Assembly (NCBI GenBank): GCA_002104935.1
Contig: MCGT01000002.1
Location: forward strand, 806,001-870,000
Origin: Hesseltinella vesiculosa
Taxonomy: Eukaryota; Mucoromycota; Mucoromycetes; Mucorales; Cunninghamellaceae
Direction of reading: 5' to 3'
Length of the DNA: 64,000 nucleotides
The position numbers and the translations under genes were made by a program. Positions 1 to 64,000 of the stretch are shown one piece after another. Within the stretch, counting starts at the first letter, position 1, and each line of letters opens with the position of its first letter. The notes below the pieces were generated by a model that saw only the letters and a list, made by a program, of their open reading frames with translations, searched no databases and was not told where the DNA came from.

Positions 1-1
1 T

Positions 2-1502
2 CCCTCGATCGTACGCTCACGGTCTCCCTCGATCGACTTTAGCGAACCGGACACGCAACCTTCGCTCATCATCCCTGCCCGGAAGCGCCCTTACACCAGC
101 ATCTCACCCACCAAAAATCGCTCGCCACCAGTACACTTTGAAACTGTATCACCTCGCCGCAACCCGCCTCGAGCTGCTACCTCCAAGCGCAAAGATACCC
201 TACCGAAAGAGTCCGAGTGGATCTCGCTGGATGATGATCCTCCTATCGACCCCTGTCTCCCTGGAGCCTCCAATGACTCTCCTTTGCATATTCACCACCC
301 TCAAGACGTTGTGGAGGACGCCAGTGATACCTCTAGAGATATGTAAATCACAAGCCCATAGAGAATAACAAACCTCCTCAGCCAACCTTTTTTCTTTTTT
401 TTCATCAGTCTGTTCACCTACCCCTTTGACCACCGAAAAGGCTCTGTTACAGTTTCACAAGATGACATGAAGCGCCTGGAACCTGAGCAATACCTCAATG
501 ACACAATCATTGAAGCCTATTTGCGAATGTAAGAGACCACAAACATTAGACCACTGCCTATAACCTTTAATGTTTTCTGCAGAATTCACGAAAACAGCAT
601 CAACAATACCAGTGAACCAAATATATCGCATACCGCTCAGGACACCCACATCTTTAGCCCCTTCTTTTATACAAGACTGACGCAAGGCGTTATCAACAAG
701 TACATAGTGCCACCCCTCTCTTCATATTTGTTGCTGACGGGAGGTTTTTTTTTTTTTTAGTACCAACATTGACTACGACGGCGTACAGAAATGGACAACC
801 GATATCAACTTGTTCGAAAAGAAATATGTCTTTATCCCTGTCTTAGAGCAGTAAGTTGCGTTGGTCATCAACAAAAAAAGCATTGCGTCGACATTTCCTT
901 GGCTCATTATTGCTCTACCCTTCGTAGCTCCCATTGGTATCTTGTGCTCGTGTCCAACGTCCAACACTGCTTGCAAAACAAACGCTATCCCCCGGATAGC
1001 AGGTAAACGGGAGAAGAGCTTGCTATGTCTGATACTTATCACCCTCTTTTTTTACATATATCTACAGGCCCACCATCTTTGTGTTAGATTCTATTGGTGC
1101 TAGGCATCGGCAAACTGCAAAGAATGTCATGGCATATCTAGCAATGGAGGCCGAACAGCGTCTGCATATCGACATTGATGACTTTGAAAAACCGTCGATT
1201 GTGTCCACCGATGTACCTCAGCAGCCCAACTATTCGGATTGTGGTTTGTTTGTTCTGCATTTCGTGGAAGTGTTCTTCAAGGCCGCAGATGCGATTAACC
1301 GTGCTCTAAGGGTAGGCTATTTGCAGCCTTAAGCTTCTGCACCGGAAACTGATTTTTTTTTATTTTTTTATTTTTTTGCCAACAGGAAAAGGACAAGCGC
1401 AACAGGGCTTGGCAGGTGGATGAAATGAATGACAAGCGCCATTGTGTACGTGCTGTATTCTCAAGCATCAGCGATGAGTATTATGCTTTCAAAACACGCT
1501 AG
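2..1502 (+). CDS. Ulp2/SENP6-7-type SUMO protease, 5' end outside window
   Basis: C48 cysteine protease that would remove SUMO from proteins, most like the Ulp2/SENP6-7 branch. Seven exons fit one frame: 2-342, 409-528, 583-699, 761-850, 928-1002, 1068-1311, 1386-1502, giving 367 residues plus stop. The frame is already open at base 2, so the N-terminus is missing. Visible family marks (numbering of the partial protein): YLNDTIIEAYL at the domain start, catalytic His225 in SHWYLVLV, Asp255 in FVLDSIG, the oxyanion Gln of VPQQPNYSDCG, and nucleophile Cys306. The order H-D-Q-C is intact, so the enzyme should be active. The first exon is hydrophilic and probably disordered. Ulp1 is the main alternative assignment. 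The next gene begins about 180 bp downstream on the same strand. Confidence 0.9.
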
Positions 1503-1683
1503 GATAGGAATAAAAGAAACTCAGCCTGCCGATTTGGACGATTCTGGCAAGACCCTGGCGATTACCTAAGTTTGCCGTGAGAACACAGCCGGGGAAAAAA
1601 AGGGGAGGAGCCCGAAAAAAGGGTGCTGCTTTTCTGTTGTGTTTTTTGTTATTTTTTTTTTTATTTCTTAAAAACGAACAAAC

Positions 1684-2821
1684 ATGACTTTACGATGGGG
1701 TATTCTCGGTACCGGCAACATTGCCAAAACATTTGCTGCTGGTTTAAAGGCGGCCAAGCATGGTGCATTGGTTGCAGTAGGCAGCCGCTCCTTGGCAACA
1801 GCATTGGCTTTTGGTAAAGATCATGGCGACCTGCCAGCCAGCAAATGCTATGGTTCCTACGACGAAGTCTTGCAAGATCCAGACGTCGACATTGTCTACA
1901 TCTGCTCCCCTCACCCTCAGCACTACGCCATGGCGCTCCAAGCAGCTCAAGCCAAAAAGCACATGCTGGTCGAGAAGCCCATTGCCATGACCCTACGTCA
2001 AGTCGAGACCATTGTCAACGTGTGCAAAGACAACAATGTGTTCCTCATGGAAGCCTACATGTATCGCTGTCATCCCCAGACCAAGGCCTTGGCTGAACAC
2101 GTCAAGAATGGTGCCATCGGTCAGGTCAAACTCATCCGTGCCAGCTTTGCCTATGATGGCACGCAATTCGACCACACCTCCCGCCTGTGGCGCCATGAAT
2201 TGGGCGGTGGGGCCGTCATGGACATTGGTGGATGTAAGACAGAGAAGAGAAGGAAATGTACCAGATAAACCGAGTGGGCTTAGTAGCACTTTTTCTTTTC
2301 ACACAGATCCCATGTCCTTGGCTCGTTTGATTGTTGGCGCTGCTCGTGGCCAACCGTTTGTCAATCCAACCCAAATCAAGGCCGTTGGACATGTGCAACC
2401 ATCAACCAAGGTAGATGAATGGTCCATTGCCTCGCTGCATTTTGATGAAGCGGACGGACAACATGCTATCTCGGCTCAACTGTTTGCTGGGATCTTTGCT
2501 GACAGCGATTGCTCAGTAGAAGTCATTGGCACCGAAGGCTCCTTGCGTGTAGCTAATCTGTGGCGCCCTGATCTGACCTTTTTGGGCTCTGTGCAATTGG
2601 AATGGAAAAAAAAGGGTGATACCCATGCCTCCATTGTGCCTCTACCTTTGGAAGAAACCAACCTGTACGCCTATGAAATCGATGCTGTCGCTCAAGCCAT
2701 TGAACAGCAACACCGACTCGAATGCTCAGACATGTCTTTGGACGACACATTGGGCCAAGCTGTAGCCATGGACCTCTGGCGCCAAGAAATTGGCCTTGTT
2801 TATCAAGAAGACTCCGCTTAG
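1684..2821 (+). CDS. Gfo/Idh/MocA oxidoreductase, dihydrodiol dehydrogenase-like
   Basis: NAD(P)-dependent oxidoreductase of the Gfo/Idh/MocA family, closest in pattern to trans-1,2-dihydrobenzene-1,2-diol / D-xylose dehydrogenases. Two exons, 1684-2233 and 2307-2821, give 354 residues, a normal length. The Rossmann fold is at the N-terminus with GILGTGNIAK (residues 6-15). The EKP motif (97-99) carries the conserved lysine, followed by the EAYMYRCHP segment (123-131) typical of this subfamily. The intron falls just after the DIGG motif and splicing restores GGYPMSLAR. The substrate cannot be read from sequence; sugars, dihydrodiols and dicarbonyls are all known in the family. ATG at 1684 is the first in frame after a T-rich leader. 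Confidence 0.9.
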
Positions 2822-3422
2822 GCCTCTTTTTTTTTCTCATTTGCATATCCTCTCTCTTTCTCCCTCACTTTTCTGTATCATAGCATGTGTCCATTAAACA
2901 CACTTGCCACCGTTGATATTTCCTTTTACTGTAAAGTCTATCCGATGTTGGAACGATAAAAGTAGCCCACGCCTTTTTACAATTGTCTATCGATTTTTTT
3001 TTTTTTTTTTTTTTTGCTTTCGTTCTACTCCGGACTACAAAGTTTGGAGCCAGTGAGAGCTCCATATTTTCGCGCGCGGTACTCTACAGCGAGTTATCCC
3101 TTGTCTTTGGTTTATCTAGAAGGCTACGTTTTCAATTTTCGCAGCAGGTCAACCTGCTGTGCATGGGATGCGAAGCTGGGTGGCCGATTTTGGTGCAACG
3201 ATGGTATGACTATGCCTCTCAGGTAGGTCATCGAGAATGGGTACGATCAAAAAAAGACAGGTATTTGGAAACAGCCTCTTCGTTGGTACATTGGACGTGT
3301 TTATTCGATAAATTGAGTTACAAGGTGAAACTAGGCTATCCTCGCTTTCCAAATTCCTCACTATGAAGAAAAAACAGAAAGTGTGAGACAGGCGAGACAT
3401 GAATGTTTTTGTTAACTGAATC

Positions 3423-5414
3423 TTACTTGTATTCACGCCAGATAACTGGGGCAGATGTGCAGGGAATCAATCCGACTTCGGTGACAACCAGGGTGATAAA
3501 CTTGGAGGGAGTCACGTCGTACATCAAGTTCAGTATCCGGAGATTAGGTTGCTCACGCCAGTTTTCCAGAGCTGAGCCGGTGGGGTTGGGATGGTTTTGA
3601 TGAATGGAATTAAACATGGGCTTTGTATTGACGAGATCATCGGGGTTGCCTGTTTAAGAAAAAACGATGGGTGAGCCTCGACATAAGAGGGAGCCCCCAC
3701 CCCCCCCCCTTTTTTTTTACCGATTTCATTCATCACAAAGGAATCCACTTGCGTGCGATTGACGAATTTGTAAGTTTCACAACAAATCATCACAGGGATC
3801 TACCAGATAAAAAATGAGTCATGCTGACCCAACCTGAGAGCGTGCTGTGCCACATTTTTACCTGTTTGTCACTGGCCGCCATGGCCACCATGGATGTACC
3901 AGTACGAGAATAAACAGCACCGTTGTTCAGCAAGGCATGAGCACCCATGATGACTTTGGTGACGGAGGACAGGGCAACATACACACTAGAGAGCAAATGG
4001 TACGAGCAATCAATGCCAGCAGCAGCAAGGCGTCGCAGCAAATGCTTGCCTACAGCAGAAAAATAAATGGTGGTGAGCAGCGTTGGTCTTTTCGATCCTA
4101 GTAACGCCTCAAGCTCTTACCTTCAAAGAGGGGTCGGCTATCGACAACAATGACCTTAAAGTTGATGCCTTTTTTCTTGGTGGCCAGGAGCAAGCTTTCG
4201 ACGACCGATGACTTGCCAAAGGTTAGAATGACTTCGCCATCGTTGATCTTTTGTAGACCATTTTGAACGATCAGTTGGTCGGCCATGGTGATGCGTTCTC
4301 GGATAAAATGTTCAATGCGGTTCATCAGGCGGTGGCGGGCGTCTTCGTCAGAGAGAGGAGGATCTTCTTCGACAATGTCAGCCATTTCCTTCTTGAGCCA
4401 TCGAATGCATTCGCGCATGCTGAGCGACATGGGGCGTGTGGCTAACAAATAAGCGATATGCGGGTCCAGGTGCTTTTGGATGTGTCGAGAAAAGGTGGCG
4501 TCGGCAGGTGGTTTGTGTTCTTCAATGACCTATGGGTTGAAAAGGAGAGAGGTAAATCAAGGGGCCTATTCCATATGGACGACCTGCAGAGGGTTTGCTT
4601 TACCTTGGAAAAGGTTTGTAGCATGGCAACACAACGAGCATTCGAGCCCACGATCTTGTATTCTGAAAAGTAAAGGGCTAGGGTCTTGACAGCAGGGTGC
4701 AAGTCCTTGAATCCCATGGTATCTGGCCGTTTGGAGGCGTCTAAATGGAGAAGCCAAGGCACTTGATTCTTTTGTGATTTGGCAGTGCTGGTAGCTCCAG
4801 CAGACTTCTTGGCAGCTTTCTTCGCAGCAGCAGCGGGATCGGGAGAAGTGACTGACTTGCCAACGGAGGCAGTCGTATTATCGGGGGTGCCAGCCACACT
4901 CAAGGGTGAGCCAGACTTGACACTGCTTCCACCGCCGGTTTTGGCCAGTAGCTCGGCAGCCTTTTTCGCATTTTTGGGTAATCCTGCTGCCACGCGTCGT
5001 TCCTTTTCTAGTTTTTGTTGTTCTTGAAGAGCTCGGCGTTCGGCCTTGGTCATGCTCTTTTGACTTTTGCGCGCAGGAGGTTGAACACTTGCGTTTGGTT
5101 GTGATGACGCTTTCATAAGAAAAAAAAAATGAGTTCCATGGCACCATTTTTATTCTTCCCCCCTAGCATTACCATCTTTATTTTCCTTGTTGCTATCCAC
5201 AGTACTGCTTTTTCTACGTTCATGCTTTTTATCGTCACCAAGCATCCATTGATTTTCGTAAGAAGAGCTCATGGGTTGGCCCATACCGGACGAGCCGGCG
5301 ATGCCTTTGGCTCCAGGGATGGTTAAAGGCTAATAAATAAAAGGTGCGAATGAGAACGACGACCCATGCCAAGGTCAACTTGTTACTTACAGTAGCCTTG
5401 TTGGAAGGATCCAT
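3423..5414 (-). CDS. GCD2: Translation initiation factor eIF2B subunit delta
   Basis: Regulatory subunit of eIF2B, the cytoplasmic guanine nucleotide exchange factor for eIF2, needed for stress control of translation. Seven exons on the minus strand: 5391-5414, 5173-5329, 4604-5109, 4121-4529, 3862-4049, 3721-3799, 3423-3649, totalling 530 codons. A Lys/Ala-rich N-terminal third contains the family motif TKAERRALQEQQ. The C-terminal IF-2B fold shows GEVILTFGKSSVVESLL, KVIVVDSRPLFEG, VYVALSSVTKVIMGAHALL and, near the end, YDVTPSKFITLVVTEVGLIP. The first exon codes only eight residues. An in-frame ATG at 5116 lies inside the intron next to exon 3 and would drop 60 residues, so 5414 is preferred. 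Its start lies 170 bp from the divergent mitochondrial bL32 gene. Confidence 0.93.
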
Positions 5415-5584
5415 TAGCTTTGCGCGAGTGAAGAGAAGAAAAAAAAAGAGTGGGTGAAAAAGACAGCCGGCCAAGACTGTGCCGCTTTTTTTATGACTCA
5501 GTGACTGCACGTGTGGCTTTTTCCGTTGTTTCTTTTTTTTTGCCAGCTCTTTTCTTTTCTTTACCTCACCACACTTTTTTGAAC

Positions 5585-5926
5585 ATGTTACAAGCCATTC
5601 TTGGCGTGCCTGCACGATCTGGTCTTTTACGAAGCACAGCTACTGTCAACCCTTTGGCCAGTTTGAGCCAATGGATCAACAACAACGGCATCGCCAACAC
5701 CGGCAACACATTCCAAGTGCCTGAATGGCTTGGGCCCATTTTGTGGGCTGCCCCAAAGAAAAAGACCTCGCACTCCAAGAAGCGCATGCGAGCCAGCAAC
5801 AAGGGATTGAAACAAAAGGAAAACATCACTGCCTGCCCTGCCTGTGGCAACACCAAACTGTCACATCATGCTTGCAAGCACTGCTACAAGGATTTTAAAC
5901 AACAAGCGAAACTCGATTTGGCCTAA
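5585..5926 (+). CDS. MRPL32: Mitochondrial large ribosomal subunit protein bL32m
   Basis: Nuclear-encoded L32 of the mitochondrial ribosome. A single exon encodes 113 residues. A presequence-like N-terminus rich in Arg, Ser, Thr and hydrophobic residues runs to about residue 55. The conserved L32 core follows: PKKKTSHSKKRMRASNKGLK (about 58-77), then a zinc-binding pair CPACGN...CKHC. In known homologues the presequence is cleaved by the m-AAA protease, which triggers assembly; the layout here fits that. It is divergent from eIF2B-delta, with a 170-bp shared upstream region that is poor in G+C. Confidence 0.95.
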   Translation: MLQAILGVPARSGLLRSTATVNPLASLSQWINNNGIANTGNTFQVPEWLGPILWAAPKKKTSHSKKRMRASNKGLKQKENITACPACGNTKLSHHACKHCYKDFKQQAKLDLA

Positions 5927-6813
5927 AATGAAATGACCTCTTACCCGCCCTCGTCTTCTTTGGACCTCACCCATCTCCCCAAGCTCTGCATGACCCTCCT
6001 CTCGCCATCCATCTACCTATTAGAATGTAAATATAACACAAAAAAGCACATATCCCCTGATGCTTTAGATAAAGCAGCGTTGAAAAAAATAAGGGAAACC
6101 TCCACGAAACCCTTTCATGGCCTACCATGTCAACAGTTGTCACACGGACAGACTTTTTTTATGAAGGGAGGATGACCAAGAGAGTGGATTGTGGAGTATG
6201 ACGTCGCGTGACACCGATGAAAAAAAATGTGACCCAAGTTTCGATCTGCTTCTTCTTTACTTCATCGCTGCATAACTTCCCCTTGTGGCTGTCAAAAGGC
6301 AGACGTTTTTTATCCTGTCTGACCTATTCTGTCATTGAAAACGTGCATTTCTCCTCGAGCTTCCAAACGTCAAACTGCATTTCATTCCATCGAAACCGAT
6401 AATGGTTACACCAACGTCTTGAGCACTTGATCCAAAGAAGATGAGAAGGTTCCTTGATGACAAGAAGCTGATTTTCTTTTATATTCTATTTTTTTATTGT
6501 ATCACCGTGGATGCGAAGAATTGCAATAAAAAAAAAGAAGATCCAAGGAAGAAGCGCACCAATAAAATAGAATCCTCCCCTTTTTTTTGAAAAAAAAGAG
6601 CTACCCGAGTCCGTATGCTCAACCGACCCAATGGGTTTGCAAAATGACATTAAATAAACAATCCATGCAACAACCTTTCTTTTCTTCTTTCCTCTTTTTT
6701 TTTATCGCCCTCGTCACCGGTTTTTTAAGGCTTAAAATACCCCTTGTCTCCTTGACGATAAAAAAAAAAGCGCCGTTATTTTTTATTCTCCAACGACTAA
6801 GCAACTCGAACAA
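5927..6813. other. Intergenic, no gene seen
   Basis: About 890 bp downstream of bL32m, with many A and T runs. Short open frames exist on both strands, but none has a recognisable domain, codon pattern or splice-consistent continuation. I see nothing supportable here. Confidence 0.5.
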
Positions 6814-8014
6814 ATGCCCATTCGTAAGAAGAGAGGGCGAAAAATAGGAATGATGAAAAGAATGCGTGAAAAACTGATAGGTACGCTTACTCTTTTATCC
6901 GACGTATAGGCAAATGGATAATTATTGAAGATACCAAAGCAGACCGCCGCCCACCCAACTATGGCAGCACACACCAAAGACTCACTGACAAACCAATCAA
7001 TCAGGAAGCATCACCAGCGGATGACAAAGATGGTGAAGAGGAAAGTGTATACCTCTTTTGGACACAGCGTTGGCTGCGCGATCAAGGATATCGACCCTCC
7101 TCCCTATCCACCGTCTCGGATGACGAAGGCGACAGCAGTGACGACGACTCCAGTGTCTCCAGCCATTCCCCTTCTTTGACCATTCCATCCTTATACCCAC
7201 TCAGCTCCCAATCTCCTTCCACAAGCCGCCGCACCTCCACCACCCCTTCCTCCTTATTCTCAACCTCTCTCTCCTGGTTCTCCATGTGCTTTTCGTCTTG
7301 ATTAAAAAATCCCCCTGACAACGTCCTGTTTTTTCTTGTATCCAGGCCTTTCTCCCTTCCTTCTTTCCTTTTTCGTACGTTACTCTCTGCTCGTCATAGG
7401 AAGCCTCGAGACCAGAGATACTCTGGCTGATTGAATTCCAAAAATATGTCGCTGGCTTTTAAATTGTGCATACTCGTCCAAAAAGCGGCCATCTTCCTTC
7501 AACGACTCCTTGGCCAATACCTCATACACGCTTCATTTGATTCATCAACTGCTTGGAAATAGCACTGGCCTTTTTACATTTTAGAAAAAAGTCATGGTCA
7601 GCTGTTGCATATACCCGAGACGGCGCGGGAACGCTTGCTGCTTTCAACTCCACCACCTGCTGACTTTCGGTGAGCCAACCTTGCCAGTCGGTTGCGTCCA
7701 CTCCTCGTCAGCGCCATTCCCAATCGTGGGAAATGAAATCGAAACATCCCCCGAGCAAAAGAAAAAAAAAAAGCGCCAATACAAAAGGCGATGCCAGTCT
7801 TGCTTTTCGAACAAATGCACGGTCTCTGGGTAGCAAAGAAGAAAAAAGACAGCTCTTTTGTATGATTTGGCAATGCAACGCGCGAGAAGCAGCTGGAATG
7901 AACAAACAAATGCCTCACAAAGCCTTAAACGACGCCCTCGACGCAAAACAAAGTGAAAAAAAAACTAAACTGATCAATCTGTCATTCATCTTCATGATGC
8001 TGCTTTTTGGCTGA
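6814..8014 (+). CDS. Uncertain multi-exon locus with RGS-like fragments
   Basis: A coding-like stretch whose model I could not close. The best start is MPIR at 6814-6823, spliced (donor GTAAGA at 6824, acceptor TATAG ending 6909) to an open exon from 6910 that encodes a Ser/Asp-rich region and reaches a stop at 7299-7301. Beyond it lie further protein-like pieces in shifting frames. RPEILWLIEFQKYVAGF is at about 7408-7457. QLLHIPETARERLL precedes STPPPADF at about 7600-7671. LLFEQMHGLW is at about 7800-7830. Their order and spacing resemble the second half of an RGS (regulator of G-protein signalling) domain. An in-frame stop and frame changes mean either several introns or a decaying gene. 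The RGS reading is inference only. Confidence 0.3.
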
Positions 8015-8520
8015 TTTTTTTTAAGAAGTGTTCAAGTTGACATGTTGCGGGTTATTATCACGAACCTTGCACTTTGAGTCGGGGTCCAAACACTGCCAGT
8101 GCCAATTTTTTTTTCAAGATGAGCGCATTGTGTTCGTAAAACAATGTGCCCTGGCGTAATCAAAGTGTTTTTGCTTCGATTTTTTTACTGTTCTCACCAC
8201 CTGCCTCTAGCGTGTTACATCGTCAAGATATCAACCACTGAAGGTTTTTTTCTTGCCACACATTGGCATCCATTTTGTTTTTGGGGGGGTTTTTTTTTGC
8301 TGCGCACCATATTTCCAAATGAATTATTAAATGATATTTTGCTGATAAGCAAATTTGTTACTTCTTCTAGCTCTGCTGTTATTGCGTCTTCGTCTTCGGG
8401 TACTGTCGGTTGCCATAGCAACCTCCTTTTCCGGCTTTCTTTTTCTTCAATGCCATTTCCTGCTTCCATGGCAATTACCTATTTTCTTTCGTTGAAGATC
8501 TGAATTTGGCATAGGGTATT

Positions 8521-8600
8521 TTTTAGCTGAGGATTCTGACGTGCCAAAACTAATCAACCTTTGGCTGGGCTACCTTCACCGACGCGACTGGCTTTTTTCC
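8521..8600 (+). repeat. Dispersed repeat, copy 1
   Basis: Contains TTTTAGCTGAGGATTC, then a TTTGGCTGGGC core and ACCTTCACCGA. The same ordered blocks occur near 22826, 27247 and 40493. No coding capacity was seen, and the boundaries are approximate. Confidence 0.5.
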
Positions 8601-8770
8601 GCACCATCATCCCTCATATGAGCAAAATCATTACCTTTCCATCACCTAAATGTGATCTGCAGCATTTTTTTTATTTCAAAAAACGAAACAATGAAAGACA
8701 ATCGTTTTTTCCCCGCGCTTCGACCAACTCAAGGTCAGACACTTTTTTTTGCTGCTGGTGAATCGCTCCA

Positions 8771-8800
8771 TGGGAGTCAAACGTCACCAGTTGACTCCCA
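8771..8800. repeat. Perfect 10-bp inverted repeat, 10-nt loop
   Basis: TGGGAGTCAA and TTGACTCCCA are exact reverse complements separated by ten bases. It lies in an intergenic stretch about 170 bp beyond the 3' end of the convergent Trf4-like gene. Confidence 0.7.
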
Positions 8801-8974
8801 AGGGGCATCACTCTTCATGCGAAATAAAAAAAGCAGTTAATCGAAGACAGCTCATCTCAGGCATCGTAGTGAGGAGAGAGACTCGCTAAAAACCTACCCA
8901 GCTCGCAAGCTGGCCCTAATAAGCATACTGAGATTTATTACAGGAGAGCCATGGCGGCATCAGGACACCATCGG

Positions 8975-10392
8975 TCAATCGTCCCAGCGAACATGGGTGT
9001 TTCTAGAAAGGTTACCGGTAGGTGCTGACCGTTTTTTTGTCGGTCGATGAGGGTTTTCGGATCGCTTTCGTTTGCCTAGCATGGGGGGCTCTGAGGACTC
9101 CTCTTGGTCATGCTGCGGTGGTACATTCAAAGGCAGGATTTTGTAACTGCAGCCCTGATGCTGGCGTTTGGTCTTCGGGGTGAGCTCGCTAGTAAATGGA
9201 TCTGATGCAAGGATGACAGTGCTGAGGATAGGGGAGCGAGTATTTGCGCTGGTGCCGGCTCGTATGAGGCAATCGTACACGTATCGGAAGCACCGCTGAA
9301 GTTTCTTTTTGTTGGAGACACTTCGGCACACATTTGTTCCTGGGTGCTTTGGGTCGACGATGACAATCGGGTGGCGATCTTCTTTTGTCTACAAAAAAAG
9401 CCGAGCGACATGTTTAGTACCATGGTGCTACACAACCCCTTTCCCTGTGTATCTCTACCTTTGCTCGATAGGGTTCGTGTTCAGGATCCATGTCTAGACA
9501 CTTGCGATCAAACTCAAATTTACTGTAAAAGTCTAAAAATGCGAGCAACAGCTGGCCAACGTCAGGCTCGACCATGTCCACGGCTTGATGCTAAAGCAGA
9601 AAAAAGGTTAGACCAAAACATTTTTTTTTTATTCTTTTCAAGACGAACCTGGAGGAAATGGACAATGAGGCAGACCAATGAAAACCCAGCCAGCCCGCCA
9701 ACTTTAGAAGACATGGCTTGAAAGCCGGTTTGGTTGGGGAGTTGCGTGCATAAAAGGGCGTGCTTGAGAACGAGGTAAAGTGGTTTGAGAGGTGGGTATC
9801 GCTGGATCCATTCCACTGTTTGGTCTGTGCTGGGGTGTTCTGTATTGACACTGATATCGACATCCAATTGCAGTGAGCGCAAGTGGAGTGCCAGGATCTT
9901 GACCTAAAAAACAGAGTGCTCAGCCAACAGCAGTTACAAAAAGATCATTAGGTACCTTTGCACCAGGGATCAACATTGTATCGTCAAAGCTACATAGACG
10001 GTTTTTGATGGCTAGTTTACGAATACGCTTTAGTAAACCAAGAGTGCTGACTTGCGATGTAACGATGGTGAGATCCAGATCACTAAACCAAAAAATGAGC
10101 TTTCGAAAGAGTATCATGCCCAGTTTACCTTGACGGCAGGGCAAGACCAGTAATATGGCTACCATAGGCGTTCACAGAGCAAGTGGGATCAACTTCGTGG
10201 ATCAGATCCGTAATGATCTTTTTCAGTTTGTCTCGATTCTGGTGTTCCTGAGGTAGAGGAGCAATAAATTTTTCAAACTGGCAGATTTCATCGGTTAGTC
10301 TATGAAAAAGCATTGCTCAGATCAGTAAACAAGAAAGTATTCCGTTCCTGATGAAATGTGTACCTTTTACTAAAAGAAGTAGGAACGCCCAT
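8975..10392 (-). CDS. TRF4: Non-canonical poly(A) RNA polymerase, Trf4/Cid14 type
   Basis: Nuclear nucleotidyltransferase that, as part of a TRAMP-like complex, adds short poly(A) tails to aberrant RNAs for exosome decay. Six exons: 10364-10392, 10129-10299, 9956-10082, 9649-9903, 9459-9590, 8975-9388, giving 375 residues. The polymerase beta-like core has G56-S57 in AYGSHITGLALP, the first two catalytic aspartates in SDLDL (68 and 70) and the third in LDVDIS (125). The PAP-associated domain has GGLAGFSLVCLIVHFLQ and then VGQLLLAFLDFYSKFEFD. A basic, disordered tail ends the protein. It is shorter than yeast Trf4 because the N-terminal extension is nearly absent; an upstream exon could have been missed. 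One donor is GTTCGT. It is divergent from NPC1 with 207 bp between start codons. Confidence 0.9.
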
Positions 10393-10599
10393 GAGTGCAA
10401 TGCTGGCAAGAATGAAAGAAAAAGAGAACACCAGCTTTGTCGGCGCATTTATTATTTTTTTTGGTTTTGCGCAGGTTTTTCTCTTCCTGCTCTTTTCTCC
10501 TTTTTTTTTTTTCACACACCCTCTTTTTTTTTACCCAAACCGCACGTTTTAAACATCTTGTTAGATTTCCCTTTAGTTTCATTATTTTACAGATAGAGC

Positions 10600-13500
10600 A
10601 TGGTCATCCTGGGATGGATACATATGCTTCTGCTATTGTTGTTGACGAATAGACGAGTTATGGCAGCATGGACACCTAGCCATGCTCCTGGCGTTTGTGC
10701 AATGCGAGGCCAATGTGCGACAAGTGGATTTGTAAAACTGCCTTGCGTAGACAATGGGCCAGCTACGGAGCCTTCTGATAGCCTACGTGAACAGCTGGTG
10801 GCGACGTGCGGTGCCATGTTTGAATCGGGCCCCGTTTGCTGCGATGGCGCTCAATGGAACGACCTGGTGGAACAAGTCAAACGTGCCGAGCCCATTATCA
10901 TGTCCTGCCCCGCCTGTTGGCGAAATTTTTTGCAATTCTGGTGCTCTTTTACGTGCTCTCCCGACCAGTCAACGTTTGTCAACATTACAAGAGCTTCACA
11001 AAAGGACGACGCCTGGGTGGTGGAGGAGACCCAGTACTGGGTGGGTGATTCATTCGGCACGGGTTTCTACAACAGCTGCAAAGACATCAAGTTTGGGTCA
11101 AGCAATGGCTATGCGATGGACTTTATTGGTGGTGGTGCGACGAATTGGTTGGACATGCTGCGCTACATGGGCATGAAGCGACCATTGCTGGGAAGCCCCA
11201 TCCAGATCGACTTTCCTTCGTTGCAAGACCAACCGGCCCAAGACATGGTGCGTCTGGACCAGGAAGCTGCACCCTGTAGCTCGGGTGACTACCGATGTGC
11301 GTGCGTCGACTGTGAGTCGGCCTGCCCAGTGTTGCCACCTACGCCGCATGAAAGCGAGTGTCACGTGGGTGCCTTGCGATGCTGGAGCTTTGCCATGGTG
11401 ACGACCTACGGTGCGATCTTGCTGCTGGTGGCCCTGTGGTTTGTGCTGCAACGACCTCCTGCTTGGCTTTCACAATGGCTCCGTGGCCACGCTGTCGATT
11501 ATGACCAGTATGAGCCCGTCGCCCTCACCGAGGAGCCTGACACCATCACTGACGATGACCAAGCCAGCGAGGACGACAATGACGACATGCTGCTGGATCC
11601 CGACCACACCCCACGACACTACTGGCTCAACACGACGTTGCAAAAATGGTTTTACCGCCAAGGCCTGTTTTGTGCCCAGCATCCTTGGCTTGTGATTGTG
11701 GCGTCCCTGTTCACTGTGATGCTCTGCTCCTCTGGTTGGTCGCATTTTGCCGTCGAACGGGATCCGATCAATCTCTGGGTGTCTCCCACCAGTCAAGCTC
11801 TCGCCGACAAACGCCATTTTGATACCCACTTTTCGCCATTTTATCGTACTACCCAGCTCTTTGTCGTCGCCAACGATGACCAGCCTGTCCTGACCACGGA
11901 GCACTTGGAACATCTATTTGATCTGGAGTCGGAAATTCGATCCCTGGCCTCCGATAAGCATGGCGTGAAACTGCAAGACGTATGCTTCCACCCCAATGGC
12001 GATGCTTGTATTGTCCAGTCTGTCACTGGCTATTGGCAAGGCGACAAGGACATGTTCGATCCTTCGTCCTGGAAGGACGACTTGGACCTGTGCACTAGCC
12101 AACCCTCTCTCTGCCTCCCTGAATTCCAGCAGCCCTTGAAGCCACAGATGCTTCTTGGAGGCTACGAAGCTGAAAAGTACCTGACAGCCAAGGCTCTGGT
12201 GGTCACCTTTGTGCTTGCCAACTCGCTCGACGAGCAGCACATTGTCAAGGCCCAAGATTGGGAACGCTCCTTGTTATCGCATGTCCTCTCTGTTGTCAAT
12301 GACCGTCCTGAATGGCAGCAAGTACGCATCAGTTATTCGACCGAAGTAATGTCAGCCCTGTTAAAAAAAAAAAAAAAAAAAGAGACTGGGTACTCATTGG
12401 CTTTGTGATGGTTTGGTTATAGTCCTCACTGGAGCAGGAATTGAACAAGTCCAGCAACACAGATGCAGGAACAGTGGTGATCAGCTATGTGGTGATGTTC
12501 TTGTACGCATCACTTGCGCTTGGCAAATGGTCTCGAGGGCGCCGCTGGTTGGTCGAATCCAAATTCTCCCTGGGCATCTGTGGTATCCTGATCGTCATCT
12601 TTTCAGTGTCGAGCTCTGTGGGACTCTTCTCGCTGACGGGCCGCAAGACAACGCTGATCATTGCTGAGGTGATCCCCTTTTTGGTGTTGGCTGTTGGGGT
12701 CGACAATATATTTATCCTGTGCCATGAATTCCGCCGACGACAAGAACAAGGGGATGTCATTGAACAGGCAGCTGCCAAAACGCTGGGCAAAATGGGCCCC
12801 AGCATTCTTCTCAGCTCGCTCAGTGAAACCATCGCCTTTGGCCTAGGCTCTATGGTCAGCATGCCTGCCGTCAGCAGTTTTGCCTTAGTCGCCGCCCTAG
12901 CTGTGTTTATCGACTTTGTACTGCAGGTAACATGCTTTGTCTCTTGCATGGTGTTGGATGCACAGCGCGCTCAGGTAACACCCCATTTCCTTGAAAATCA
13001 ACTGTGCTTCGGCACGCTCATTTTTTTTTTTTTTTGTTTAGTCTCACCGAGCGGACTGCTTCCCTTGCGTACGTGTCCAAGAAGTGGATACGTTTGAAGA
13101 CAAGGATGGATGGATAGACATGGTGTGGAAACAAGGATTTGTACCAATGGTGCTTCATCCTGGCGCGCGGTGGACGATCTGTTTAGGGTTTTTAGGTCTT
13201 TGGATGGCCAACTTGGCTCTGGTGCCGCGGCTGCCTTTGGGTCTGGATCAGCGGATTGCCTTGCCATCTGACTCGTACCTGGTGCCGTATTTTAATGATC
13301 TGGACCGCTATTTCAATGTGGGCCCCCCAGTATACTTTGTGGTGCAAAATGCTAACCTGACGTCGCATGAGGTCCAACCGCAAGTGTGTGGCCGTTTCCC
13401 TGGCTGCAACGACACCTCACTCGCCAACGTTTTGGAACAAGAACGCAAACGACCCCAAGTTTCGTACATTGGCGAGCCCACCAGTGTTTGGCTCGATGAC

Positions 13501-14648
13501 TTTTTGCAATGGCTAAGTCCCAGTGTGGGCTGCTGCCGCAAGCAACGAGGCAAGACGCCGCTGACCCTTTGTGGCCCATGGGATGATGATGATCAGTGCG
13601 AGCCTTGCTACCCAGATTGGTCTATCACCGATATGGACAGCTTCCCTCAAGGCTCGACGTTTTTGGACTTGTTCTCCATTTGGATCAACATGGCTCCCGA
13701 CGAAGACTGCCCCCTGGGAGGCAAAGCAGCCTATGGTGATGCTGTGGTGGTCTCGCCCGACTCGATTGACACCTCGCACTTCCGCACCTTCCATACCCCC
13801 TTGCGCTCCCAAAACGATTTCATCCGCGCCTTTGCTGCCAGCCACCGCATTGCCGACGAACTGAGCACCTCGCTTCAGATGCAAGTCTACCCATACTCTG
13901 TATTCTATGTCTTTTTTGAACAGTATGCCGAGATCGTGCCCATGGCTTTCCAGCTCCTGGGCTGTGCTGTCGCTGCGATCTTCTTGGTCACCACGGCTTT
14001 ACTGGGCAGCCTTCGCTGTGGCGCCATTGTCATGCTTGTGGTGGGCATGATCTTGACCGATGTGGTGGGCACCATGGTTCTGTGGGATATTAGCCTGAAT
14101 GCTGTCAGTCTCGTCAATCTGGTGATCTGTGTGGGTATCAGTGTGGAGTTCTGCTGCCATATCGCTCGTGGATTTATGGTCGCCAGCGGCTCACTGCTCT
14201 CACGGTCTCGTCAAAGTCTTCAGGAGGTTGGCAGCTCGGTAATCTCTTTACGCTCAAAAGTGAACGACCGTTTCATTTTTTTTTTTTTTTTCATTAGGTC
14301 TTTTCTGGGATCACGCTGACCAAATTTGCTGGGATTGTGGTATTAGCCTTTACAAGGTCCAAAATCTTTGAAATATATTACTTTAGAATGTGTAAAGTCG
14401 AATGGAAACAGGGAGCGACAGATTCATTTTCTTTGTGTTTTGTAGATTTGTCCATTGTGATCTATGGTGCCTTGCATGGCTTGATCCTGTTACCTGTTTT
14501 GCTTGGCTTAGCGGGTGGCAAAGGCATGTCGATTTTATCTGATTTTGATCAAGAAGGCATCGTGCATCATCAAGGGCTCTTGACGGAGGACAGAGACAGT
14601 TTTGACCAAGTGCTAATCACAGACATGCCCTCGGCCACTCGCCAATGA
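10600..14648 (+). CDS. NCR1: NPC intracellular cholesterol transporter 1 homologue
   Basis: Multi-pass sterol transporter of the late endosome/vacuole membrane that receives sterol from NPC2. Five exons, 10600-12345, 12423-12974, 13042-14238, 14298-14391 and 14446-14648, give 1263 residues, close to human NPC1. A signal peptide is followed by a cysteine-rich N-terminal sterol-binding domain ([30 protein letters not shown]). The sterol-sensing domain spans the second exon ([30 protein letters not shown]). The third exon carries the C-terminal luminal domain and most of the last membrane bundle, ending with [17 protein letters not shown] and [17 protein letters not shown]. No dileucine sorting motif was seen at the C-terminus. 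The first intron contains an A19 run. Confidence 0.96.
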
Positions 14649-15372
14649 ATTTTTTTGCAACCGAATTAAAGAACACTGTTCTCTTTTCATGGAACGCGTC
14701 GTTGGGGTGACCATCGAGGCTTCACAGCCTTTTTTTAATTTTCAGAGACACGCATGTTTTTTTTTTCATTGGCAAGGGACAAAATGTCAAAATCAACTGA
14801 CAACGGCTATCCAGCTTTCCGTATCCCCCTGATTCTTTTTTCCTTGATTCATAGTAATCATGGTTGACAACGACGATACATCAGTGATGGACGTGCCGAG
14901 TGAAGCTTGCGTGTCTGTTCAGAAAGGGATACGCTGGAAGTGACGCCGCAGTTTGGAGCTTGGCCATGGGTGTCGGAGCTATGCTGGAATGGTAGAAACC
15001 GAGTTGGCCAAAGAATGAATGCACAAAATACCGAGGACCTGACAAGTAAAGGAAGCACCAAAAAATCAATGAACCCAGCAAATGATACGTCTCGTTTTTC
15101 AAGGTGATTGGAAAAATGGACAGGTGACACCTTCAGCAGCCTTGTTTCTGTTGAAAAGATTCGGTTGATGCATGACTTTTGTGGGACCGATTTTTTTGCG
15201 TTTGCCAACCCCCCATTTTTTATTTCAATGCTCCCTTTTTTCTTTGTTCAATTTTCTTTCTTCTTCCCCTCCCTGTCCTTTGCGACTTTTTTTTTTTTTT
15301 TATCTTTTCTTCTCCTAGCTTTTCCCTCACTTCACCGCATTCTCTCGAACCCTGCTGATCTCTAAAAACGAC
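14649..15372. other. Intergenic, no gene seen
   Basis: About 720 bp between NPC1 and the zinc-finger gene. A minus-strand frame at 14858-15208 has no domain or splice support. The last 200 bp are strongly pyrimidine-rich, as expected upstream of a fungal start. Confidence 0.5.
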
Positions 15373-16460
15373 ATGGCGCTTCCTTCAGCCTCTTTTCAAA
15401 GGTGGCCTTCCTCACGCTTGGATGAAGAATTGTGTCACGAGTCCTCTATGGCACCCTCCTCAAGAATGATAGGCTGGCCAACTCCGACCCAGTGGTGGTG
15501 GTGGTGCATAATTTCACTCAAGTACGACTGCTACCTGCAGCCGCAGATGGATGCTTCTAGTTATTCCATCTCTTCAACCGAGCCTATCCAAGCCAACCTC
15601 TCCTTGACCTCTCCCATCGAACCCCTCTTTGACGGCATTGATCTTGATGACGCTTTTTTCTCGACTCCACCTGCCAATAGGGACGACAACAATGACCCAC
15701 ACGCAACGACCAACCCTGTGACCCCTTCCAAACATATCCTGCCTTTGCTCAAGCGGAAACGAAAACAACCTGACCATTCGACGTCAATGAAAAAACGTCC
15801 TCGGTCTGCAAACACTCTGTTCGAACAGCTCTCGCTGGCAGGCATCGACTGGTGCCGCTACTGTGGCACAACCGAAGGGGTCAATTGGCGACCCGGTCCA
15901 TGGGGAAAACGAACGCTTTGCAAGTATGTAGGCTATCTTGTCGCACACATCATCACACTAACAGGAGATGGCCATTTTTTAGTAAGCATGGATGTGATTA
16001 CAAAGGCTATGGGCTGGCCAGTCGCATGCCACGGCTGGATCTTTCCAAGTATCGTCATGAACGTATCCAAGACCGTGGTCGGCCTGTGATTCAAGAATTC
16101 TGCGCTACCTGCCAAGAACGTGGAGATGAGACAGCTCCTTTGGTACCATGTGATGGAGGCTGTTCACGTGCGTTTCACTCTCGATGTTTTACCACAGACA
16201 AGGAAAACCCACCCATTGCTTTTCAAGGTCATGCTCCTCTCTGGTTCTGTAGCCCCTCTTGCCAAGATAATCGCTCCAATAACCGTGTTGGTAAAGAGCC
16301 CAGAAAAAAATTCCTGTTTGCTGGTTTTTTTAAGCTTTTCTTTTTTTGCATGGCTGCATGAACGAAGATGATATCATTCACCTCCTCTTTTTTTTTCACA
16401 GTGGTCGATTTACCTCGGCGGCAACCTTTAATGCGTCCTATCAAAAAAGGCCAAACCTAG
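15373..16460 (+). CDS. GATA-like zinc finger plus PHD-like finger protein
   Basis: Probable nuclear regulatory or chromatin protein. Three exons, 15373-15923, 15983-16290 and 16402-16460, give 305 residues. After a Ser/Thr/Pro-rich N-terminal half and a basic KRKRKQ patch comes a GATA-like finger, WCRYCGTTEGVNWRPGPWGK and then TLCNKHGC. The second cysteine pair is spaced CxxxxC rather than the usual CxxC. A PHD/RING-like cysteine cluster follows (CATCQERG, LVPCDGGCSRAFHSRC, WFCSPSCQ). The intron between exons 1 and 2 splits the asparagine codon that follows the third zinc cysteine. DNA binding and histone-tail reading are inferred. The upstream part of exon 1 could hold a further small intron near 15510-15540. 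Confidence 0.8.
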
Positions 16461-16634
16461 CTCCTTTCCATCATAATGCCAGGTCCCATTCTCTGTGTCC
16501 CCTCCACCTCCTCTTTGTACATAAATAAAAATAATCAGACACTTTCGTCTCAGCTACCCTCTGTTATTGAAATTCTGCAGCCTGTTTTTTTTTTTTTGTT
16601 CTCCCATCTTTTTCTTTTCTTTTTTAACAACTTC

Positions 16635-17533
16635 ATGGGTAAGTTTGGAAGGCAAGTCCTGGTTGGAGTTGCTGATGCAACTAGATAAATGCATTTATTT
16701 TTTCATTATTTCTGCTGTTAGCTAATCGAACGATATCTGGTGCCAATTGGGTTCACGGTCAAGACCCTCAGCATCTCGTCGAAAAGATCATTCGTGAACG
16801 GATCTATGATAGCATTTATTGGAAAGAAGACTGCTTTGGGCTCACAGGTAACACCCTGCTGTGCTTGATAAATCATGAGTCGTCATCCTTGACAATCTCG
16901 TTCTAATCTTTAGCTGCATCACTGATGGATCGTGCTGTGGAATTGACCTGCTTGGGTGGCGAATTCGGCAATCATGAACCCACTCCCTTTTTATGCTTGG
17001 TGCTGAAGATGCTCCAGCTCCAGCCAGAAAAAGACATTGTGATTGACCTGATCAAGCAAGAAGATTTCAAGTAAGACTGCCTCCTTTATCTCTTTTGCAT
17101 CAGTGAGGAGGAAATAGGTGACGCTTAGCCTTTTTTTTTAATAGATATTTACGAGCATTGGCAGCGTTTTACCTACGACTCGTTGGCAGTTCCAAAGAAA
17201 TATATATGTATTTGGAACCTTTGCTCAATGACTACCGAAAGCTAAAAGTTCGCGTTGGAGGTAAGGCGGATCTTCGACGAGGGACTCGCTTGATATTGAC
17301 TTTCTCGCTTTTGCTTAGCTGGATATACCTTGACTTACATGGATGAATTTGTGGATAACCTGTTGAACCAGATTCGCGTCTGTGATGTGATTTTACCCCA
17401 TCTTCTGCAACGACACATCCTGGAAGACAACGACGAGCTGGAGCCACGAGAAAGTGCCTTGGATGACGACCTTGAGAGCGATCAGGACGACAAAACCGAG
17501 TCTTCGCCATCACACCAACGAAGCGACGACTAG
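16635..17533 (+). CDS. PRP38: Pre-mRNA splicing factor 38
   Basis: Component of the U4/U6.U5 tri-snRNP needed for spliceosome activation. Five exons: 16635-16638, 16722-16847, 16914-17070, 17145-17260, 17319-17533, giving 205 residues. The start is striking: the first coding exon is only ATGG, with the alanine codon completed after an 83-nt intron, producing MANRTISGANWVHG, as in PRP38A. Conserved segments are VEKIIRERIYDSIYWKE, PTPFLCLVLKMLQLQPEKDI, EDFKYLRALAAFYLRL and YLEPLLNDYRK. The acidic tail (DDDLESDQDDKTES) matches the family. The loop after YRKLKV is a little shorter than in animal PRP38A. Confidence 0.95.
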
Positions 17534-18227
17534 ACATCATCCATTTTTTTGTAGATAGAAAAATAAATACAGCCTTTTTTGCTTTATTCCACCTGAATCG
17601 ACGAGGGTGTCCAAGGAAAAACGGCTGGTCCAAGACACAGATAGCGCGTGAGTAACGTTTGGTCGCTCTTCACTTGTCGCCTACTAGAGGATGAGTATAA
17701 CTCGGCCCAAAAGTGACCTGAAAGGCTGTGGATGTAACCACGTTTGCTTCTCACCGATACTACCTGCACAAAGTTTGGGGAAGTTGGCCAAGGTTGGATG
17801 TTCGACAATGATCTGCCGGATTGTTGGGAGGAGGGGGCCAACCATTTTTCACCAAAGTTTGATGTTTCTCAGTTACCTGACAAAAATAAAATCTTTGTGC
17901 CAACAATATGCCAAACCCCAAGGAACCACGGTCAAGTTCACGGAGAGAGTCAAACAGCAGGCATAGGAAAAAAAAAAAAAAAGGGTGGATGACCTATTTT
18001 TTTCAATTGCCGTCCGCTCACCCGAGTAGCTCCGCAGTCGGTTGCCCACCGGCCCAAAATGCGCCAAGCAGCGGCTTGATCCTGTCAAGCTATGAGCCTC
18101 GTATTACTTTGGTAACCATGACCTCGATCTCCGCCAGTGGATGGTTGGCGTTCAATGCACCAGGAATATTTTCATGAAAAAAAAAAAAAAAAAAACCAGC
18201 CGACGGGCTAGCTTTTCTGGTTTATTT
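17534..18227. other. Gap between convergent genes; unresolved coding-like frames
   Basis: About 690 bp between PRP38 and a convergent F-box gene. The minus strand reads protein-like over 17584-17841, ending in GPAVFPWTPSSIQVE and a stop. The plus strand reads protein-like over 17850-17966 (YAKPQGTTVKFTERVKQQ, then stop). Neither can be extended into a clean spliced gene, and no family is recognised. An A18 run lies at about 18179-18196. Confidence 0.3.
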
Positions 18228-19409
18228 CTAAGAGTGCCAGGTGATGTGGTGTTCGGCAAACAATAAAAACCCTTGGGGCATCCAACGCTTGTGGGCTTGG
18301 TCCCGCTGGCAAAATTCTAGGCAAACGGTGTCGTCCTCCCGGTGCTCATAGACAAACACACAGTCAAATCGATCCCCGCGTTTCAGGCCGCCTTTTCGCA
18401 CATCGTGCCTGAGTTCACAGTCGTACAGCTTGGCCAGAAGACAAGGACGCCAGGCTCGTTGGAAAGTCGTCTTTTTGTAATAGTCATAATATCCCACCGG
18501 AGACGGACGCACAGAAGGATGCTTGTCCGGGATCACCGTTTTTCCAACGGACAGGACTTGCTTCCAAGAACCGTCGGTCACAATGCCCTCGTCTTCAAAC
18601 CACAGTGCGCCTTGATGACAAACCAGATCTTCGTCAAAGGCCACAACGCTATCCAGATCGTGAAGCATACAAAAGAACGTGTCTTCCAAGGAGGGTTTCG
18701 GCAGGCAGCAGCTGTCTTCGTCACCGCTTTGACACGAGGAAAAAACCTCGCAGTGGTCCAGGACGGGGTGGGACGTAGCTGGCGACAAGGCCACTGCTTG
18801 GGATCCCACCGACCGATCTGGTAGCGTGATAACTTGATGCTGCTTCCCTATCGGCGGGGCTGCGTGTTGAGAAAAGGCAGCGGGCAAGGTCACATGATAG
18901 TACACACGCCTTGGAGCGCCGTTGATCAGGCGATGACGGTTGCAGGCTTGAGCAAAAGCCATCGTGGCGTGGTTGACCAAGGTGGGGATGGTAAGGGAGA
19001 TATGGGACTGCCGATGCCTGGTGACACGGAACAGCTGCAAGATGTATTTCTTGCTTGCCATGTCGGGATAGGCAAAGTGGACAAAATGGGCAGTGGGAAC
19101 CCACTCTATAAGGTCGATCGCATAGGGCGACAGGAGCGGAACGTCTGAAGAGGCAAAGAAGCGGCAAACAAGTGATTTGTACAAGGAATGCATGGTATCG
19201 ATGTGCTGGCATTGGTGGTAATATTGGTCATGATGGGTGCCATCGACCTGAAGAATGTGAGAAAGAAAAGCAAAGCGAAGCGTGTAGGTGTGGCCAAGTT
19301 TGTAAAGGCTGGACTTTATAGAGCAAAAGGTGGTATACTGGCGCGGGGTATCAAGGTAGCATACTATACTACATAGCAATTCAATGGGTAGATTGTCTAG
19401 GAATGCCAT
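18228..19409 (-). CDS. F-box protein
   Basis: Single-exon protein of 393 residues starting MAFLDNLPIELLCSIVCYLD, a clear F-box N-terminus that would dock on Skp1 in an SCF ubiquitin ligase. The rest has no repeat or domain that I can name; it is rich in His, Tyr and Cys and ends FAEHHITWHS. The frame is open 22 codons further upstream, but ATG 19409 places the F-box at the very N-terminus as usual. It is convergent with PRP38. Its substrate is unknown. Confidence 0.75.
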   Translation of the reverse strand: MAFLDNLPIELLCSIVCYLDTPRQYTTFCSIKSSLYKLGHTYTLRFAFLSHILQVDGTHHDQYYHQCQHIDTMHSLYKSLVCRFFASSDVPLLSPYAIDLIEWVPTAHFVHFAYPDMASKKYILQLFRVTRHRQSHISLTIPTLVNHATMAFAQACNRHRLINGAPRRVYYHVTLPAAFSQHAAPPIGKQHQVITLPDRSVGSQAVALSPATSHPVLDHCEVFSSCQSGDEDSCCLPKPSLEDTFFCMLHDLDSVVAFDEDLVCHQGALWFEDEGIVTDGSWKQVLSVGKTVIPDKHPSVRPSPVGYYDYYKKTTFQRAWRPCLLAKLYDCELRHDVRKGGLKRGDRFDCVFVYEHREDDTVCLEFCQRDQAHKRWMPQGFLLFAEHHITWHS

Positions 19410-20089
19410 GTTGTGCCATTGGTGAGAAAGAAACGGGTGGAAAGAGACGCACCTTTTTGTATCAAAAAAAATCACAGCCCGCCCAATGCAAAAAAAGCTG
19501 CATGTGCCAGCCTGCTGTCAAATCATCTGCTGCTCCGCAACTTGGCCACCCAATCTCTTCTTTTCTTTTTACCACCTCCCTTTCGCTTGACTTCTTCATT
19601 TTTACGGGATTGTCGAGTGAGCCATTACATAGAGTACGAGATCGACCAAGAAACGCATCTGTGTAACCTATCCCATCTCTCGTTTTTTTCCTATTGTTTC
19701 ATGCAACGTGTGGGGCACAACTTTCATCAAAACATGGACGCACGATTCTGCACAACACTGATCACCCGAGAAACATACGTGTCAAGCTTGAACCAAAAGA
19801 ACGCTGACCAGCCTCCAACGATGCCCAAAACACGCTGGAAACTGGCATGAGCAAATGCACTGCAATCGAAATAAAAAGAAAGCGCTCATGTGACCATGAA
19901 ATGGTAAAAACCTTGTTTTTGCACCAATGACGTCAAGAACTGGGCCACACTGAGGTGGCGTGCCTAGGTGAAAAAGGCATGACGTTGCCCCGTCGCCGTT
20001 TCCTCCGATAGTGAAAAAGGCAGGATATTTTTTTTTTCCTTCTTCTCTTTTTCTTGTTTTTTTTCTATTCAATTCTATTTATTAACGAC
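19410..20089. other. Intergenic, no gene seen
   Basis: Shared upstream region (about 680 bp) of the F-box gene (minus) and bleomycin hydrolase (plus). Only short frames without domains are seen. The 60 bp before the bleomycin hydrolase ATG are T-rich. Confidence 0.5.
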
Positions 20090-22206
20090 ATGGGTGCTGA
20101 ACAATCAAAACAAAGCTCTCAATCTGGGGAAAAGCAAATGCTGCAAGAAAAGTACGACCGTGCTCGTGGCCTGGAACAATCGCTCAACCGCCTGAACCTG
20201 AATGGCAAAGGCAAACCCAACTTGACCTCAGATGCCTTGGCTGAATACAGCAACGACTTTTGGAGCAGCAAGAAGAACCAAGTGGTCATGAACAGCGTCA
20301 TGCAAAACGACGTCATGAATGTTTTGATTAACCCTGCCGCTGTTCGCAAAGACAAGCACGTCTTTAACTGCAAGCTGGATATCGAAGGCCTTGCCACCAA
20401 TCAAAAGCAGTCTGGCCGCTGCTGGATCTTCGCTGGTAAGCCAAGAGATTGCCAAGGGCCAAGGAAAAAAAAAACACGATCACGAGGATGACAGAATCGA
20501 ATGTGAGGCACAGTTTTTTGGGACGGATTATGCAAAAGAAAACGCCCTCTCGTCTAGCCCTTCCCCTTTGCAATGCCATTGACTTTTTAGTTACCATGAT
20601 CTTTCACTGACCTTTTTTTTTATGATGGTCCATAGGCACCAATGTGCTTCGTCTCAACGTTATCAACAAGTATCAACTCAAGGAAGACTTTGAATTGAGT
20701 CAATCTTTCCTCTTCTTTTATGGTAATTTTTAACCAAAAAGGGAAACAAAAAAGGCAGTGCCGCGACCCTCGGGTTTAACTTTTTTTTTTTTTTCCTCTT
20801 CTTGCAAAAAGACAAATTGGAAAAAGCCAATTGGTTTTTGGAAAACATGATTGACTTGGCTGACAGAGAAGTGTCTGATCGCGTGGTACAATTCTTGTTG
20901 ACCGATCCCGTTGGCGACGGTGGCACCTTCTCCATGTTTATCAACATCGTCAACAAATATGGTCTTGTGCCCAAGTCTGCTTATGGTGAAACCATTGCCT
21001 CATCCTCCACCTCGCGTCTAAACTGGCTCGTCACCAACAAACTCCGCGAATTTGCTATCCGCATCCGAGAATCGCTGCAACAGGACGTCGACATCAACAC
21101 CGTCCGCCTCTTGAAAGAAGACATGCTCAACCAAATCTACCGCATTATGGTCATCTTCTTGGGCGAGCCTCCCAAATCATTCACCTTTGAAACCTATGAC
21201 AAGAACGGAAAATTCCTTTCCTTTGAAAATATCTCTCCCCTCAAGTTTAAGGATCAAGTTGTCAATGCAAAGGTACCTTTTTACTCAGCTCGGCGGGCAT
21301 GACTTCCTCATTCCTTTTTTTTTCCCTCTCAGGTCGAAGAGAACGTCTCCTTGTTGAACGACCCTCGCAATGCTTATAACAACCTGTACACTGTTGATCG
21401 CCTCGGTAACGTTGTGGACGGTCTCAAGGTCCTCTATATCAACATCAACGTCGATCTGATGAAGCAATTGGCCATCAAGACATTGAAAGCCAACCAGCCA
21501 GGTAATTCATTCCAGATGATGTTCGCGCGGCCTGCTTCTTACCATGTCTTATCCCAATATGAAAGTCTGGTTTGGATGTGATGTTGGCAAGTTTAGCAAT
21601 AACAAATTCGCCACCATGGACATGGGACTCTTCGATTATGAATTGGCCTTCGATACCAAGTTTGAGATGACCAAGGCCGATCGTGTTCTCTACGGCGAAT
21701 CAGCAATGACCCACGCCATGGTACGTCATACGAAATAGTTTTACCTGGTACCCTTACTCACCCTCTTTTTCGTCCAGGTCTTTACTGGTGTCCATTGCGA
21801 AAACGACAAACCCGTCCGTGTAAGTGATGTCCGCCAGAGAATGAAAGACATCGTCATGGCTCATACGTCTCCTTTTCTTATATAGTGGAGAGTCCAAAAC
21901 TCTTGGGGCAACGACAATGGTGATGCTGGTTACTACATCATGGACGACGCCTGTAAATATTGCAGAGTGCAGGGGCGTAGCGCAGTGCAATGCTCATCTC
22001 TTTTTTTTTCCGCTCACAGGGTTTAGCGAATTCGTCTATCAAGTTGTGTTGAACAAAAAGTACGTGCCCAACGACTTGCTCAAGCTCTTGGAAACTGAAC
22101 CCACCGTCTTGCCCGCTTATGATCCCATGGGAAGGTAAACCATCACCAACGCTTTTTTTATTCCTGTTGCTCACTTTTCTTCACCTTCCTCAACAGCCTT
22201 GCTTAA
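20090..22206 (+). CDS. BLH1: Bleomycin hydrolase (C1B cysteine aminopeptidase)
   Basis: Cytosolic thiol aminopeptidase of the papain-like C1B family, known to form a self-compartmentalising hexamer. Nine exons: 20090-20435, 20636-20722, 20812-21272, 21333-21501, 21566-21720, 21778-21819, 21886-21952, 22020-22134, 22197-22206, giving 483 residues. Catalytic Cys111 is in QSGRCWIFAG, His in THAMVFTGVH and Asn in RVQNSWGND. The end, YDPMGSLA, matches the conserved C-terminus that inserts into the active site in homologues. The last three residues and the stop come from a 10-nt coding exon. The N-terminus MGAEQSKQSS fits an N-myristoylation signal, which would be unusual for this enzyme. Confidence 0.95.
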
Positions 22207-23401
22207 AACCCGGTGTTTAAAAGAAATGACATGGATAGCAACAACAATAAAAAAAAAGCTGGTGGTATTTTTTTTTTTTTTGTTGCCAGTGCTGGTCCCC
22301 AGAACCCATGTAGATTTAAAATTACTTGTTTTTATTGCATCATCAAGTGTCACTCGCACAACAGGAAAGATAAGAGACCATCAAGACATGACCGAGCCGC
22401 GGCGCGGCCACCTGGAAATTTTCTTGCTTTGTCCTCTGCCTCGGCGTCTTGAGTTGTTTTCACGTTTTTTTTTTTTTCTGTCGTTTTAGCTTTTGCTAAT
22501 AACTTTGGTGCAAGTCTCCAACAAAAGCGCAAGCCAGAGAATTACTGTACGATGAACGTAGTGTCCCAATCGCAGCCGCATGCTGGTTCCAAGAGAACGA
22601 AGAAGAGGCCAAGCTTCCACACTGCAAGAAGCCAACTGTGAAAACGCTGTCGTTTGCCTCGTCTCTTCATTGGCCCAAAATGTGCAATCTCCGTTCAGTT
22701 TCCGCCTGGCCTTTGCCTGTCATGACTTTCCTTTTCTGGATAGAGTCCGGCTGCATGTCGGACCTTTGCGGAATTACCCAGTGCCGACACCGCATCTCGT
22801 TTTCAACACCCGCTGTGCAGTGCCGATTTTTAGGCTGAGGATTTGAGGGTGATGCGACCTCCATCAATCGACCTGATTTTTTCAGAATCAATGCATAAAA
22901 AGCAAAGGGATCCCCTGCTGATCTCGTTAGAAGTCATCGAAAAACTGACCTCCACCGATATGCAAGGCTATAAACACTACCGATTTTGACTGCCCAGCCA
23001 TTTTGCCAGGACGGCCCATCCTTGCTGGTAGACATAGCTCCTCACCATCCAACACATTGTTTCTGTGTTTTTTTCGCATCTATGCTTGATTGTTGCATAG
23101 TCTTTTTTTTTTTTGGCTGGAAATGTAGCCTTTTTTTCTCAATGAAAAAATAAAAAATGCACCATAGCACACTTGATCCTGGCGTTCCACGAATTCTTGT
23201 CTATTTTTTGAGGACTTGTCGCTTTTTATTGCGCTAGGGCCCGAGAAGCGAAAAGAAAAAATTTTACTTGGACCCTTGATACTGCCAAAACAGGAAACCA
23301 TTAAAAAGGAACTTTTTTCCACCAATCATACGTATACGCTTGTTCGGCGGCCGAAATGCCGATTTCACACCGAGATTGGTCAGGTGATTTACCATTCATC
23401 A
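22207..23401. other. Intergenic with repeat copy
   Basis: About 1.2 kb between bleomycin hydrolase and tRNA-Asn. No gene was recognised. It contains copy 2 of the dispersed repeat near 22826-22895. Confidence 0.45.
22826..22895 (+). repeat. Dispersed repeat, copy 2
   Basis: Carries GGCTGAGGATTT, then GACCTCCATCAATCGACCTG and TTTTTTCAG, in the same order as the copies near 8521, 27247 and 40493. It lacks the TTGGCTGGG core seen in the others. Confidence 0.4.
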
Positions 23402-23475
23402 GCTTCTGTGGCGCAATTGGCTAGCGCGTTCGACTGTTAATCGAGAGGTTGGAAGTTCGAGCCTTCCCAGGAGCG
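23402..23475 (+). tRNA. tRNA-Asn (anticodon GUU), no intron
   Basis: A 74-nt cloverleaf. The acceptor stem pairs GCTTCTG with CAGGAGC (one G-U), with G as discriminator base. The D arm contains TGGCGCAATTGG (box A). The anticodon loop CTGTTAA gives GTT. The T arm is GGAAG-TTCGAGC-CTTCC (box B). A T6 run follows a few bases downstream as Pol III terminator. CCA is not encoded, as expected for a eukaryote. Confidence 0.95.
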
Positions 23476-24583
23476 TTTCTTTTTTGCCCGTGTGGCACTT
23501 TTTTTTTCTGGAGTGATTTTGCTGAGCACAGTTGATTGATTATTTGTGCTGTGTCATTTTTTAGCTTTGCTTTTTTTTTTTGCATAGATTACTCATTCGC
23601 AAGTAGCTATGTGCACGGCATCCCATTTTGTAGCCTCGGTGGTTTGAGCTTCCACGTCTGCTTGGTTGGCTTTTTCCATTTTCACTGCCAAAAAAGGAAA
23701 GTCTTGGGCAACAACTCAGTGAATGAGTCGTTCTTCTTGGGCCAACTGTCATGGTACGGGGGGCAGACTTACAAGCAGGGTAGCAGTTGAAAATAGTCGG
23801 ATGACGTATCTCATTGATCTATCGTTCTGGTGGAAAAAAAAAAAAAAAAAGTCGTTGTCAAGCACTGTCTTCTTTTCCCATCCTATGCTTCCTCTCGCTG
23901 GCAAGTGCGAAAACGAGACGGTTTCATGACCTTTTTTTTTTTTTTTTTTTGTATCGACCACATCGTATCCTTCAATGCTAATATGTGACTGTCGTGATCT
24001 TGGAGACAGAAAATATGAACCATGCGAAGCAGTGGGCTATCCTTTAAGCTTTGTAATAAGTAAAAAAAAAGAGTCTGTGGGGGAGGGGCAGGTGGGCAGA
24101 CTAGAGCAAAATGGCAAGATGACTGCCTTCAACTCCTTTATTTGTTTTTGAGAATGCAGGACTGATGCAAAAGTGACTACCTCTCAGCGAAGCGAATATG
24201 CCGAGCAACTAGCAGCAAAAAGCCATTATCGTGTGCAACAGCAGCTGACAGCAACACCCCGACCGTTCAAACTCAGAGGCATGGACACCTGCTAAAAAAA
24301 AGAGACTTGGCTAGCCCGCTTAGCTTCGGCCATCTTGATCCAAGATTCTGTCAAAATGTCAGGTGTCATAATTAACCATCCTGTCCAGCCTCATATGTGT
24401 CTCTGATTTGTTCATTTAGTTCTCTGTAGCTCCTCCCCGTATATCCTCTCCGGCATACCTATTTTTTTTTTTTTTTTTTCACCGACCATGATGTCGGCTA
24501 TGCCATCCAGCCTCTTGTCCCTTGAGCTGACCCTCCCCCATTGAATAAATGAATGCGTGGTGATTTTATTCTCATCAAGAGTC
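23476..24583. other. Intergenic, no gene seen
   Basis: About 1.1 kb between tRNA-Asn and the 3' end of methionine synthase reductase, with several A and T runs of 15 or more. No domain-bearing frame was found on either strand. Confidence 0.5.
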
Positions 24584-27101
24584 TTAGGCCCACTAAAGAA
24601 GAAGAAAAGTAGAGAGGGTGAGCCGATGGAAGGAAGGAAAGCAAAAGGCTTACAAGATCACGAAGGTATTTTCCATTGGACATCCATTCTACAAGGCGCT
24701 GGTTGGCTTGAACAACATCGAGTTGCTCGTGCTTGACTAGGATATCTACAAAGGCGTCATTAACACCCTTGGCCATACCTATACGCAGATGAAAAATGAG
24801 AATGAGGATGTTGCTGATAAAAAAAAGGGCAAACACTAACCTTTGGCATCACCGCAGATGTAAATGGCAGCATCTTGGTTGACGATGAAATCGTAAAGAT
24901 CGGCAGCGTGTTGGCGAAGGAGGTCTTGGACATAGGTTTTGTTTGCAGGGTCTTCACGGCTGATGGCGAGGTTTAACTTGGTAATGGTGCGATCGTTGAC
25001 AAGGGTCTGGAATTCGTCTGGAAAGAGATAGTCCTTGGAGCGATCACGGCAACCGTCATAGAGGTGGATGGGACCAAAGTCCTGGAGGATGTCTAGGTTT
25101 GGATGCAATCCGACACCACCCATGGATTGGCGCAAGAGTCGTTGGGCCTGACGGTGCTGGGCAAAGCCGAGTAGAGGGGCAACGCCAGTGCCGGGGCCGA
25201 TCAGCAAAAGAGGGCGTTTGGTATCGACAGGCAGGGCAAACGGGTTGTTTGGTCGGACAAAGATAGGAACGTGGATGTTTGACAGGGAAGGTTGTGTTTG
25301 TTGACTGTTCTTGAAGGGTACTTGGCCGGTCAGGGAGTCAAGCCAGGGGGTGGCAACACCACGGCGGCTTACACCTTCAGGTGTGGTGTATTCAACGACA
25401 TTAAAGACAAAGCGAATGCGGCCATTATGGGAGATGGGTGAGTTGGCGATGGAGTAGTAGCGAGGTTGATGGGCAGGTAGGAGATCAAGGAGGCGACAAG
25501 TGGGAGGCTGACAGGAAGGAAAAGTGGTGAGGAGATCCAGCAGGGTGGGAGACTGAGCACGGAGGGCGTTGAACTGGGCAAGGCCCTGCTTGCTACAGAG
25601 ATACATCAGGCGGGTTTTTTCTTCCAGGTCTGAGGTGTGATCGGCCAGCATGCGTAGCAAGGCTTTGCGTGGGGCGGAGGTCAAATCGACACCATAGCGC
25701 AGAACGTCTACCAAAGTCAGCGACTGGGCCTTTTCCAAGTGGCTAGGCAAGTCTATAGGAAAAAAAAAAAAAAAAAAGGGTTCAGTGTTTCCTCGATTTT
25801 CTCTCTTGTGTTCGCTTACTGTCACCCTTGACTTGATGCAGCATGTTATAGCCATCCAATTCGTCGGGGGCTAGACGCAAGACCAAAGCATGAACCAGCT
25901 GCTCATCGTTGGGAGCAACGATGCCGAAAGCATCACCAGGTTCAAAGGTAAGTTCGTTTTCGACCGCCAACTCGACCAGCAAGCTTCGTTTGACGGCGTC
26001 GTCAGTGGTGAGGCAGCGAGCAAGGGTGACGGGTGCATAGGAGATAGGAGAAGGCGTGACAACCCAGTCAGGAACTTGTGCTGCAGGGGTGGGATGATCG
26101 GCCAAGGTTGCCAAAGAGGTCCATTGGACATTGGCGGCTGCAGCTTTGGGAATGGCCGTAAGTTTGATGCCAGGTGTCAGGCCAGAATAATCCAAGGTGA
26201 CAGGCGTGCCTTGGGCGGGGTCTACTCGAGCAGGTTGTTTCACAAGGGAGTTGTCCAGGGCTAGGTACTTTTGGACGGGATCGGGGATGCTGGTTGTGCG
26301 TCCTTTGAAGGAATAGGGTTCGGGTTGAGCAGGTGGAGCAGGTTGCTTAACAAGCGAGTCGGTCAGGTTAAGGTATTTGTCGACGGGCGCAGGGATGTCA
26401 TTCTTTCGTCCTTCGAAAGAGTAGGGCTGGTCGTGTGCTTGATGGGCGGCGATAGAGGTTTTGTCCAAGAGGTCGGCGACTTTGTCGACGGAAGTGTCTT
26501 CTTCAACAGCACCCTGTGATTCCAATACCTTTGGCAGAGCATCCCACAAATGCTCAATCCAAGGGTCAACGACGTTTTCCAACCTAAAAAGGGAAATTAA
26601 GAGTCTGTGCAAGAGCCACGTTTTCAGGGTTGATTTTTTCCTACCCTTCCGCATCGTCGGCCATGCCTTTTTCATAAAAAACAGAAGCACCAAGTTCCTT
26701 GCATTTCTTTTCAATGCGCTTGATCGTGTTGTTGAAGTTGCTGTAGTTGGTGTCGCCCAAGCCCAAGCAAGTGATCTGGCGATTCTTGAAATAGTCTTTC
26801 TCTTTTTGTCGACGCAAGAATCGCCAAAACTTGAGGGCATTGTCAGGAGGATCGCCATCGCCAGTGTTGGAAGAAACAAAGATGAGGACGCCCACAGTGT
26901 CGATCGTGCTCTGCTCAAAGAAAATAGAAGATGATGAGTCATATGCTGCAGGTGTGGAAAGCGTACCTTTTCGTAGTCGTTCATCAGAACGCAGTCGCCT
27001 TTGTAGCCCCGTTTCTTGGCTTCAGAGTGAATGTTCTTTGCAATCCATTCAGCATTACCGGTTTGTGATGCCCAAAGTATAAGATATGATTCGGCAGACA
27101 T
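24584..27101 (-). CDS. MTRR: Methionine synthase reductase (diflavin oxidoreductase)
   Basis: NADPH-dependent FMN/FAD protein that reactivates oxidised cobalamin-dependent methionine synthase. Six exons: 26967-27101, 26645-26910, 25820-26583, 24841-25752, 24654-24778, 24584-24592, giving 736 residues. The flavodoxin domain is at the N-terminus (WASQTGNAEWIA; SSNTGDGDPPDNA; GLGDTNYSNF). A long Pro-rich linker contains two similar 30-35 residue repeats. The reductase core has LRYGVDLTSAPRKALLRML, SCQPPTCRLLDLLP, RYYSIANSP for FAD, GPGTGVAP for NADPH, and KYLRDLWA at the end. The SCQPP block, the LCSKQG segment and the lack of an N-terminal membrane anchor separate it from cytochrome P450 reductase. 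The last exon codes only Trp-Ala-stop. Confidence 0.88.
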
Positions 27102-27908
27102 TTTTATTTCGTCAGAGAATGGAATGTGGAGGAAAAAAAAGACGGCTGTGCACAGAAAAAAAAAAGGGTTGGACAAAGGTTGAAGCACGTCGGAGAATGA
27201 AGCCCATCTGAAAGATTTTTTTCATCTCTTTTTTTGTTGCATTTTTTTGCTGAGGAATCCGAGGTGTCAGAATGAGGTCGACTCCAAGTTGGCTGGGTGA
27301 CCTTCACCAATCGACTTGATATTTTTAGCATCCATGCTCTTCATGGGAAATTGTTCCCATGAAAAATTTCACGCCGATCTATTCGTGCAAACGAGCTCTA
27401 TATCATTTTCATTTTTTTTTTAAAAGTGAAGGCAACCCCCTTTGGTTAGATTGGGCAAGAAAATCAGGCTAAAAGCATCAAAAATCAATTGTCCCCAGAT
27501 TTTTCACATTGATAGTGCATGGTGAGAAGAGGTCATGGTTAAAATCACAAGCCTTTTAGACGCTATGGCGCCGAGATAGAATCATGCAAAGATGCCCCTA
27601 CTCTCAGGCTCAAGGCACAGCCCCACCGCTTTCTTGAAATTTGCAACCCCTTTGCTCTACAAAGCCATTGTGAGGGTAATCGTTGACACCTGTCATTTTT
27701 TTTTGTCTTGATCTGCTCTTGAGCATGTTGTGCCACAGAAATAGGCGTTGAAAACCAATGCTCATGTCTCTACGAAGCACTGACCATGTGCAGCGAGGGA
27801 CAAACGTTGAGCAGCTGAGATTAAAAATCACTATGAACGCTTTTCTGTCCTCCCGTTCGTTTCTTTTTTTTTTCTTCTCTTTAATTCGTTGCAAAAAAAC
27901 CGCAAAAG
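27102..27908. other. Intergenic with repeat copy
   Basis: About 800 bp between the divergent starts of the reductase gene and SNU23. It holds copy 3 of the dispersed repeat (about 27247-27340). A minus-strand frame at 27610-27984 has no domain. Confidence 0.45.
27247..27340 (+). repeat. Dispersed repeat, copy 3
   Basis: Blocks TTTTTTGCTGAGGAATCC, then GTTGGCTGGGTGACC, TTCACCAATCGACTTGAT and TTTTAGCATCCAT occur in the same order as in the other copies. Boundaries are approximate. Confidence 0.5.
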
Positions 27909-28804
27909 ATGGGGTCCGCGTATGGTGATAATAAAGCTGTAAGTAAGATGATTGTGGATCAATCAATAGAAAAGAGTTCATCAATAGCTAATCTCCATTA
28001 TACAACTTTTTATTTCTGGGCAAACTAGAAAGATACCGACTTTCGACGGAAATGGGATCGAGAGGAGTATGCTGAACGGGCCAGAAAACGAGAAGAACGT
28101 GAACGATTTGAAGCCATGAATGCCGATCGAAAGAAGCGCGGACTTGCACCATTGAAGGACAAGAATGAGCCAGAACAAGAAAAGACGCTGCTGACCCATC
28201 GTGAGAGCAAGATCTCTTTTGATCACAAGGTGGGCAAAGTCGAGATCGTCAAAGATGCTGGCGAAAAACGCAATCAACCTGGTTTCTACTGTGAGCTCTG
28301 TGATTCAGTCTTCAAGGATAGTAAAGGCTACTTGGACCATGTCAATTCTCGAAAGCGTAAGCAGCAAAGGATGAAGGCGGGAAGAGACAAGGCAATTGAC
28401 GCTTATCTTTTTGACAAGATCAATCCAAGTTGGGTGTGGCAATGAAGGTAGAGCGATCTACTGCCGATCAAGTCAAGGACCGGTTGGCTGAGTTGAAGCG
28501 CAAGAAGATGGAAGGGCCTGATGAAAAGAAAGAATATGGTAAGACGCCATGAAAAAAAAAAAAAAAAAAAAAAAAAACGCCCACCTGTCTCACTGTCCTT
28601 GGTCTTTCCTGTACAGATCTCAACTCCAGGATAGAAGAGCTCAAACAGCAAGAACAGGATGAAAAGGCGCAACGAAAGGAACGGAAGCGGCAAAAGAAAC
28701 AAGAAAAGGAAAAGGAGTCGACGGCTGACCTGCCAGCTACCGAGGACGCAGACGACATGGCCAAAATGATGGGATTCTCCGGCTTTGGCTCTACCAAATC
28801 ATAA
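27909..28804 (+). CDS. SNU23: U4/U6.U5 tri-snRNP protein Snu23 (ZMAT2)
   Basis: Zinc-finger spliceosomal protein of the tri-snRNP/B complex. Four exons, 27909-27938, 28029-28356, 28419-28538 and 28617-28804, give 221 residues. The N-terminal block is DTDFRRKWDREEYAERARKR. A matrin-type finger follows (GFYCELCDSVFKDSKGYLDH, then NSRKHQSKLG), then the conserved VERSTADQVKDRL. The C-terminal third is a Lys/Glu coiled coil ending MMGFSGFGSTKS. The second intron (28357-28418) is read through by a longer open frame, but only splicing restores the finger's second histidine (NSRKH). An A27 run lies in the third intron. Confidence 0.93.
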
Positions 28805-28970
28805 TATCCTTGTCAGCTTCAATAAATCTCTTTTTCAACAGCAGAGGCATATGGGCGCGTTTTAATGGAAGTGGTTTGGTATGGCAAGAATATTCAAGGC
28901 CAAGAGGCGGCTATCCCTTCTGGACGCCAAATCCTGCTTCGAGGAGATGTAAAGTAGGACGCTTAAGTTT

Positions 28971-29330
28971 TTAGCACCCAGCAGCGTTTATTTGAAGGCA
29001 AGTAGTAGTCATGCAGCGGTTGATTCCAAAAGTTTTAGCAAACGCGATACTCACCTCTCGGTCTGTAGCGTCGCACTGCTTCCTAACAGGCTTTGTTGTT
29101 CGTTGACCGGAGATATCGCCAGGTACGGATTCAAAATCAAACTTTTCGGTCATGCAATAGGTCAAGGCCATTGTTTTTGCACTGTATGTAAATCCAACTT
29201 GATGCGCACTAAAAAAGTCTCTGCAGACTTTGTTTTTGTTTTTGCAGCACGGGTTACCAGAAAATGGTGAAGCTAGGACCGTTGCCAACATATTCACCAA
29301 AAAACCTAAGAAGAGATAATTCAAATGCAT
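28971..29330 (-). CDS. Small secreted eight-cysteine protein, divergent member
   Basis: 119 residues in a single exon. Residues 1-20 form a signal peptide (hydrophobic LFLGFLVNMLATVLA). The mature part has a fixed pattern, CC-x6-C-x22-C-x26-C-x19-C-x4-C-x7-C, ending on the last cysteine. The same spacings occur in the three proteins at 36591, 38529 and 41422. Shared non-cysteine positions include NK in CCxNK, AH after the third cysteine, and KTFGIN before the sixth. The paired and C-terminal cysteines suggest a compact disulfide-bonded extracellular protein. The family is not recognised and the function is unknown. A TATA-like TATAAAAGTG lies upstream, near 29373-29382. Confidence 0.75.
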   Translation of the reverse strand: MHLNYLFLGFLVNMLATVLASPFSGNPCCKNKNKVCRDFFSAHQVGFTYSAKTMALTYCMTEKFDFESVPGDISGQRTTKPVRKQCDATDREVSIAFAKTFGINRCMTTTCLQINAAGC

Positions 29331-31639
29331 TATTGTAGATAATAAAAAGAAATGTCTCGGAAAACCTGCACTTTTATACTAGCACAGACATGAGGTGTTT
29401 CCCCAGATCATGCAGATCTCCCTCATCGAACGTCTCCCTCCTTTTTTTTTTTTTTTTTTTTTGCGCGTAGTTCGCATTGCTCCGAGCCATTTATAAATTA
29501 TCGCTTCCTCGATGTCATTTTGATTTTCACCTTCGATAGGTATTTGATTTTGACTCATAATGTCCTCCCTAGGAACGTATGCTTGAGTTTAATGTTCACA
29601 GGTGACAATAGAGATAAAAAAAAAAGAGAAAAGCGTGGGTGGGTCAGGATTAGCAGCATACATGACGCCACTGCCAAAACGGAAATTCATGTATCAAATC
29701 GATCATTCCCAGGTACAAGGCAGTAAAAATCATTTCGTGCAGTTGCCCACGTTTACCTCAAACGCAGCCAGCTTTTACCAAAAAAACCAGGGGATACTCC
29801 CTTTAAATGTAACGTGACATTTGATCTGCACATCTAGGAGACGTGTACTTTCACTGATAATCATCCTTCAGCGAGATTAGCCGGTGGAAGTTCAGCTGTA
29901 GATATGATAAACATGGGATGGAATTACTAGAAAACCTACCTCCAGAGATCCACATCAAATTTGTCAGGAAGCTGGCCCTTATTGAGTAACGGCCATAGCT
30001 AGAAAGATACACCTGACAGCATTGAAGTAAGTGAACATGACCAGAATTTTTAGTCGCTTTTTTAGAGTAGCTTTCTGATGCCATGATGGCGAACGCAAAA
30101 GTGGTCGGTTAGCTTTCTAGAAACTTAATTTCTTGATGGGTTGAGTATAGAGATCTGTGGGCATCGATCAAAGAGGTCACTTTCAAAACAAATCGGCTAT
30201 GCTCATATGTCGTCAGATGGCAGGCGTTCTAAAACCTCAATAACATTTCCTATTAGAATTGGGGATAGCATGGTCAACTTGATATCCTCAGAGAACTTCG
30301 ACAGAAAAACCCAGGTTGTGGTCATGGAGACCCTGGTATTCCTTAGTGATGACCATTTCCATGGGACCACATTTGGAAGTAAATATGACCATTTTAATGA
30401 ACTTTTTTTTTTATATTTTTGCTCAAAGTTTTATCTTGATTGCTTGTCTCATTCGTGAGCCTTTGCTTCACAGAAAAAGAAATATACACACGCCGGGGGA
30501 AAATCACGGTGCCGTCATCACAATATCGCACGTTTTGTGTTCTCATAAATCGCGTGCGTGAAGACCTATATGCTGTGATATCGATAGCCCAAAGAGAGTG
30601 TCCCACGAAATTGGTGCTCAGGGTTATTATTTTTTTTTTTTTGGATGTCATGTGCTGACAACCTTCGATGCGACGTGGTAGTAAAAAATAGTTGGACTTG
30701 CGGAAATCCGGCCTACCTCTCTCTTTCTCTCTTTTGTATTTATTGACTCAAGACAAAGAGAATGGAACCTTGGAGTTTGTAAAAATGACTGCAATCGCCA
30801 ACAATTTTTTTTGAGGTCGATGTAATGCACTCGCAATGCAAAAAATGGTGCCAAATGTTGTGGCATAAGAACTAATGATATAACTAAAAGCTGATGTATC
30901 AGGCCAGAAAATTTATTTGTCGACAGCGTACGAACTAGGAAGAACAGAAGAGGCTATGGCAGGAGCTTTGTTGGTGAAAGATACATCAAGTAGGATGGAA
31001 GAACAAGAATTTGTGGGTGATTGAGGTGAGATTGCAGTGGATCAATGAAGCAGTTACCAACGAGAATAATTTCAAGCCCAGCGTAAGCTTTTTTTTGTGG
31101 TCAGCCCGTTTTCGTGTTTCTTAACTCTTTTTGTTTTTCCTAATCGCACCACGACACCATAGTGCTGCTGTTCACCAGTTTAGGGCCACTGCACGAAGAA
31201 CAAGTTGAAGATTTGAAGAATAAGACTGTGATGTACCAGGTGCGAACCTTCAGAAACATTAAACTCATTTTAACATTTATTTATTTATTTATTTTTGCTA
31301 GTTATTCAACGCTAACGTACATGAAAAGCAAGGATCATGATAATGAGAAAACGGCTTCTCGATGAAAAGATGAGAAACAAAGGGCATGACAAATTCGAAC
31401 AGCAGAAGCACATGCCAAGTCCTCTAATCAAGGAAACTGGTGCCCCGCCTGCTGCCGAACCACCTAGCATCCCTGAGACTGGCAACATATGCCCTTCTAG
31501 ATCTTGAAAAATTCGTCAAGTAGGTCGACATGGTGGATCGCGAACAAGGATGTAAAGCTGGGCACTCAACCGATTTCTTTAATTTTATATAGCCGTGAGG
31601 AGAACAACTTGTCCACCTCCTGCTTCTGACCACAGGTGA
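29331..31639. other. Accessory stretch with unassigned ORF fragments
   Basis: About 2.3 kb without a recognisable gene. Protein-like pieces occur but do not join. Minus strand: frame about 30207-30371 (SMTTTWVFLSKFSEDIKL, stop) and about 29940-30000 (LWPLLNKGQLPDKFDVDLW). Plus strand: an exon-like piece at 31163-31239 (LLFTSLGPLHEEQVEDLKNK). A 40-nt block at 30824-30863 recurs at 31963-32002 with two mismatches. A (TTTA)n run lies at about 31272-31292. Probably decayed mobile or duplicated DNA. Confidence 0.35.
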
Positions 31640-34480
31640 CCTCTACCCAACTGATCTGGAATGCTGCCATCTTTGGTCCAAAATGTCATCACCAGCCACA
31701 ATGAATCCAACCAAACTGGGTGATTGCATCAAATCCGTGCTTCAAAGCTATCACAAGCTGGCCCATTTTTTATGCCGAATGCCTCCTCCGCTTCGTTTCT
31801 CAAATTTCCGTGGTCGCCAACGTACTGACAATGAATAATGTCCATCTTGTTGTCAAGTGGAAGCAAATACTCGTCGGTGGAACAGTCCCAGCCGTCTCAG
31901 CCGCTCACCCCTACGGATGGTTTCGTACAACACGACCAAGAAAGAGATTCCCCTTCATCGTCAATGCACTCGCAATGCAAAAAATGGTACAAAATGTTGT
32001 GGAGAGACACGCTGCCTCTGCCAACTTCCTACCGTCGGTTCCAGGTCAAGCTAGCCGGGCAACGTCCGGTGACGACACAACAATCTGCACCATTACCGGC
32101 GTCTTTCTCTTTGGCCACGCCCCTGGTTTCGCCAATCACACCTGATGGTGTTGCCATTGTCTTCATTGCTCCCGTTACGAATCCTCCAATATCGCCGTTA
32201 TCATTCAAGGAAACCTCCCTGTGCATCGCGTTCGGAAGTCAGTTGAGCCCAACCACCAGTTCAATCACAATCTCCGGGTTCCGTTCAGCAGCCAACGTTT
32301 GCGATCGCCATAAGAAGCAGCTATGCTTCGGCTGCTGTTGGTCCAGCTGATCTGTACCAACCGCCTGTTCCAATTACTCCACCTGCAACCTAGCGCCCTC
32401 CCTGTCACACCACGCAACACATCTCCCAGCGCCACGGTCCAGAATGTGCCTTGCCTGATCAATCAGCTTTGTCAGCCCGATGGAGACCAAACCCTTCACC
32501 CAGTCAACGGTAACTTCTTCTTTTGAAAAGTTATTCGCCAGTCCACTAAAACCGTTCTTTTTTATTATTATTATTTTGTATAGCGTGCCCAGCAAATGGC
32601 GAAAATCTCCTCATCAATCGACACCAAATGTGCTCTGGGAGGTTGACATTAAAAACGCGTAGTCGCTGTGGTACCCAAGCCTACTGTTTGGGCTCTACAA
32701 CGCACCCCCAGCATTTCAAGCCATGATGAATTCCACCCTTGCCAAGTGTGTGTTGGTGTATCTGGGCGACATATTGATTTACGGCAAAGACATGGACGAA
32801 CATCAACGACCAAAAAAAAAAAAAAAAAGCAACGCTTGCCTTTTTCGGTGCTCGTCGAAATCCACGGCTGGACTTTTTACGCAGGTGTGGACACCGGCGC
32901 GACTCTCTCAGTCATCATTTCGTCACTGGTGCGGCGCCTTGGGTCTGGCTGTCGGCGGCAACACGCACTTTACGGTGTAAAATTTGGACCAATCCTCAAC
33001 CAACCCTGGAGGACTGAGCCTAACGAGTCTGGCTACCAACGGCCAGAAAATATGCCTGTGCAAGACCGTGGTGTTATCAATGACAGAAATCGTTCTCTAA
33101 TGGGAATAATACCCATTCGACCCAAGGTTGTGCCTCGTCTGCAACTTGTCTACCAAGGCAAAGACGATCCCAAAGTCGACCCCACGCTAAAACTCTACGA
33201 AAACATGAATACCTACAGGTACATGATCAGTGAACTGAGGAGAGCCCTCTCGATGCCAAGATAGCTTACTTTTGGCAACACAGCAACCATGAACCAGGCA
33301 GTAACGAAAATTTAGCATCGGCGCCACTAAGCAAACAAGACAGGCGCATTCTGATGGATTTGGTCGATAGTGATGATCTATTATTATTGGGCATGTCATG
33401 GCTACAACGGTGCCCTTGGACGGTGGGAGCACTCAGAACATCATTAGCAAGGCTATGGCTAAATGACTGGGATACAAACAAGTCGAAAAAAAGGCACAAG
33501 CAATATACGATAATCAATGGCCGCGTGCGAGGGTGAAGGGTCCTGGGCCTATCGCAACCATCCCACTCACCGATGGAAATCCTGCTGCCTCAACCACCCC
33601 ACCCACCGATGGAAACCCTGCTGCCTCAATCGCAGGGAAACCTTACCGAATCACATGGGAGCAAGATGATGTGCTGAGGTCCACCCTAAATGACCTGCTA
33701 GCTCAAAAACTGGTTCGACCGTCCCAAGGATTGTATGCAGCCCCAGTTATTTTCATAGTGTCATTGTTGCACTTTGTTGCCAGCTGCTACTGAAACACCG
33801 CTCATTCCCCAAATTTCCTCCAACGTCGGTACATCCCCCTCTGGACACTGATCTAGTAGAAGAAGAGGATGATCCTAACGACGACGATGGCCCGTTAGAC
33901 TACTTGTACGAGCTAGACACGTTAGTGATTCACACCACCGATTGGCCCCTATATTACCTTTACGACAAGTCAATGGTGCCTTCTAACAATCCAACGACTG
34001 TGTGAGAGGATGAATCAGACCCTGGTGAATGTGTTGGCTAAGTTATTGCGAGCAAGTAAAATCACCCACGACCGTTGGGATGAATTTTTGGAAGAAGCCC
34101 TTTTTGCTATACGCACCAGCCCCAACGCCTCCACTGGTCAAACCCCCTCAATGATGCTCTATGGTTATGAGATGCGCTAGCCGGCCATCTGGAAACCCCC
34201 TGCTCAAGATTTTATTGAAGGAGAGTTTGAAGAAGAAGTCGCTAATCGTGTGGCACACATCGTGGATTCAGTCAGCCGACTGAGGCAAGAAGCACGGCTC
34301 AAGGCCATCCAAGAGCAAAAGGAAAAACGTGCAAGATACGACAAGACGGTGCAATTTCGACGGCCGTTTGAGATTGGTGAACAGGTCCTGCTGAAGATAG
34401 AAAATCCCCAGGACAAATTTGCTGATCGCTGGCGTGGCCCCTTTTTTGTCAGAACACGCTCGGAGAGCCCACCACTGCCC
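31640..34480 (+). mobile_element. Degenerate Ty3/gypsy retrotransposon, rearranged
   Basis: Pieces of a gypsy polyprotein in the wrong order and broken by stops. A possible gag-like region lies at 31640-32350. An RT palm piece is at 32669-32815 (LLFGLYNAPPAFQAMMN, LVYLGDILIYGK), where YLGD replaces the catalytic YxDD. An A16 run follows. The aspartic protease is at about 32833-32990 (FYAGVDTGATLSVI). The RT N-terminal region is at 33629-33765 (LAQKLVRPSQGLYAAPV). The integrase C-terminal half is at 34005-34480 (LRASKITHDRWDEFLEEALF, TGQTPSMMLYGYEMR, then stop TAG at 34178). No LTRs were identified. It cannot be active. Confidence 0.8.
33568..33640 (+). repeat. Two-copy 36-bp tandem repeat in gypsy remnant
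   Basis: The block beginning CACCGATGGAAA starts at 33568 and again at 33604. It is in frame, encoding a Thr-Asp-Gly-Asn-Pro-Ala-Ala-Ser unit twice, just before the RT N-terminal motif. Confidence 0.6.
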
Positions 34481-34514
34481 AGGTTGAATTCAATTTCCGC
34501 TCTTTCTTTTTAAA

Positions 34515-35735
34515 CCCAAAGGCGAGCCCATTGGGCTTCGGTGTTCGACTCCTCCCCTTTCATCCCTCATAATGTAGTGACCTCGATCCACCGCAATATA
34601 ATTTCCATCAACCGTGAATCCTCCCTCTTCCCACCTACTTAATGTAGTCGTTCTCTCCCCAACTCCTGTCATAGCCTCTTCAGTCGCTTTTGTTCGTACG
34701 CTGTCGTCAAATAAAATTTTTGGTCGGATACAGACCTCAAAAAAAAAAAAAAATCTTTAAACCCAACTCGTCCAAGATTGGCCGGCCCTCTCCTGATGCA
34801 AGGCATTTTCCTCTGGCTCCCTGGTCCCCAACTGGCTCTCCGTCCCCGCTCCCTCTTCCCCTTTCCCAATATCGCGCAGTCCCTTTGGTCTATCCTGGCT
34901 CCACCTGCCGGTCTCCCTCCTCCTTTCCTTCACCCCTCCATACTTCCCTATTGCTTCCCCTCTTGGGCTATCAGTAGACACCCTCCAACCGTGCTCTTCA
35001 ACCTTGTCGAATACTCCTGGCTGGACGTCCTTTCCCAAGCCTCATTCCTCGACAAAGATCACATCCTCTCCTCTCGCCGCCTCCGATCTTTCATCGGCAA
35101 TCCTCACCTTACACTGTGGCGCCACCCCTTTCTTCCCCAGCCCCTCCATTCTGGGTGCGATTCTGGTCGGCCCCGATGCTCCACCTTGGCCGTACTGTCC
35201 TCTATCGCTATACCAAAGGGAAGATTTACCACAGCTCCCTTCTCCACCGCGTTTTCCCGTCCTCCCACTGCTCACCGCCATGGGCTCTCTCCCCCACTTC
35301 TTCTTCACCTGCCCCCATCGTGCAACAGTTTGGATAGAATGCTGGAAGTTGATCTTTGATGTTCCCTCCCCCTCTCTTGACGGCATTCAAGCTTCGGTCC
35401 TGTCCTTTAATTGGCCTCCTCTCAACACTCATCTGATGGCTGTCCCACCTTCCCTGATCGTCAGCACAATTATAGTCTCTCTCTGGCGAGCCCACTGGGC
35501 GACAATTTTCGACTCCTCCCCCTTCTTCCCACATTGCGTAGTATCGTCCATAACACGTAACATATCTACCCTCTTACTCGAATTCTCCTCCCTCTCACCA
35601 TCCTAAACGACGGCTCTCCCACCATCCTCCCTGTTACGACCTCTTTAGCCAGTCTCGCTTTGTTAAACGTCATCGGCAAATATTTTTTTTGGTCTGACCT
35701 GATTGATCTCAATTTTTTTTTTAAACCCAACTCTT
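34515..35735 (+). mobile_element. Two LINE (non-LTR) 3' ends in tandem
   Basis: 34515-34752 and about 35480-35735 share the block GGCGAGCCCA(T/C)TGGGC, then TTCGACTCCTCCCC, a (A/T)GTAGT tract and a TTTTTGGTC end, followed by an A or T run. Between them, 34755-35610 codes in broken frames for the C-terminal region of a LINE ORF2, including the zinc-knuckle-like PHFFFTCPHRATVWIECWKL and FWVRFWSAPMLHLGRTVLYR. Frameshift near 35270. Both copies are inactive remnants. Confidence 0.6.
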
Positions 35736-35974
35736 TTTTTGGGTCTCCCACCCTTTTTCTCTTTGTCTCTTTTTTTATTATTGTTCTTCGCGCATTTTCT
35801 TTTTTTTTCTCAATTTGATAAGGAAGGCACCGAAAGGGATTCGGTAGGCTGTTTCATTCTTTCACCATGTTTATACATACATTCTAACAAATGATTATCT
35901 CAAAAGAAAGGTGTCTAATATTGTATTTAAAGAAGACAGCCAGAACAGTAGCAAAAGAAGAGGGGCAGCCTGCG
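35736..35974. other. T-rich spacer, nothing seen
   Basis: Short T-rich interval between LINE and gypsy remnants, without a supportable feature. Confidence 0.4.
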
Positions 35975-36305
35975 CACGTGCATGGATTACCGTAAGCTAA
36001 AAGGGGTGACCATCAAGGACTCATTTCCGCACCACATATCGACGATATAATAGATGCCCTGGGTGACGCTACAATAATCTCGACCTTAGGTGTCGTGTTG
36101 GGTTTTTGGCAGGTGCCAATGGATCTCGCTGAGTTCGCTGACTGGGTTCACTACCAAATATGGCACTTGTGAAATTTTTTTGGTCATAAACGGCGGTGTA
36201 CGTTCACTCCTTGATTGACTTGCGATTACAAAGTTCGCTATCGGTGCGACGTGGACCTGGAACGCAAACTCCCGCTGATTGCCTATCCCAGTTGGCGGAA
36301 ATCAA
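35975..36305 (+). mobile_element. Second Ty3/gypsy RT and RNase H remnant
   Basis: RT fingers/palm in two frames. MDYRKLKGVTIKDSF precedes a frameshift. IDDIIDALGDATIISTL and GFWQVPMDLAE follow, then a TTKYGT block. After a gap, VRRGPGTQTPADCLSQLAE (36244-36303) matches the end of a gypsy RNase H/connection region. It may belong to the same decayed element as 31640-34480, split by the LINE pieces. Confidence 0.65.
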
Positions 36306-36590
36306 GCGACATGATTTTTTTTTTCTTTTTTTTTTTTTTTCAGGAACGAATCTACTCGACTTGCTGTTGACCATTGTACAATCGGCAGTTGCGTACCGAA
36401 GCCCAATATTGATCGATTGTCCTCAGTATGTGCATACTGCTGATTTCCGGGGAGAAATAGCTGTGATTAAGAGTGCTGGTCATCAAGAACATGGTATCAG
36501 AAAGAAACATCGGCAAGCTCTGCGCTAGTCTCGTGGAGGAGAAAAAAAAAGCAAAACAAGAGTACCCGCGGAAGTGACAGGGTTTATTTC

Positions 36591-37007
36591 TTAGCATCCA
36601 ATGTCGTTACGCTGATTGCAGCGACCATTTTCTTTACACAAATTAATACCAAAGGTGTTTGAAAACGTTTTGACCAGCTTAATTTCTTCAGCGTTGCAAG
36701 GTGCGTCGAAGTCTTGCAGAACATGACCAAGGCCATATCTAGTTTCCACATACTTCTGTATTTTTCTGTTTGGTATACACCAAGCCAAATCGTCATCATT
36801 TGCTGTAATATAACCAAATGTAATTTTGTGGGCTTGACGGAACCGTTCACACGCGAAGTTTTTGTTTGGGCAACATCCTCTGCCAGTAATGGATTCGATT
36901 GGACCAAAAGGACCAGTACGCTTTCTTAGGGCTGCGTTTGTCACAGCTTCTACAGATAGTGCCATCACCACCAACAGCAGCAAACCGACATATTGCTTCA
37001 AATACAT
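36591..37007 (-). CDS. Small secreted eight-cysteine protein, copy A
   Basis: 138 residues, single exon. The signal peptide is VGLLLLVVMALSVEA, and a variable Gly/Pro-containing linker follows. The mature cysteine pattern CC-x6-C-x23-C-x26-C-x19-C-x5-C-x7-C ends on Cys at the stop. Its core GRGCCPNKNFAC, IPNRKIQKYVET, GLGHVLQDFDAPC and NTFGINLC is closely related to copies B (38529) and C (41422). TATAAATAT on the minus strand (37066-37074) lies about 60 nt before the ATG, next to a T tract and TTTGAGCAAA. The gene sits at one edge of a duplicated unit; its 3' flank is cut by a gypsy remnant. The function is unknown; secretion is inferred from the signal peptide. Confidence 0.85.
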   Translation of the reverse strand: MYLKQYVGLLLLVVMALSVEAVTNAALRKRTGPFGPIESITGRGCCPNKNFACERFRQAHKITFGYITANDDDLAWCIPNRKIQKYVETRYGLGHVLQDFDAPCNAEEIKLVKTFSNTFGINLCKENGRCNQRNDIGC

Positions 37008-37065
37008 AATTTTCAGAATTAATTTTTCAGTTTTTCAGTTTTTTTTTTTTGCTCAAATCCAATCC

Positions 37066-37074
37066 ATATTTATA
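37066..37074 (-). promoter_or_regulatory. TATA box of secreted protein copy A
   Basis: TATAAATAT on the minus strand, 59-67 nt upstream of the start codon. The surrounding 40 bp are almost identical to those before copy B. Confidence 0.6.
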
Positions 37075-38528
37075 GGTCCATTTTAAGCTTTTGACGATCA
37101 TTCCCGTCCCTTCCCTCGGATGGAACCCAGAATTTAAAAAATTTAATCATATTCCCGCAGCTTTGGACTTCAGGATCTGCCAGGCAAACCATATCCATCG
37201 AAGTGCTCGTCGAATGCAAGCAGTAAAAAAGTCAGCTAGGAGAGAATCGAATGTGATTGGCAATCAATAGTTAATCACCGAGTAACGTCTCCTTTGCAGC
37301 AGAGAGTGAACCACTCCCGTCAGACCCTGGCAAGAAGAAAAAAAAAGGTGCATGGGATTGGCGTCATGCAGAGAATACAGAACTGAAAAAAAAAAGGTCA
37401 TGCAAGGTGCGGCATCCTTGGCTATGAGTGTACCATGGCTGCAACAGATTGTCGTTGGTTATGTCATCTGGTACCAAAAGATCAGCGGCTGCACAGTGCA
37501 GATGAATTGTGTATCGACGGTCGATCTCAGCGTCTGCATTTCCATCTGGTCCCCCCCCCCCCGAGTAACCAAGTCCTTCCTTGCCATTTTCTTGCGCAGA
37601 GAAAAAAAAAAAAAGAAGACCAAGTTTTGTCAGTGTCACAATGCCCCTTGATGGAGTCGCAGCTCTTTTTTTCTCCATTGTTTTCTGGTGCCTTCCCTTA
37701 TTTCTTACACATGCGAGAAAATAATAGGTGCTCCGCCACAATGACGGGCAAGAGTGTAAAGTCAGATCAGCAGCACGAGCATGTCCTCAATTCAATACCA
37801 ATGCACTGGTCCATTTCCCTCATTTTTTGTCGCCGCAACATGTTTTTGGTTGCGCCGTAGAAAAAAAGAAACCCAACATCCTGACAACGCATGTGCATGG
37901 TGTAAAAAAAAAGTAGCCCGTGTCGGATTTTCAAATACATATTTCTGTGGTTGAGGCAAAGGGGAAAGAAAATTGAAAATGGTTGGATTTTGGCAGTGAG
38001 ACATAGGTTGTGACTACGGCCTAAAGCACTGCTCTGTCTGCGCAGCATAGGTTGGCAAGCGTGGTCAGTGCGAACCCCAGCCGTTGTTTGGCAGTGTTGT
38101 TCGTACACTACTAGATTTGTACCGCGTGTTCTAGGAGGGTTCTGTTTTTAGCCATGGTTGCTGCTCATCCATTATTACTTGCGTGAAGAGTTTAGAGCGA
38201 ATCGGTAGAATCGGACTTTCTAGTGATTTTTCTGGGTCAAACCCTGAACCCTAAACCCTAAACCCTACATCATCTCTTTTGAGCGATTTGCTCGATTGGT
38301 AGCAATCGCCCGGCCAGCTGCCACCGCTTTAATTTTGGGTGACTACATTCCCCAGCCAAAAAATGATAAAACCACAGGGAACCATCCGCCTACAAAGCCG
38401 ACGAAAGTGGCCGCAGTGTGCAGTGCAGTAGCACCTGAGTTTTAAAAACCAATCAAACTAAAGCTGTTGATTTTCGGTGAGGAGAAAAGTAAAGCACGAG
38501 TTTCCACAAAGGATTTTTTTTTTATTTC
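37075..38528. repeat. Duplicated upstream unit of copy A, with spacer
   Basis: From about 37035 to 38110 this aligns by eye with 38985-40160. Examples are the blocks near 37420-37560 and 39415-39560, and 37740-37860 and 39720-39845. No gene is conserved in frame between the two, so it looks like duplicated promoter and flank. 38110-38528 is not repeated in that unit; it contains a telomere-like tract (38239-38267). Confidence 0.6.
38239..38267 (+). repeat. Interstitial telomere-like (AAACCCT)4 tract
   Basis: Four heptamers in a row, AAACCCT, GAACCCT, AAACCCT, AAACCCT, one with a single mismatch. This is the TTTAGGG-type telomere unit read on the C-rich strand. It sits between two duplicated secreted-protein units. 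Confidence 0.7.
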
Positions 38529-38951
38529 TTAGCATCCAACGTCGCTACGTTGAAGACAGCGACCAGGTTTACACAAATTAATATCAAAAGTTTTTGAAAA
38601 CGCTTCCACCAATGCAATTTCTTTAGCGTTGCAAGGGGCGTTGACGTCTTGCAGAACATGAGTGAGACCGTGTTCAGTTTCCGTATACTTCTGTTCTTTT
38701 CGGTTTGGTACACACGTAGTCAATTTGGTTGACTTTACGGTAATATAAACAAATTTGATGTTGTGGGCTTGAAGGAACTGTTTACATGCGTAGCGTTTGT
38801 TAGGGCAGCAACCTCTGCCAGTAACGGCCCCAATCCCGCCTAAGGGACCTGCGGCAGGAGGCGGTTTAGCTGTAGCTGCATTCGTCACCGCTTCCACGGA
38901 TAGTGCCATCACCACCAACAGTAGCAAACCGACATATTGTTTCAAGAGCAT
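38529..38951 (-). CDS. Small secreted eight-cysteine protein, copy B
   Basis: 140 residues, single exon. The signal peptide VGLLLLVVMALSVEA is identical to copy A, followed by an Ala/Pro/Gly linker. The cysteine pattern is CC-x6-C-x23-C-x26-C-x19-C-x4-C-x7-C with a terminal Cys. Key blocks are GRGCCPNKRYACKQFLQAHN, VPNRKEQKYTET and KTFDINLC. ATG 38951 is chosen because it places the signal peptide at the N-terminus; the open frame runs further upstream through promoter sequence. TATA box at 39009-39017 (minus). The start-to-start distance to copy A is about 1.94 kb, a tandem duplication. Confidence 0.85.
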   Translation of the reverse strand: MLLKQYVGLLLLVVMALSVEAVTNAATAKPPPAAGPLGGIGAVTGRGCCPNKRYACKQFLQAHNIKFVYITVKSTKLTTCVPNRKEQKYTETEHGLTHVLQDVNAPCNAKEIALVEAFSKTFDINLCKPGRCLQRSDVGC

Positions 38952-39008
38952 ATTATCAGAATTAATTTTTCTGTAGTTTTTTTTTTTTTTTTTGCTCAAA
39001 TCCAATCC

Positions 39009-39017
39009 ATATTTATA
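39009..39017 (-). promoter_or_regulatory. TATA box of secreted protein copy B
   Basis: TATAAATAT on the minus strand, 58-66 nt before the ATG, within about 100 bp of near identity to the copy A promoter. Confidence 0.6.
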
Positions 39018-40186
39018 GGTCCATTTTAAGCTTTTGACGATCATTCCCGTCCCTTCCCTCGGATGGAACCCAAAATTTAAAAAATTTAATCGTCTTCCCG
39101 CAGCTTTTGCACTTGCGTTCAGACTGGATGTCCGTCGAAATGCACTTCGAATGCAAGCAGAAAAAAAACAGCAGGGAGAGAATCGAATGTGATCGGCAAT
39201 CATGAGCACACGGCAACTCAAATGTTAACCACAGAGCAAATGTGGGTCAGTCCTTTCTTACAGCAGTAACCATTCACCCATTGAGCCACATCTTTTCTCA
39301 AATAATCAGCTTACCACGAAAGAGCAGCGTAACCCTCGCACCACCGTCAGACCCCAGCAAGAAGAAAAAAAACGTGCAGGGGAAATAAGTGGCCACGCGT
39401 AGTGGGCCATCCTTGACTATGATCGTACGGTGTCTGCAGCAGCTTGTCGTTGCAATTTCATTGGCCACCAAAAGATCAGCAGCTGCACAGTGCTGATGAA
39501 AATGTTATCGACGGTCGCTCTCAGCGTCTGCATGCTCGTCTGGGGGTTTCCCGTGAAATCAAGTCCTCCCTGGCCATCTTCTTGCATTTACAAAAAAAAA
39601 AAAAGAACAACAAGCTTTGCCAGTGTCACAATGCCCCTTGACGGAGTCGCTGCTCTTTTTTCGCCCCTCGCGTTCTGGTGCCTCGAGTCATTTCTTACCT
39701 GTGAGAAAATAAAACCGCTCCACAGCTCAAGACGCGCAAGAGTTGTAAAGTCAGGCAGCACGGACCTGCCCTCAATTCAATGCCAATACACCGGGTCATT
39801 TCCCTCTTTCGTTACTGCTACGGCATGTTTTTAGCTACGCTGTGACCCATCTGATCGGGTAAAAAAAGCAGCGCCAAGTGATGTACAAAAAAAAGGAGAA
39901 AGTATCGGAATTTCAATCTCGTTTCTCTTTTTTTTTTTTTAAAAAAAAAAGTTTCTCTGTGGTCGAGGCAAAAGTGAGAAAAAAGAATTTTGTGCGTCCG
40001 ATCGCGATTCGAAAGATGGAAAGGGTTGGTTTTTGGCGCTTGGCTATAGTGAAAGACATTCTGGGTGGCAACACAGTGAGGTTGTGGTGACAGCATAAAG
40101 AACTACGCTGTCTGTGCTGCTTAGGCCGGTAAGCATCGTCAGTGAAAGCTTGCTTGGCAGTGTTTGTTCGTATGCCTCTGGATGCT

Positions 40187-40415
40187 AATGAGTGATCCAT
40201 CAAGGCTTAAATTTTAGCCATCATCATCACTTATCACCTACTGTCACCATGCCAAATGTGAAGATGATCGGAGGAGCTTTTTTTTTTTTTTTTTTTCAAA
40301 AAAAGTAAACAGCCCCATCTCGTCAATGAGTGATCCATCGAGACTAAGAGTTTTACCAAGGTCATCACATATCACCTACTATCATCATGTCAAATTTGAA
40401 GGCGATCGGAGGAGA
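40187..40415 (+). repeat. Two-copy direct repeat, about 90 bp each
   Basis: Both copies begin AATGAGTGATCCATC, contain TATCACCTACT and end GATCGGAGGAG. They start at 40187 and 40325 and are separated by an A/T-rich filler with a T17 run. Confidence 0.7.
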
Positions 40416-40492
40416 TCGATTTTGGCTTGATTCAGCACCTCGATTTTTGGCTGTAGAACGCTTTTTTTCTGGTTTGTGTCGTTTTTGACAGT

Positions 40493-40590
40493 TTTTTAGC
40501 TGGGGGAGCGGAGGTTGGAATTCGTGATTCTCCAAACTTTGGCTGGGCAACCTTGCTCAATCGATGTGGTTTTTTCAGCATCATTAGTGT
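40493..40590 (+). repeat. Dispersed repeat, copy 4
   Basis: TTTTTTAGCTGGGGGAGC, then CCAAACTTTGGCTGGGCAAC, CTCAATCGATG and TTTTTTCAGCATCAT occur in the shared order. The following 150 bp share weaker blocks with the region after copy 2. Confidence 0.5.
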
Positions 40591-41421
40591 ATGTCATTGG
40601 CGATATCTACACAAAAAATTAGTTGGATCCATCAGTTCAAAGCCGATCTATCACGGTTTGTTGATTTTTCAACATCCCTGAGGGTCCCCTGGCCATTTTT
40701 GAACGAAAGCATAGGGAGCCTAAATGTGCGCCAAAAATAAATTCTCCACCGATCGTCACCGGATTTTGCAGGGCACTAGTATATGATATGCAATGTTCAT
40801 GGTCAAGGTATCAGTCCTCTACTGTAACTTTCTGGCGAGCTACAGCTGCATAAAACCTTGCCTACTGCCTGCATTTGATTCCCAGTGAAGCCAGCTTAAA
40901 AAAATAAATCAATTAAAAACCCGCATACATGCTTTCGATTCACAGGGAAGCCATTCCACCCAGTTGTCCTACTCTCTAGATCACCATCCATCCTCGGGGA
41001 AAATGGTCATTGATGAAAAAAAGAACGCTTCAAATCCCTTTGGGCTAATGGATCAAGCTGAAAATGGACTCGAATGCATAAACCCATGAGGGTCGATGTT
41101 GTCGGGAGTATCAGGTCGATAGGTTGCGATCTCCCGGCTAACTCTTATCAATGTCATTTAGGAATGCCCAGATCTCCCAGCCGAAAAATGAAAAAAAATC
41201 ACGGGGAACTGACCGCCTACAAAGTCGACCAAAAATGCTAGTAAAATCAAACCAATCATGAACCGCCCTCTGGGACAAACTGGTAAAGAATGATGGGCAT
41301 GACAGGTTGATGGCAGGGATGCGCCGTAGTACCCGAGCTTTAAAAGAAAACCAAACGCTGTGGGTTTTTGGTGAGCAGAAAAAGTGAAGCACAAATGTTC
41401 TCGAAAGAAAACGTTTATTTC

Positions 41422-41808
41422 TTAACATCCAATGTTGTTACGTTGAAGACAGTGCTTTCCTGCTTCTTTACACATATTAATATCAAAGGTTTTTGAAAAC
41501 GTGTTCACCAATGCAATTTCTTCAACATTGCAAGGGGCGTCGACGTCTTGCAGAACATGGTTAAGGCCGTACTCAGTTTCCACATACTTTTGCGTTTTTC
41601 TGTTTGGTATGCATGTAGCCAAATGTTTACTCATGGCTGATACAAAAACAAATTCAATCTTGTGGGCTTCCAGGAACTGCTTACACGCGAAGCGTTTGTT
41701 TGGGCAACAGCCGCTGCCGAAGGCGCTTTGCTTAGCTGGCGTCTCAGCTTCCACCGATAGTGCCATCACCACCAACAGTAACAAACCAAAAAATTTCTTC
41801 ATATGCAT
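41422..41808 (-). CDS. Small secreted eight-cysteine protein, copy C
   Basis: 128 residues, single exon. The signal peptide is FFGLLLLVVMALSVEA and the linker is shorter than in copies A and B. Pattern CC-x6-C-x23-C-x26-C-x19-C-x6-C-x7-C, ending on Cys. Key blocks are GCCPNKRFACKQFLEAHKIE, IPNRKTQKYVETEYGLNH, VLQDVDAPC and KTFDINMC. An ATA-type box (ATAAATAT, 41862-41869 minus) lies 54 nt upstream of the ATG behind the same TTTGAGCAAA block. ATG 41808 is followed by a second in-frame ATG at 41802; either keeps the signal peptide. The flanks on both sides resemble copy B, so the duplication includes regulatory DNA. Confidence 0.85.
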   Translation of the reverse strand: MHMKKFFGLLLLVVMALSVEAETPAKQSAFGSGCCPNKRFACKQFLEAHKIEFVFVSAMSKHLATCIPNRKTQKYVETEYGLNHVLQDVDAPCNVEEIALVNTFSKTFDINMCKEAGKHCLQRNNIGC

Positions 41809-41861
41809 GTGAACAGAGGTGATTTATTTTTTTTTCCTTTTTTTTTGCTCAAATGGAAACC

Positions 41862-41869
41862 ATATTTAT
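41862..41869 (-). promoter_or_regulatory. TATA-like box of secreted protein copy C
   Basis: ATAAATAT on the minus strand, 54-61 nt before the ATG, in the position equivalent to the TATA boxes of copies A and B. Confidence 0.5.
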
Positions 41870-43289
41870 GCGCATTTGACGATCCTTCCCCGTCCCTCCT
41901 TCGGTCGGAGCCCTAAAGAAAAAGGGTGGGATCGTCTTCACCTTCTGCACATTACGAAGATTTTTTCATGCAGGCAAGAGAATGGAATGGGATGTGTCAT
42001 TGGCGGCTGACGGCAAATCAAGCGTGAAATCACCCGTAAGTCTGAGTCAGCCATTTTCTGCAGCAGTAACATAAGTCTCTACCCACTGGGCTAGACAAGC
42101 AGCTTCCAATAGAGTTTACCACAAATGAGCCACGGCTTTCTCCATTGATCGACTTACCATGAAAGAGCAGCGTCTCCTTTGCATCGGAAAATGAATCGCC
42201 GCCGTCAGACAAGAAGGAAAAAAAAGTGCACGGGATTGGCGTCATGCAGAGAATGCAGACGACAAAAAAAAAAGAAAGGTCATGGGAGGTGCATCCTTGG
42301 CTACGAGGAGGCATGCAACAGCTTGTTGTTTGTCATCGGTTTCCAGATGATCAGCAGCTGCACAATGTCGATGAATAATGCTATCGGCTGACGATCTCAG
42401 CGCCACCCTCATTTTTGGTTTTCTACTAGCAGCCCAAGTCCTCCCTGATCTTCTTGCAATACCCCCCCTAAAAAAAGTACGACGAACTTTGTCAGTGTCA
42501 CGACCTCCCTGGACGGAGTTTTCCTTTGTATCATATCTCTAAGAAAAAAAAAAGTCGCCTCTTCTCTTGGAGGCATAGCAGTATGAGATTAACACCCTGA
42601 GCGTGGGTCTTCCCACTTCTTTATGACCGTTGTCAACGCACCAGATCCTTTCCCTGACTCGCCACTTCTCTCCTGCTACCTGCTACCGTTGTGAACCTGT
42701 GTTTGGTTGCAACATGATCACCTTGCTTTAGGGCAAAGGAAAAAAGGGCCGTGCTACGGGAGCGCAGCTGCAACTACGCCATCTGCATGTCTACCACCAA
42801 AGATCAGGGACTTTTCAGCTGAGTGCAGAAACTCTTGAAGGGTGGCGATGAAGCTGAAAAAAAAAATCAAGTCGTTCGGTGAGAAGGCTATCCAGCCAAC
42901 GTGTCATTGTTGTTCGTGTTGAGACCGTCAGTCTCTCAGCTACCAACCCACATGAAAGCAAAGGTGAAGAAACAAAAGGTGAAGGCACAAGGATCTTAGT
43001 CAACAGGCTATCGTCAGGCTAGGTGCAGCTCCCCACGCCGATGTTCAAACGCCGCGTCAAACGGAAGCAGATCGCTCCGCTGATTTTTTTTTTTTTTTTT
43101 TTTTTGCGTCATCGTTGCGCATCCCTGTTAAAGGAGAAAAAGGCTACTAGGCGATGTAAAAAATCCACATGCAGGTCGTTTTGTGCAAGTTTGCGATGAT
43201 TCCCATGAACTACCTAGCATCTTTCCACAGCGAGGGTTACAAAAGAGGAGGAGACGAAGCATGGGGAGATTTTTTTCATGCCAGTCAAA
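41870..43289. other. Duplicated flank of copy C and unassigned spacer
   Basis: About 41870-42500 aligns in blocks with the copy A and B upstream units, including the poly-A-adjacent GTGCA(T/C)GGGATTGGCGTCATGCAGAGAAT block near 42225. It carries a tRNA-like box A on the minus strand (42083-42093). 42500-43289 shows no recognisable gene; a T23 run lies at 43083-43105. Confidence 0.45.
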
Positions 43290-43752
43290 ATGCAACTGTA
43301 GTTTCCTGGGAACTTGTTGGTAGTGCTGATTGTACTTTTGGAAAGCGTTTATGCTAGTGGTAAAAGGTCATCCTCTTCCGGCTCTCATACGACCTCGCCA
43401 TTGAATATCTTTGGCAAGGTACCTCATGGAGAACGTTGCTGTGCTAACAAACAGCGTCTGTGTGCCAGCTTTAGGGGGCCCATAAAATTTGGTTTGCTAA
43501 CAGTACCGGTACAATACCAATGCAAATGTCATTGCCACGTGTCAAACGAGGAGGCATAGCATTTTTACCAATCTCACTGATATAGCTCATGCAAACGTAG
43601 AGAAGAAAACCTACGAGTATTTCAGCGACAACGACCGTCAGATCCTCACCGAATTTTACAAGACATTTGACATCATGGCTTGTTCTGAAGCTATCTTCCG
43701 TGAATCAAATGTCATGGGTGCTGATACAAAAAAAGCCAATTCACTTGGATAA
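43290..43752 (+). pseudogene. Broken copy of the eight-cysteine secreted protein gene
   Basis: Opposite orientation to the other copies. The aligned start ATG at 43290 is followed by TAG as the fourth codon, where copies A-C have lysine. Past it the signal-peptide-like LLVVLIVLLESVYA and ERCCANKQRLCASF, with the CC-x6-C pattern, are still readable. The frame stops at 43557-43559. The second half survives in another frame (RQILTEFYKTFDIMAC), matching the KTFDI-x2-C block of the family. A GT-AG intron joining the halves in phase was looked for and not found. A first exon further upstream cannot be fully excluded. Confidence 0.6.
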
Positions 43753-43895
43753 CCAGACGCTGCCACTTTATTGAATATATTTTATTAAACGTATCTGGGA
43801 GAAGACAAACGGGGGAAAAAAAAGAATAGGGCAAGTGAGGAGGTCAAACGAAAGAGTCCCGGGGTGGTAAAAAAGAGGTCAATAGTGTCGACTGG

Positions 43896-46012
43896 TTACT
43901 GTTCAGAGGGTGGGCGTGAAGAGGGGAGATGGGGAAAGGCGATGGCGGGAGTGATGGGATGCAGGAGGGTGGGGTTGAGGAGGGCGGAGGAGGAGGCGGC
44001 AGAGTCGATGGCCGAGTACTTTGTGGTGATTTTCTTGAGCACGTAAGGCAGGGACTTCCAAGGAAAGACCTTGACGTCCTTTTCAATGTTACGGGGTTTG
44101 GGGATAGGAAAGGACATGACAAGTTTGAAGAAGTCGGAGGTGTCAGGGCGCGACTTGCTGACGGTGATGGGGTGAAAGCCTTCAAGATTGCGGCGCACAC
44201 GGTTTTTCTCGTCGACGGTGAAACGGGTCTCCAACAGGCTTTCCAGCAGATGGATGCAGTCGACGGAGGTGATGAAGTAGTCGTCACGCTCAACCCAGTA
44301 AATGCAGGACACGACGGTGGAGGAGCTATCGTCGGGAGCGTGATGTGCCGTGATAGGACTGTGGGCCAAGGGAGGAGGGCTGGCGGTGGTGATGGTCGAG
44401 GTAGTTGCATGGGACCTGGCGTGTTGATGATCGGCCGTGGCAGATGAGGAAGCATGGGCCGATTCAGTTGGGGACTGGTCTTCGGCAAGGGGATGGGGAA
44501 GCACGTTGTAAAAAGTACAGAGGAGCTTGTTGTGGACGAGGTCGTGGCGGAAGCGGACAAGTCGACGGCCGTTGCGCCATTCCATGGGCTGCCAGTCTTG
44601 GGTCATGGTGTCGAGGTCACCGATGACTTGCAGATGGATATGGCAGGTCATGCCTGGGTAAGGGTGGTAGTTTTCGATGGGTGTAGAAGGAAGATAAACA
44701 CCTGACTTGTCGACCATGTAAGTCGAGGTGCGAGAGTGAGTGATGTGTCGTGGGTTGGCGCCTACAGCAGGGGCGGATTTCCGACGATGGAGTGGTTTCA
44801 CAGAGTGTGAGGTCGATGGGTCGGAGGGCAGAAGCAGCGGTCCCAAGGACGGAGGGTAGACACCAGAAAAGCCAGCAGGAGGCTGGGGCGTCAGAGGCAG
44901 TCTTGAATAAGCTGAAGAAGTGGGGAAACAGTGGATGAGATAGAAAAAAAAAAAAGCGAGACGAGGCTTACGAGAAAAAGAGGAAGGCCAGACTTGGGGT
45001 AGGGCTTGATAGTCCCGGGCCTGGAAGAAAGGAGAAGATCCATAGAGGATGTCGGTCGAAGGCTGACTGACGGGCGGATCAACGTCTGGTTCCAGTGAAG
45101 CAGTAAAAGAGCCTTGAGTATCTGAGACGCAGGGCAAAGAGGTGACAATGGAGGGTGGGTATTGAGGGTGGGATGGGGATTTCCAATGGAGGTTAGGTGA
45201 GTCGGGTGAGGTGGGACGGGGCAGATCGATGTCAATGGTGAAGGTGGCTACTGGGAACGAGGTGCGCACCACGTCGGGGTTTTCCACCAAGCAGACATGG
45301 ACCGGGACATGGACAGAGGTGGATTTGGTGTCAACTAAGGAGGGAACCGTTGCCACCAAGGTTAAAAAGGGGCCATGGATGTCAGCACGGGTGTCAACCA
45401 TCAGAGCATTGAAAGCGATTTTGGGCGTGCAGTGATCAAGGCTAATGTTTTTCATGGTGATACAGACCGTGGTTCCAGGAGGGCCGGCAGCAGGTTCCAT
45501 GCGTTTGATGGGATCATCCGAGCCTTGGGCTTCATGTAGACTGGTAGACAACAGGTCTTCTCCCAGCAAGTTCTTCCATTTGTAGAAAGACGGGTCTAAT
45601 AAAAAATCATATCCTGCCATTAGTGTGTTTTTCTTTTTATAAATCATAGCAGCCTACCGTTTTCAGTAGGTGTAGGTGGATGCAAACCTGTTTTGGTTTT
45701 AGATAAAACGCAAGTAAGAACGATTTGTGGTGAAAAAAAAAAAGGCACTTTTCCGTTGCTTTTCAAAACTGAAACCTGTTCTTGAGGATCCTCTTTACCT
45801 TGCATGATCGTTTCTGGATTTGTTTTCATAGAATGGCCCAAAGAAGATGTCAGCCAACAGTAGGAAAAAAAGGAAAAAAAAAAAGTGAAAGAAAAGAACA
45901 GAAAAAAAAAAAGGCCAGAAAGAAAAGCAAAATAAGCATGGAATAGCGTTAATATTATATAAAAAAAACCTGCTTGATCTGGTCCGATGGCCGTGCGTTT
46001 TTTTTTTGCCAT
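43896..46012 (-). CDS. Medusa (MedA)-like developmental regulator, DUF7082 type
   Basis: Nuclear regulator related to Aspergillus MedA / Neurospora acon-3, which control sporulation and adhesion (family knowledge). Five exons: 45970-46012, 45799-45813, 45658-45687, 44972-45595, 43896-44911, giving 575 residues. The diagnostic C-terminal domain has CIYWVERDDYFITSVDCIHL, FTVDEKNRVRRNLEGFHPIT and then PRNIEKDVKVFPWKSLP. Upstream is an IPT/TIG-like segment starting MEPAAGPPGTTVCITMKN, and a Ser/Thr/His-rich middle. The 5' end is less certain: it needs a 156-nt first intron with donor GTTTTT and a 15-nt exon. A start inside the last 5' intron (45620) is possible but skips the acceptor logic. Target genes are unknown. 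Confidence 0.75.
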
Positions 46013-46353
46013 GCCAGCACCTAGCCTTTTTTTTTCGCTCTTGTTTTTTCTTCCATGGAGACATCCATTATGGCCAATCAGAGGCTCTGGTTATGCATGT
46101 TCGTTTGTGTGGTGACAAAAATACCAGAAACGAAAGTCTCCTTTTTAGTTGTCATCCATCAGTTGTCAACAACTTGACGTATGGGCTATTTCAAGCGGAA
46201 GAAAAGGTCATGTGGTTTGTCAAGAAAAAAAAAAATGCATGCATTTGGGAAAAAAAATGCACGTGGCACGGTCATTTTAAGTTTGGGCAGAATCCTTGTC
46301 AAAAGCATGGGGTGTGTTTTTTTATATCTTGTCCCATTTTTTAGTATGAAAAG
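46013..46353. other. Intergenic, no gene seen
   Basis: 340 bp between the medusa-like start and the 3' end of the next minus-strand gene. A+T-rich, with A tracts. Nothing supportable. Confidence 0.5.
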
Positions 46354-48198
46354 CTAGATGATATTTTGGTTTTCCAGGCAGAGACGATCGACAGCTAAAC
46401 AGGTCAAGAGGAGAAAGCCAGCACAAGGAGGATCCCGATCAAAGGGTGTGCGAGGCAATTGGCGAAGGGCTTGCAATTCAACTGGCACTTTCCAGGAGCG
46501 AGACGGGGTTTCCTGCCGAGGTGAGGCATGGTATTTGATGGCGTGGACCGGCAGCTTGAATTTGTGGGTATGGACGGTGGTGTAGGTCAGAAAGGTGGCA
46601 TGGTGACTAAAGTAATACCAGTGGGTCTGGTGTGGGTATCGTTGATGTTCATGAATGGCCATGGTCTTGGCTCGGAGCAATGGGTTGCTGGTAAAGCGGA
46701 GGCCGGAGATGGTCAGAGAGTGGAAGTGGCAAGGCAGATCCAGCCGCATCACTTGTGGTGGGGGGTCATCTTTGGCTAGGCCGTCCACTCGTTGGTGTGC
46801 GCTGTCGTCGGGCGACCAGACACAGTCGATCATGACCAGGTGCGCCAGCTGTCGACAGCGCGCCAAGACGATGACAAGGGTATAGGGCAACTGAACTTCT
46901 TCTAAAGTCAGCTTGCTCAAGGGATGGTGCGGCATCCTGCGAGACGGGTGGTTGGTTGGATCGGCCGAGGAAGTGACGATGGCTCCAAAATCGAGGTGTA
47001 GGGTAGCGAGGCGAGGGCACTGGGTCAAGATGCCTTGGAGATCAAACGTGACGTTGGAGACGGTGCGACCGGAGAGGTGCAGCGAGGCAAGGTGGCGAGG
47101 CAAGTGGGTCAGGTACAGGCTGGGCAGTTCCAAAGCATTCCACCAAAGGGTGACATGGTGAAGCGAGTGATGGTTGGTGGAAGAGACAAGGGCCAGGCTA
47201 TGGTTGACACCAAGGTGGGTGAGCGGCAGCGTTGAAAAGGCTTCGTACAGGCCACGGGGCAAGGTGACATTGTAAAACTCGAGACGTTCGAGTTGCCGTG
47301 CTGTCGAGAGGAAAAAAAGGGTAGACGGCTGATTGGGTGGAGGAGCATCGACGAGATGGGATTTCGGCCACCAGGTCAAACAGCGCAGCTTGGTTTCACA
47401 CGCCAAATAGCGCATCCAGTGAGCAGGGCCGTCTTGGTGTGTAAAGTCGATTTCCTGCAAGTAAAGATGTTGAAGTGCCGGCTGGGCAAGTGGCATCGAT
47501 GGCAAGGGAGCAGGGCTGTCGGCGATTTCCAAACCCTTGTCATCCAATGAGAAGGAGGTCAGAGAGGCATGGACGACAGTGAGGGTGATGAGGACTGGGC
47601 AGGTGGTATGGATGCGGTCGAGGGCGGTGGTGGACACGAGGCATTCATCGATGATAAATGATTGCAGATTGGGAGTGGACGCCAGGGTGTTGAAGACGCG
47701 CATGAGAAGAGCTTGGTCATACATGACACGCAGGGCGAGGTGGGTAAGGTGGGCGGCCGAAGCGGTCATCAGGGCAGGGGCAAGCGATGTGGTGTACAGG
47801 GACGCCGACTTCAAGCTGGGCCACCAGTTGTTGCTGTTGCCGTCATCTGTAAAGGAACGCCATTGAGCACGCCCATCAATGGTCAGGTGTTCCAAGCGAG
47901 AGCATGCCTTGGCAAGGTACAGGAGATGGGCTGGGGTGAGATTGCTGTCTTGGAGCGACAGGCAGCGGATGACAAGATGGCGATGGTGGGTGTGAATTGA
48001 GTGAGCTGATGAGAGCTTCAGGCACTCGATGAACTTTTGAAACGCTGGAGGACCGTAAAGGGTGATGTTGTCGTAGAGCGCCAGCATAAACAAACGCAGC
48101 CAGGGCCGACACACCACCATACACTCGGCAAGATCTTGGGTCCGATGCAGCCAAGTGGTGATATTCTGCACCAGTTCCATCGGTAGATTATCTAACAT
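46354..48198 (-). CDS. F-box protein with leucine-rich repeats
   Basis: Single exon, 614 residues. The N-terminus MLDNLPMELVQNITTWLHRT is an F-box. The rest shows irregular leucine-rich repeats of about 25-30 residues (LSLQDSNLTPAHLLYLAKAC, LTHLALRVMYDQALLMR, LQSFIIDECLVS, CPRLATLHLDFGAI, LAHLVMIDCVWS), typical of substrate-binding LRR regions in SCF ligases. It is much longer than the F-box protein at 18228 and not obviously a paralogue beyond the F-box. The start lies immediately before the F-box, with a T-rich leader upstream. The substrate is unknown. Confidence 0.8.
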   Translation of the reverse strand: MLDNLPMELVQNITTWLHRTQDLAECMVVCRPWLRLFMLALYDNITLYGPPAFQKFIECLKLSSAHSIHTHHRHLVIRCLSLQDSNLTPAHLLYLAKACSRLEHLTIDGRAQWRSFTDDGNSNNWWPSLKSASLYTTSLAPALMTASAAHLTHLALRVMYDQALLMRVFNTLASTPNLQSFIIDECLVSTTALDRIHTTCPVLITLTVVHASLTSFSLDDKGLEIADSPAPLPSMPLAQPALQHLYLQEIDFTHQDGPAHWMRYLACETKLRCLTWWPKSHLVDAPPPNQPSTLFFLSTARQLERLEFYNVTLPRGLYEAFSTLPLTHLGVNHSLALVSSTNHHSLHHVTLWWNALELPSLYLTHLPRHLASLHLSGRTVSNVTFDLQGILTQCPRLATLHLDFGAIVTSSADPTNHPSRRMPHHPLSKLTLEEVQLPYTLVIVLARCRQLAHLVMIDCVWSPDDSAHQRVDGLAKDDPPPQVMRLDLPCHFHSLTISGLRFTSNPLLRAKTMAIHEHQRYPHQTHWYYFSHHATFLTYTTVHTHKFKLPVHAIKYHASPRQETPSRSWKVPVELQALRQLPRTPFDRDPPCAGFLLLTCLAVDRLCLENQNII

Positions 48199-48798
48199 GA
48201 TGCCATTCAGTCAATGCAAACAAGAAGAGAGTGGGAAAAAAAAAACGCCTTCTCTCCTTTTTTTTTTTTTGACGAGCTTGCGGTGATTCAAACCTGGTCG
48301 TACCACTTTGTGTTCTATTGAAGCCGTCAGAGATAGAATAGTCCTTTCATTTTACAAAAAGATAACATGCAACTCAAAAAAGAGACGAAACAGCCCCTTT
48401 CTGCCCGACAACCGCTGCGCAAGTCTCATGGATTTGGATGGCTCTAGCTCTAGGTCACTGTGGCCAGCAGTCTCTACTCTTTAACGGTGGTCCTTTCTCA
48501 TCCTTTTTTATTCGTATGCAACATTTGAGGCGAATCGATTTAGTATGATTTTGCGTTTGTGTTTCTGGTCAGATCGCCTGGGGGGTCACCTGATGAAAAT
48601 GGCGATTTTCAAAAATTAGGACGTGTTGCCCAGCACATTTGAGCTAACAGATCGACGAAAAATTCGGCATGTGGGCACACACTCGTGAAAGATGTCATCG
48701 AGTTGGGGGGGGGACTTTGTAAAAAAAAAAACAAGTGTCTGGCCTCCAGTGTCGTGTTTTATGATGTCGCATACATTATTTTCAAAAATAAATAAAAG
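48199..48798. other. Intergenic, no gene seen
   Basis: 600 bp between the F-box/LRR start and a transposase fragment. G and A runs are present; no coding signal was found. Confidence 0.45.
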
Positions 48799-49130
48799 TT
48801 AAATGGGCATACTCTTCAAGCAATCGTCAATGCGATCCGACGAGTATCTAACAAAACCATAAAGGTGCTCTTGTGGAATCTGAATGCAAGCTTCCTGAAT
48901 GCGTCCAGAAAGCAACTCCTCGTCTTTCAGCATGTCGCGGCTCACTCTCTTCTTCACTGCAGTCCAAAATTGCTCGATCGGGTTGAGCTCAGGAGAATAG
49001 GGTGGGAGGTAAATGCATCTGTATCGACGGTCCGTGATCAGTTTCTTATAAAAAATCGAAGCTTGTTCATGTGTGCTGAGGGCGAGGAGCTGATCAATGT
49101 TGGAGTAGAGGTGTGGGACAATCTTTGGGA
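48799..49130 (-). mobile_element. Tc1/mariner-IS630 transposase fragment, C-terminal
   Basis: The C-terminal part of a DDE transposase: RCIYLPPYSPELNPIEQFW, then VKKRVSRDML, and a stop at the 48799 end. The downstream acidic catalytic residue (E or D of SPELNPIE) is present, but the N-terminal DNA-binding region and first Asp are missing. It is fused directly to LINE endonuclease sequence, so it is a remnant. Confidence 0.8.
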
Positions 49131-49965
49131 GAGACGCAAGGTGTGGTTTCGCGCGCCAACACGGGCTGGGGCCATGAGAGGGGCCTAGTCGCCATAAACA
49201 TTTGAGGAGCGCATGGTCTGTCCATTTAGGGGAAGATGGCTTACCCGGGGGTGACAAATGTGGGCAGAGATACTGCATCAGGGGAGCAGTACATGAAGTC
49301 AATGACTGAACGTGAGCCATTGGCGGAGTGAGTGAAGGTGGGGATGCCTTGGAGGCCGGGGTCGGAAGGCAAGGCTGTGCCAGTCAGCACCGTCAGGCTT
49401 AGGAGCTTGATTGAAGTCCCCCATTACCAAAGTGCGGGTTTGAGCGGACAGAGCGGTCGGGTGTCTGAAATCAGACAAGCGCAGGAAGGACCGTTGCACG
49501 ATGGGCTGCGGGAGCGTCAATGACCAGAAGGTTGAAGGGAGGGAAGGCATTCTGGGAGTGTTGAATGGTGGCGGAAATGACTCGCTGATCAAGGCTGACA
49601 GGGAAGTCGTGGTTGGTGACAGTGAGGTTGGGATCGAAGCATATGAGACCACAATGGGTCGTCCATTGGATGAGGAACATTGAAATGGCATGTCCAGGGA
49701 CTCTTGATGCGCTGGAGTCGTGGCATGAGACTCTTGAACAGCAAGAAGGGACAACGACAATGGCCGGAGGTGTCGAATAAAAAGGGGTTGGGCGTTGGGG
49801 CTATGGCTCTTGATGAGGCTACGGCAGTTCAAGGAACCAAAGCAAAGAGAGTGAGAGGGGGGAAGTGGCATAAAGGGAGGATGAGGGTTGAAGGGGAGTA
49901 AAAGGAAGAGAGAAGAAAGAAAAAGGAAAGAAAAAAGGAACGAAGGCAAGGATTGAATAGGAAGG
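49131..49965 (-). mobile_element. LINE endonuclease (EEP) domain remnant
   Basis: Apurinic-endonuclease-like domain of a non-LTR element. FGSLNCRSLIKS is at the start, LAVQESHAT carries the catalytic Glu, and TLVMGDFNQAP carries Asp and Asn. SVIDFMYCSP and WTDHALLKCLW follow after a frame change. No reverse transcriptase follows, because the element is cut by the Tc1/mariner piece. The 5' end joins gypsy RNase H in the same frame. Confidence 0.75.
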
Positions 49966-50150
49966 GATTTTTCGGCCGTGGCGTAACGTGTTTCGGGATC
50001 TTTTAGTTTTCTTGATACAAAAAAAACGGACAAATATTCGTCGCCTTGAAGTTGAGTAAGTACACCACCTATCCCAATATTTGATGCATCGGTAAACAAG
50101 GCAAAGGGTTGTTCTTTGTTGGGGAATCGGAGGACTTGAACCTTCTAGGC
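49966..50150 (-). mobile_element. Ty3/gypsy RNase H fragment
   Basis: LFTDASNIGIGGVLTQLQGD, then FVSRKLKDPETRYATAEKSL: the classic start of a gypsy RNase H with the first catalytic Asp. It ends abruptly at LP, where LINE sequence begins. Upstream sequence (to about 50230) has no clear RT. Confidence 0.8.
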
Positions 50151-50686
50151 GTTCATGTCCATGAGATCATCTTCGTCCTAGTCTGATGAGGAGACCGAGG
50201 AGTCCGAGTTGGTGTCAGTAGACTTGAAAAGAAAAGACATCACCAGACACCCTCTCCGATCCTACTAAAAAAAAGAGGATTCCGAAAGAAAAGAAAAAAA
50301 ACGGGAAGAGGAAAAAAAAAAATGAGGCGCCACCAGGCATGATGAGCAAGGTAGGCCAATGTCACATGACTTTTTCCAAAGAGGCAACAATGAAAAAGCC
50401 CTTGATCAAATCCAGGGCTTTTTCTGGATTTCAAAGGCAGCCTCTTTTTGGGAAAAAGAGCAACACTTCTTTTTTCTCTCTCTTTCTTCATCGTTCATTG
50501 TCACACTAGAATACCTTTCATTGTAAGTCAGAGAGAAAAAAATACCCTATGGCTGGGGTAAAAAAATGAAAACAAAAAAAATAAAAGAAACACCTTTGTT
50601 GGTAGCGAATTCCCTGTGACTTACCTCGGTTTCTTCATTCACACCGTTTCGTGATTCCCACGGGATTATAGAAAGACCATTGGAGA
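50151..50686. other. Intergenic, no gene seen
   Basis: About 530 bp upstream of the universal-stress gene. The first 80 bp could be decayed gypsy; the rest is A-rich with no coding signal. Confidence 0.45.
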
Positions 50687-51926
50687 ATGGATTTAGACGC
50701 TTTGCTATTTCAAGAAATCGAGGACCTCAATCGAGACAATCCAGACGATCGACGCATCTCTTCGGCTATCATCATGGAGCGACCCGACCCAAACGGCCTT
50801 CATGATGACAGCTCAAGCTCGTCATCGGACGAGGACGGTGGACGACGGGGGCGCTTTGGCTTCTTGCGCTTTGGCCGCTCGTCCTCACCGGCGAGACCAC
50901 ACTACCGCTCCTATGGCCCTGGCAGTGATGGCTATGAAGACGACCTGGCCATCCGAGATCCCGAGCTCTTTCAGATCACCGAGCGCAACCGCCGGATCAG
51001 CTACGATATGACCAACCAGCCTGCCCAAACGGAACCCGAGGACGAAGACGACGCCGAACAGCCGGCAGCCAAGGCTCGGAAACGGCGACCCCGTCCTGCC
51101 GGCCTGACGTTTTCCTCGGTGCCCGTCATTGATACCAAACCCAACCGGATCCACGTGCAGTTAGACTATGGTGTGTCCAGCAGCCATGTCACTAAGCGAT
51201 CGCGGCGGTATCTGATTGCCTGCGACTTTAGCGAGTGCAGCCTGAATGCCATGGACTTTGCCTTTGGCACGATGCTTCGCAATGGTGATGTGATTCACGT
51301 GGCAAGTGTGATTGGCATGGATGATGATCTAGACAGTATGGACGAGGATGACAAGTATCGTCTATGGCAAGAGGTAAGAGAATGAAGCGTTCAAACGCAA
51401 CGCTGACGGTGTATCCTAGTTGGATCGCAACTCCAAGATGCTGATCTCCAAAGTCAAATCCATCATGGAACACATGTTGCTTTACAACATCAAGCTTCAT
51501 TTCTATTCTCTGGCTGGCCCAACACGTGAATGTTTGATGAATCTCATTCACTCATTGCCTTTGACCATGGTGGTATGCGGATCAAGTGGCCGACGTGCCT
51601 TGGCCGGGTAAGCGCCTAACCTTTATCTAGGACGCCTGTCTGACCTTTCTTTCCCGAGCAGGATGTTCATGGGTGGGGTCTCAAGTTACCTTGTACAAAA
51701 ATCAGTGGTGCCTGTCACGGTGGTATGAAGAGGGATGTAGCATAAAACCACAGGACCTCATTTCTTTTTCTTGATGTAGGTGCGTCCTCAAACCAAGCAG
51801 AAGAAGAACAAGAAAAAGTTGACGCCTGCTCAAAAGCTAAGTCAAAGTGTTCGTGATGGTTATCTGAAAGTGGATGAGATGGAGACGCCGGACCATCGAT
51901 CGATTAACAGCCATGGTTGTTACTAG
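50687..51926 (+). CDS. Universal stress protein (UspA) domain protein
   Basis: Four exons, 50687-51373, 51420-51607, 51662-51722 and 51780-51926, give 360 residues. The N-terminal 150 residues are disordered: a Ser/Asp cluster, an Arg/Gly patch and an acidic stretch. The Usp fold follows, from RYLIACDFSECSLNAMDFAF to the nucleotide-binding loop VVCGSSGRRALAGMFMGG and the last strand SVVPVTVV. The loop fits the G-x2-G-x9-G(S/T) ATP-binding type. A Lys-rich tail (KQKKKNKKK) ends the protein. Its role in fungi is poorly known; stress signalling is an inference from the family. The last exon may extend through a missed intron. Confidence 0.85.
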
Positions 51927-52116
51927 CCTCCCCTCTTTTTATTACACCCTTGGCCTTCCGATTCCACCCCCCCCCTCTCCAACGATTCTCTTTAGGATAC
52001 CTTTTTTTAATTACAAACCTACCACCTTATTTCTGTCATCTCTGCTGAAGCCAATAAACGAAAGCCACCCTGTCCTGTCGCCCTGCTCTTTACTACACAG
52101 GAAACTTTTTTTTTAA

Positions 52117-53103
52117 TCAAGAAAAGATAATAGCAACAATGATGAGGCTGACGACCATCAGGAAGAGTCGGGACATGAATGCATTTTGTTGTGTTTGCGT
52201 TTGAGGATCCATGTTGCCGGTGTTGATAGGAATATTCTAGAGCGGCGGTCAGGCAAATAAGAGAGAGAGGAAAAGGAACTTACAAAGCTGATGCCAAATG
52301 GGAAGAAACCAATACCACCTGCGAAATTAACGTTTCGGGAATGGTATCCGCTGCGCATGTTTTGGCCAAAGAAGGATGTGTTGGGGCGGTTGGGATCTCG
52401 TAAAGGAGGGGGACGTTGGCCGGCAGGTCGGGTGGGTATGGAGGGATCATTTCTAGAGAGATGGTCAAGCATTGACAAGACAGGCATTTCCTTACCTGGG
52501 GTCTTTTTCTTCCTTGCCTCGTCCGTAAATTGGTATCACCTTGTCTTTACCACATCCAGCCTTGCACACAGGACAAGTGGGGTTTCGTGCTTGGGCGTTC
52601 AGCCATTGTGCCAAACAGGACCAACTAGATGGCCAATTGGAAACGTTGAGCAAATCAAAAGTGTCGAGAGAAAAAAAAAAAAAGAAAAAAAAGAAAAAAC
52701 CTTTACCAAAAGAGATGGCCACACAGTGTTAATACAGGATGAGAGGCGGTATCAAAGCTATAAAAAAAACCACACACGGTTAAGCATGATGTGTTGTGGG
52801 GATGGGTGAGAAGGACCCATGGGAGGTCACTTACCAAATGTTACATTCATAAAAACCTCCATCCGAGTGCTGCGTAGGAGCGGGGCCAGCCGTTTTGGTC
52901 AATGGTTCATTGTCTTTTGCAGCATTTCTTCGCCGTAATTCACTGCCTTCATATGAGAATTGATGTCGTGTGCGTTCTACAAATACAGGCTCGGATGGGT
53001 CTTGGGGAGTCGAGGTCATGATGGGCTCGAGTTCTTCGGAAAGGATGGTGTGTTGAGAGCTGCTTGACTCACCTTGATCAGCACTGGGTACAGGGGTCTC
53101 CAT
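52117..53103 (-). CDS. RNF5/RNF185-like membrane RING E3 ubiquitin ligase
   Basis: ER-type E3 ligase with a C3HC4 RING and a C-terminal membrane anchor. Five exons: 52835-53103, 52707-52757, 52496-52624, 52284-52452, 52117-52236, giving 245 residues. RING: ECNICFDTASHPVLTLCGH, FCWSCLAQWL, CPVCKAGC; then the family's IPIYGRG block. The middle is Pro/Arg-rich. The last exon ends in one transmembrane helix (LFLMVVSLIIVAIIFS). The N-terminal 85 residues are longer than in animal RNF5. In homologues the substrates are misfolded ER membrane proteins. The ATG lies 203 bp from the divergent RABL6 start. Confidence 0.92.
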
Positions 53104-53306
53104 AACTACATGCAACTACTAACAATGTCTATTGAGCAGTTGATTGGACAGTTGCAAAAAATGAGGGTATGGATGGCAACCACAAAGCAATACAGTAAAA
53201 TGTAAAAAAAAAAAAAAAAAAACGAAAAAGGAAAGCAAGCAAAGCGCTGGTTTTTTTTTGGGTGCAACCCCGTTTCCCCGTTTTCTTTATCTTCAATACT
53301 TTACTA

Positions 53307-55710
53307 ATGTCTTGGTGGTCGTTTGCAACAGCAAAGAAGGTACAGGGCAGCTTCATCTTGGTCACCATTATGAGGCCAGATATTTATTTTATCGGTTTTT
53401 ATGCCTATAGGATCCCGATCCTGCACCTTTGCCGGTGGCCACGCAACCAATGAAAGCTATGAATCAATCGTTTCGTCGCGGCGTGCAGTACAACAGTAAC
53501 TCGAAAAAAACCGACTCTTTTATTGTCCATGGCATTTTTACTAAAAGACTGTATCTTTATTTAGTGAAAGTTGTTATCCGTGGCGATGTCATGACGGGCA
53601 AATCAACCCTTTGTACGTGCCAAAGGAAAAAAAAAGTCCCACGCTTGTCGATTGACCTCTTTCTCTGGATAGTCCATCGTTTGCAGGGATCCGACTATAC
53701 CGATCAATATATTTCCACATCACAAATCCAAGTAGAAAACATTCCATGGCATTATAAAGGTACCCTATTCCTTGTTGCGACGACGTCGGTCGTGATAAAA
53801 AAGCTGGTGCTTTTTGCCAAAGGTGGCAATAAACCTTTTTTTTTGATCTCTTGCAGATTCCAATGATATGGTCAAGGTCGAAGTTTGGGATGTGGTGGAC
53901 AAAGCCCACAACCAGCCAGTAAAAAAGGATACTGGGATCAAGCTGGAGCATAGCAGCACGCCTTCACCTTCGCGGCCGTCGACGTCGTCGGTCACATCTA
54001 CCCCTGACGACTTTGCCCTGGATGCTTCGACGGTGAATGTGTATCGGAATGCACATGCTGCGATGTTCGTGTTTGATGTGACCAAAGCTTGGACGTTTGA
54101 CTATGTGGAGCGCGCCCTGGCAGACGTGCCCTTGTCCATGGCCGTGCTGGTGCTGGTAATAGCTGGGAATGGTTGGGTCCAGACTCGCTTATTTCTCTCA
54201 TATTTTTAGGGCAATTTTGCTGACAAAGTGTAAACAGCACTGAAAGCAGCATTGGGCAACTGACCTCCTTTTTTTTTTTTTGGTGCAGGGATCAACGTAC
54301 CGTGACGGCCGAGCAAATTCATGCCACCCTCTACCATCATAACAAACGGCGCATTGATCAGGGTGCGATCAAGCCAAACCTTATTCGCTATGTAGAAACC
54401 AGTTTGATGTCTGGGCTTGGCCTTTCCTTTATTTATGAGTATCTTGGGGTGCCCTTTTTGCAGCTTTTGGTAAGACGTGCTGAAGTAAAGCTGTTGATGA
54501 ACTTGTTGCTTTAGATGGAAACGCTCAAGAAGCAACTGGAACTCAAGGCGGTTGAAATTGTCGACCTTTTGGCGGACTTGGATCAAAATCAAGACGTGCC
54601 TGAGATTCTACATCGTCGACGCGGACAAGACAATTTCGACCAGCGTAATTGTCGGAGAGGAGGAAAGTTGGTTGCCAAGGGTCTTGGCTGACATCGCACC
54701 CTATTTTTTTATAGCCTCAGATGACCATCCGTTAGGAGACCAACACGATGAAATGAAATTGGCATGGGAACACCAAGGTCCAGAATCAGATCGTATGTGG
54801 GAGGAGAAAGAAGGAATAGGACCTCGGTTGAAACACTTACACCTCCTTTTTTTCTTTAGAAATTGGGATGGACCACTCCTTTTATGAGGAAAATGCTGTG
54901 CAACGTGAACGAGAACGATTGGGATTCTCAGCAACCCCTCCGCCTCCTACTGCGCCAGCCATTGCCAAGGATGCCCAGGATGTGACGCTACCTTTGAATT
55001 CTGTCCCACCCATGGTCGATCCCTTTGATTCTGGTTTGGTGGATGATTGGTTTGACGAGGACGATGAAGTCCCAGCCATGGCCCGTCTGGTGGTCAACGA
55101 TGACTCGGAGGAGGATGGCCAGGGTGTGACGATGTTACGCGACCAGGATGTGCCTCTGGTCGAGTATTACCAACAAGGCCAACGTGGTGACACGGAGCGC
55201 ACAGATCAATACTGCCAAGATGACCCGTCGGACAAAGAAGACGACAACCAAGCTCCATCTTCACCCTCCGTCCATATGTCGGGCTACGCCTTTCCCATGT
55301 CGACCTCGATGGATCAACATGTGTGGTCCAGCTATCAATCTCAATACCAAGCGCATCATTCGACGATCCCCTCGGATAGTGATGACGACGAGCCGCGTCT
55401 GGATACCTTTGACTTGGATGCCTCGTTCTTGGCCACAGGCATAGGCCAATATGAAGAAATTGGTACCAGCGCCGACAACCCTTGGGATGATGCGCCTGCC
55501 AAGGACAAGCATGACCCTCACGTAAGTTCAACAACCGAAGCGCATGACAGTCTGAAGCATGAATTTTTTAAGGAGGCGGGTCAAAAAAAAAAAAAAAAAA
55601 CTGCTTTGACTTACTTTTTGTTTTATTTATGATGATAATGCCCAATGGTTTAGCCCAAAGCTGTTCGTGACAAAAAGAGGAAAAAAAAGAAAAAACAGAC
55701 AGACGCATGA
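53307..55710 (+). CDS. RABL6: RABL6-type Rab-like small GTPase
   Basis: Large Rab-like GTPase. Eleven exons: 53307-53339, 53411-53495, 53565-53612, 53673-53759, 53857-54155, 54210-54229, 54289-54469, 54515-54644, 54715-54792, 54860-55521, 55654-55710, giving 559 residues. Family marks are MNQSFRRGVQYNMKVVIRGD, P-loop GDVMTGKST, SQIQVENIPWHYK, VKVEVWDVVDKAH (G3 region, with W in place of the usual GQ), FVFDVTKAWTFDYV, and GNFAD where classical GTPases have NKxD. The C-terminal half is acidic and disordered, ending in a Lys-rich cluster as in animal RABL6. The 20-nt sixth exon and the acceptor of exon 9 are the least certain joins. Confidence 0.88.
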
Positions 55711-56160
55711 TAGCTTGAAAATTTAAAGTTGATGACACGAATGAAGACGAATGAACATTTTTGATCACAGCAAGCGGGATGCCTATTTTTGGATGCAATG
55801 TGGCAGATGCGTCGAGTTCTCACTTTTTAGAAACCCATGGACGGGCATTGGAATAGAGGGACAATGAGTCATGGTGGGTGGGAGGGACACGATGAAAAAC
55901 ATGATTTTATATAATAGAATAATTGCTATTTCTAGACAAACGGTCAAGGGAAGAGATGAAGAAAATGGAATCAAAACTTGGAGAGGTATACTAACAACAA
56001 ACTGGGGTGGGGGGGAATAAGTAAAAAAAAAAAAAGTGTGGAGGCATAAATATTTTTTTTTGGGAAGTCTGTACAGGAGATAAATATGAACAAATAAAAG
56101 GGGAATGAGGAAATGAAAAGAGAAATGGGGCATAAGAGGCCGAGCTAAAAATAAAAAAGA
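55711..56160. other. Convergent gap, no gene seen
   Basis: 450 bp between RABL6 and a convergent small ORF. A+T-rich, with homopolymer runs and one G8 tract. Nothing supportable. Confidence 0.5.
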
Positions 56161-56571
56161 TCAGGGCAGTGGAGGAAAGAGATTGGCGGGAGCCGGGCTG
56201 ACCAGATCCACAGGTTCATCAAACATCACAAAATCATCCTGGTCGGCCAGAAGCAGGGTGGTTGGGGAGTGATTGCCGGCTTCGATCCATTCAAACGATA
56301 GGTCAGAGGGACTTGAAGAGAGGTTGGTGGAGGCAAACGACAGCTGACTGAAAAGCTGTTGACTTTCAGGTGAACCGGAGGAGTCAGAGGCATCTTCTTG
56401 ACTGTTGCCCAAGGAAGGAGGTGGCGTCCGACTGTCTCGAAGAAGCGGCCAAGAAGGTGTGAGAGGTTGCTTGGGATCATGAGGTGATGGTAAAAGAGAC
56501 GCATTGGCACGCGCCATGTGCAATTCAGGAACGGATCGACTTAAGCTTGATTCTAATTCATGGTAGGTCAT
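56161..56571 (-). CDS. Uncharacterised small acidic protein
   Basis: Single-exon frame of 136 residues starting MTYHELESSLSRSVPELHMA. Ser/Pro-rich with an acidic, hydrophobic C-terminal third (FEWIEAGNH, then DDFVMFDEPVDLVSPAP). No domain is recognised. Support is the uninterrupted frame, the fungal-like codon choice and its position as its own unit between RABL6 and the divergent kinesin. The open frame continues 18 codons upstream, so an earlier exon is possible. Confidence 0.45.
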   Translation of the reverse strand: MTYHELESSLSRSVPELHMARANASLLPSPHDPKQPLTPSWPLLRDSRTPPPSLGNSQEDASDSSGSPESQQLFSQLSFASTNLSSSPSDLSFEWIEAGNHSPTTLLLADQDDFVMFDEPVDLVSPAPANLFPPLP

Positions 56572-57014
56572 GGCCAACAACTTTTTAAAAAGGCCAAAAA
56601 GTGGCTGTGGCAAGGGTGAATGCAAAAAAGAATGTAATTGTCCAAGTTAAATAAAAGTCAATGAGAAATAAAAAAAGAGAGGCTTTGTCCAAGTCCAAAA
56701 AAAAAGGCAAAATAAAAAAAGAAGGAAAGAGAAGAAAGTGGCAAGAATTTATAGGGTCCGTTTGGCCAAAAGCCTGCACCGCAGCAAAGACCTACAGGAG
56801 GACCGCTTTTTTCACGTTACACGCGCAGTCTTCCACCACCTTTTTGACGCAGGAAACAATAACAACACTTGGCGTTTTTCTTGCTTGATTTGGGCCAAAT
56901 AGGGGTCGCTCGATATAAATCAAACACTGGGTTTCCCCCCTTTTTTTTCCGCACTTTTCTTTTCCTCATTTTTTTTTTTTTTTGAAGACGTTACTTTCAT
57001 TGCTAACCGTTACC
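56572..57014. other. Shared upstream region, no gene seen
   Basis: 440 bp between two divergent starts. A-rich near the minus-strand gene and T-rich before the kinesin ATG. Confidence 0.5.
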
Positions 57015-60000
57015 ATGGCAACCTCTGGGATCACTGCTTGTGATAATACAACAGCCGTCAGGTATGCACCGTTAAAACTCTCCACGCTTCAGCTTCTTTG
57101 ACCTTTTTTCTATTTTTTTACACTATTTCTATGTCTTTTTTACACCTCCAGAGTGGCTGTTCGCGTTCGACCCATGTCAGCTAATGAGCATCAACAACAA
57201 CAGAATCAATGTATCGATTTTATTCCAGGCACAAATCAACTGACTTTGGCCAACAAACACTCGTTCACGTTTGATAACGTTTTTGCCCCATCAACTGATC
57301 AACACACTTTATATGAAACAAGTATTTTGCCACTGGTACACAAGTTTTTGGAAGGGTAACTTTAAAAACACATCTCCATTTTTGGGTGGACTTTATGCAT
57401 CCTAATTTTTTTTTTTCCTGCTCTCCTTTTTTTTAATATTTTTTTCATGGAATGCTCGCCTCCTATTTCATCTCTTTACGGGAATCCATAGATATAATGC
57501 AACGGTTCTAGCTTATGGGTAAGTTTGAAAACCGACGCAACGTGGGGAAAAAAGGAGGCACTCACTTTTAACGTAGTCAAACAGGGAGTGGTAAAACTTA
57601 CAGCATGGGTATCGGTCTGGATGCACAACATCCCGATGAACAAGGCATTCTCCAACGCTTTGTCAAAACATTGTTTGATCACCTGCAGCAGCACAAAAAT
57701 GACATTGACAAGTCTGAGATCCGCGTCTCCTTTTTGGAACTGCACAATGAAGACCTCGTCGACTTGCTGGTCAGCAGCAGCCAGACCCTCAAAAAGGAAA
57801 ACCAACCCATGGTCGTGATCCGCGAGGACACAAACGGGAACATCTGCTGGAGCGGTGTTCGTGAAGAAACCGTCCACCACCCTCATCAGCTCTACAGCCT
57901 GCTGGAGCGTGGCTCCATCGCCCGCACGACCGCCGCCACCGACATGAACATCTCGTCCTCTCGCTCTCATGCCATCTTCTCCATCCGCCTCGACCAAACC
58001 AAGCATACCAATGACCAGCCCATCACCCTGTCCTCCAAATTCCATTTCGTCGATCTCGCTGGCTCTGAACGGGTAACTTTTTTTTTCCCCTTCTGCTTTC
58101 TCTCTGGGCCACTCACTTTTTATTTTTAACGCAAAAAGCTAAAGCGCACCAATGCTGTGGGCAATCGTGCCAAAGAAGGCATCTCGATCAACAGCGGCCT
58201 CCTTGCTTTGGGAAATGTGATCTCCGCCCTGGGCGACCCCACCCGGCGCAGCTCCCACGTCCCTTACCGTGACGCCAAACTCACCCGACTTTTGCAAGAC
58301 AGCCTTGGCGGCAACAGCCAGACACTGATGCTTGCCTGTGTGTCACCGGCTTGGTCCAACCATAAGGAGTCGCTCAACACACTCCAGTACGCCAACCGCG
58401 CGAGAAACATCCGTAACCGCGTCACTGTCAACGAGCAGTCCGATGTCGACAACGCTGCATCCAAGCAGCAGCAAAAGCTCATTCTACGGCTCAAACAAGA
58501 ACTCTCCCGACTCCGCCAAGACGCCGCCGTCAACGACGACTTCCTGATCGCCGTCAATCACGAGATGGACGGCCTCAAAACGCAAGTCGAATGTCTCAAT
58601 CAGACCATCGCCTCGCTTGTCCAGGAGCTTGCCCATACCAAGGCGGCTGCAGCTGCCGCAGCGACCCAGCATCTCCATCCAGATTTAGCCTCAGCCCTGA
58701 CCCCAACAGCCTCTGCCCATTCGCTGATCACTCCTCCGGCTTCTCCGATCCCCGCCACCATTGCCTTGCAAGATCACCTTGCTGTCATCGAACAGCAAAA
58801 AGCCCACATCCTGACCCTCCAATTACAAGTCACCTCCTTGAAAAAACAGCAAGAGCTCGCCCCGCCCGCCCGCCCTGTGCACCAACCCACCCCTCCGCCT
58901 TCCCCTCTCTCGTCCGCCCACATGCGTCCTGCCTATGATGGCACCATGGCCCGAAAGGATTCCAGCAAGATCAAACGCCACAGCTACCGCTTTGGCAGCA
59001 AACGTCTCCTTCATCGGTCCATCAGTCTCCGCCGCCGCCCCACCGGTGCTGTCCATCGCCCTCCGGCCAATACCCAACGCACTGGTGACCAGCCAGCCGC
59101 CTGCTGGAAAGGCAAAATGAAGTCATATGAAACCCACTTGGAACAAGATCTCGATTTTCTTCACCAAGTCAAGGCAAGTGGCTGAAAAGGAAACGTCAGC
59201 CTTGACATTGACCTCGATTTTTTTTTTCTGTCCTCCAGTCTAATATCATGGGTCACCCAGAATCCTTGGATATTCAAGACAACTTTAATGATGTCATCGC
59301 CTTCTCATCCACTTTGACTCAGCCACCACCCACACTAGAGATCTCAGCACCAAAGGTACCGGACCTTACTGCCACCCTCGGAAGAACCACGCACCTGGAC
59401 TGACCACTTTTTTTTTGTGTGTAGAACAATGTCCAATCGTCGTCGTCGGTCAGTCTTCATCACCAGGTGCCTCAGCATGTCTGGACAGATGTGATGGCTC
59501 GGTTTTCCCTTTGCCTCGAACGCCATCGTGACCTCCTGGACACCGTCATCATGGTGTACCAGCAGCAAGATCGTGACGGTCGACAGCCTGCAGGTGGTAG
59601 CCATCAGCAGCAACAGCAATACAAACAGCTTCAGCAACAGCTACAGCAGCTTCGACGTGCCATGGACGAATGCAAGCGGCAATACGACATGCAAGCCAAG
59701 AAGCAGCAGCACGAACACCTGGCACTCAAGCGGCAATACCAGCAAATGGTGCTCGCCCAAGAACGCTCGCGTACTCAGCACAACGCCATCGTCATGACCC
59801 TCAAGCAAAAGCTCGATGGTCTGATAAAGGAAAAAAAGAAAATGACCAAACGCGCCAAGCAAGACACCGACCGCCACCGCGAACGGGAACGTCAGCTGGC
59901 CAAGCAGATCCTGCAGCTGGAACGCAAGATGGCCAAGCACGAACAAGCCAAGCTGCGACTGGACCATGATCTCCAACACCAACGCGCCAGCTGCAAACGT

Positions 60001-60334
60001 TCCAAGGAAGACACCATTGCTGTCGCCACCCAGCTCCAAACGATTGCCTGGGTCATGACCACGATTGTGGATGCCAACCGTTCCAGCCTGTCGATCGCCC
60101 ACCGCAATCTCCTGGCCAAAGCCATTGCCGGCGCCCGTGCCCGCAGCCATCTCATCCCTGTCAAAAAACAAATCTCCACCTCGGTCAAAAAATCAAAGAA
60201 GCGCGCCTCCTTCCAAAGGTAAGGGTGACCCTCGCCTCGTTAGCCATGCGGGCTCATTTTTTCTTTTTTTCTTTCTCAGATCCTTGGAAGGGATGCCCTT
60301 TGAGCAACATCTATCCATTCAACCAATCAAGTAA
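57015..60334 (+). CDS. Kinesin-4-like motor protein
   Basis: N-terminal plus-end motor with a long coiled coil. Eight exons: 57015-57061, 57152-57355, 57492-57518, 57577-58072, 58139-59173, 59239-59355, 59425-60218, 60280-60334, giving 924 residues. The motor has [11 protein letters not shown]-loop [12 protein letters not shown], switch [16 protein letters not shown], switch [11 protein letters not shown] and [20 protein letters not shown], then the neck [12 protein letters not shown] as in KIF4/KIF21/KIF27. The stalk has Gln/Lys-rich coiled coils (about 580-840). The fifth intron is of GC-AG type. It is shorter than animal KIF4 and the Cys-rich tail is absent. Exact kinesin subfamily is inferred from the motor; cargo is unknown. 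Confidence 0.9.
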
Positions 60335-60413
60335 TATTAATGATCACCTTTTTATTTTGATATGCTAATAAACACAAGGATGGCAGCCATTGTCGGCCAG
60401 CCGTTCCCGTTCC

Positions 60414-60951
60414 CTAATCGGTCCATCGATGGCCACAGGCTCGATTGCCGCAAACGTAAAACAGCGTCATTTTCGCATCGGTTCTCCTTGACGAGGACTG
60501 GAAAAAGACGGTTTCATGGTAGGAGCACTTTGGGCAGGACAGGTTGGCTCGAGGCTAGAACAAAACAAAGGTGATCATGATAAACATGAGCGTCATCAGC
60601 CTCTCGTAGCCCAGCACCACTTACAAGAGTAGGATCCGAGCTCAAATCGGCGAGCACCATCGTTTGTTCTCTGTTGAATGTCGAAAGATCAGTTTACCCA
60701 TGCCTCGATCCATGCCTACTTACGAAGGTGCATGCACTACTTCATGCCGGAACACACATGCATTGTCGGCAGGTTCCTCGAATTGGCAGTTGCGGCAGGC
60801 AAACAGAAGCTGACGGGCAGCTTTGTCTTCTCTTGGGTATAACAGATTGTTGCTGATTAAAACAAACATGGATAAAAAAAAGAGCGTGATCTCCTACACC
60901 GCATCCGCATTCTCTCTTTTACCATTCAATACAGTATTTGAAAGAAGCCAT
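60414..60951 (-). CDS. RPB9: RNA polymerase II subunit RPB9
   Basis: Small zinc-ribbon subunit of Pol II affecting start-site choice and fidelity. Four exons, 60923-60951, 60724-60852, 60625-60670 and 60414-60554, give 114 residues. N-terminal ribbon: YCIECNNLLYPRED, with CRNCQFEE. Linker: QTMVLADLSSDPTL. TFIIS-like C-terminal ribbon: CPKCSYHETVFFQSSSRRTD, then YVCGNRACGHRWTD. The last cysteine pair has CxxxxC spacing, as in animal and plant RPB9. It is convergent with the kinesin at only 79 bp and lies head-to-tail with the methyltransferase gene, whose stop is 94 bp upstream. Confidence 0.96.
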
Positions 60952-61045
60952 GATTGAGATATATTATTATGGAATGAGAAAAACGAGATGGGACAACGAC
61001 AAAAAAACAAAAAAAAAAAAACAAAAAAGGGAATGCATTTTTTTT

Positions 61046-62235
61046 TTATTTTTTGTCTGCGTGTGCTGATTGGCCGGCCGACAGAGGACGACGAGCGGTG
61101 ATGATGGCTGGCATCCAGCATTCGGCTGTTGCGAGGTAACCAAACAGATAGCCCGAGACTCGTAAATAGGCTGCATGTGTCCAATGGCCAAGATGCCAAT
61201 GGTTCACAAGTGAAAGCTGCTTGAAGCAATGTGCTGATAGACCGCCAAACACAACAGCTGGATCCAGAAGCTCGATGTCGACATCGTCAAAGCCAGCCTG
61301 GGTCAGCTGGGCCTCGTATTGCTGTTGGTTCATCCAATTGACCAAGGGGATATCCAGCGCCTTGGCCAAGACTCGCCATTTCCATGGGAGTGATCGTCGG
61401 GTGGAGAAGGAGGGCGACAGGATCAAATCGTACATGCCCAAGCAGCCGCCGGGCTTCAGGACGTGAGTGACCTGGCGGAAAAAAAGCGCGCGGGTATTGA
61501 AATGATAGGCAGCATCGAGGCAGAGCACATTGTCAAAAGGCAGATCGGTGTCGGGGCGAAGGGCAGTAACCAGATCAGTGGCCGATCCTTGTAGCAACCG
61601 GACGCGGCTCTGGACATGGTCAGGTTGGAGACGGAGCCGATCCATTGAAAACAGCCACTGTCCCTTTTCATACGTAATTCCCTTTTTGGACATTCAACAA
61701 CATGAGTTTCCAGCCTGTCTGTCTCCATTGCTTACAGTGACCTGGCTGGCGTATGTTTCTATCTTGCCATGGGTGTAAAAAAGTGAGAACCTGGCCGGCA
61801 CAAACTCACACTCTTGACTTACGGGCGATAGAAAAGCAAGAATCCCCACAACCGTAGGCAACATCTGTCCATGAACAAGCGAGTTCAGGGCCGTGAAAAA
61901 GCGTAGAAAAAATAAAAATCAAACGAGGTACCTAGTAATGATTGGTGTTGATCAAGACGCATGGCTGAACAGACCTTGTGCAAAAGCGATTCGCATGCTT
62001 CTGAAAACGATAGATCGGGACTGGTCCAGAGGCCCATGTTGCACCAAAAGGTTGGAGGCGTCAACTGTCGATTCAGCCAGACGTGCCGCAATCCATAGGT
62101 ACCTGGGGTACTTTTGGGATAAGCACAAACGAGAACGAATACGCACGCATGAGCATACAACAGTAGATCACGAATGAAGCCCTGGGTATAAAATGAGACA
62201 AAGGGTAAGATTAAAAAATACAAAACGAGGAACAT
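61046..62235 (-). CDS. Membrane-anchored SAM-dependent methyltransferase
   Basis: Class I methyltransferase of unknown substrate. Four exons, 61932-62235, 61823-61864, 61736-61758 and 61046-61681, give 334 residues. The N-terminus is hydrophobic (FLVLYFLILPFVSFYT, then LLLYAHACVFVLVCAY), suggesting one or two membrane segments. SAM motif I reads VAYGCGDSCFSIA across two splice sites; motif II-like DNVLCLDAAYHFNTRALF; motif III-like HVLKPGGCLGMYDL. The 23-nt third exon joins QTYASQVT to GITYEKGQW. The layout recalls small-molecule or sterol/lipid methyltransferases, but no specific family is claimed. Its start is 99 bp from the divergent UBC13 start. Confidence 0.78.
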
Positions 62236-62334
62236 CACAGTGAGAAAAAAAATAAAAAAAGCTCAGCTTTTTTGTTTTTCGACCTCTTCTTTTTCGTGCC
62301 TTCCTTTTCTTTTTTTTTTCCACCTAATCAAGAA

Positions 62335-63100
62335 ATGTCTCTTCCCAAACGCATTATCAAGGTAAGCAGTGTTTATGACTTTCATTGATAAAAAGGGGGT
62401 GCTTTGTAAAGCAGCCTTGAGTGACTGGGCTGTAGCGTTGTGTGGAATGTTGTTGTTTTTCATGTTAATCTTGCTTACGTTTTCATTGTAGGAAACTGAA
62501 CGACTCCTTGCTGATCCAGCTCCTGGTATCAATGCTACACCTCATGATGATAACCTGAGATACTTTGATGTGATTATTGCTGGACCTAGTCAGTCTCCTT
62601 TTGAAGGTAAACCACTAGCATTGCTGGACAAGCACACATCCACGATGTCGTCTCACCTTGTCTTTCGGCAGGCGGCGTTTTCCGTTTGGAGCTGTTCTTG
62701 CCCGAAGATTATCCCATGGCTGCACCCAAGGTGCGGTTTTTGACAAAGATTTATCATCCCAACATCGACAAGCTTGGTCGTATCTGTTTGGATATTCTGA
62801 AAGGTAAGAGACTTACCTACGACCTTGGCAACCATGGGCCAATACGTGTTTTCTTTTCTTTTTTTTTTTTTTAGACAAGTGGAGTCCTGCTCTTCAAATA
62901 CGCACGGTGTTGCTATCGATCCAAGCCTTATTATCTGCGCCCAACCCCGATGACCCATTAGACAACAACGTAGCTCAACACTGGAAAGAAGATGAAAAGG
63001 AAGCTATCAATACCGGTAAGTTCACAGCGGGTTGTCGCAGCCGATCCTCACCTCCTTTCTTTTAGCCAAATTATGGACGACACGTTATGCATCTGAATAA
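62335..63100 (+). CDS. UBC13: Ubiquitin-conjugating enzyme E2 N (Ubc13)
   Basis: E2 enzyme that, with a Uev/Mms2 partner, makes K63-linked ubiquitin chains for DNA-damage tolerance and signalling. Five exons, 62335-62361, 62492-62606, 62672-62803, 62875-63015 and 63066-63100, give 149 residues. The start [20 protein letters not shown] is typical of Ubc13. [20 protein letters not shown] holds catalytic Cys86, and [13 protein letters not shown] has the E3-contact Met of the family. Ends [10 protein letters not shown]. Length and every core motif match animal and yeast Ubc13. Confidence 0.97.
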
Positions 63101-63207
63101 ACGATTACCCATTTGCCTCTTTTCATGGATCCTTTCTTTTTTTTTGGACGAGTTGGACGGCACCCAAAGAATAAAGGACACATCTAATTTTTTTAATAGC
63201 AAGCAGA

Positions 63208-63975
63208 TCACTCAGTATAACCCATGGCAGGACTTGGAGAGATTTGTTCAGGCCTTGGAAGTTTGGCTTCGGGCAGAGGGTTCTTCCTCGGCCGACCTCG
63301 GCGGGGAGCGGTGTAATTTTTGACGGTGCTGTTGGGATACGGTGAATGATGCTGGGAGACGCGGTTGGCGTCATGATAAACTGGCGTGCTGTGTTTCTTG
63401 TGTTTTTTATGGTCGCTCAGTGGACGGTCGTGGGGGATGTTGACTGGGTGCTGGCTTTCGGCAGGGTTGAAGGAAGGGGGGAATCCATAGAATGGTGAAG
63501 GATGTGCGTGATGATACAATGGCGGGCCATGCTGATGCTGCTGATAGGTCAGATGATGCTGGGGGGTCGAGTCACGGGGTCTAGTTGGGGTCATGTACAC
63601 TGGCTGGGCCAGTCGAGGGTGGGGGGAGGGTGGGGTCGAGCTGGATAACATCATGATCGTCCTCGCTGCTTCCTTTTCCATGGATTCTGATTCATGAGAT
63701 GCATCGCTGACCGAGGATGGGGACGGCGGTAGTTGAGGCATGGCCGACGTCGTCGGTATCAGTTCTTCTTCCACTTGCTGCAAATTCTTGTCAGTCCAGC
63801 CTCGATGGACTTTTAACCTTGCGAATTGTAATCGTGTTCGCAAGGTCTTTGCCAGCTGTTCAAAAAAATTTTTTTTTAAGCTTGACATGAAATTCTACAT
63901 CTTTTTTACCTCGGCAACATCCCAGCTCCTCGGTTCGGGCGGTGGTGATTGAATCACGGCAGCGAGTTCATTCAT
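63208..63975 (-). CDS. AT-hook-containing, Pro/His-rich nuclear protein
   Basis: Two exons, 63910-63975 and 63208-63855, give 237 residues. The first 50 residues are helical (SWDVAELAKTLRTRLQFARL, then KVHRGWTDKNLQQVEEEL), a short motif that recalls the Whi5/Nrm1 transcription-repressor region, though this is tentative. A disordered Pro/His/Tyr/Ser stretch follows, then an AT-hook APRRGRPRKNP near the C-terminus. DNA minor-groove binding is inferred from the AT-hook. It is convergent with UBC13 at 107 bp. A longer frame into the intron at 63888 is an artefact of read-through. Confidence 0.7.
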
Positions 63976-64000
63976 GCTTTTTTTAGACTTCCAAAAGAAG

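Follow-up and report, generated by a model that had tools for sequence, protein, structure and literature searches.

The 64,000-nucleotide stretch of the Hesseltinella vesiculosa genome analyzed here (the window) lies in a contig of 1,513,655 bases, C12, and codes for four small proteins with a common cysteine framework. The genes A28 (28971..29330, 119 aa), B36 (36591..37007, 138 aa), C38 (38529..38951, 140 aa), and D41 (41422..41808, 128 aa) are all on the minus strand, and each ends in a cysteine codon followed by the stop; a sequence-only reading of this DNA had reported four intact genes at these positions, and the open reading frames bear it out. All four proteins have a leader and an eight-cysteine domain, with a linker between them in B36 (~23 residues, with a single KR pair) and C38, and a short one in D41. 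C38 lies within a longer, mechanically defined reading frame that extends to 39221, but this starts at a TTG codon, which is probably not the start of the gene.

The framework shared by the four proteins is CC-x6-C-x22/23-C-x26-C-x19-C-x4-6-C-x7-C-stop, with cysteine as the last residue. In order of coordinate, the spacings between successive cysteines are 0-6-22-26-19-4-7 in A28, 0-6-23-26-19-5-7 in B36, 0-6-23-26-19-4-7 in C38, and 0-6-23-26-19-6-7 in D41, and the earlier claim that they are identical even for the divergent member is nearly right, the only variable gaps being the third, of 22 or 23 residues, and the sixth, of 4 to 6. That divergent member is A28, which has 31–34% identity to the other three. 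Twenty-three of the 96 positions in the C38 domain, including the eight cysteines, are invariant in all four members; Cys, Phe, or Gly occupies 14 of these 23, and the other invariant residues in the mature parts include N7, K8, H19, N81, and Q90.

Each protein begins with a hydrophobic leader, in which the peak 11-residue Kyte-Doolittle value is 2.25–3.17, compared with at most 1.51 downstream of it, and each has, by reading, V-x-A at positions −3/−1 of a possible cleavage site. The signal peptides proposed earlier are thus consistent with hydropathy and the −3/−1 rule for the four intact genes, but not for a fifth copy, in which the leader frame is broken. Judging by their leaders, A28, B36, C38, and D41 are probably secreted. 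The mature parts are 98–119 residues long and basic (pI 8.2–9.2), and their eight cysteines, amounting to 6.7–8.2% of residues, presumably form four disulfides, as their invariance suggests. At 119–140 aa the proteins are small, and their cysteine content exceeds the threshold of at least 5% given for small secreted cysteine-rich proteins in the available text of PMC8596622.

The four genes are homologous, and their resemblance is beyond chance, since a search of the genome (27.05 Mb, 85 contigs) with C38 finds the other three at E values of 3.4e-56, 7.7e-47, and 7.5e-11. Searches with A28 and B36 returned the same four places in the genome and nothing further at E up to 10. B36, C38, and D41 are tandem duplicates, upstream DNA included. 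The duplicated unit around B36 (36583..37825, minus strand) comprises the gene and ~800 bases upstream of it, and it matches the C38 unit (38455..39809, minus strand) in pieces, with 80% identity between 36583–37266 and 38521–39202 and 78% between 37407–37825 and 39402–39809. The D41 unit (41348..42402, minus strand) is 77–82% identical to both, again in pieces; for example, 41348–41718 matches 38455–38819 at 77%. A genome search with the B36 upstream segment 37010–37830 gave five matches, every one inside the cluster. B36 and C38 share 93% identity over the 100 bases immediately upstream of the ATG, compared with 72–80% for the first four 100-base coding blocks of the same pair; this 100-base segment is 74% identical between B36 and D41 and 76% between C38 and D41. 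TATAAAT is found at −67 in B36 and −66 in C38, and TATAAAA starts 48 bases before the ATG of A28; the D41 promoter has no match to the strict TATA pattern, which is therefore present in three of the four.

The B36, C38, and D41 proteins look to be under purifying selection, because dN/dS is below 1 in all three comparisons (whole-gene Nei-Gojobori values of 0.41 for B36–C38, 0.41 for B36–D41, and 0.33 for C38–D41; 0.63, 0.40, and 0.31, respectively, for the domain alone, from CC on). Faster change in the mature part than in the leader is only hinted at, and in one pair of the three: B36 and C38 differ by nonsynonymous changes at 2 of 49 leader sites and ~46 of 221 domain sites (Fisher p 0.004, uncorrected for three tests), and the same test gives no difference for B36–D41 (p 0.31) or C38–D41 (p 0.52). 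Third-position GC is 0.39–0.47 in the family genes and 0.57–0.65 in three neighboring open reading frames.

A remnant of a fifth member lies at 43290..43752 on the plus strand. With a profile built from the four genes, a six-frame search of the window (2476 frame pieces) recovers it as two separate open pieces, with E values of 7.6e-5 and 0.06; there is a stop in the leader frame and a frame change inside the domain. The earlier proposal that this gene encodes a signal peptide followed by the full framework fails, because cysteines five, seven, and eight are missing from the later open piece.

The suggestion that the cluster sits in a transposon-rich island holds in part. Reverse-transcriptase RNase H domains are present at 49.3–50.1 kb, and a decayed retrotransposon remnant (32668..33793, plus strand), partial copies of which occur elsewhere, sits between A28 and B36. 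The remnant has a protease-like match below cut-off and, by eye, a frame resembling reverse transcriptase, and the frames of the partial copies read by eye like Ty3/Gypsy pol. Its segment 33629–33753 has 12 copies elsewhere at 74–75% identity, some at contig ends, and the four contig ends that we read carry retrotransposon-like protease and reverse transcriptase frames, so contigs probably break at the retrotransposon. The adjoining 75 bases (33555–33629) encode a TDGNPAAS-type repeat with 83–96% identity to tandem arrays on contigs C67 and C24 and to a place on contig C10. The stretch 34690–35700 is probably another mobile element; it has one partner at 83% identity on contig C36 (its last 306 bases), weaker pieces occur on ten other contigs, and it contains two open reading frames without a Pfam match.

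A single long open reading frame with DUF7082 (43896–45647) adjoins the decayed fifth member. In searches that scored only the ~8000 candidates with the most shared words, the DUF7082 protein has 356 relatives, many of them in Mucorales and Mortierella relatives, with the 120 listed led by Halteromyces, Cunninghamella, Backusella, Parasitella, Mucor, and Absidia, and one bearing the name of the developmental regulator Medusa; for a neighboring F-box protein, the only relative apart from the protein itself comes from Absidia cylindrospora (36% identity). Relatives of both proteins point to a Mucoromycota host, probably one of the Mucorales. At 10600–14319 there is a Niemann-Pick C1 homologue, with its N-terminal and middle luminal domains in the open reading frame 10600–12405; by reading, the frames after 12405 and up to 14319 probably continue it past introns. 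The window as a whole contains 22 runs of at least 15 A or T, such as those at 28552–28577 and 43084–43105.

The framework and the sequences are new to the libraries that we searched, and the earlier statement that the framework belongs to no named family held up against Pfam, NCBIfam, solved structures (as sequences and as folds), and a word-based scan across 5.8 billion proteins, with no match to a characterized family in any of them. All four proteins score below cut-off against every Pfam and NCBIfam model, and the sole Pfam listing is DUF2871 in one protein (E 0.033; 14.9 bits, where the cut-off is 27.4); CFEM, Hce2, and the other Pfam cysteine-rich families were rejected for want of a profile match. 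Among solved-structure sequences the top match, to a hydrophobin, is no better than chance (E 0.82), and a search with the isolated A28 domain gives no match up to E 10. The word-based search, in which shared five-residue words are needed and 843 candidates were scored, returned only B36 (P0001) and A28 (P0002) at E up to 1. This silence carries some weight because the database holds many Mucorales and Mortierella proteins, but C38 and D41 were not returned either, intact and close to B36 as they are, so genes of this kind that annotation overlooked are probably missing from the database.

AlphaFold2 gave best models with a pLDDT of 86.4 and a pTM of 0.72 for C38, for which only one model of five is confident, and a pLDDT of 82.6 and a pTM of 0.69 for A28. 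Despite 33% sequence identity, both best models have the order alpha-beta-beta-beta-beta-alpha-beta-beta, an agreement that allows for DSSP reading the A28 middle hairpin as one long strand. As read, the C38 model is (short beta)-alpha-beta4-alpha-beta2, with a first strand of two residues only, and the A28 model is alpha-beta-hairpin-beta-alpha-beta2, without that first strand. No good match to a solved structure is present among the best 50 of 164 and best 50 of 243 Foldseek matches or among the 10 and 13 VIA entries. The sequence-only reading had a constrained fold with a variable surface; its fold part is compatible with the two agreeing models and with whole-gene dN/dS values of 0.33–0.41.

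Small, basic, cysteine-rich, secreted, and duplicated fungal proteins include antimicrobials, killer toxins, effectors, and surface proteins. Examples of such roles are described in the available text of PMC13211469, PMC9506348, and PMC8596622. The sequence-only reading proposed effectors, defense or antagonism proteins, or cell-surface signals, each of them a putative role. Tentatively, we favor a family of small secreted proteins, rich in disulfides and restricted to one lineage, with antagonism as the best guess at function. An old split would have separated A28 from the branch leading to the other three, and later tandem duplications would have produced B36, C38, and D41, each with its own upstream region. 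Each protein would be made with a signal peptide and a short, unconserved linker, and the mature part would be a ~95-residue domain built of two helices and several strands and held together by the eight invariant cysteines in presumably four disulfides. We speculate that this basic extracellular protein attaches to competing microbes at their wall or membrane and acts in the manner of the two-helix alpha/beta-sandwich killer toxins, with arms-race selection maintaining copy number and variation.

Among the roles, we infer a ranking with antagonism first, then surface or spore coat and host effector, then enzyme or inhibitor. A role like that of hydrophobins, cerato-platanins, and HFS proteins in other fungi, in which the proteins would cover hyphae or spores and modulate attachment or the properties of the surface, is an unlikely alternative: local duplicates with similar upstream regions could suit dosage or stage-specific coats, but the order CC-C-C-C-C-C-C is that of neither hydrophobins nor HFS proteins, the basic mature parts have no strongly hydrophobic stretch past the leader, and the sole solved-structure sequence match, the hydrophobin, is at chance level. 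We regard as improbable to a similar degree that the proteins are effectors, secreted on meeting an animal, plant, or fungal host or partner and acting on it. Effectors commonly show the traits seen here, from size, leader, and cysteine content to duplication, a decayed copy, and retroelements close by, but such features also occur in saprotroph families, and within the window there is no pointer to any host. It is very unlikely that the proteins are secreted enzymes or protease inhibitors serving ordinary nutrition; the invariant N7, K8, H19, N81, and Q90 could serve binding or catalysis, but the preponderance of Cys, Phe, and Gly among the invariant positions is typical of folding constraint, and no such family reaches its Pfam or NCBIfam cut-off.

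A further alternative overlaps with antagonism, namely that these are true members of the KP4/SMKT alpha/beta-sandwich fold whose sequence similarity has been lost. KP4 and SMKT are two-helix alpha/beta-sandwich killer toxins whose element order the models resemble, and the order in the models is probably also that of the yeast killer toxins in SCOP. In both C38 and A28 the predicted order is compatible with membership. However, KP4, SMKT, and Zt-KP4-1 are absent from the best 50 of 164 and best 50 of 243 Foldseek matches and from the VIA entries, Kp4 (PF09044), searched to E 10, matches neither the four proteins nor any place in the genome, and an internal alpha-beta repeat at an offset of 59 ranks only 18 of 1431 windows. 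KP4 has ten cysteines in five disulfides, against eight cysteines here, and we consider true membership doubtful, on a par with the coat and effector readings.

Fungi commonly have private families of secreted cysteine-rich proteins, such orphans being an everyday find, so the claim for novelty is a modest one: this is a new family of a common kind. It is distinctly unlikely that the proteins have a disulfide-stabilized fold not seen before and also define a novel class of secreted antagonism proteins, private to one early-diverging fungal branch. Very few protein toxins of such size are described from early-diverging fungi, and if these are antagonism proteins, they would add a new scaffold to the few known from Mucorales; with four natural variants in one cluster, structure-function work should be straightforward. 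If they are instead surface proteins, they would bear on the replacement of hydrophobins in a group that is said to lack them. In either case, annotation may easily miss such genes, two of the four intact members being absent from the protein search.

Among known systems, the family is most generally like the fungal small secreted cysteine-rich proteins, with a leader, fewer than 300 aa, a cysteine-rich mature part, duplication, and no relatives found elsewhere, but with a framework absent from any library searched. Hydrophobins are similarly fungal, with ~100 residues, eight cysteines, and a leader, but their doublets are placed C-CC-C-C-CC-C (PMC8596622, available text) rather than CC-C-C-C-C-C-C, and identity with them is rejected on cysteine order. 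The HFS hyphosphere proteins of Pezizomycotina likewise have eight cysteines and are secreted and duplicated; their pattern is given in the same text as C-CXXXC-C-C-C-C-C, with 219–280 residues in Trichoderma guizhouense, whereas here CC comes first and the domain has ~95 residues, so order and length both differ and this identity is also rejected. Membership in the KP4 family is rejected on the profile searches and on cysteine number, eight rather than ten. There is nonetheless a likeness to the KP4 family and superfamily in small size, leader, presumed disulfide richness, and, in the models, two helices and several strands. Solved killer toxins except WmKT are described as alpha/beta sandwiches in the available part of PMC13211469. 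According to the text available from PMC9506348, KP4-like genes of Fusarium graminearum rise on contact with a competing fungus, and three of those in Fusarium verticillioides form a 3.4-kb cluster, a grouping like that of the genes described here.
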